The position numbers and the translations under genes are program-made. A stretch of 30,742 bases of DNA from a virus. The DNA lies in IMG/VR virus record IMGVR_UViG_3300042006_000295, positions 1 through 30,742 of that record, one strand, 5' to 3'. Of the stretch, positions 1 through 30,742 are shown one piece after another (positions within the stretch are counted from its first letter, which is position 1; each line of letters begins with the position of its first letter). Under the pieces are notes generated by a model. It was not told where the DNA came from, did not search any database, and was given only the letters and a program-made list of their open reading frames with translations.

Positions 1-2
1 TG

Positions 3-386
3 TTCAACCCGGAGGAGGCGAAGTTTGCCAACGGCGTGCTGATCGACATGCCGTACCCCACTGATGATGTGCGGCTGCTGATCAAGGCAGCAGTGGACGC
101 GCTCGACCGCGTGTTTCGGCCGGGCTTCAAGTACAGCAAGGCTGAGGTGCTGTTGATGAACCTATGTCAGCAGGGGGAGTACACCGACGACCTGTTTGCC
201 ACCTCCCAACCAGCCGACGCCACGAAGTTGATGGCGGTGCTGGACCAGATCAATGGGCGATGGGGTAGAGGGACACTCCGATCAGCCAGCGTGCCCGTTA
301 ATCCGGATTGGATCATGCGGCGGGAGATGATGAGTAAAAGCTATACAACACGGTTAGATGAGCTATGGTCCATCCAATGTAAGTGA
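3..386 (+). CDS. rulB: RulB/UmuC-type error-prone DNA polymerase V subunit, C-terminal end (partial)
   Basis: This is the 3' end of a Y-family translesion polymerase (UmuC, called RulB in Pseudomonas). The open frame runs in from the window edge, so the polymerase catalytic domain lies outside. What is visible is the little-finger end followed by the C-terminal DUF4113-type tail, with segments such as YSKAEVLLMNLCQQGEYTDD, INGRWGRGTLR and NPDWIMRREMMS that are typical of RulB/UmuC. The gene ends in a normal TGA, so the C-terminus is intact. RulB partners RulA/UmuD in SOS mutagenesis and UV tolerance. In pseudomonads rulAB genes are frequent on plasmids and are known insertion hot spots for mobile elements; whether the 5' part is intact cannot be seen here. 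Confidence 0.9.
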   Translation, partial: FNPEEAKFANGVLIDMPYPTDDVRLLIKAAVDALDRVFRPGFKYSKAEVLLMNLCQQGEYTDDLFATSQPADATKLMAVLDQINGRWGRGTLRSASVPVNPDWIMRREMMSKSYTTRLDELWSIQCK

Positions 387-440
387 ACTACTGTAATCTT
401 CTCTCTGAGTTCATCATCCCTCAGTGCGGATGGACGAAAA

Positions 441-470
441 GTAAAGCGACTTTGCATAGGGTCGCTTTAC
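441..470 (-). terminator. Hairpin terminator between rulB and the AIPR gene
   Basis: A perfect 10-bp inverted repeat (GTAAAGCGAC / GTCGCTTTAC) with a 10-nt loop lies between the convergent rulB and AIPR genes. On the minus strand the stem is followed by TTTTC, so it best fits a terminator for the leftward AIPR gene. It may also stop rulB transcripts. Confidence 0.7.
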
Positions 471-486
471 CTTAAGCAGGAAGGCA

Positions 487-2151
487 TTAGTCCAAGAGAC
501 TGGATAATGATCTGGCCTTTTTCCTAGCTACATCTTTCTCATAGCTCCTTCGTAATTTTCCTCGTAGGTCTCTAATTTTAGCTGGGCTTTTTAAATCACC
601 TTTGTAGTCAAATTGGTCACCTAAAGACTCGACTTCGAAGTTCAAATCAATCACGATGGATTGTAGGACTTCCTCAATGGACACTAAAAACTTGTGAATT
701 TGTCCATTGTCATACAAGGCTTTTGGGTCCTTCAAGAACTCGGCTGAGTTGTTATTGGATCTCATGAGGTCTGAGATAACCGATAAAAGAAAGAAGCGAG
801 TCAGGCCGTACTTGGCTAGGGGCTTAAAGTTAATGCCTTCAGTTGATTTTAAAATTTTATCCATTATGGAGTGGAGGAAAAGAATTCGATGAGCGGTCAC
901 TGCGGGTCGAGCAAAAATATCATTGTATTTATCGTCAAACAGCTTGTAAACCTGGTGGCAAGACTCTGGCTCTAATAAGTCAAATGCGAGCAATAGTCTT
1001 CCTGCTTCTTCGTTGGTTATAACTTTTTTTCCAGCTTTGATGTCCTGGCCTCGCTTGATTTCAAAAGCGTAGTCACCATTCTCAATTTTTTTGAATTCCT
1101 CTAGGAGTCTAACTTGAACCTCGTTGTTGGATTTTAGATCGCGAGGTTTAATGGCGTTTTGATTATTGCTGTTAATCGTGATTTTCTTGGATAGGGCAGG
1201 ATCTTCGAGCTGAATGATTTTGGCCAAAACTCTTAAGTCTTTACTGAGGTGATCCCTTGACTTTCGAAACGTTGAAATGCTTTGAGCGCCGTTAACAACT
1301 ACGTAATCTGAAACCTCAAGAGTCTCGCCGTTAGGCTTGGCTTCTTTACATAGAATGGTGATGCCGTTATGATAAAGTGTGAAATTTTCATGCTCCGACT
1401 GGTCTAATACACTGACCCTTAGTTCTTTGTTTACTTTGGTGTTTCCCAGGGAGTGACGTACATTCTGTGAGAATAAAGTGCCGTCGTCAATTCCCGAAAG
1501 TTTGACAAGTTCTACTGCTTGGACCGGAAGTATATAGGTAATCGCTTTGTTTCCAGTGCTTATTATCATTGGGGATACATAGGATGTGTCGAACGCAAAG
1601 GTTCCCTTTACACCTCCTTCTTTATCAATATCTATATATTCTCCGGCAATTGCGTTTCTATCGTATACGCGAATTGTTTTGTCTTGTTTGAGAAACTCTC
1701 TGCCATTGGCGTCCAATACTTGGTTGCAGATGAATGCCCCAATTACTTCGTAACCATTTTCGATAAGGCTTTTAATGTTGTTTCTTGTCAACGCAGCTTT
1801 CAGCTCTGGGTTGGCCCCACCATCTAATAACGCTTGAACAGACTGCGGTGTGTCCAGCTGACTGATTGTTCCGGCTAGCTCTCTTAATGCAGCATCACCA
1901 ATTGTAGATTCTCTTTGTTTGAGCTTGCCTTGCAGTATTATTATTTCTTGTTTGGTATGATCAACATAAATACCATCAATGCCGCGATCATTAGGCCGGT
2001 CGCAAATCGCGTCATCGGCATCGACTGGGTCAAGTCTAAAAATATTTTCAAGAAACCAATTAAGGAATGCTATGGATTCTCCCCGACCTTTTTCCTCGTA
2101 GACCGCGAGAATTTTCGGTAGGTTTTCATACCTCAGGTCGTCTGGACTCAT
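487..2151 (-). CDS. AIPR-family protein (abortive infection / phage resistance) with nuclease-like N-terminus
   Basis: A 554-residue protein of the AIPR family (named for abortive infection phage resistance). The family core is visible as LFSQNVRHSLGN, then NFTLYHNGITILC, VVNGAQSIST and ITINSNNQNAIKPRDLKSN. The first 100 residues contain DRPNDRGIDGIYVD followed by IIILQGK, which fits a PD-(D/E)xK-type nuclease core with Q in place of the acidic residue. The frame is open to 2208, but ATG at 2151 has a strong Shine-Dalgarno (GAGGGGATGTT) and is preferred. The gene is clearly lower in GC than rulB, pointing to recent acquisition. It stands alone, with its own hairpin terminator downstream. The family assignment is fairly secure; a defence role is inferred from the family name and location. 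Confidence 0.8.
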   Translation of the reverse strand: MSPDDLRYENLPKILAVYEEKGRGESIAFLNWFLENIFRLDPVDADDAICDRPNDRGIDGIYVDHTKQEIIILQGKLKQRESTIGDAALRELAGTISQLDTPQSVQALLDGGANPELKAALTRNNIKSLIENGYEVIGAFICNQVLDANGREFLKQDKTIRVYDRNAIAGEYIDIDKEGGVKGTFAFDTSYVSPMIISTGNKAITYILPVQAVELVKLSGIDDGTLFSQNVRHSLGNTKVNKELRVSVLDQSEHENFTLYHNGITILCKEAKPNGETLEVSDYVVVNGAQSISTFRKSRDHLSKDLRVLAKIIQLEDPALSKKITINSNNQNAIKPRDLKSNNEVQVRLLEEFKKIENGDYAFEIKRGQDIKAGKKVITNEEAGRLLLAFDLLEPESCHQVYKLFDDKYNDIFARPAVTAHRILFLHSIMDKILKSTEGINFKPLAKYGLTRFFLLSVISDLMRSNNNSAEFLKDPKALYDNGQIHKFLVSIEEVLQSIVIDLNFEVESLGDQFDYKGDLKSPAKIRDLRGKLRRSYEKDVARKKARSLSSLLD

Positions 2152-2350
2152 AACATCCCCTCGCTTATATGATTTGCAATACAATGAGCTTACCTTAGGT
2201 GTTGACAATAGGAAAGCTCACCGGCTGGTTTCTTGGTCGGAGAAACTTCGTCGATGGTTGCGTTATGCCCAAGATGTCAAGGATCTTCATATGCCACCGT
2301 CTACAGCACTAGGTCGCTTCAGTGTCTAGTTTAAGTTTTAGGCGGCTTGC

Positions 2351-3604
2351 TCAGCCGCTCTTCGCTTTTGAAACCCGCTCGAAGACGGAATCGAAATCGA
2401 ACCCGAAATCAATTTTTACCTTAGTCCCTTCGCCTGCCTGAACATCAGCAGGGATCAAGGAGCAGTTCTCGACGCGATAATCGCCCGACAGAAAATTCGC
2501 CAGCATAGGATCCATGCCTGACTCTCCCTGCAGAAGTTTTTCCCGACCGGCTAATACCTCCACGAGCAAGGCAGAAGGAATTTCGAGGCTCATATTATTT
2601 TTCCCAGTTGTCATACGAATACTTCCCCGCAGCTTCCTGCCCAAGCCTTTGGCAGGCGTCTGGTATTGATTGAGTTCAAATGAGTATTTCCAGCGATTAA
2701 AATGGAGCTGCTGCACAGCACCTACCACACTCGTGGTCATGGGCACCTTCGCCCTAGAGTTAAAGTAGAGCCATGGGTGGGCTAGCTTTTGCATCTGGCT
2801 GAAGGCCTGGAAGACGTTTTTGATTTCCACGGTAATTACACAACCCACAGAGGTTGTCTCGCTGAACGCTAGGCGGGTTGCCTCCTCGGCGGTGATCACT
2901 GCCGGGGCGGAGCTGCGGGCGAGCGCTCTGCTGGAGTCACTTCCTACGCAAACGATGCGCATACCCTCAACAGTGTGCTGGCTGGCCTTTCGTTTTATGA
3001 TCTTATACAGCTGGTGCTGCTTCGGATCTTTAGGCGCTTCCTGCACTAGGCCTCCGCCGCTTCCGGAAGTAGCTGACGGGACATAAGAGACTTGAAAACT
3101 AAATGTGGGGTGCGCTTCCGTGAAAGGCTCTAACGGCGCGCTCCCAATCCGTTCAACGAGGTCTCTGACGTACTCTCCTTTGAAGAATTTTTTGAGATCT
3201 TGCTGCTCAGGCAACCGGCGCTCATAACCCGCCGCAGTGGGCTCACCAGTAAACCTGAAAGAAATCTTTTCCGGGGCAATACCCTTGCTTTGAGCATGCG
3301 TGCGCATGGCCATAGTCAGCTCGCGTGATTGTCGCTCCTGTTTCCAATACTTGTCGTACAGAAACGCAACTTCCACCCAAGCTTGGTTACCGTCAGGCAG
3401 CGTCAGTCGGATGTCGGGACTGTTGGGGAACGGCTCGTACTCAACCGTACCGAGCGCAGCAAATGCCTGAATGGCAAGGAGCTCGAAAATCGCAGCTGAG
3501 CGATTCTCCGGCCTAGTCAGATTGCCTCGTATCTGAACTAGACGCTGCCCGACTATGCGTTCACATTCGATCAATAACTCACTGACTTGCTCTTCCTTCA
3601 GCAT
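2351..3604 (-). CDS. Hypothetical protein, possible PD-(D/E)xK-like domain
   Basis: A 417-residue cytoplasmic protein I do not recognise. Residues about 35-85 read like a restriction-endonuclease-fold core: a helix ENRSAAIFELLAIQAF, then NSPDIRLTLPDG and AWVEVAFLYDK. The usual ExK is replaced by E-V-A, so catalysis is uncertain. The C-terminal half is rich in beta strands and has no motif I can name. ATG at 3604 is preceded by AGAGGTAACAAGG, a good ribosome site. It lies downstream of, and codirectional with, the 3714-4592 gene, 109 bp away. Setting among other candidate defence genes suggests but does not show a defence role. Confidence 0.65.
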   Translation of the reverse strand: MLKEEQVSELLIECERIVGQRLVQIRGNLTRPENRSAAIFELLAIQAFAALGTVEYEPFPNSPDIRLTLPDGNQAWVEVAFLYDKYWKQERQSRELTMAMRTHAQSKGIAPEKISFRFTGEPTAAGYERRLPEQQDLKKFFKGEYVRDLVERIGSAPLEPFTEAHPTFSFQVSYVPSATSGSGGGLVQEAPKDPKQHQLYKIIKRKASQHTVEGMRIVCVGSDSSRALARSSAPAVITAEEATRLAFSETTSVGCVITVEIKNVFQAFSQMQKLAHPWLYFNSRAKVPMTTSVVGAVQQLHFNRWKYSFELNQYQTPAKGLGRKLRGSIRMTTGKNNMSLEIPSALLVEVLAGREKLLQGESGMDPMLANFLSGDYRVENCSLIPADVQAGEGTKVKIDFGFDFDSVFERVSKAKSG

Positions 3605-3713
3605 CCTTGTTACCTCTAGGCCGGCCTCAGCGCGGGTAGGGACAATACGCTTGGCCTGCGTGAGTCCAGTCTAGGCGATAACTCTCGCCTCTCCGGTCGG
3701 GGGCGTATGTCTA

Positions 3714-4592
3714 TCAGCTCGCCGGATGTCTGTTGTTATTAAATTTCTGAATTGCACTCTCAATCGTCGCGTGCAACTCATGTGCAAGTTTCACATACAG
3801 TACAACGGAGTCCAAATCTGGAGAGAAATCCAGTTCGTGAGTGGCCTGATTACGCATTTGCTGGAGCTCACGGTAAAACATGGCAGTATCTTTCGATATA
3901 AGACCCACTTTCACTAGCTCATTCATCTGGGAGTGACCGACAAAGCGGGTGATGCGATTTGGCTCGCTTGGAAACTGGAGCTGATACAGCCGGCTGGCGG
4001 CATGTTCAATTTTCAGCCAAGCATTGAGTATCGTACCTCGTGGGTCGAGGGCTGCGTCACGAACAACCTCGGTTTCAACTTCCGGCGTTCCTTGATCAGA
4101 AGTGTCCAATCGCTCTGCCGCGGCTTTATTTACATCATCACTGAATTCTGCTTCAGCTGATCCCGCTTTGAAACTCCGTATCCTTGCCATTAATGAGGCC
4201 AGTTCCTTTCTGAAAAAACCGACCATGATCACGGCTGCTGCTGGCCATGCGATACTAGCCAACAGTTTTGCCAGAGCTTCAAGTACCTTCACCCAGCTAT
4301 CTACCGCGCTCTTGTCCTCCTTGGTAGCTGGGGACGCGGCTTTCTCGGGGGCGGAAATCACGAACACCGCAGTTTGCGGAGCGGGTGTCAAACCGAGCTG
4401 CGGACAATGAGCGTGAGGTAAGTCGTGCAAGGCTATGCGGATCACGTTTTGAGGCTTCGTCGTATCAGTGGCCGGAGGAGCAGCAGTTCTTTCTACCGCT
4501 AAGGGTTCTCCAGCAACGGCCGGGGTAAGAGCCAAAGCGTAGCTCAATGCGACCAACACGATCGGCTTCAAATATTCGCGATGTGGATGCAT
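3714..4592 (-). CDS. Signal-peptide/membrane protein with HEPN-like C-terminal domain
   Basis: A 292-residue protein of unknown function. The start at 4592 is chosen because AAGGAAGAG lies 8 nt upstream and the resulting N-terminus is a good signal peptide (IVLVALSYALALTPAVAG). A periplasmic linker of about 70 residues follows, then one transmembrane helix (LLASIAWPAAAVIMVGFF), then a cytoplasmic part. The last 110 residues resemble DUF4145/HEPN helical domains: KIEHAASRLY, LVKVGLISKDTAMFYREL and the R-x4-H motif RNQATH (R247, H252). HEPN domains are often RNases or RNA-binding modules in defence and toxin systems, but many DUF4145 proteins are uncharacterised. The topology is inferred only from hydrophobicity. 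Confidence 0.65.
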   Translation of the reverse strand: MHPHREYLKPIVLVALSYALALTPAVAGEPLAVERTAAPPATDTTKPQNVIRIALHDLPHAHCPQLGLTPAPQTAVFVISAPEKAASPATKEDKSAVDSWVKVLEALAKLLASIAWPAAAVIMVGFFRKELASLMARIRSFKAGSAEAEFSDDVNKAAAERLDTSDQGTPEVETEVVRDAALDPRGTILNAWLKIEHAASRLYQLQFPSEPNRITRFVGHSQMNELVKVGLISKDTAMFYRELQQMRNQATHELDFSPDLDSVVLYVKLAHELHATIESAIQKFNNNRHPAS

Positions 4593-5361
4593 GCAGCGCT
4601 CTTCCTTGATGAGATACCAACAGTACCAGTGTCTTGGCATGAAAGGCAGACCGAACTCGTGAAACTAGGAGAGCTGGTCGGGCTAAAGATAGAGCAAGCG
4701 CGTTGAGCATAAATGCCGCCAGTAGCATGTGTTTGCTGCTATCGCTCGGCGAAGAAAAGGAAAACGCCAAAGCTACGAGGAAGCCATCGAGACGATGAAG
4801 AGACAACAACGTCCTGGTCAGAAAGTGAATTCTTCGGTGGCTGGGAGCGCAAGTCGATTTTGGCCCAGTAGCAACAAGTTGAGGGTGCTACGGTTAGCTG
4901 AAATAACGTGCTCCTCCTTCCCAGCGCCTACCCTCGAGTAGCGGCTATGGGTCAAAATCGGAACGAATCTGAGGGGCCGCTATTGGCCGATTGACTGTAG
5001 CGAAGGGCTGCAACCGGCCGGAAACTCACGCTGAACGAGCACAGAGGGATTACGCTCCGCTAACAAAAAGCCCCGTGTCGTTTCTGCCGACGCAGGGGCT
5101 TTGGAATAGATGAGTTCGCGTACCAATTTTTGTACCAGTCGTTGCGTTTTGGCGAGAAAAAGCAGGTCACCCTAAGTACGGAGCCCCCGATTTCATTACC
5201 TCTGAACACCAAGCTGAACCCACTCCACATAGCGGTGTAATTCTCGTCCAACACCATGCGGCTGAACGACGCCAAGCTGCTGTTTGCTAAATATTTGCTA
5301 CATGAAGGGCGAGCAAAGCGCAGCGAAGCAAGCGGGGCGGGGGACGCAGTGATTGATCCAT
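4593..5361. other. Long stretch without a convincing gene
   Basis: About 770 bp between the HEPN-like gene and the left candidate attachment site. Short open frames exist on both strands but none has a clear ribosome site or recognisable product. The only structured item I see is the terminator at 5065-5102. No tRNA is evident. Confidence 0.5.
5065..5102 (-). terminator. Intrinsic terminator, leftward
   Basis: Inverted repeat AAAGCCCC ... GGGGCTTT with inner complementary GTCG/CGAC, followed on the minus strand by a run of five T. On the plus strand only three T follow, so the leftward direction is favoured. No leftward gene immediately upstream of it is convincing. Confidence 0.6.
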
Positions 5362-5397
5362 CCAATCCATCATCGGTGCAACGCTAAAGCGGCGTGA
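5362..5397 (+). repeat. Candidate left attachment site (attL) of the integrative element
   Basis: These 36 bp match 26523-26558 without gaps at 29 of 36 positions, with identical blocks ATCCATCAT and AAAGCGGCG. The pair brackets the integrase at one end and the mobilisation genes at the other, in direct orientation. This is the geometry expected of att sites. The exact core and the recombination event are inferred. Confidence 0.45.
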
Positions 5398-5466
5398 CAT
5401 AACTTGTTGATTCATATGGGTTTTTTTCTAACGTAATTTATCCATTTTACGTGCTTTGGTGCCATG

Positions 5467-5489
5467 ATTGCACACAGAGTGCACACGAG
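5467..5489 (+). promoter_or_regulatory. TGCACAC double repeat, site A (putative integrase arm site)
   Basis: Two TGCACAC copies spaced 11 bp apart (one helical turn), the second followed by GAG. The same arrangement occurs at 5533 and at 26441. Location near both ends of the element suggests arm-type integrase sites or a regulator binding site in front of int. Confidence 0.5.
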
Positions 5490-5532
5490 GTGACTAATGG
5501 GTGTTAATAGTGTCTATAATATGTGCCTATCG

Positions 5533-5556
5533 AAATGCACACGGGGTGCACACGAG
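5533..5556 (+). promoter_or_regulatory. TGCACAC double repeat, site B, abutting the int start
   Basis: Same two-copy, 11-bp-period arrangement as site A, with GGGG as the linker. It ends one base before the preferred int ATG, so a protein bound here would compete with ribosome loading or transcription. This would suit autoregulation of the integrase. No ordinary Shine-Dalgarno is visible between the repeat and the ATG. Confidence 0.5.
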
Positions 5557-5557
5557 T

Positions 5558-6649
5558 ATGGCTACGTTCACTAAGCTTCCGTCCGGCAAGACCAGGGCTC
5601 AAGTAAGGGTCGGTGGATTCTACAGATCTCAGACCTTTGACCAGGAGAAAATCGCAAAAAAGTGGGCAAAGGAGATTGAACAGCAGCTCAAGCTGTCGAC
5701 CGGAGGTGACTACATTGATCCGCCGAAGGATGCCAATTTAGAGGATCTTGTGAGCGTCTACGAAGACCAGGTCGGAAAGGTCAAGGAATTCGGAAAGAAT
5801 AAGAAAGCTGTTCTGAAGTCGCTAAAGGCCAAGATTGGGAAAGTGAAGCTGCGTTCAATGAGCGAAGCAGCTGTCCGCGATTTCGTAGATCGCAGGGTCA
5901 TGGAAGGAGCTGGCGGTGTGACTATCGGAATCGACCTAGCGTACCTGCGGACTGTGCTTAGCTGGGCTAGATACGTCAGAAACCTCAATCTTGATCCGGA
6001 CATCACCCTGGATGTTAAACGCTCTCTTAACCGGCGAGGCCTCAAAACTCGTTCGACAGAGCGCACAAGGGTTGCTAGCCCTGCTGAGCTGACAAGGCTG
6101 TGCGATCACTTTGGGAAGATGACTCGAAACACGATCGATATGATTGCAGTGATCGAGTTCGCCGTACTGACTTCGCTGCGTCAGGAAGAGATCTGCATGC
6201 TTAGGATCGAGGATATTGATTTTGATCGTCGAGTGATGCTTGTACGTGACAGAAAGCATCCCACAGAGAAAATTGGCAATCACAGTGAAGTGCCGATTCT
6301 TGATGACTTCGTGAGTCCTATTGAAAAGGCAATGGGTGAGAGGACGTCGGGAAGGCTTTTCCCATACGCCCCCAGATCAATCAGTGCCGCATTCACTCGT
6401 GCTTGTCACGCTCTCGCCATTGAAGATCTGAGGTTCCATGACCTCCGTCACACAGCTGCTACTGACCTATTCACGCGAGAGCTCGACATCGAAGCAGTGT
6501 CCCTATTCACCGGACATAAGGACTGGAAAATGCTGCGACGCTACACACACATCAAAGCGGAGTCTGTACATCTTGTAGAGCGAAGGAAAGCTCTGCGTCG
6601 CGCAAGTGAAGAGCAGTTAAAGAGCGGCCCGGATGTGACTACGGTCTGA
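5558..6649 (+). CDS. int: Tyrosine recombinase (phage-type integrase)
   Basis: A 363-residue integrase that would insert and excise the element by site-specific recombination. All catalytic residues are visible: R208 (SLRQEE), K233 (DRKHPTEK), H294 and R297 (HDLRH), H320 (GHKDW) and nucleophile Y329 (RRYTHI). The N-terminus has the short beta-sheet arm-binding domain (TKLPSGKTRAQVRVGGFYRS), followed by a SAM-like core-binding domain. The frame is open further upstream to 5501, but the ATG at 5558 gives the usual N-terminus. Candidate att and arm sites lie 70-200 bp upstream. Its 3' end overlaps the convergent AlpA-like gene by 33 bp, so the two genes could interfere with each other's expression. 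Confidence 0.92.
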   Translation: MATFTKLPSGKTRAQVRVGGFYRSQTFDQEKIAKKWAKEIEQQLKLSTGGDYIDPPKDANLEDLVSVYEDQVGKVKEFGKNKKAVLKSLKAKIGKVKLRSMSEAAVRDFVDRRVMEGAGGVTIGIDLAYLRTVLSWARYVRNLNLDPDITLDVKRSLNRRGLKTRSTERTRVASPAELTRLCDHFGKMTRNTIDMIAVIEFAVLTSLRQEEICMLRIEDIDFDRRVMLVRDRKHPTEKIGNHSEVPILDDFVSPIEKAMGERTSGRLFPYAPRSISAAFTRACHALAIEDLRFHDLRHTAATDLFTRELDIEAVSLFTGHKDWKMLRRYTHIKAESVHLVERRKALRRASEEQLKSGPDVTTV

Positions 6650-6907
6650 TTTGGCTTGAGCAAGACAGTCGAAATAGCCTTTAACGTCCGCTATCGAGTA
6701 AAGGGGCTCGTTCCCGAAGAGAATAGAGTCGGGCCCTTTAGCTCGCTTCCTCCATGACTCTAGCGTCGACTTTTTCACGCCCGCCAGCATCGCAACCTGG
6801 CTCTCTGTCCAATAGCCCAGTGACTCAGCCAGCCTCGCGCGCTCGCGCTCTGCAGCTGCACTGTCAATGGCCACCTCAATGCCTTCGACCCTCACACACG
6901 CATTCAT
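6617..6907 (-). CDS. AlpA/MerR-like helix-turn-helix regulator (possible excisionase)
   Basis: A 96-residue DNA-binding protein. The middle reads as a winged helix-turn-helix of the AlpA/excisionase type: LGYWTESQVAMLAGVKKSTLESWRKRAKGP, then FGNEPLYSIADVKGYF as the wing. AlpA-type proteins control int or act as directionality factors in P4-like satellites and genomic islands. I prefer ATG at 6907 (GAGTGAG just upstream) over the GTG at 6940, because the promoter at 6961-6989 would leave only a 13-nt leader for the latter. The gene converges on int and overlaps its last 33 bp. A second AlpA-like gene lies at 8975-9196. Confidence 0.75.
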   Translation of the reverse strand: MNACVRVEGIEVAIDSAAAERERARLAESLGYWTESQVAMLAGVKKSTLESWRKRAKGPDSILFGNEPLYSIADVKGYFDCLAQAKSDRSHIRAAL

Positions 6908-6960
6908 CTCACTCTGCCCAGTCTTCAAATCGGGCGACACTGCGCAGCCCGTCTGACATC

Positions 6961-6989
6961 AATATGTTGTCAAATCGAGCTTTTGACAA
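6961..6989 (-). promoter_or_regulatory. Putative sigma-70 promoter of the AlpA-like gene
   Basis: On the minus strand, -35 TTGTCA (6984-6989) and -10 CATATT (6961-6966) are separated by exactly 17 bp. Transcription would begin near 6953, about 46 nt before the preferred ATG. Confidence 0.5.
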
Positions 6990-7019
6990 GACCGTTCGTC
7001 GGGTTATTCTTTTTGCTCT

Positions 7020-7076
7020 ATTGACAAACTGGCAATTTACAGAAAGTACACTCAGTGTACTAATGCAGCTAGCTGC
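7020..7076. promoter_or_regulatory. Operator cluster I: TTGACA-N3-TGGCAA element and two perfect palindromes
   Basis: Within the gene-free stretch 6990-7333 there is an imperfect palindrome TTGACAAACTGGCAA (7021-7035), a perfect AGTACACT-C-AGTGTACT palindrome (7045-7061) and a perfect GCAGCTAGCTGC palindrome (7065-7076). The first element and the AGTGTACTAA half-site recur at 9289-9420 upstream of the second AlpA-like gene, so one regulator probably binds both regions. Apart from these sites I see nothing in the stretch. Confidence 0.6.
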
Positions 7077-7333
7077 GAGTGAAAAACGCGGAATCCCCAG
7101 CAAAACCGGGACATTGACCTTGCACTGCAAGCAAGATCGTGAGTTAATAATTGCCATAATATGTTGGTTGGGGCGGAGCATGAAGACGATTCAGAATCTG
7201 TGTCGCAAAGGGTTCAATCTGCTGATCATCTTGTACATTCTGTCGATTTGGCTCTAAGCGCGACCTACGCTGAGCCCTGGCTTGAGCTCCCCAGCGAGGT
7301 GTTTGGGAACAAGGCCGCCTGGGGCTGGAGGGG

Positions 7334-8317
7334 CTACTTGGCTTTCTTGGCCTCGACGTCTTTCAGGCGCTTTATCTCGCGAGGGAGCGTGAGCTGGTCG
7401 TAGATATCGCGGACTGCTGCCAGCTCTGATTTTGCTTCCAGCAGGTGGTGCCGGGGGGAGTTGTGATGCTCAAGCGGCAGGTCGGGCTCGCCGAGTTCGA
7501 TGTAGCGCTTGCGATCCGCCTTTAGTAATTTTAGGTGGCTTTCCAGGCGTGTGACTTCCGACCTAGCTTCGATCTGGTCTACCCCTCCAAGCTCCTTCAC
7601 AAGCCGCTTAAATTGGGCCAGCACGTCTCTGTATATCTTGCTGGCCCTATCATGGATCTCCACGCCTTTGAGCTTGGATTCTAGGTCTGTGATCGAGGTG
7701 TCCAAATCCTGTTTGCGCTGGGCATAGTCCGCTTCAACCTGAGCCACCGTTCTTGCAGGGCGGCCCATCGATCTCGGGCTCTCTTCGTTGATCATGGCTT
7801 TCGCTAAAGCTAGGCGGGCTATGCCGTAGTTTTCTGCCAAGCCCCGATCTAGATTTTCGAGAGGGGTCTTTGATGGTCTGCCAATTTTTGGCGCTGACTC
7901 GATCCTCTGGGATATCGACTCAGGTGTTGAAATATCATCTCCCTGCTCGACCTCAAGGACATTTAGTTCCTCAAGCTCGTGAGTGAATTCAGCAACCATT
8001 TCGACGTAGGCTTGTTCATCCGACTTTGCGATCTTTCCAACGCGCAGATGGACTTCCGGGGCTTTCTGAAACGCGAACACGTCATGCACTGCGGGAAGCT
8101 GCGCAAGTTGCTTGGAGAGAGCTGCTTTCATCTCGCCGCCCTTTGAAATCAGCATGCCCAAGCTCAGGCGCTGGGACAGCGCGTTTGCGCGCAAAATCGC
8201 TGTGTGAGGGTCTTCTACTGCTAATGGCTCGGCCAAGCGAAAGCCGCACTCGTCGAGATTGGCTTTGAGTCGTGCAAGCTGGTTGCGCTTGAGCTCAATG
8301 TCAGATGGCTTTGGCAT
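7334..8317 (-). CDS. Coiled-coil protein of unknown function, downstream of AbiEi-like gene
   Basis: A 327-residue soluble, charged protein I do not recognise. It has two GRP-containing segments, GRPSKTPLENLDRGLAENYG (about 150) and GRPARTVAQVEADYAQRKQD (about 195), which look like related helices each introduced by an AT-hook-like GRP. Much of the rest is predicted coiled coil (LDTSITDLESKLKGVEIHDR and RLESHLKLLKADRKRYIEL). It follows the AbiEi-like gene by 54 bp in the same direction and is likely cotranscribed. It shows no nucleotidyltransferase motif expected of an AbiEii toxin. It could be the effector of a non-standard abortive infection or toxin-antitoxin pair, or a DNA-binding structural protein. 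Confidence 0.6.
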   Translation of the reverse strand: MPKPSDIELKRNQLARLKANLDECGFRLAEPLAVEDPHTAILRANALSQRLSLGMLISKGGEMKAALSKQLAQLPAVHDVFAFQKAPEVHLRVGKIAKSDEQAYVEMVAEFTHELEELNVLEVEQGDDISTPESISQRIESAPKIGRPSKTPLENLDRGLAENYGIARLALAKAMINEESPRSMGRPARTVAQVEADYAQRKQDLDTSITDLESKLKGVEIHDRASKIYRDVLAQFKRLVKELGGVDQIEARSEVTRLESHLKLLKADRKRYIELGEPDLPLEHHNSPRHHLLEAKSELAAVRDIYDQLTLPREIKRLKDVEAKKAK

Positions 8318-8371
8318 GTCGAGGCCCCGGATCTAAATATCGGGGATAATATGCCATGGCGCCGCGAGAGG

Positions 8372-8908
8372 CTATTCCGGACGTTCAGATTCGGGCAGGA
8401 CGAGATCAAGGTTGCGCTTGTAGCGCTGCAGATCGGCAAGAGCCTTCTCGGGGGAGGCTTCCCAGATCTGCCTGTCTACATTGCGCTGCAGGTGGCCAGC
8501 CCAAGAAGCAGGGTCTTCCTCTGTGTGCACGAAGTCAACATCGCCGAGCAAGGTGCTGTATCGATAGCTTCGGCCAGTGGTTACGAATGTGAGACAGAAA
8601 GGCAGCTGACTGATCCATCCGTGCTCACTGAGTACTGATTCACAGCTCAGGTAAAAGCTGTCGAGTGGACGAAGAAAATTGGTTAAGCGAAACAGCCCAG
8701 CCGCAGGAGGGCCAAGGAAGGGATTTGAGTAAAGCTTGGGGGCGAACTTCTTGATGATGCCAGCTCTGACATGCCTGGCCATGGCGACACGGAAGTATTC
8801 CTTGGTTGGATAACCAGCAAACCCAAGCAGGGTGGACTCAGGAACACACCACACCCCAGCTCCGGCCAGGGTTCTGCATGATTCCAGTAGCAGCTTTCGA
8901 TTCATCAC
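8372..8908 (-). CDS. AbiEi-like antitoxin / transcriptional regulator
   Basis: A 178-residue protein resembling AbiEi-family antitoxins of type IV toxin-antitoxin systems. The pattern seen is an N-terminal winged helix (LLESCRTLAGAGVWCVPEST), the mid-section SCESVLSEHGWISQLP, then TFVTTGRSYRYSTLLGDVDFVHT and SPEKALADLQRY, where the last matches the family's PEKAL segment. AbiEi proteins repress their own operon by binding inverted repeats and neutralise a nucleotidyltransferase toxin. Here a 36-bp imperfect palindrome lies directly upstream (8925-8960), as expected for autoregulation, but the next gene does not look like AbiEii. GAGG lies about 9 nt upstream of the ATG at 8908. Confidence 0.65.
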   Translation of the reverse strand: MMNRKLLLESCRTLAGAGVWCVPESTLLGFAGYPTKEYFRVAMARHVRAGIIKKFAPKLYSNPFLGPPAAGLFRLTNFLRPLDSFYLSCESVLSEHGWISQLPFCLTFVTTGRSYRYSTLLGDVDFVHTEEDPASWAGHLQRNVDRQIWEASPEKALADLQRYKRNLDLVLPESERPE

Positions 8909-8924
8909 ACGCCCTCACTTCATT

Positions 8925-8960
8925 CGACAAAAAACTATCATTTTTGATAATAAATTGTCG
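8925..8960. promoter_or_regulatory. Palindromic operator upstream of the AbiEi-like gene
   Basis: Outer arms CGACAA (8925-8930) and TTGTCG (8955-8960), inner arms TATCA (8936-8940) and TGATA (8945-8949), in an A+T-rich spacer. It sits 17 bp before the ATG, between two codirectional genes. It suits repression by the AbiEi-like protein or a nearby HTH protein. Confidence 0.55.
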
Positions 8961-8974
8961 AGCGCAGGGGCAAA

Positions 8975-9196
8975 TCATTGGGAGCCAGACCCAGGCACAA
9001 CCCTCTGAAACGAACGGCGATAGTACTGCTGGCACTCTTTTAGCGAGTAACGAATGTCGCGATTGTGACCCCGGAAGTAGCCCAGATTTGGATTCCTAGT
9101 GCGCCAGGTCTTCAGCGTGTTCAGACTCACACCCAGAACCTCTGCAGCCTCGGTAGCAGTAATAAGGTCATTCGGAATCCGCTCGTGCATGCCCAT
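8975..9196 (-). CDS. alpA: AlpA-type helix-turn-helix regulator
   Basis: A 73-residue DNA-binding protein of the HTH_17/AlpA class: ITATEAAEVLGVSLNTLKTW is the helix-turn-helix and GHNRDIRYSLKECQQYYRR the wing and C-terminal helix. Such proteins activate excision or early genes in P4-like satellites, phage-inducible islands and integrative elements. The initiating ATG at 9196 has AAGAGAG upstream; a second ATG two codons in is possible. It is first in a leftward set (alpA, AbiEi-like, coiled-coil, then the second AlpA-like gene), and its upstream region contains operator cluster II. Confidence 0.75.
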   Translation of the reverse strand: MGMHERIPNDLITATEAAEVLGVSLNTLKTWRTRNPNLGYFRGHNRDIRYSLKECQQYYRRSFQRVVPGSGSQ

Positions 9197-9288
9197 CGTT
9201 TCGCTCTCTTTTCTGTTGTGTCGTCAACCGACCAGCAAAGGCTAAGAGCAAACAATATCTCTGTAAATCGTCAGGAAAATAATCAACT

Positions 9289-9420
9289 AAGTGTACTAAC
9301 ACCCATTGTCAGACAACCACTCCCAGCAACCCCAGCAATTCCGGGCGTTGTCTGAAACTGCCCCAACTTTCTCGCATTGCTTTCTCTGACGAGTGGTAAC
9401 GGAATTGACAAATTGGCAAC
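9289..9420. promoter_or_regulatory. Operator cluster II upstream of alpA
   Basis: Contains AAGTGTACTAAC (9289-9300), a perfect TTGTC-A-GACAA palindrome (9306-9316), an 8-bp inverted pair CAGACAAC/GTTGTCTG (9310-9317 and 9347-9354) and TTGACAAATTGGCAA (9405-9419). The first and last elements match operator cluster I at 7020-7061. The stretch 9197-9633 has no convincing gene. Confidence 0.55.
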
Positions 9421-9424
9421 ATAA

Positions 9425-9464
9425 AAAAGCCCCAGCCAGGAGAGAGAGGCCCGGCCAGGGCTGG
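9425..9464 (-). terminator. Possible leftward terminator
   Basis: On the minus strand a stem CCAGCC/GGCTGG with G+C-rich interior is followed by GGGGCTTTTTT. It lies about 170 bp downstream of the 9634-9921 gene. The stem is imperfect, so confidence is moderate. Confidence 0.45.
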
Positions 9465-9633
9465 TGCAGCACACAACAATAGAGGCATAGACAGTAAGAG
9501 AGAGGAACTGCCTACATCTTATATTACCACTGCCGTTAAGCTGTATGTGGGGATAAATCAAAAGCTGTTGGGTTTTTTGAGGGCAAAGTTTGGTGGGTTT
9601 GCGCGCAAAAGCCACTAGGGAGGGACGGTTTAT

Positions 9634-9921
9634 CTACTGACCCGAGATTTCAGCAAGCCCCTTGTTATCCAGTATTAGATTTACTGCGGCTCCCGATCCA
9701 ACGTTATGCACCTTTACGACACTAAACTGATCATCGATACAATCAACAAACTCGTGACGATATATTGTCGCGAAGCAGATCCCATGATCACCCTCGGTTA
9801 AAAATCCATTGAATGTTGCGTCAATGTTAGCCTGCGAGTGAATGTGGTCGCATTCGCATACTGCACCCCAAATCTGCGAAGCGGTTGTTAAAGGGAGCTT
9901 ATTTATATCAATGGAGTTCAT
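9634..9921 (-). CDS. Small hypothetical protein
   Basis: A 95-residue acidic protein with no motif I recognise. It has the ribosome site AAGGATCGGTGAG directly before ATG and ordinary coding character, so it is probably real. Four His and four Cys residues are scattered (CECDHIHSQ, GICFATIYRHEFVDCIDD) without a clear metal-binding spacing. It is the last leftward gene of the primase side, separated from the lipoprotein gene by a strong terminator at 10036-10062. It therefore probably has its own promoter in the A+T-rich 9922-10030 stretch. Confidence 0.55.
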   Translation of the reverse strand: MNSIDINKLPLTTASQIWGAVCECDHIHSQANIDATFNGFLTEGDHGICFATIYRHEFVDCIDDQFSVVKVHNVGSGAAVNLILDNKGLAEISGQ

Positions 9922-10035
9922 CTCACCGATCCTTTCTTATTGTTATATGATTATGATGACAGAGAGATTTTTTGAAAGCAACATAGTGATCTGCTGTATA
10001 ACTTAAAGTAGTTAGGTGTCAAATCGTGAGGGCGT

Positions 10036-10062
10036 AAAAAAGCCCCTGGGCGTTAGGGGCTT
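10036..10062 (-). terminator. Intrinsic terminator of the primase-side operon
   Basis: AGCCCCT / AGGGGCT stem with a 7-nt loop followed by six T on the minus strand. It overlaps the stop codon of the lipoprotein gene by a few bases. Confidence 0.8.
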
Positions 10063-10682
10063 TGATCAAGGCAGGGTTGTTTCTTTTTCTGCTGAGCAAG
10101 CGATTCGCGAAGAATGACTTGCTGTGATCGACTCAACTGATCTGTAAGGGACATAGAGGCCTGCTCCTGCAGGTACTGTGGTGCGCTTTTGAAGATGCTT
10201 TGGGTGTAGCTCCCCCATTTCAGAAATGTCTCATCAACTGCCGCTTTAACAGATTCAGAGCTGCTTGAAGGAGTATAGGTGCGGTAGTAATAGCTTGTGA
10301 TGACACTGCTGGACTTGGATATGCACTCGACCAGGCGTCGATGGGTTTTGTCTGCATGCTCCTGGGTCAAGAACCTCTTTAGACTGTTACGTTGAAGCTC
10401 GCAGTGGAACAGGCCGCTATCGATTAGCTTGAGCATATTTTCAGATGGTGTCGAGGTTGGGCTAACCTTGCTTCTCAGCTGATCCTCATAAGGCATTTTG
10501 GAATAAGCGATGAAGCTGTCGATTTCGGCCTGAGATGCACCTCTTTGCTTCATATCAGCAACAGTTGTTTTTAACGCCTCCTGCGCAATCTGTTCGTCCG
10601 TTTTTGGCGTATAGGCTGGCTGAGATACACATCCAGAAAGCAGTGCCAAGGTGAGTGCCGCACAACTCCATGCAAATCGCAT
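10053..10682 (-). CDS. Putative lipoprotein of unknown function
   Basis: A 209-residue protein with a lipoprotein signal peptide: MRFAWSCAALTLALLSGC, with the lipobox LSGC and lipidated Cys at residue 18. The mature part is polar and helical, ends in a basic QKKKQPC tail, and has no recognised domain. AAGGA stands 12 nt before the ATG. It follows the HEPN-like gene by 42 bp and is closed by a terminator, so it is the last gene of the leftward operon primase, HEPN-like protein, lipoprotein. Lipoproteins in phages and integrative elements often act in superinfection or entry exclusion; that role is only inference here. Confidence 0.7.
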   Translation of the reverse strand: MRFAWSCAALTLALLSGCVSQPAYTPKTDEQIAQEALKTTVADMKQRGASQAEIDSFIAYSKMPYEDQLRSKVSPTSTPSENMLKLIDSGLFHCELQRNSLKRFLTQEHADKTHRRLVECISKSSSVITSYYYRTYTPSSSSESVKAAVDETFLKWGSYTQSIFKSAPQYLQEQASMSLTDQLSRSQQVILRESLAQQKKKQPCLDQSP

Positions 10683-10724
10683 GTTTCCATTGTTCCTTTT
10701 GCTGTAAGTGGTGGTGATTTCGAA

Positions 10725-11483
10725 TTACTGGCCAGCTTCCAGATTTTCGGCTGCCTCTTGTCGTTGGTGCTTTCTCTCTTCCCAACGTTTGTGCAGAATC
10801 TGCTCGCCTTGTTTTTCCAGCCATTCAACCAGTTTTGAAATCTCTGAGGTCATGTGCAGAAATTTTTCTTTGGTGATGTGAATGTGTGGTGGGTAGAGCC
10901 AGCTTCTCTCGCCATCATCGATCTGCTTCGCTAACTCTTTGTCCCTGTCACTGACGAAAAAAGGGCTCGGTAGCTTCGGAAGGTCGCTATCTCTGTAGCG
11001 GAAGGTATTAGATGTCAGAGACTCGTCATGCTGAATGCTGTTCCGGGCCAAGACTATTTCTGAAACAAGCGAGTAATCGAATGGGCCAGTGTCGAATTTA
11101 TCTGACCCATGCGACTCGTAGTACGCTTGGTAACCTGCAGGCCATCCGTTTTTGAACGCCGCTTTTGTGCAATCTGGAGCAGACCCAAGGCGGTCTTGCC
11201 ATGCAACAAGGTAGATGTGTAGTGATGCGGATATCATCGAAAGGCAGGAGCTGCCCAGTACCTGTATCGATGCATCAGCTTCCTCCCATTCGAGCTGGAA
11301 TGGTGGTTCACCATCCTCGCTATAGGGCGGAATAAATGGACGCACGCCTTTCTCGATCTTTCTCATGCGCTGTTCAAACGGTGCTGAGCCATTGATGTAC
11401 AGCTGCTTGATAAACCCCAGCCGCTGTTCAAAAAAGAAGCGAATATCCATTTCATAGGTCTCGTAAGGTGGGGGCCAGCCCAT
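10725..11483 (-). CDS. Hypothetical protein with HEPN-like R-x4-H motif
   Basis: A 252-residue soluble protein. The middle contains long helices (SIQVLGSSCLSMISASLHIYLVAW) and then SLVSEIVLARNSIQHDESL, where R147 and H152 form the R-x4-H motif typical of HEPN RNases and related helical proteins. The N-terminus shows QRMRKIEKGVRPFIPP and the C-terminus is a charged coiled-coil region. It starts 27 bp after the primase-like gene with a GAGG ribosome site and is likely cotranscribed with it. This could be an RNase effector carried in the replication operon, but many proteins of this shape are uncharacterised. Confidence 0.6.
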   Translation of the reverse strand: MGWPPPYETYEMDIRFFFEQRLGFIKQLYINGSAPFEQRMRKIEKGVRPFIPPYSEDGEPPFQLEWEEADASIQVLGSSCLSMISASLHIYLVAWQDRLGSAPDCTKAAFKNGWPAGYQAYYESHGSDKFDTGPFDYSLVSEIVLARNSIQHDESLTSNTFRYRDSDLPKLPSPFFVSDRDKELAKQIDDGERSWLYPPHIHITKEKFLHMTSEISKLVEWLEKQGEQILHKRWEERKHQRQEAAENLEAGQ

Positions 11484-11510
11484 GATGGCACCTCAGGCTG
11501 GCCGACCATA

Positions 11511-12806
11511 TCACGACAAGGGCTGAGTGAAGAATGTCCCGATTTCGTTTTGATCAGGGAATCCCCCAGTCCCTGTCTTGAGCTTGATCCGGGCGTGGAT
11601 AATCACGTCTTTTGCTTTCAAAACGTCGCCAAAGCTGCTGGTGGGGAGGTTGGCGGCGGTCTTGAGTTTTTCGAGCATCTCACTGGAGATTTTGATTGCC
11701 GTTGGGGGGGTGCCTTCGGAGTAGAAGCGATGCCAGACGTGACGTCCTGCGTGTTCGCCGCTGACGATTTCGAATTCGGCCAAGGCTGTTTCGCCGCCCG
11801 ATTTTGTTTTGCCTGGCTTGAAGTCCTTGAGTTTGATCAGGGCCTCGTGAGTGGGCATCGGGGCTTTTGATTGCGCCTGGCGGTTGACGATGGTGGTGTC
11901 GATGCCCTTGGCTTTGCGGCGGAGCCAGTTCAGATGGGATTTGACCCAGGATCTGCAGGCGCGCAGGGCTGCAGCGTTTGGGCTCTCTCCTGGGCGTGGC
12001 TTGTGTCTAGCGTAAGATTGGTCTCGGAAGTATTCGCTCCCAGGGTTCTTCTCGTGGTCGACCTCCAAGATTTTTTGGACGATCTGGTCTTCGTTTGCTG
12101 ACCCGAACATGCCTCCGAGGACACGGTTGAGCTCGAAGCTTCTACCTGCTGCGCCTACGGCTGTGCCAGGGGTGCGGGGCTTGTTGGTTTTGGTGTACTC
12201 GGCGTCAAGGCCATAGCTGGACTGAGCTAGCTTGAGCTCAAGAGTGTCTAATGGTTTGCCAGGGTTGTAAAAGCTTATCGCCCCTGCTTTTCTCTCAGGG
12301 TGGGTGGTAAAGGTGTAATAGCAGCGAGCGGTTTCTCTCCAGCATCCGTCAATAACTTTCAGCAGCCGACCGTCTAAGAAATCGTCCAGTTGCTCCAGCG
12401 CGGCGGCTGAGATAGCGAGAAATTCCTCCGGGTGGGCTGGTCGATCGAGTGGCAGAACTATGCGGAAGCGCGGGCACTCAACCGTGTTGCTGTACGACGT
12501 ATAAATGCAATGCTCCCAGTTGAGATCGATAAGGGCGTCTTCCAGCTCCTCCAAACTGACCAGATCGTCTGCGGGTTTTTGGTCAACATCAAAGATCACC
12601 ATGCTTGTCGCAATCACATTCTCCATGTTTCTCTCAGGGACGCGAAAAAAAGATGGCGTAAAGGTAGGCCCATCCTTTAGATCGCTAATGCGCTGATTGA
12701 GAAGAAAATGGCTGTAGAACTGGCGGAATGACTGGGTTTGGCGATTCTGTACGTAGCGAGTTTCCGCAGTGTTCTGAGTTGCGAATTTGATTGCTGTCGT
12801 GCTCAT
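11511..12806 (-). CDS. Archaeo-eukaryotic-type primase fused to a DUF669-like domain
   Basis: A 431-residue replication protein. Residues about 65-180 look like an AEP primase core: VIFDVDQK supplies the hxDhD metal motif (D73, D75), followed by HCIYTSYSNT and RFRIVLPLDRP, then a Cys-rich CWRETARCYYTF strand. A helical middle (RSFELNRVLGGMFGSANEDQ) resembles PriCT-type domains. The last 130 residues (IKLKDFKPGKTKSGG, FEIVSGEHAGRHVWHRFY) resemble phage DUF669, an SSB-like or recombination-associated family. ATG at 12806 is preferred over earlier codons because AAGAGAGAC precedes it and the same leader is duplicated before the divergent helicase gene. It would prime replication from the adjoining origin. 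Confidence 0.65.
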   Translation of the reverse strand: MSTTAIKFATQNTAETRYVQNRQTQSFRQFYSHFLLNQRISDLKDGPTFTPSFFRVPERNMENVIATSMVIFDVDQKPADDLVSLEELEDALIDLNWEHCIYTSYSNTVECPRFRIVLPLDRPAHPEEFLAISAAALEQLDDFLDGRLLKVIDGCWRETARCYYTFTTHPERKAGAISFYNPGKPLDTLELKLAQSSYGLDAEYTKTNKPRTPGTAVGAAGRSFELNRVLGGMFGSANEDQIVQKILEVDHEKNPGSEYFRDQSYARHKPRPGESPNAAALRACRSWVKSHLNWLRRKAKGIDTTIVNRQAQSKAPMPTHEALIKLKDFKPGKTKSGGETALAEFEIVSGEHAGRHVWHRFYSEGTPPTAIKISSEMLEKLKTAANLPTSSFGDVLKAKDVIIHARIKLKTGTGGFPDQNEIGTFFTQPLS

Positions 12807-12918
12807 GATTGTCTCTCTTGTTATGTTGTGCTTCTGCGCACATTCATAGTGTTGAATATGAGCAAAAGAGTGTGCAACACCTATTTCGCTTGTCATTTTT
12901 GGAAGTCGAGGTATACGA
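12804..12918 (-). repeat. Left arm of the divergent leader/origin inverted repeat
   Basis: The reverse complement of this stretch aligns over about 115 bp with 13172-13289. The most conserved block is TCTTTTGCTCAT followed by TTCAACA and AATGTGCGCAGAAGCAC. It carries the promoter/leader and ribosome site of the primase gene, so the two divergent genes have duplicated control regions. Confidence 0.75.
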
Positions 12919-13171
12919 AAGGAAATTCACTTCAGTTTTTCTTAACCAATTTAACCCTTACCCTCAACGGGTCTCTCTTTTTATAAAAGGAAAGGGACGG
13001 TTGAGGGTGATTGCTGATAGAAAACACCAGGCCGAAAGGACTGGCAAGTAAATTGGTTAAGAAAAACTAAAATCGCAACGCTGCGTTACGCTTCACTCCT
13101 GAGGCTCACGTCTGCGCAACCGAAATCTACCCAGCGTTACCTCGATATCCCTCAATCAACCGTGCGTTACT
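12919..13171. other. Candidate replication origin
   Basis: The centre of the divergent primase/helicase region. It holds a perfect 20-bp inverted repeat (12934-12953 and 13049-13068; one arm reads TAAATTGGTTAAGAAAAACT), an inner inverted pair built on CCCTCAAC/GTTGAGGG, and three GCGTTAC copies in direct orientation (near 13084, 13133 and 13164). The position between the primase and helicase genes and the iteron-like repeats are what is expected of an element's own origin. Origin activity is inference. Confidence 0.55.
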
Positions 13172-13289
13172 TGCATACCTCAATATGTCCATTTGTCAAC
13201 CCAGAAAGGTATTGCATGGTCTTTTGCTCATGTTCAACAATACAAATGTGCGCAGAAGCACGACAACAACACAGAGAGAAATCGAAATG
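13172..13289 (+). repeat. Right arm of the divergent leader/origin inverted repeat
   Basis: Partner of 12804-12918 in inverted orientation. It supplies the leader of the helicase gene, including AGAGAG before the ATG at 13287. An open frame that would extend the helicase N-terminus upstream (from 13185) runs through this repeat and is probably not translated. Confidence 0.75.
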
Positions 13290-15476
13290 CATCAGGTCGA
13301 ACAAAACATCACTGGCGCTGGCAACACTGTTATTATCGGGATGGATTTCCCAATCAATGGCTTCCAAACCGTTGCAGCTGATGATCTAACAGATTCTACG
13401 CAGTACATTAAGAGCGAATACCCAAGCCTTAAAAGACTGGTGAGCATCTCGAACTCTCCAAGCCAAGCAGTTGAAGCGGCATTTAAAACCGCATCAGGCC
13501 TTTACGATCCTCTCTCCGGGAAAATCACAGACAACGTCTATCAACTGAACAGGTCTGACGTTGCGCTGCTCGTGCTCAAAAACGAAATTACAGAAGGCAA
13601 TTTCGGTAAAGCAGCCTACGAATTGGCTCGGGATACATATATTGCCGGAGACAAAGCAGTCGCCGCTCAGCGCCTGGCCTTGGTGTCTGGAAAAAGTGAG
13701 GCCGAATGTGCAATGGCCATCGCTGATAAGACACTTCGCGTTCAGGCGTTCTTCGATTCAAAAAGTGATAGCCATGACTTCCCTGTAGTCCATAAGCCAG
13801 TTTCCGCGTCCTGGCTCCGCTCGGTTCTCCTTCGTCGCGACCGTCGCGCACTGATCAAATGCCCGACTGGGTGGGGCAAAAGCTCCCTCGTCATCAACCC
13901 TTGCATCTCCGACTTCCTAGACGCCGGCAAGAATGTTCTCGTGATTTCTCATCGCCGCTCGATCATCAAGGGCATCGACATCCCTGGTCTGGTTGACTAC
14001 GAAGACGTACAGCCTGGCCAGATGCAGAAAACCCGTGGACTCAAGGTGGTTGTCAACTCACTCATCAGCGCGAAATTTGACGACTTCATCAAAGACGTTG
14101 ATCTGGTTGTGATTGATGAGGCCGCGCAGGTGCTCGATCACGTTTTCGAAGGCTCTGTGCAGCAGCGCGAAGTCGTCTGGAACACCCTCAAGCAGGTTGT
14201 ACACAACGCGAAATCAGTGGTCTTTGCAGACGCCGACGTCAACGACGAATGCCTGGCCCTGATCAAAAAAGGTAAGGAGTTCATTCACTGTTTCGAGATT
14301 GATCAGGCTCACACTGACGTCAACTGCAAAGTAGGCGCCCTCGACCAGGTGCGTGCCATGGCCCTCTCTGCAGCCCAGGCAGGCCAGAACACCCTCATCG
14401 CCTGCGACATTGCTCGTGACGCCGAGGCCCTGGGCAAAGTCCTGGAGAAAGGCGGCATCGAATCATTGGTTATCACCAGCAAAACTGCAGGCTGGCCAGC
14501 CCAGTCAGCTTTCATCAGCAATCCAAACACCACTGCTCACCAGGTGGTGATCTACTCCCCAGCCATCACCAGTGCTCTGAGCATCACCAGTGGCCACTTC
14601 CAAGCGCATTTCGGCCTATTTGAGGGCTCTGTCACACCACGCTCCGCAATCCAGATGATGCGCCGTGACCGCACTGCGAAGGAGTTTGTGATCGGCCTGC
14701 GCAACCCTCAAAACAAGCGGGAAGAGATCGCCCAAGTCGAGTTCGACGCTTCTGCAAAATCCGCGTTCGACGATGTCCGCAAAGCCCACATGACCCGCAC
14801 TGGCTGGCTCCGCGACAACATTCAGCTGACCTTGCCTTACGAGCTGAAACGCCAGGGCTTCCAATTGGAAATGATCCCAAACGACAACGACCTTGGCATC
14901 GAAGGCTTCAAAGCGAACAGCGCTGGTCGCAGAGCAGTGAAGAAGGACACTGCCCTGATCCTTCTTAACGCTACCGCTTCAACCGAAGTCCAGGCCAAAC
15001 GCACACAGAAGATCGGCTCCAGCAGCGAAGCTGAGCACTTTGCCGCAATCCGGTACCAGGCCCAGCAAGGCCTCAAACGAAAGGATCTGACTTTCCAGGA
15101 CGCTCAATTCTGGGGTGAAGGCATCGGACAAGTGAAGCTCGACAACTACCGCAAGCTTTTCGTCGAGCCATCAACCACCTTCGAAGCGCTCGTCCAGGAG
15201 CTGCACACTGGCCTCCTCAATGACACCTGGACTCCAGCTGATTCAGTAGCCCTCTACGACCGAATCAACGCTGTGAGGCACGAAGCAATCCTGGCTGGAT
15301 TCAAAATGCCCAAGAACACCGGATCGGTCTCCGATCGCAGTAAGCAAGGCGCTATCTCCGAAATTATGTCCCTGCATGGTTTGAAAACAAAGCGGAAGGA
15401 TGGCGGTAAGTCAGGGTACTACTACATTATTGATCCGAAGTCCCTTGAGCAGATGGAGGAATACACTGGGCTTTAA
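13287..15476 (+). CDS. Origin-binding-type SF2 helicase, replication initiator
   Basis: A 729-residue replication protein. Walker A is CPTGWGKSS (about residues 192-200), the DExx box is VVIDEAAQVLDH (D277), and IVFADADVND-like and QMMRRDRT segments occupy the later helicase motif positions. The overall layout resembles the herpes origin-binding-protein-like helicases that accompany AEP primases in phages and satellites. The C-terminal 60 residues (ISEIMSLHGLKTKRKDGG) look like a winged helix that could bind the adjacent repeats. ATG at 13287 is chosen for its AGAGAG leader. It heads a rightward operon that runs through resolvases, terminase and tail genes, with 164 bp before the next gene. 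Confidence 0.75.
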   Translation: MHQVEQNITGAGNTVIIGMDFPINGFQTVAADDLTDSTQYIKSEYPSLKRLVSISNSPSQAVEAAFKTASGLYDPLSGKITDNVYQLNRSDVALLVLKNEITEGNFGKAAYELARDTYIAGDKAVAAQRLALVSGKSEAECAMAIADKTLRVQAFFDSKSDSHDFPVVHKPVSASWLRSVLLRRDRRALIKCPTGWGKSSLVINPCISDFLDAGKNVLVISHRRSIIKGIDIPGLVDYEDVQPGQMQKTRGLKVVVNSLISAKFDDFIKDVDLVVIDEAAQVLDHVFEGSVQQREVVWNTLKQVVHNAKSVVFADADVNDECLALIKKGKEFIHCFEIDQAHTDVNCKVGALDQVRAMALSAAQAGQNTLIACDIARDAEALGKVLEKGGIESLVITSKTAGWPAQSAFISNPNTTAHQVVIYSPAITSALSITSGHFQAHFGLFEGSVTPRSAIQMMRRDRTAKEFVIGLRNPQNKREEIAQVEFDASAKSAFDDVRKAHMTRTGWLRDNIQLTLPYELKRQGFQLEMIPNDNDLGIEGFKANSAGRRAVKKDTALILLNATASTEVQAKRTQKIGSSSEAEHFAAIRYQAQQGLKRKDLTFQDAQFWGEGIGQVKLDNYRKLFVEPSTTFEALVQELHTGLLNDTWTPADSVALYDRINAVRHEAILAGFKMPKNTGSVSDRSKQGAISEIMSLHGLKTKRKDGGKSGYYYIIDPKSLEQMEEYTGL

Positions 15477-15640
15477 GGGATTGCCTGGGGGCAAGGATGC
15501 CCCTAATTCACAGCAAGTTGTCCGATACAAGAAAGAATTAAGATAATTGAATAAAAGGCGCGATTAGGTGTTGCGTCAGGTTTTGCTCATTAACGATAAT
15601 AAGATCATAGCAGCACATAATAAGAATAAGAGAGTGCATT
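15477..15640. promoter_or_regulatory. Leader region between helicase and resolvase genes
   Basis: Contains a hairpin GGGGCAAGGATGCCCC just after the helicase stop, with no T run, then an A+T-rich leader with repeated AATAAGA motifs ending in AAGAGAG before a GTG start. A local promoter is plausible, but I cannot place its -10 and -35 with confidence. Confidence 0.35.
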
Positions 15641-16399
15641 GTGAAAGGTCTAGATCCGCAGAAGATTGCTGACATCTTTAAATCAGATTCGTACGCCAAA
15701 CACTTCCAGAAGCCACACGGCTATCTCAATGTCGACAACGAGCTCCTCAAGCTATGTGTTGATGCGTGCTACGAAGTTGAGCAAGCTTTCCCCTGGAATG
15801 ACTACAATCGTCAGGCATACCAGCGCAAGTTTGAGGACGGCGAGTCAATCATCAAGACTCCAGACCTGCCTCGCTACCCGCGCCCATATCGGAGCTGGAG
15901 TGAATTCAGAATGGGGCATTTCGGCGGCATGAAGGGCTTCGATTACGAGCCTTCCGCTTACAAGATTCCTTACTATGTCGAGCATAGCTACCAGCCAGAT
16001 TGGATCGACCCTCTAAATGATCGAATCGTCTACGAGGGCAAAGGGGTTATCGCGGATCTTGAGACTGCTAGGAAATACATCTGTGCTGCGAAGCAGAACC
16101 ACATTCACATCGTCTTCATCTTCTCAAATCGCAATATCAAATGCCCATGGGTTAAGCCTCGTGTTGATGGCACTTCAATGACGATGGAGGACTGGGCTAA
16201 AAAGCAAGGCTTCGACTATTGCTATGAAGGCCAAGAAGCCGCTTTTCGGAAGTCCGATCGTTACAAATGGCTTGTTCAAAACTTCGGACGTAATCTGCCG
16301 TCTCTGAAAGAACAACTCAGCGCAGACGGAATGAATAGCCATCCAGGCTTTTTTGCGCACAAACAACAATCAGCAAGTGTTACAATGACTGTACAATAA
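15641..16399 (+). CDS. T7 endonuclease I-like Holliday-junction resolvase
   Basis: A 252-residue protein whose middle matches the phage endonuclease I fold. KIPYYVEHSYQPDWI provides the PD motif (P119, D120) and VYEGKG the E-x-K (E132, K134), followed by IHIVFIFSNRNIKCPW and MTMEDWAKKQGFDYC, features shared with T7 gp3-type enzymes. Such enzymes cut branched DNA before packaging and in recombination. The gene starts with GTG at 15641, supported by AAGAGAG; no ATG fits better. The usual enzyme is about 150 residues, so this one has extra sequence at both ends. It is followed 20 bp later by a second, unrelated resolvase. Confidence 0.75.
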   Translation: MKGLDPQKIADIFKSDSYAKHFQKPHGYLNVDNELLKLCVDACYEVEQAFPWNDYNRQAYQRKFEDGESIIKTPDLPRYPRPYRSWSEFRMGHFGGMKGFDYEPSAYKIPYYVEHSYQPDWIDPLNDRIVYEGKGVIADLETARKYICAAKQNHIHIVFIFSNRNIKCPWVKPRVDGTSMTMEDWAKKQGFDYCYEGQEAAFRKSDRYKWLVQNFGRNLPSLKEQLSADGMNSHPGFFAHKQQSASVTMTVQ

Positions 16400-16419
16400 C
16401 AATAATAAAGTCAGTCGTT

Positions 16420-16920
16420 ATGCGCCACGTCCTTGGTATTGACCCTGGCCTCTCCGGAGGCATTGCAGTGATCGATGAGAACTTCAATCTTGTCGATTGC
16501 TTTCGTATGCCCGTAAAAGAAATCGGCGGCAAGAATAAGGTCGATGCCGGGGCTCTATTTGATCGTCTTTCCCAATTCAGAATTGACCTTGCGGTACTGG
16601 AGCTGGTGGGCACAAGGCCAGGCGAAGGGGCTGTGGGGGCTTTCAGTTTCGGTGATGGCTATGGCGCTGTCCGTGCTGTTCTGGAATGCCTGGGTATCCT
16701 TTATCGTCTAGAGCGGCCTCAGGCCTGGAGGGGTGGCCAGAGCCTCACTGGCTTGAGCAAGGAGCAAATCGGCGAGATCGCTTTCGAAGTCTTTGGCTCT
16801 GACGAGATCTACCGGGGCAAGCGCCTGAAAAAGGACGGCACTCGTGGGTGCAACGATGGCATCAGCGATGCCCTCATGATTGCCAAGTTCGGCGTGAGGT
16901 TTCTCGATGCGCCGTGCTAA
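16420..16920 (+). CDS. RuvC-like Holliday-junction resolvase
   Basis: A 166-residue RNase H-fold nuclease. The four catalytic acidic residues are visible: D8 (GIDPGLSGG), E61 (AVLELV), D146 and D150 (NDGISDALM). This is the pattern of RuvC and its phage relatives. Such enzymes resolve junctions in replicating or concatemeric DNA ahead of packaging. It is 14 bp overlapped with the terminase small subunit gene, consistent with translational coupling. The leader ATAACAATAATAAAG is nearly repeated upstream of the 20215 tail gene. It lies at the position where lambdoid phages carry Rus or NinG-type resolvases. Confidence 0.85.
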   Translation: MRHVLGIDPGLSGGIAVIDENFNLVDCFRMPVKEIGGKNKVDAGALFDRLSQFRIDLAVLELVGTRPGEGAVGAFSFGDGYGAVRAVLECLGILYRLERPQAWRGGQSLTGLSKEQIGEIAFEVFGSDEIYRGKRLKKDGTRGCNDGISDALMIAKFGVRFLDAPC

Positions 16921-17434
16921 TCAGCTGTCCGCAAAACTCGTCAAAAAGATCGTGGAAGGTGTCCAGCGGACTACCACCATCGAGCTCGCCTGCGCAATTG
17001 CCGGGGTCTCAGAAGCGGGATTTTACAAGTGGCAAGCACTGGGCAGGGCCTTGATCGCAGGCGAGGTCGATCAGGACGAAATGACCCCAGACGAGTTGCT
17101 TTGTGTAGAGCTTGTGGAGTCTGTTGAGCTTGCCAGGAAATTATCCTGCCTCCCCGCGATCGACACCATTCAGAAAGCAATCAAAATGGGAGACGTCAAA
17201 GCAGCAGAGAAGCTATTGGCCAGGCGCATGCCGGATGCGTTCGGTGACTACGATCGGAAGGAAGTCACGATCAAGACCGACAGCACGGGCGAACAGAATT
17301 CCGGCATCGCAAATATCCCAACGCTCAGCAGCGCTGCAGGCCAAGATCTCGAAGCCATCCTCATTCAGCAGCAGGCCGCAGCCGTAGACCTTGCCAGATC
17401 GTCAACACAGGCGAGGAAGCCAGGTCATGATTAA
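16907..17434 (+). CDS. terS: Phage terminase small subunit
   Basis: A 175-residue protein starting inside the end of the RuvC-like gene. The N-terminus has a helix-turn-helix (TTIELACAIAGVSEAGFYKW) for binding packaging sites, followed by a helical oligomerisation region (ELLCVELVESVELARKLSC, AIKMGDVKAAEKLLARRMPDAFGD). The motif RMPDAFGDYDRKEV and a disordered C-terminus are typical of small terminases. It would recognise the pac or cos site and recruit the large subunit. It overlaps the next gene by 8 bp. The call rests on the fold pattern and the position before the large terminase. Confidence 0.8.
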   Translation: MRRANQLSAKLVKKIVEGVQRTTTIELACAIAGVSEAGFYKWQALGRALIAGEVDQDEMTPDELLCVELVESVELARKLSCLPAIDTIQKAIKMGDVKAAEKLLARRMPDAFGDYDRKEVTIKTDSTGEQNSGIANIPTLSSAAGQDLEAILIQQQAAAVDLARSSTQARKPGHD

Positions 17435-17885
17435 GCAGCGCACCCGATTCGACTGTGGGATCGCCTCTTTCGCGACCGCGCTTCAGCTGACGTACGAACA
17501 GGCGCTCAACCTATTCGCACCCCAATCAGATCTCGTGGGCACAACAGCCATAGACACGGCTAACGCTCTCACACAGCTCGGCATCCCGAATCAATACGTG
17601 ACGTTCCCGGAGTTCTACACGCAAATCGGTCGCCCCGGAAATCCCTGCAATCCCGACATTATCCGAGGCTGTCCCGCGATCCTGACGATCCTCTCTCGCA
17701 GTGGTTATGGCCTGCATGCGGTTTACTGGGATGGTCACCAGGCACATGACCCAGACCCTCGCTACCCCGAGCAGAGAGCACTGGAATCCCTGATCCTGCT
17801 CGAAGCTGTGTTTGTAAGCAAAACACCTGCTTTGTGCGCAAAAAGCGGAGCGGTGTTGCAGGGCTTTGAGGGGTTGCCAGCATGA
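17427..17885 (+). CDS. C39-like cysteine peptidase-fold protein
   Basis: A 152-residue protein with a papain-like layout: RTRFDCGIASFATAL near the N-terminus (catalytic Cys10), later GLHAVYWDGHQAHDPDP (His97 with a nearby Asp at 108 or 110). This matches bacteriocin-processing C39-type or related cysteine-protease folds without any transporter domain. ATG at 17427 is preferred, with GAGGAAG 10 nt upstream. It overlaps the small terminase by 8 bp and the large terminase by 4 bp (ATGA), so it is translationally coupled to packaging genes. Its role is unknown; it may process a head or tail protein or act on the host. Confidence 0.7.
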   Translation: MIKQRTRFDCGIASFATALQLTYEQALNLFAPQSDLVGTTAIDTANALTQLGIPNQYVTFPEFYTQIGRPGNPCNPDIIRGCPAILTILSRSGYGLHAVYWDGHQAHDPDPRYPEQRALESLILLEAVFVSKTPALCAKSGAVLQGFEGLPA

Positions 17886-19321
17886 CCGCGATGCTGCCTC
17901 GAAAGGCGTTGAACTCTGCCGTTCGCCGGGTGATTTGGGAGCCTACAAAGAACAAATCCGGAGGGCTTTCGAGCCAGGAGATGTTCCTAATCGTTGGCCA
18001 GCCCGACACGCTCGTGCACGAAGTTTTGTTTCATGGCACTCGCGGAAATGGAAAGTCCGCCTGCCTACTCATGGGGTTCGCTCAGCACGTTGGGAAAGGC
18101 TGGGGTGCGTACTGGAGAGGTGTGATTCTCCGTCGTCAGTATTCGGCTCTGCGCGACCTGATCAACGAAGCCGAAAAGGTATTCCCACGCCTCTTTCCCG
18201 GTGCGACCTACAACAAAAGCGAGAGGACTTGGACGTTTCCGGAAGGCGAAGTCCTGATCTTTCAGTACATCGAGAAAGCCAGTCAGTACGAGGCCAAATT
18301 CCACGGCCAGCAGTTCACGTATATCGGTTTTGATGAGCTCACGACCTGGGCTACCGACGAGATCTACGAGAAGCTCCTTTCGACCTTGCGTACAGCGTAC
18401 CAACCGACACCCCGCCAGCCCCTGATGCCCCCAAAACAAGTCAGGGCAATGACCAACCCCTGGGGCCTCGGTAAGAGGTGGGTCAAGGAGCGATTCATCG
18501 ACGGCAAGCGCAACGGCGAGATCGAGCGCACGATCAAAACCCTGGTCGACGAGGACGGCAACAGCCAGGAAATCGAATGGAAGCGCTGTGCGATCTTCGG
18601 GACGGTTTTTGAAAACAAATACGTCGACCTTGAGTACAAGGCATGGTTGATGAACATCGCCGATCCCATGCTCAGGGAAGCCTGGCTTTACGGGAACTGG
18701 GAAGTGGTCGATGACACGGCGATGTTTGCCAAGGTTTGGGATCGGGACGTCCATATCCTGCAGCCGTTTGAAATACCGGCGTCATGGAAGGTGGATCGCT
18801 CATTCGACTACGGTCAGTCGACTCCGTTTTGCTGCCTGTGGACTGCAGAAGCAAATGGCGAAGCCATCACAGTCGGTGGCAAGGTTTTCTGCCCGCCCAG
18901 GGGGTCGCTGATCATCTGCGGCGAGGACTACGGAACGCCTTTGACGCCTGATGGCAAGCAACAGAAAAGGGATTTGGGGTTGTTTCTCAGTGCCGGCAAG
19001 ATTGGCGCCCGCCTGAAGTCCAGGGAAGTGAAGCTACAGACCACAGTGTTGAAAAATCACGCTCGTATCGCTGCTGGCCCGGCGGATAATCAAATCTTCA
19101 ACGGCGCCCTGGTCGACAATGGCACCGCACCGACTGTTGCAAAGGAATTGGCGAAGGAAGGCATCACTTTCACGCAGTCTGACAAGCGTGCCGGCAGCCG
19201 GATCACATCAGCACAGATCATGTTTGAGCGCCTGCAAGCCACCGCAGACCGCAATCCCGAAAAGCCCCATACCCATCTGGCCCTATCAGTCCGAGCTCGC
19301 AGAACCCGTTTCGAGGTTTGA
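17882..19321 (+). CDS. terL: Phage terminase large subunit, C-terminally truncated by a gene fusion
   Basis: A 479-codon frame with a good terminase N-terminus. Walker A is GTRGNGKS (52-59), Walker B YIGFDE (147-152), and the coupling motif region follows. The RNase H-like nuclease domain begins at WKVDRSFDYG (D305) and continues through GPADNQIF (D402) and GSRITSAQIMFERL. Real homology stops at about residue 463 (NPEKPH); the last 16 codons are out-of-frame reading of a tail gene. Intact relatives carry roughly 60 more residues with the third nuclease acid (DAEDH-type motif), which is missing here. The ATPase could still fold; concatemer cleavage is doubtful. The loss comes from a deletion that removed all head and most tail genes. 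Confidence 0.85.
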   Translation: MTAMLPRKALNSAVRRVIWEPTKNKSGGLSSQEMFLIVGQPDTLVHEVLFHGTRGNGKSACLLMGFAQHVGKGWGAYWRGVILRRQYSALRDLINEAEKVFPRLFPGATYNKSERTWTFPEGEVLIFQYIEKASQYEAKFHGQQFTYIGFDELTTWATDEIYEKLLSTLRTAYQPTPRQPLMPPKQVRAMTNPWGLGKRWVKERFIDGKRNGEIERTIKTLVDEDGNSQEIEWKRCAIFGTVFENKYVDLEYKAWLMNIADPMLREAWLYGNWEVVDDTAMFAKVWDRDVHILQPFEIPASWKVDRSFDYGQSTPFCCLWTAEANGEAITVGGKVFCPPRGSLIICGEDYGTPLTPDGKQQKRDLGLFLSAGKIGARLKSREVKLQTTVLKNHARIAAGPADNQIFNGALVDNGTAPTVAKELAKEGITFTQSDKRAGSRITSAQIMFERLQATADRNPEKPHTHLALSVRARRTRFEV

Positions 19322-20255
19322 TAGCAAAGCCACGGTGACCGATCTGAGCGCATGGGTCGTGCCTGGCTGCCGGGTCATGTTGTCTGACGCTGATATGTGG
19401 GAGATCTGCCTCGTTGCGTCAGTTGCCGGGCTGGAGGTAGCCTTCAGTGAATTGGTTAAGAAAAACTATCGAAGCGGCGCTCGGCTTGTGCCTGTAAGTC
19501 AGGCCTGGATCAATGATGAGGTCTCGTCCGTCGCTCACGGAATGGATGTCGAAGTGACAGGAGCATCGTTCGATTTCGACGAAGTCGAGCTGCTTCGCCC
19601 GGCGCCTGTTGACGACTTCACTATCTTTAATGATCGGCGAGTACTAGATATTAGCCCCGACCGATCCAGGGATTGCACTCTTCAGTACAAGCGTCTCCGT
19701 GAAACCCTTGATCCCAGCATCGGGGGACGATACATCCATGATCGTATCCAGGGTGCCATTAAGTACCTGCAATTTAGCTGGAGATTCTTCGACCCAAAAT
19801 CCCGGAAGCGATTTGATGACTTTGCTGAACTTGAGCGTGGCGCTCAGGGCGAGTTCTACATCGAAAGCCCTCTAGTTGCTATGCATCTGGTCAAGGATAT
19901 AGAAGCCCCGACACTTGAGATAACCATTGCTGAGGCCAACTATAAAAACTTTCTAAAGTCCAACACCTTCGCACCCGCTATCGCACTCAAGTTGTATAAT
20001 GGAACTGTGCTATATCGAAACGTTGAATCTGCGACTCGGGGCCTGGATAGCACTGAAGTGGTAACGCTTAAAGAGTCGGTCGAAAATATCAAAATCGATG
20101 ACGTCGAATACATAGCGCCACTATTTCTCGGTCGTTTCGAGTCAGATGAATTCGCTCACACATTCGATACGCCCGTTGACAGCTCAATAACAAAAATAAT
20201 AAAGCAGCTCATTTATGTTGACCCTGAAATCGATCGAGAGATCACTATCACTTAA
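19269..20255 (+). CDS. Phage tail protein, fused at its 5' end to terL and lacking its normal start
   Basis: The frame codes for a tail-tip-module protein (IWPYQSELAEPV, WVVPGCRVMLSDADMWEICLVASVAG, then RRVLDISPDRSRDCTLQYKR and DPSIGGRYIHDRIQGAIKYL) of a type found just before BR0599-family genes in Mu-like and siphophage tail operons. At the expected start position the codon is ATA (19269), directly at the deletion junction. The nearest usable start in frame is GTG at 19335, 14 bp after the terL stop, giving 306 residues, by coupling or weak initiation. The 18-bp sequence also found in the origin region occurs inside it at 19450. Function in the tail tip is inferred from neighbours. Confidence 0.6.
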   Translation: MPIWPYQSELAEPVSRFDSKATVTDLSAWVVPGCRVMLSDADMWEICLVASVAGLEVAFSELVKKNYRSGARLVPVSQAWINDEVSSVAHGMDVEVTGASFDFDEVELLRPAPVDDFTIFNDRRVLDISPDRSRDCTLQYKRLRETLDPSIGGRYIHDRIQGAIKYLQFSWRFFDPKSRKRFDDFAELERGAQGEFYIESPLVAMHLVKDIEAPTLEITIAEANYKNFLKSNTFAPAIALKLYNGTVLYRNVESATRGLDSTEVVTLKESVENIKIDDVEYIAPLFLGRFESDEFAHTFDTPVDSSITKIIKQLIYVDPEIDREITIT

Positions 20256-21015
20256 CAAGCCCGTAGAGCTCTATCTGTTTGAGTTCGGCTCGCAGTTCTT
20301 TGCCTATACATCCGGCTCAAGGCCTCACCTTCACACTGATGGTGTTATCTATGAACCCCTGGCAATGAAGCGTGGCAAAGTCCAGAGGACTGCTGAAGAC
20401 TACAAAAACCAGCTGACCATCGACCTGCCTGGCGACTCCCCGGTGCCATTGCTGTTCCGATCGCATCTGCCAGCAAAGCACGTCAATCTCAAAATCTTCA
20501 GATCCCAGCGCGACGACAAGAGCCTGTACGTCAATGTATTCGCGGGCGAAGTCAGCGCAGTAGCCTGGAACAACAGCATCGCTACGCTGACCTGCAACCC
20601 AGCAAGCGCATTGCTACGTCGCCAGATCCTGCGCTTTGGCTATCAAAGCCAGTGCAACCATCATTTATACGATGATCTCTGCGCCTTGGATATCACCCAA
20701 TACCAGGAAACTCAGACAGTCCTCAGGGTCGAAGAAGGTGGCACCAAGATCTTCCTCTCGGCACTGAATCATGATGCTGAATACTACTTAGCAGGCCTGG
20801 TCTCGTTTGACGAAACTGACTATCGAATGATTCTGGAAGTAGATCCTGAAGAGAATTCAGTGACGATGATTTCCGGCATGGAATCCCTCGCTGGAGGCAA
20901 TCAAGTCAAATTAGCCAAAGGCTGCGATCGCTCTGCTAAGTCCTGCCAATCGTTCAACAATTTTGACAACTTCACAGGATGTCTGACGATTCCTGACGAA
21001 AACCCGTTCCTATAA
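20215..21015 (+). CDS. Phage BR0599/DUF2163-family tail hub-associated protein
   Basis: A 266-residue protein. The N-terminal half (ELYLFEFGSQFFAYTSGSRP, YEPLAMKRGKVQRTAEDYKN) and the C-terminal Cys-containing segment (GCDRSAKSCQSFNNFDNFTG, then IPDENPFL) are the signature of the BR0599/DUF2163 family, whose members form part of the tail hub in siphophages and gene transfer agents. Cys pairs near residues 146-159 and 241-247 suggest metal or disulfide stabilisation. The gene overlaps the end of the preceding one by 41 bp and has no strong Shine-Dalgarno, but an ATAACAAAAATAATAAAG leader precedes it. Full length, apparently intact. Confidence 0.8.
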   Translation: MLTLKSIERSLSLNKPVELYLFEFGSQFFAYTSGSRPHLHTDGVIYEPLAMKRGKVQRTAEDYKNQLTIDLPGDSPVPLLFRSHLPAKHVNLKIFRSQRDDKSLYVNVFAGEVSAVAWNNSIATLTCNPASALLRRQILRFGYQSQCNHHLYDDLCALDITQYQETQTVLRVEEGGTKIFLSALNHDAEYYLAGLVSFDETDYRMILEVDPEENSVTMISGMESLAGGNQVKLAKGCDRSAKSCQSFNNFDNFTGCLTIPDENPFL

Positions 21016-21032
21016 TAATAAGAAGAAACCAA

Positions 21033-23405
21033 ATGGGCGCTCTCGCTATTTTTCAAATAATCATGATGGTCATTGCTGTGGCCATGATGTTTATTGGCAG
21101 CAAAGTAAAAGATGACCGCAAGCCTGCTGGGTTAGAGGATTTTACTTTCCCGACTGCGGCGGAGAGACCAATTCAAGTTCTGTACGGGACTCGAAAGCTT
21201 GGGGGTGCAAACGTTCTCTGGTACGGAGATCTCCGCTCAAAAGAAATTACGAAGAAAGTGAAATCAGGCTTCTCGTCAAAAAAGATGACGATTGGCTATA
21301 AGTACTTTATGGGTGTCCAGTTGGGCATTTGCCATGGCCCTGACGTAACGCTTAAAGAGGTTTGGTTTGACGACGACAAGGCGTGGTCAGGTCAAGTGAC
21401 CTCTGGGTCGTTCACGATCAACAAGCCTGATCTGTTTGGCGGCGAAGAAAGCGGTGGCGGTGTCCAGGGCACGGTAAGTTTCTACAATGGGGGTTTGATA
21501 CAGAAAGCCAACGCATACCTCCAGCGCGTAGTGGGCATCGACATCGTCTCCGGCCTGCGCGGCGTTTGCTATGCCGTCCTTGAGCAGTTCTACATCGGCA
21601 ACACTGAAACTCCGGCAAAAGTCTCTTTCGTCTGCAGCCGATTCCCCAAATCACCAGCCGGTAACATCAGCCTGGAAGTCATCGGCAACGACGCAAACCC
21701 AGCTTATGTCATCCATGAGTTTCTGACTGATAAACGCTTTGGAGCATCGATCTCAGCATCCCTGGTCGACCTCAGAACGATCGAAGCATGCGCCCAAACC
21801 CTGCAAAACGAAGGATATGGCGTAAGCGGCGTGGTCGACTCAGCAAGGCAAGCATCTGCAGTCATCGATGACATTCTCAAAGTCATCAATGGATCTCTCG
21901 TCACTGACGCGGCCACCGGCCAGCTCAAACTGAAACTGGCTCGGGAAGACTACGTGATCGCCGATCTGCCGGCCCTGAATGCTAGCAACATCAAGGGCAT
22001 CAGCAACTTCAATCGTGGCTCGTTAGACACTGCTGTGAACGAAGTCAAAATCAAGTACATGTCGATCGCTGACGGCTTCACCGAGCGCACGGCAACGGCT
22101 CAAAATTTGGGGCTGCGAATCCACAAGGGCGACAGCGACGGCGTCAGCTACGACTTCATGTCCATCTCCACTGGAGCACTGGCTGCCAAGGTCGCGCAGC
22201 GAGAGCTCAGACCGCTGTCGGTGCCACTGGCGAGCTGCATCGTTGAGTGCAACAGGAGCATGTACGACATCGAAATGCTCGACGTTGTCACTCTCGATTG
22301 GCCCCCACTGAACGTCCAAGGCTTGGTCATGCGCGTTATGAGCGTCGACGTTGGCAGCTTGAACGACAGCTCGATCAAATTGACTCTCACTCAGGACGTT
22401 TTCGGCGTTCAAAACACTGTGTACGCCGACGGCGGCGAGCACGTATGGACAAAGCCAGTCTTCGAACCTATCGATCCCCCTGGCATCCAAATCGTCGAAG
22501 CGCCGGCAATCTTCAACGCAACTGCTGGCCTGACGCGCACGCTCATGACGCTTGTTGAGCAGCCAGCAGCAGGCCAGAACTACAAGCTGATCACGCGCCA
22601 AGGCATCGAGAGCTGGTCTGAACAGGGCGACTATCCGTTCACGCCAATTTTCACCCTCAACGAGGCTATCCCAGCGAGCCCCGCAACCCTAACCAGCGGC
22701 CCCATCGTCAGTGGCGATATCTCCCTGCTGGACAACTACAGCACAAACGAAAACCGCGAAGCCCTGGGCATCCTCTACATCGCTGGCGAGTGGTTGTCTT
22801 ACGAGACTTTCACGATCCTCACCAGCAGCACAGCTCAGCTCAAAAACGTCAGGCGAGCTCTCTTCGGCAGCACCGCAAAAGCACACCTCGTCAGCACGAA
22901 AGTCTGGGCCGTCTCCGAAGGCTATGGCATCACTCAAGGCCAGTTCACAGCAGGCTCGGCGGTGTACCTGAAGACGCTCGTAAAAACTCAAACCCGCCGC
23001 CAAACCGAGCCCGAAGCAGCTGAAAAAAGCTTTGTCGTCAAAGGCGTCAATGACCATGTTTTCCCGCCTGTGAGGGTGTTGGTCAACGGAGTCGAGGGTG
23101 GGGAGATTTCTGGGACTGCAGAGGTGTCCTGGAGGTATCGGAGCGGGGCTGTACAGGAGGTCGCTTTTTACACTGATGATCGAGATCAGGCGTTTGCAGG
23201 CACCGTGTCGATTGCGGTGTATTCGGAAGGCGTGAAGGTTGAGCAGGTGGATAACCTGACTGGGAATTCCTGGCAGTTTGAGGGCGAGGCGTCTAGCAAT
23301 GGAGGGGTGCTGCGGGGCGAGCTGGAGATCATGGTTAGCACGTACAGCGCGGGGGGCAGCTCAGATCCAATCGTTGTCAGAGTCACTCGATCGACATTAC
23401 CCTGA
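21033..23405 (+). CDS. Phage tail tip protein (Phage-tail_3 / J-like)
   Basis: A 790-residue tail-tip protein. It begins with a hydrophobic helix (ALAIFQIIMMVIAVAMMFIG), then FPTAAERPIQVLYGTRKLGGANVLWYGD and YKYFMGVQLGICHGPDVTLKEVW, which are characteristic of central tail-tip proteins in Pseudomonas siphophages and Mu-like phages. A Phage-tail_3-like section is near the middle (DVVTLDWPPLNVQGLVMRVM) and the C-terminus is beta-rich, ending in a likely receptor-facing domain (QEVAFYTDDRDQAFAG). AAGAAG precedes the ATG by 8 nt. No deletion is visible. It would form the tail tip and contact the host surface, but no tube, sheath or tape measure genes are encoded here. A terminator follows. Confidence 0.8.
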   Translation: MGALAIFQIIMMVIAVAMMFIGSKVKDDRKPAGLEDFTFPTAAERPIQVLYGTRKLGGANVLWYGDLRSKEITKKVKSGFSSKKMTIGYKYFMGVQLGICHGPDVTLKEVWFDDDKAWSGQVTSGSFTINKPDLFGGEESGGGVQGTVSFYNGGLIQKANAYLQRVVGIDIVSGLRGVCYAVLEQFYIGNTETPAKVSFVCSRFPKSPAGNISLEVIGNDANPAYVIHEFLTDKRFGASISASLVDLRTIEACAQTLQNEGYGVSGVVDSARQASAVIDDILKVINGSLVTDAATGQLKLKLAREDYVIADLPALNASNIKGISNFNRGSLDTAVNEVKIKYMSIADGFTERTATAQNLGLRIHKGDSDGVSYDFMSISTGALAAKVAQRELRPLSVPLASCIVECNRSMYDIEMLDVVTLDWPPLNVQGLVMRVMSVDVGSLNDSSIKLTLTQDVFGVQNTVYADGGEHVWTKPVFEPIDPPGIQIVEAPAIFNATAGLTRTLMTLVEQPAAGQNYKLITRQGIESWSEQGDYPFTPIFTLNEAIPASPATLTSGPIVSGDISLLDNYSTNENREALGILYIAGEWLSYETFTILTSSTAQLKNVRRALFGSTAKAHLVSTKVWAVSEGYGITQGQFTAGSAVYLKTLVKTQTRRQTEPEAAEKSFVVKGVNDHVFPPVRVLVNGVEGGEISGTAEVSWRYRSGAVQEVAFYTDDRDQAFAGTVSIAVYSEGVKVEQVDNLTGNSWQFEGEASSNGGVLRGELEIMVSTYSAGGSSDPIVVRVTRSTLP

Positions 23406-23445
23406 GCCTGGTCAATTTCGTTACGACCATGGAGAAATCATTAGA

Positions 23446-23468
23446 ATCCCCGCGCTGCGGGGATTTTT
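23446..23468 (+). terminator. Intrinsic terminator of the rightward late operon
   Basis: Perfect 8-bp stem ATCCCCGC/GCGGGGAT with a GCT loop, followed by five T on the plus strand. It separates the tail operon from the convergent TIR gene. Confidence 0.9.
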
Positions 23469-23485
23469 GATTGATTGCTTTCGTG

Positions 23486-24277
23486 TTAGATGCCAACCCC
23501 TGGAATCGGATCAAACCAGTTGGCTTTTGTTTCGTGAAGAACATCCACAAGCTCAACTGCCTCACAGCCAGTCTTGGGCTTAAGTGTGAATGTCATAGGG
23601 AAGTTTGGTCTGATATTCCCACTAAGCGGATGTATGACAATCTTCGTGAATTTACCTGCACCTTCAATCTCGTGAAGCTGTTGCGGCAGTGCTTGAATGC
23701 CAGGTGCGCCTTCTATCCATGCAAACACCTGGTCAACGCTGTTTCTGACCAAAAACATAAACTTCGGATTCGATTCCTGGAGATGTGACGCTTTGACAGT
23801 GATCTTCAGTTCTGTCTCTGGCGCGCCCGTCACCTCATAAGTCAGATTTGAAAAAGCAGCGTGCTTAGGGGTGAATTCGGGTTTTCCTGAAATTCGATCT
23901 TTGATCTGCTGGATAGTCGTATCGATACCATTTCGATGCATGTCGATATAAGCTTTGTCCATTACGATTGCTGGCAACGCAACTCCGTCGACTCGCACTG
24001 GGACGAAGGTGATCATACCTTTAGCGGCTTGATGCAACGCGCTCTGCCATTCCAAGCCGACCATTCCGCTCTTCAGACTGTTTTCAGTCACAAAGAACAG
24101 AAAGAAGTCAGGAGACGCGAGGCCTTCATTCATTTTGCCGATGATGCTGTCGCCAGGCTGAATAGACCAGTCATCGTAAAAGACCGAGTCTTGACCGTAA
24201 ATCTTCCTCAACTCAATAGCGACTGGCTCTACAACCGGTTTGTCTTGATAGTTGTGGCTTAAAAAAATCGTAGGCAT
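23486..24277 (-). CDS. TIR-domain protein with C-terminal beta-rich domain
   Basis: A 263-residue protein. Residues 1-130 form a TIR domain: MPTIFLSHNYQDKPVVEPVA, VFYDDWSIQPGDSIIGKMNEG, SPDFFLFFVTENSL, then GLEWQSAL in which E76 is the candidate catalytic glutamate of NAD-cleaving TIRs. The remaining 130 residues are beta-rich (YEVTGAPETELKITVKASHL, FTKIVIHPLSGN) and may sense a ligand or partner. Bacterial TIR proteins commonly deplete NAD+ or make signalling nucleotides during antiphage defence. It has GGGAGATGTGCC before ATG and lies 58 bp downstream of the relaxase gene in the same direction, so it is likely cotranscribed with mobilisation genes. No dedicated sensor gene (for example an Argonaute or SIR2 partner) is adjacent. 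Confidence 0.85.
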   Translation of the reverse strand: MPTIFLSHNYQDKPVVEPVAIELRKIYGQDSVFYDDWSIQPGDSIIGKMNEGLASPDFFLFFVTENSLKSGMVGLEWQSALHQAAKGMITFVPVRVDGVALPAIVMDKAYIDMHRNGIDTTIQQIKDRISGKPEFTPKHAAFSNLTYEVTGAPETELKITVKASHLQESNPKFMFLVRNSVDQVFAWIEGAPGIQALPQQLHEIEGAGKFTKIVIHPLSGNIRPNFPMTFTLKPKTGCEAVELVDVLHETKANWFDPIPGVGI

Positions 24278-24335
24278 GGCACATCTCCCTTGTGTCGGAT
24301 GGCCAATCCTACACTGAGTGATGGCCAGTTGACTG

Positions 24336-25526
24336 CTAGTGATTCACGGCCAGTATGGGATCCTTCTCCCACGCCTCCGTCAAATCTCGTTCCTGCTCGA
24401 CCTGCGGCAGTGAAGTCCACCCCGAACGCAGCTGGTAGTAGGGCTCGCCTGGCTTTTTGTCTTCAAATTCGAAATTGGCGCGGATTCCGAACAGTGCCAG
24501 CAGGATGGCCATGATTAGCTTGATCGTGGCTTCGAGCTCTTTTTGGTTTTGTACTGCGATGCTGAGACGGATGGCTCGACGATTGCGGGCGCGGAGGACG
24601 AGATAGAAAATTCGGACTCGCTTTTCGCGTTCGCTATCTCTTCGAGCAGCTTCTGCCTCAAGGCGGTGAAAGGTTTCGGGATCATATTGGATACCCTCCT
24701 GGGTGGTGAGTTTTTGGAATGTAAGGCGGCTTCGCTTGAGCTTTCTGCCTGAGATGACTGTGCCCTGGTACTCGTATGCAATCCCCGTGGGCTGGCCATC
24801 GTTGTTTTTGGTGAAGTGCACGTAGACCCGCTGCTGGCGCAGGAGCTGGATGAGCATGAACATGTCGCCTTGGGCCTGTTGAGTGGCTTCGACGGCACCT
24901 GCGATCTTCGCGATCATTCTGTGCTTGAGAGGGATCGTCCCTTCGCGCTCAGCGGCTTCCAAGGCGTTCCTGGAAATTGCGGTTCCCCAGGTTTCCGTAG
25001 GCGATGGGGCTTTGCTTAGGCCGAAGTGATCCTCAATCCTGGAGGTGGAGTCACAGCTGCGGGAGCGCTCGTTGCTGTCCCTCACCATGCTGAACTCTTC
25101 ATCCAGGCGAATGCGGTTTGCGACGATATGGACATGCTCGTGATCCGTATCACCATGAAGAACAGCGACCCACTTGTTCGTCTCATCAAAGCCGAGGTCG
25201 GACAGGTACATCTCGATCGCTGCGCGCCATTGATCGTCGTCCAGATGCTCTCCAGGAGGTAAGGCCAGGATTGCGTGCCATACAGGCTTGATAACCCGGT
25301 CGCTGTCGATGGCGTTGTTTCTCAGCTTCTCAACAGAATCAAATTCGGCAATCATCCCTTCAACGTCAATCTTGTCGTGGCCATGGTGAAGTGGATCAGG
25401 AGAAAAGCAATTACGCCCGATTGTTCTGATTGTTGTAAGGGCATGCTCATGCTTTCGAAGTCCGAAGATATATTCGATTCGGTTGCGAAATGAACCGATG
25501 CCCTTGTCTGTGATTTTTCCAATCAT
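24336..25526 (-). CDS. Relaxase/mobilisation nuclease (MOBP/VirD2-like)
   Basis: A 396-residue relaxase. The three-histidine metal motif is visible as LHGDTDHEHVHIVANR (H124, D126, H129, H131, H133), the pattern of PF03432 relaxases. The N-terminal Tyr in NRIEYIFGL is a candidate nucleophile. The middle (QGDMFMLIQLLRQQRVYVHF, YEYQGTVISGRKLKRSRLTF) is typical of mobilisation relaxases, and the C-terminus carries a possible transmembrane helix (ATIKLIMAILLALFGI). I start at ATG 25526, 4 nt after the mobC stop with GGAG 9 nt upstream; a TTG at 25541 is the alternative. It would nick oriT and let the element or its circular form be mobilised by a conjugative helper. No type IV secretion genes are in the window. 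Confidence 0.85.
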   Translation of the reverse strand: MIGKITDKGIGSFRNRIEYIFGLRKHEHALTTIRTIGRNCFSPDPLHHGHDKIDVEGMIAEFDSVEKLRNNAIDSDRVIKPVWHAILALPPGEHLDDDQWRAAIEMYLSDLGFDETNKWVAVLHGDTDHEHVHIVANRIRLDEEFSMVRDSNERSRSCDSTSRIEDHFGLSKAPSPTETWGTAISRNALEAAEREGTIPLKHRMIAKIAGAVEATQQAQGDMFMLIQLLRQQRVYVHFTKNNDGQPTGIAYEYQGTVISGRKLKRSRLTFQKLTTQEGIQYDPETFHRLEAEAARRDSEREKRVRIFYLVLRARNRRAIRLSIAVQNQKELEATIKLIMAILLALFGIRANFEFEDKKPGEPYYQLRSGWTSLPQVEQERDLTEAWEKDPILAVNH

Positions 25527-25530
25527 CTTA

Positions 25531-25857
25531 TTATTCTCCAATGCCCAGCAGGCGATTATTTAATTCAAATAACTCCTGGATAACTTGCTCAGGGTCTTCG
25601 CCTTTATTGATCAGGCCAGCTATCCGTTGCAGTTCCAAGGAAAGTTGGATATGAGCCAGGGGAATGCGCACCTTACCTGGGACTTTGGAGTAGATCAGGA
25701 AGTCGCGAACGAAAGCGCCTGCGGCCTGGTAGCCGGTTTCTTCACACTTGCCCTTAATGATCTCTCGCTCGTTTGCACTCAAGCGAATGATGAGCGGCTT
25801 GTCTCGGCGTTTGGCAGCATCCAGTGTTGGTCTGCCTTTCTTGTTATTATTATTCAC
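25531..25857 (-). CDS. mobC: MobC-like relaxosome protein (ribbon-helix-helix)
   Basis: A 108-residue accessory protein of the relaxosome. The KRRDKPLIIRLSANEREIIKGK strand-helix is a ribbon-helix-helix-type DNA-binding start, and the PGKVRIPLAHIQLSLELQRIAGLINKG region matches MobC-like proteins. The initiation codon is best placed at GTG 25857 (GGAGG 6 nt upstream), followed by an A/T-rich NNNNKK start; the open frame extends to 25917 but without a comparable ribosome site. It precedes the relaxase gene by 4 bp, and a perfect 15-bp palindrome upstream probably mediates its own control. It helps the relaxase bind and melt oriT. Confidence 0.8.
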   Translation of the reverse strand: MNNNNKKGRPTLDAAKRRDKPLIIRLSANEREIIKGKCEETGYQAAGAFVRDFLIYSKVPGKVRIPLAHIQLSLELQRIAGLINKGEDPEQVIQELFELNNRLLGIGE

Positions 25858-25891
25858 GCGCAACCTCCGAAGGAGAGTGAGCAGCATTAAA

Positions 25892-25906
25892 TGTCTATCA
25901 TAGACA
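25892..25906. promoter_or_regulatory. Palindromic operator upstream of mobC
   Basis: Perfect TGTCTAT-C-ATAGACA palindrome, 35 bp before the preferred mobC GTG. It fits autoregulation by the ribbon-helix-helix MobC protein or a relaxosome binding site. Confidence 0.6.
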
Positions 25907-25965
25907 CAACTGGCCACCCATAAGATCTAGTTTTATTATGCAAATGGAGCAAGGGGTGGTGAAAG

Positions 25966-26059
25966 TGTTTTGTTAAAAACATCTGACTTAAATGGCGATA
26001 AAAGTGCCTCAAATGGCAACTCAAGTGCCAGCTATGACAACAGAGGTGCCTTAAATGGC
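25966..26059. other. Candidate oriT with ordered AAATGGC/AAGTGCC repeat array
   Basis: A hairpin TGTTTT-GTTA-AAAACA (25966-25981) lies next to an ordered set of heptamers: AAATGGC at 25990, 26011 and 26053, and A(A/G)GTGCC at 26002, 26023 and 26044. The first two pairs repeat with a 21-bp period (two helical turns) and the last pair is in reversed order. The location upstream of mobC and the relaxase suits an oriT or relaxosome site; the nick position is not evident. Confidence 0.5.
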
Positions 26060-26440
26060 CCGATATACTTCTGACTTCGCAAGTTGTCAATGCTACATAT
26101 CATGATGGTTACTCCATTCGAGTGCGAACAGGCTCAAATGTCGCAGCAAGTGAGTGCGATCCCACGAGATGTCACAGGCGATGAGAGTGAGCGGCAGCCA
26201 TGTCACTGGGAGGTGGTGCGAGAGGGGGACGTGCCGCAGTCGTACAGAGTGACTCATGGCCATGTCGCACTCCGACTGAGCAGAAGCTGGTGACTTGTGT
26301 AGGCAGTGTCAGTCGTGAGTGCCGTGGATTGGACAGACAAATCCAACGTACAGCTCTGGTGGTGACTGGACTGATCTGAAGCCAGGGGAACGAAAGGGAG
26401 TCTTTAAGCGGACGTGAGGTGTGCGATGAGTGGTTCTGAA

Positions 26441-26463
26441 ATTGCACACTGAGTGCACACGGG
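26441..26463 (+). promoter_or_regulatory. TGCACAC double repeat, site C (putative integrase arm site)
   Basis: Third copy of the two TGCACAC repeats with an 11-bp period (26443 and 26454), the second followed by GGG. It mirrors sites A and B near int and lies 60 bp inside the right candidate att site. Confidence 0.5.
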
Positions 26464-26522
26464 ATATCTGGAAGATCTGCAGCAGGCCAGTAAAATCAAG
26501 CCTTTCAGGCGGGTTTGTCGAT

Positions 26523-26558
26523 CCCATCCATCATGGGGGCAACAGAAAAGCGGCGGGA
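26523..26558 (+). repeat. Candidate right attachment site (attR)
   Basis: Direct repeat partner of 5362-5397, 29 of 36 bases identical without gaps. The element between the two is about 21.2 kb. Imperfect identity means either divergence outside a short core or an older integration. Confidence 0.45.
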
Positions 26559-26599
26559 GAGTGGAGCAGGTTGTAGGAGCATTGGAAATCTGAGTCATC

Positions 26600-26623
26600 G
26601 GGGCGAATGGGGCGAATGGGGCG
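26600..26623 (+). repeat. Short tandem repeat GGGGCGAAT
   Basis: 2.7 perfect copies of a 9-bp unit just outside the right candidate att site. No function is evident. Confidence 0.7.
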
Positions 26624-26744
26624 CAGTTTATCAGGGTTGCTTGTCGGCCACCTCGCGCGTTCTCAAACCTCGCCACTCATTTTTCGGTGATGTCCAACAG
26701 ACCGCATGCTCGGTTAGGGGTCGACGCGCACCTTGTGTTGATAA

Positions 26745-26764
26745 ATTATTGTGGATACGATAAT
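26745..26764. promoter_or_regulatory. Operator of the brnTA operon
   Basis: Imperfect palindrome ATTATTGT-GGAT-ACGATAAT (one mismatch between arms) ending 3 bp before the brnT ATG. It suits repression by the ribbon-helix-helix antitoxin BrnA or the BrnTA complex. Confidence 0.6.
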
Positions 26765-26767
26765 TGC

Positions 26768-27043
26768 ATGCAGATTACTTATGACCCAGCCAAAGATGCT
26801 CGCAACGTCGAAGAACGTGGACTCCCGTTTGCCCTCGTGCGGGACTTTGAATGGTCTACCGCATTGATCCTGGAGGATGATCGATTCGACTACGGTGAGT
26901 GTCGTTATCGGGCGATGGGATACATAGGGGATCGGCTGCATGTCGTAGTGTTTACACCACGGGGTGACGCGGTCCACGTCATCAGCTTTCGTAAAGCCAA
27001 CAAACGGGAGGTCAAAAATCATGACCAAGAAACCCAGTCCTGA
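26768..27043 (+). CDS. brnT: BrnT-family ribonuclease toxin
   Basis: A 91-residue toxin of the type II BrnT/BrnA system, an RNase that halts translation until neutralised by BrnA. The family pattern is clear: ITYDPAKDARNVEERGLPF, then WSTALILEDDRFDYGECRYRAMGYI, LHVVVFTPRGDAVHVISFRK and ANKREVKNHD. The basic and acidic residues in these blocks correspond to the RelE-like active site. The ATG at 26768 gives the canonical N-terminus; the frame is open upstream to 26687 but the operator lies there. It overlaps brnA by 23 bp. Its location just outside the right att candidate could stabilise the flanking replicon or island. Confidence 0.93.
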   Translation: MQITYDPAKDARNVEERGLPFALVRDFEWSTALILEDDRFDYGECRYRAMGYIGDRLHVVVFTPRGDAVHVISFRKANKREVKNHDQETQS

Positions 27044-27329
27044 GAAGGTCGAAACGGCAAATCCCGAATGGACGACTGAAGACTTTGCCAGGGCCAAACC
27101 AGCCAGCGAGGTGCTTGTGGGATTGTTTGGCAAGGCTCAGGCAAATGAAATGCTCAAGCCAAAGCGTGGCCGGCCAAAGTCGGCAGCCACTAAAGAGCAC
27201 GTCAATGTTCGTTTCGATGCCGACGTGCTGGAGAGATTCAGAGCCTCAGGGCCGGGCTGGCAAACACGGATGAACGCCGCCTTGGCCGATTGGCTTAAGA
27301 CGCATAAGCCAGAAGAGCTGAAGGCTTAG
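27021..27329 (+). CDS. brnA: BrnA-family antitoxin
   Basis: A 102-residue ribbon-helix-helix antitoxin. The C-terminal half has the DNA-binding and dimerisation pattern EHVNVRFDADVLERFRASGP and WQTRMNAALADWLKTH, typical of BrnA. The N-terminal part (NPEWTTEDFARAKPASEVL) wraps the toxin. ATG at 27021 has GGGAGG 9 nt upstream, inside brnT. It should repress the operon through the palindrome at 26745-26764. A strong terminator follows. Confidence 0.93.
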   Translation: MTKKPSPEKVETANPEWTTEDFARAKPASEVLVGLFGKAQANEMLKPKRGRPKSAATKEHVNVRFDADVLERFRASGPGWQTRMNAALADWLKTHKPEELKA

Positions 27330-27355
27330 TCGCCAAATATTATTCGCAAAAAAAT

Positions 27356-27379
27356 AGCCGCCGATGAGGCGGCTTTTTT
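27356..27379 (+). terminator. Intrinsic terminator of brnTA
   Basis: AGCCGCC/GGCGGCT stem with a 5-nt loop followed by six T on the plus strand, 27 bp after brnA. Confidence 0.9.
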
Positions 27380-27488
27380 GCTGCTTGCTGATTAGCTTTG
27401 TCTCGGTAACAGTAAAAAATCCGTCCCCTTTTTTCGGTATTGGGTTCGCTTTGCATTTGGCGGTTGACATGGTGGCCTGCTGACCAGA

Positions 27489-27510
27489 ACCAAGCCCTAG
27501 CGGGCTTGGT
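27489..27510. terminator. Hairpin downstream of the P-loop ATPase gene
   Basis: Perfect 9-bp stem ACCAAGCCC/GGGCTTGGT with a TAGC loop, about 60 bp beyond the ATPase stop. No T run follows on the minus strand, so termination is uncertain. Confidence 0.4.
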
Positions 27511-27571
27511 AAAAGGAATTATTTAATAGAGCCCGTGGGGTTCAAAAAGATAAATACTCGAAACTATAAGG

Positions 27572-29146
27572 CTAGCGTCCGTAAATAAGTGATGCCTTGC
27601 GCATTTCCTCATCTTTGTTTTTGCCTTTGAGGTCCACGATTGTAAATTGATGAACTTTTCGTGCGGCAGAATATTGACTCAAGTCGAGCATGTATGCTTC
27701 AAATAGCTCTCCTTTTGCACCGGTCTTTAATGTGACTCGTGATTTTACCGGGTGGACCAGGCGCAGGTCGATTAATTGATCCAAAGCACTTCTTGCATCA
27801 TTTTTAAGATCCTGAGATACAAGAAAGACATTGCATTTTGATTTTTCAGTGCAGAAAGTCACAAGTTTTCCGAACTCGGCAAGTAACGCATCGCGATCCT
27901 CTGCGGAGTCAAGTTTAAACTCTTCTCGTTTGAAGGAGTCATAATCTCCAGTTGCAAGGTTTACGTCTTCTGCGCCGACTTTTGGGCCTCGGTGGTTGTT
28001 GACTCCTCGCTCTCGAGCTTGCGCAATAGCCCCTGAAAAGATTCCAATAAAGTCCCGTACAACTCCACCGGACGCGATAATTAGTCGATCAATTGCTGTA
28101 GAGTTTAATAAGTTTGCAGTGCTAATTGGCGGTGTTTCATTCATCAAATTTGTTAGGATTTTCTTCAAGAATACGTGTAGTGTTTCGAAGCGTTCTAAGG
28201 ATATATCAAGATTTATTTCTTTGGCGTCATCACCAAGTTTAACTCCGATTGGTGGGTCAGAGTGTTGATACCATTGGGTGCGGTGCTTTATAGTTCCTAC
28301 CTTTAGCCACATTCCATTACCTTTGCCGACCCGATGAAAATAATCAATAACCTTTGCCTGGTCATTTTTGCGGATATGGTATAAGTCGTCAAGAATTAGG
28401 AAAGACGGGCCGTCCGATAGCTCAGAGAGGTCTGCAAAAAATCTTTGATATTTTAGTATGTTTTGATGGAGGTATTCGACTTTGTGGGAGACGTAACTTG
28501 CTTGCAATTCATGATTTCTTGTTTCAGAGCTTCCACTCTTACCCGCGACTTTTGCAGCCACCGGGCCGGTTTTACCTGATAGAGATACGTCAATTCCATT
28601 GTTGTCAGATGTGCCGCTTTTGGTTGTCGCTTGGTGAGTGGCCGTTTCGGGGTTGCGTAACTGAATATCCAAATCAGCAATCATTGCGCCTAACACTTTC
28701 GAGAGATCGGCGGTTTTGGCTTTATTAAAAGGAGGACGGTTGGGAGCTTTACCGAAAAATCTCTTCCAGAAGGAAGTCTTGTTAGAAGAGGTTGTCGCTG
28801 CCTCATCTAACCATTTCTTAAACTCTTGTAGACTTTTAATGAGGACGCTAATTAGCACGTCGGGATAAGAGTGTCCTTTAAAGGTTTCCATATCCACAAA
28901 AGATATAGGGCGTCGATCAATCGTGAGGTCCGCCGCAGTTTTACGTAATAAGCTAGACTTACCTGAGCCCCTACGACCAAAAATCATATTATGCTGCTGA
29001 GCTTTTGCGCGAGCCAAGACACCCGGCGCAGGCTCAATAAACCGATGCGCCCCTGCTGCAGTGGCACGCATCACTTCGTCACATAAAATCAATAAGTCGT
29101 CTACTGCGCTCAAATCAAGTTGTGAAGCGGGTATTGGTTTTACCAT
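27572..29146 (-). CDS. P-loop ATPase of unknown function
   Basis: A 524-residue protein. Walker A is FGRRGSGKSS (57-65) and Walker B SFLILDDLYHI (about 245), followed by sensor-like VGTIKHRTQW and a helical lid region with IDRLIIASGGVVRDFIGIFS, similar to ORC/STAND-type AAA+ ATPases. An insertion of about 80 residues between Walker A and B is Ser/Thr- and Lys-rich. The C-terminal 120 residues (LVTFCTEKSKCNVFLVSQDL, LDQLIDLRLVHPVKSRVTLK) look like a winged helix. It is low in GC, stands alone, and has GGAAGGCGG before ATG. Single-gene ATPases of this kind are often island cargo, sometimes antiphage; no specific system is recognised. Confidence 0.65.
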   Translation of the reverse strand: MVKPIPASQLDLSAVDDLLILCDEVMRATAAGAHRFIEPAPGVLARAKAQQHNMIFGRRGSGKSSLLRKTAADLTIDRRPISFVDMETFKGHSYPDVLISVLIKSLQEFKKWLDEAATTSSNKTSFWKRFFGKAPNRPPFNKAKTADLSKVLGAMIADLDIQLRNPETATHQATTKSGTSDNNGIDVSLSGKTGPVAAKVAGKSGSSETRNHELQASYVSHKVEYLHQNILKYQRFFADLSELSDGPSFLILDDLYHIRKNDQAKVIDYFHRVGKGNGMWLKVGTIKHRTQWYQHSDPPIGVKLGDDAKEINLDISLERFETLHVFLKKILTNLMNETPPISTANLLNSTAIDRLIIASGGVVRDFIGIFSGAIAQARERGVNNHRGPKVGAEDVNLATGDYDSFKREEFKLDSAEDRDALLAEFGKLVTFCTEKSKCNVFLVSQDLKNDARSALDQLIDLRLVHPVKSRVTLKTGAKGELFEAYMLDLSQYSAARKVHQFTIVDLKGKNKDEEMRKASLIYGR

Positions 29147-29685
29147 TTTTTGACCGCCTTCCGTGGTTGACGGACAAAGTCCAGTCTGAGTTTTGGAGGA
29201 TGGCTGATGTTAGTGCATTGTGAGCGAGAAAGCCAAGCTAGGTCAGCTAAAATTATTTAAAAATACGGGATGTCGCACAAAGAGCCTTACTCATTTCTGC
29301 ACCACGGTCCAAGGACTGAGCCATCCCCAAGCCAAGGTGTGCGAGACAGCGGCGCTGTGCAGTTGGACGTACTTACTCATCAGCGTTGATACGAATGGCC
29401 CCTGTTACATGTTTACTCTCTGAGTGTCGCTCACATATTTGTGAACAGGAACGTCAGTCCTCTTGCAGGCCATTGGGGCTCCGAAGGTGTATCCCCAGTG
29501 TCCGGATAACGGCGGCGATCTTCCATGCACAGCCATCTAGGTGAAGCTTGAGCTATAGGTTCGTGGATACAGAATCCGCAAGAAGTGGATATGTAGGAAA
29601 TTTCCCTAAATTATTTGCGAGGATGATAAATAGCCGCTAACGCTGTAGCGACTTTACTTTCTCACAGTTGAATCGCCTGCCCAAT
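29147..29685. other. Stretch without a convincing gene
   Basis: About 540 bp between the ATPase gene start and the insertion sequence. It must hold the ATPase promoter at its left end. Short open frames have no ribosome site or recognised product, and I see no clear repeat. Confidence 0.5.
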
Positions 29686-29749
29686 TGTAGTGGTCTAATG
29701 AAACCGGACACCCATTTAGGCGAGAATACTCGCCACATCGAGGTGTCAG

Positions 29750-30742
<993 letters not shown>

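Follow-up and report, generated by a model that had tools for sequence, protein, structure and literature searches.

SpbK, a TIR protein encoded by ICEBs1 of Bacillus subtilis, binds a phage portal through its non-TIR half and thereby triggers NAD+ loss (PMC8880864, PMC11984713). In P2, the interval between gpA and Q is an anti-phage hotspot (Rousset et al. 2022, PMC9122126), a small and highly variable slot between conserved phage genes that holds diverse anti-phage cargo including TIR and SIR2 genes. MOBP relaxase-MobC modules occur in IncQ2 and other small mobilizable plasmids and in cyanobacterial plasmids, and relaxase modules also occur in integrative mobilizable elements (iMOBs). Prophage defense slots, single-gene TIR defenses and mobilizable elements are thus each already known.

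Here we analyze a stretch of 30,742 nucleotides (the window), in which a TIR gene lies behind a relaxase gene and mobC in a prophage. By analogy, SpbK of ICEBs1 is the closest studied protein in logic to the TIR protein of the window. Both are single TIR genes coding for about 265 aa, both are cargo of a mobile element that resides in the chromosome and brings its own transfer genes, and both join the TIR domain to one other domain and share the conserved catalytic Glu (E192 in SpbK, E76 in the window). However, SpbK has an N-terminal sensor and a C-terminal TIR domain whereas the TIR domain of the window protein is N-terminal, and because the domain order is opposite we do not claim membership in the SpbK family; descent from it was rejected on the same ground. 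SpbK also has its own promoter and lives in a conjugative element rather than a prophage, and only for SpbK have NADase activity and the portal trigger been proven.

The slot described below resembles the P2 hotspot, and a homologue of the window TIR (contig L060) sits in the gpA–Q slot itself, but the slot of the window borders a relaxase gene, its cargo can share the relaxase strand, and the phage family is unrelated and uncultured. The mobilization module is 29–31% identical to the plasmid modules and has the same order of a MobC/NikA-like protein and a MOBP relaxase, the HUH motif and a presumed oriT upstream of mobC; unlike them, it is resident in a temperate phage. With iMOBs the window element shares an integrase, a relaxase, an oriT-like site and cargo, and no mating-pair genes were seen. 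After a large deletion it approaches the iMOB state, while a near-identical relative keeps its virion genes.

Results

A prophage that has lost its virion genes

The window is an IMG/VR virus record, so that the "element" of the initial annotation is a prophage; the annotation had missed both this and the fixation of the mobilization genes in a phage lineage. The left prophage end is marked by a tyrosine integrase gene (5501–6649, + strand), and the right end probably lies near 26640, where homology to other prophages ends. The gene for the tail-hub protein (21033–23405, +), the convergent neighbor of the TIR gene, served as the marker of the family.

The first 13.8 kb from the integrase (5501–19271) are 99.92% identical to positions 1–13771 of an intact twin prophage of 49,905 bases (G001), and the right part of the window resumes at about 43,650 of the twin. 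At the junction (19260–19280), which has at most 2–3 bp of microhomology, about 29.9 kb are missing. In the twin, the lost segment contains the portal, head morphogenesis, neck, major tail and tape-measure genes, and the terminase ORF of the window is cut at the junction and runs into a tail gene. Because the portal, head and tape-measure genes are deleted, the window element cannot make particles alone and does not qualify as a functional temperate phage, whereas the twin has the virion genes. What it keeps is the integrase, the mobilization module and the TIR gene. Of the parts of an integrative mobilizable element it has the integrase and the relaxase, with a putative oriT, and its origin is a phage. 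The deletion could be real, and an assembly artifact is less likely.

A DNA search of 50,697 phage records gave no match, and the tail hub was at most 33% identical to phage proteins among the matches listed; since the "phages" collection holds no close homologue, we regard the phage family as uncultured. No isolated phage in that collection encodes this TIR. Judging from the flanking genes, the host is probably a Pseudomonas. Rfam and tRNA searches of the window returned nothing, so there is no tRNA att site, and the only direct repeats found as att candidates were 9-mers, which are not convincing.

Other genes of possible interest flank the prophage. To the left of the integrase lies an AIPR/AbiU-like abortive infection gene (487–2208, −; PADLOC E 4e-35), beside which are two genes without an assigned function (2351–3604 and 3714–4640). 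A BrnT-BrnA toxin-antitoxin pair (26687–27329, +) is located just outside the probable right end, followed by a gene for an ORC-CDC6-like/KAP-type ATPase weakly similar to Mad8 (27572–29146, −), which is adjoined by IS3-type transposase genes (29750–30740).

Arrangement of mobC, relaxase and TIR genes

The three genes lie on the − strand: mobC (25531–25857), encoding a MobC/NikA-like accessory protein of 108 aa from a GTG; the MOBP-type relaxase gene (24336–25541), 401 aa from a TTG or 396 aa from the conserved ATG at 25526, which is common to all relatives; and the TIR gene (23486–24277), 263 aa. The initial annotation had placed the TIR gene 58 bp behind the relaxase, in the same direction and without a visible terminator, and the ORF coordinates and a pattern scan both agree with this. 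The gap (24278–24335, −) has a ribosome-binding site, GGGAG, and the scan found 0 promoter and 0 terminator matches across it among the promoter kinds that it covers; a promoter of a type outside these patterns could be present. A candidate promoter of the whole unit, TTCACC-17-CATAAT with a conserved −10, lies at 25935–25963 (−). Judged by this layout, the TIR gene is likely co-transcribed with mobC and the relaxase. The relaxase-TIR order is kept in five further contigs, with relaxase identities of 76–100%, so it is not due to chance.

A hairpin, AAAAATCCCCGCAGCGCGGGGATT, lies at 23445–23465 between the convergent TIR and tail genes. As its T-run is on the + (tail) side only, it is mainly a terminator of the tail operon. 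In the relative L017 the same hairpin is directly 3′ of the relaxase stop, whereas in the window it follows the TIR gene; the TIR cassette is thus the segment between the relaxase stop and the hairpin, and the 58-bp gap forms the left edge of the exchanged cassette.

A TIR domain joined to a predicted beta-sandwich

Residues 3–118 match TIR_2 (PF13676) with E 1.2e-21 and 77.9 bits, against a curated cut-off of 28. The N-terminal part of the AlphaFold model (mean pLDDT 77) has a TIR fold, with structure matches to SPARTA, PdTIR and Cat1 at Z 12–14, and the putative catalytic Glu76 aligns with the conserved Glu of PdTIR (chain 3h16) and is invariant across 17 relatives. Cat1, SPARTA TIR-APAZ and Thoeris ThsB are alike in fold and conserved Glu, but the window TIR has a different second domain and no CRISPR, Argonaute or ThsA partner. 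Thoeris was rejected because no ThsA is present and the TIR neighbors are the relaxase and tail-hub genes, and a retron-TIR because the match is limited to the TIR part. PADLOC gave weak matches, mostly to TIR kinds, and no system-level call. Comparison of the full-length model with viral protein structures gave no interpretable match.

The C-terminal domain (residues 138–263; 23489–23866, −) had been described as beta-rich, which the prediction bears out: modeled alone, it forms a confident Ig/CBM2-like beta-sandwich (pLDDT 88). The structure search that the annotation had proposed for this domain returned CBM2-type and Ig-like proteins as the closest, the best at Z 9.3 with an rmsd of 3.0 over 99 residues. 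At Z ~9, this likeness of the model to carbohydrate-binding and Ig-like beta-sandwiches is one of common arrangement. A match at Z 7 to one domain of diphtheria toxin was likewise taken as a common beta-sandwich, and kinship was rejected. Conservation is strong in the TIR half and far weaker in the C-terminal half; such variability would be expected of a sensor, which the C-terminal domain likely is.

A mobilization module fixed in the phage lineage

The relaxase matches PF03432 (E 7.7e-22, 78.4 bits) and MobC matches the NikA-like/MobC family (E 1.7e-7, 31.7 bits). Tyr24 and the motif HxDxDHxHxH (H129, H136, H138) are invariant in 11 relaxases, so that the family match, the HUH histidines and the catalytic Tyr together predict a MOBP relaxase. 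Scanning 2.9 million viral contigs with the relaxase alignment yielded 27 loci. In a parallel scan for the tail hub, of which the best 80 matches were kept, the relaxase follows the tail hub in 21 of the 23 testable close relatives (at least 40% identity and more than 1.2 kb of downstream DNA). The two exceptions, L102 and L103, are contigs that end 3.3 kb downstream, and in their nearest relatives the relaxase is 4.6–4.8 kb downstream. Near the tail hubs of distant relatives (at most 36% identity) this relaxase was not found (0/50, 26 of them with at least 5 kb of downstream DNA). Relaxase and tail distances are correlated (Mantel r 0.73, p 2e-4). By these comparisons, the mobC-relaxase module is a fixed part of the phage lineage, and the relaxase context is a property of the phage and not of the TIR gene.

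Where dS was not saturated and gave a value, dN/dS was mostly 0.06–0.22 for the relaxase and 0.04–0.13 for mobC. Together with the site described below, both genes thus appear to be maintained under purifying selection in a temperate-phage lineage. A plasmid search found no match to the mobC–TIR DNA. In one phage, L108 (IMGVR_UViG_2554235138_000005), the relaxase is 73–85% identical to those of the window group while the tail hub is only 45–47% identical, and because of this mismatch we infer that the module has moved between phage sublineages at least once.

An oriT-like site upstream of mobC

Upstream of mobC there is a conserved non-coding region (25858–26640), of which the part next to mobC persists even in the most distant relatives. 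The region contains an oriT-like site or MobC operator, GCCAGTTGTGTCTATGATAGACA (25892–25914, −), in which a conserved block, GCCAGTTGTGTCT, runs directly into a palindrome (TGTCTAT-G-ATAGACA in the window). The arms partly covary among relatives (TGTCTG-TGG-CAGACA in L087), and one-sided changes occur too. Nearly all testable relatives have the site upstream of mobC, strictly linked to it. Across the whole viral collection, two 23-base patterns of the site hit 17 contigs, one copy each and all with this relaxase, and L080 has the site with one mismatch. The conserved CATAAT, with TTCACC 17 bases before it, is just upstream. The layout suggests a candidate oriT with an autoregulated mobC promoter, although an operator alone would give a palindrome too. 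The region had no match among 72,556 plasmids, and inspection by eye of the DNA upstream of mobC in pWES-1 showed no like site.

A short sequence from the site, CAACTGGCCA, recurs in the window (25907–25916, +, and 24322–24331, −). The second copy is just 3′ of the relaxase stop, where the TIR cassette has its left edge; it is present there in the TIR-bearing phages read and in none without TIR. The recurrence could be accidental or a remnant of an insertion mediated by the relaxase.

An exchangeable cargo slot

Comparison of the window with L008 delimits the cassette sharply. The TIR gene is 99.4% identical in nucleotides (dS 0.024), whereas the relaxase is 79.1% (dS 1.07) and the tail gene 83.7% identical (dS 0.72), with identity changing abruptly at the relaxase stop and ahead of the tail gene. 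These steps at the cassette ends indicate that the TIR gene travels between phages separately from the relaxase. Besides the window, only 5 of the 27 relaxase loci have TIR, and behind this relaxase there is usually other cargo; L011 has TIR at a contig end.

That cargo is rich in defense genes. The slot holds SduA/Shedu in L114 (E 2.7e-172, on the relaxase strand), a SIR2_2 protein with a ParA-like partner in L023 (E 1e-19) and also in L021, an AAA, OLD/Gabija-like ATPase in L017, and in L090 a NACHT protein that follows a frameshifted relaxase; exonuclease-like and membrane proteins occur in further relatives. In L094, a gene 63 bp behind the relaxase and on its strand (9739–11226, −) encodes a 495-aa protein that matched no family and, by its position, is a candidate new defense gene. 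With the same flanks and sister cargoes of TIR, SduA, SIR2, AAA/OLD-like and NACHT genes, the slot between mobC-relaxase and the tail-hub gene is a prophage defense hotspot.

Two of these loci have features of their own. The ParA-like ATPase gene of L023 overlaps the SIR2-like gene by 4 bp (7079–8937, +), and the two make a candidate two-gene defense system. The relaxase gene of L090 is split by a frameshift (582–1744) in a phage fragment with the NACHT gene.

TIR homologues elsewhere

Full-length homologues with the same C-terminal domain and 36–47% identity occur on their own in other prophages. One lies behind ren in a lambdoid prophage of E. coli (L040), and others lie near replication-O, DnaB-like and antiterminator-Q genes in lambdoid contexts (L052–L054, L056) or near genes that are terminase-like by sequence appearance, with no Pfam match (L051, L055, L057, L058). 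In a P2-like prophage (L060), the homologue is flanked by gpA and the portal gene. In Firmicutes, the homologue of L004 lies within a type I RM operon, that of L005, a Ruminococcus contig, immediately follows an MmeI-type restriction enzyme, and that of L006 has an EcoRI-type methylase and a GmrSD-like gene next to it. Most homologues have no relaxase nearby, and among 12 more distant viral TIR loci that we read none has one. Such stand-alone occurrence in lambdoid and P2-like prophages and RM loci fits defense and does not fit an obligate tie to the relaxase. On L005 (5989–12570), a MobC-relaxase pair lies 4–5 kb downstream of the TIR homologue, a second and independent case of TIR near mobilization genes.

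Discussion

We consider it quite probable that the TIR gene acts against phages on its own and occupies a prophage defense slot as exchangeable cargo; its function is most likely a single-gene abortive defense by NAD+ cleavage. In the lysogen, TIR would be transcribed from the promoter upstream of mobC. The C-terminal beta-sandwich would bind something made by the infecting phage, much as SpbK binds the portal through its non-TIR region, and binding would trigger TIR oligomerization and NAD+ cleavage; the cell would die or stop before the invader multiplies, and the prophage and its kin would be protected. MobC and the relaxase probably nick at 25892–25914, after which a helper conjugative system would move the (pro)phage DNA, a process for which TIR would be dispensable.

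The initial annotation had offered a defense passenger as one of three readings, and it is the one that the exchangeable cassette, the other defense genes of the slot and the lone homologues in prophages and RM loci favor. The other two, that TIR guards the element during transfer or excludes competitors and is for this reason under mobilization control, have some appeal, as the gene follows the relaxase on the same strand after 58 bp without a terminator, and SduA in L114 and the 495-aa gene in L094 are also behind the relaxase on its strand. The neighbor survey that it had proposed cuts both ways: the order holds in five further contigs, yet only 5 of the 27 relaxase loci have TIR. Since the homologues are mostly without a relaxase and TIR recombines independently of it, a functional link between the two is unlikely. 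Still harder to accept is a chance landing of a small integrative mobilizable element (mobC-relaxase-TIR) beside the prophage. Relaxase modules do occur in such elements, and L108, whose relaxase is far closer to that of the window than its tail gene is, indicates that the module can move, but the linkage to close and not to distant tail hubs largely refutes an unrelated insertion, and the conserved non-coding DNA runs past mobC to the common prophage end. We give similarly little credence, if anything even less, to a secreted virulence effector that mimics eukaryotic TIR signaling, as proposed for BtpA/TcpB and PdTIR: sequence similarity to TcpB/BtpA is weak (E about 1e-3), the homologues come from prophages, RM loci and gut Firmicutes, conservation of the C-terminal domain extends across phyla, and the neighborhood showed no gene for secretion or injection.

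The role of the mobilization module is a separate question, and for either answer TIR would still be defense cargo. The module might serve the phage itself, by nicking for replication or packaging or by repressing its own operon. Its fixation and co-inheritance with the tail gene and the lack of any mating-pair genes seen would suit such a role, and the palindrome could be merely a MobC operator. However, the phage encodes helicase-type replication genes and a terminase of its own, the relaxase and MobC belong to plasmid mobilization families, and the conserved block beside the palindrome exceeds what an operator needs; an internal role thus strikes us as rather doubtful. We tentatively suggest, as a possibility somewhat short of an even chance, that the phage lineage keeps a working relaxase-MobC-oriT set, can spread both in virions and via conjugative systems, and expresses the slot cargo with the transfer genes.

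The less expected part of these findings is a mobilization module fixed in a temperate-phage lineage; in the open-access papers searched, we found no description of a prophage family with a MOBP relaxase, MobC and an oriT-like site beside a defense slot. The slot is a place to seek new defense genes, such as the 495-aa gene of L094, and the family that joins TIR to a predicted beta-sandwich is a compact system for finding out what in a phage is sensed by a TIR protein. Provided that the module works, two routes of spread are available to the phage, and the loss of virion genes, as in the window, would leave a ready-made mobilizable element, which would be a path from phage to mobilizable island.
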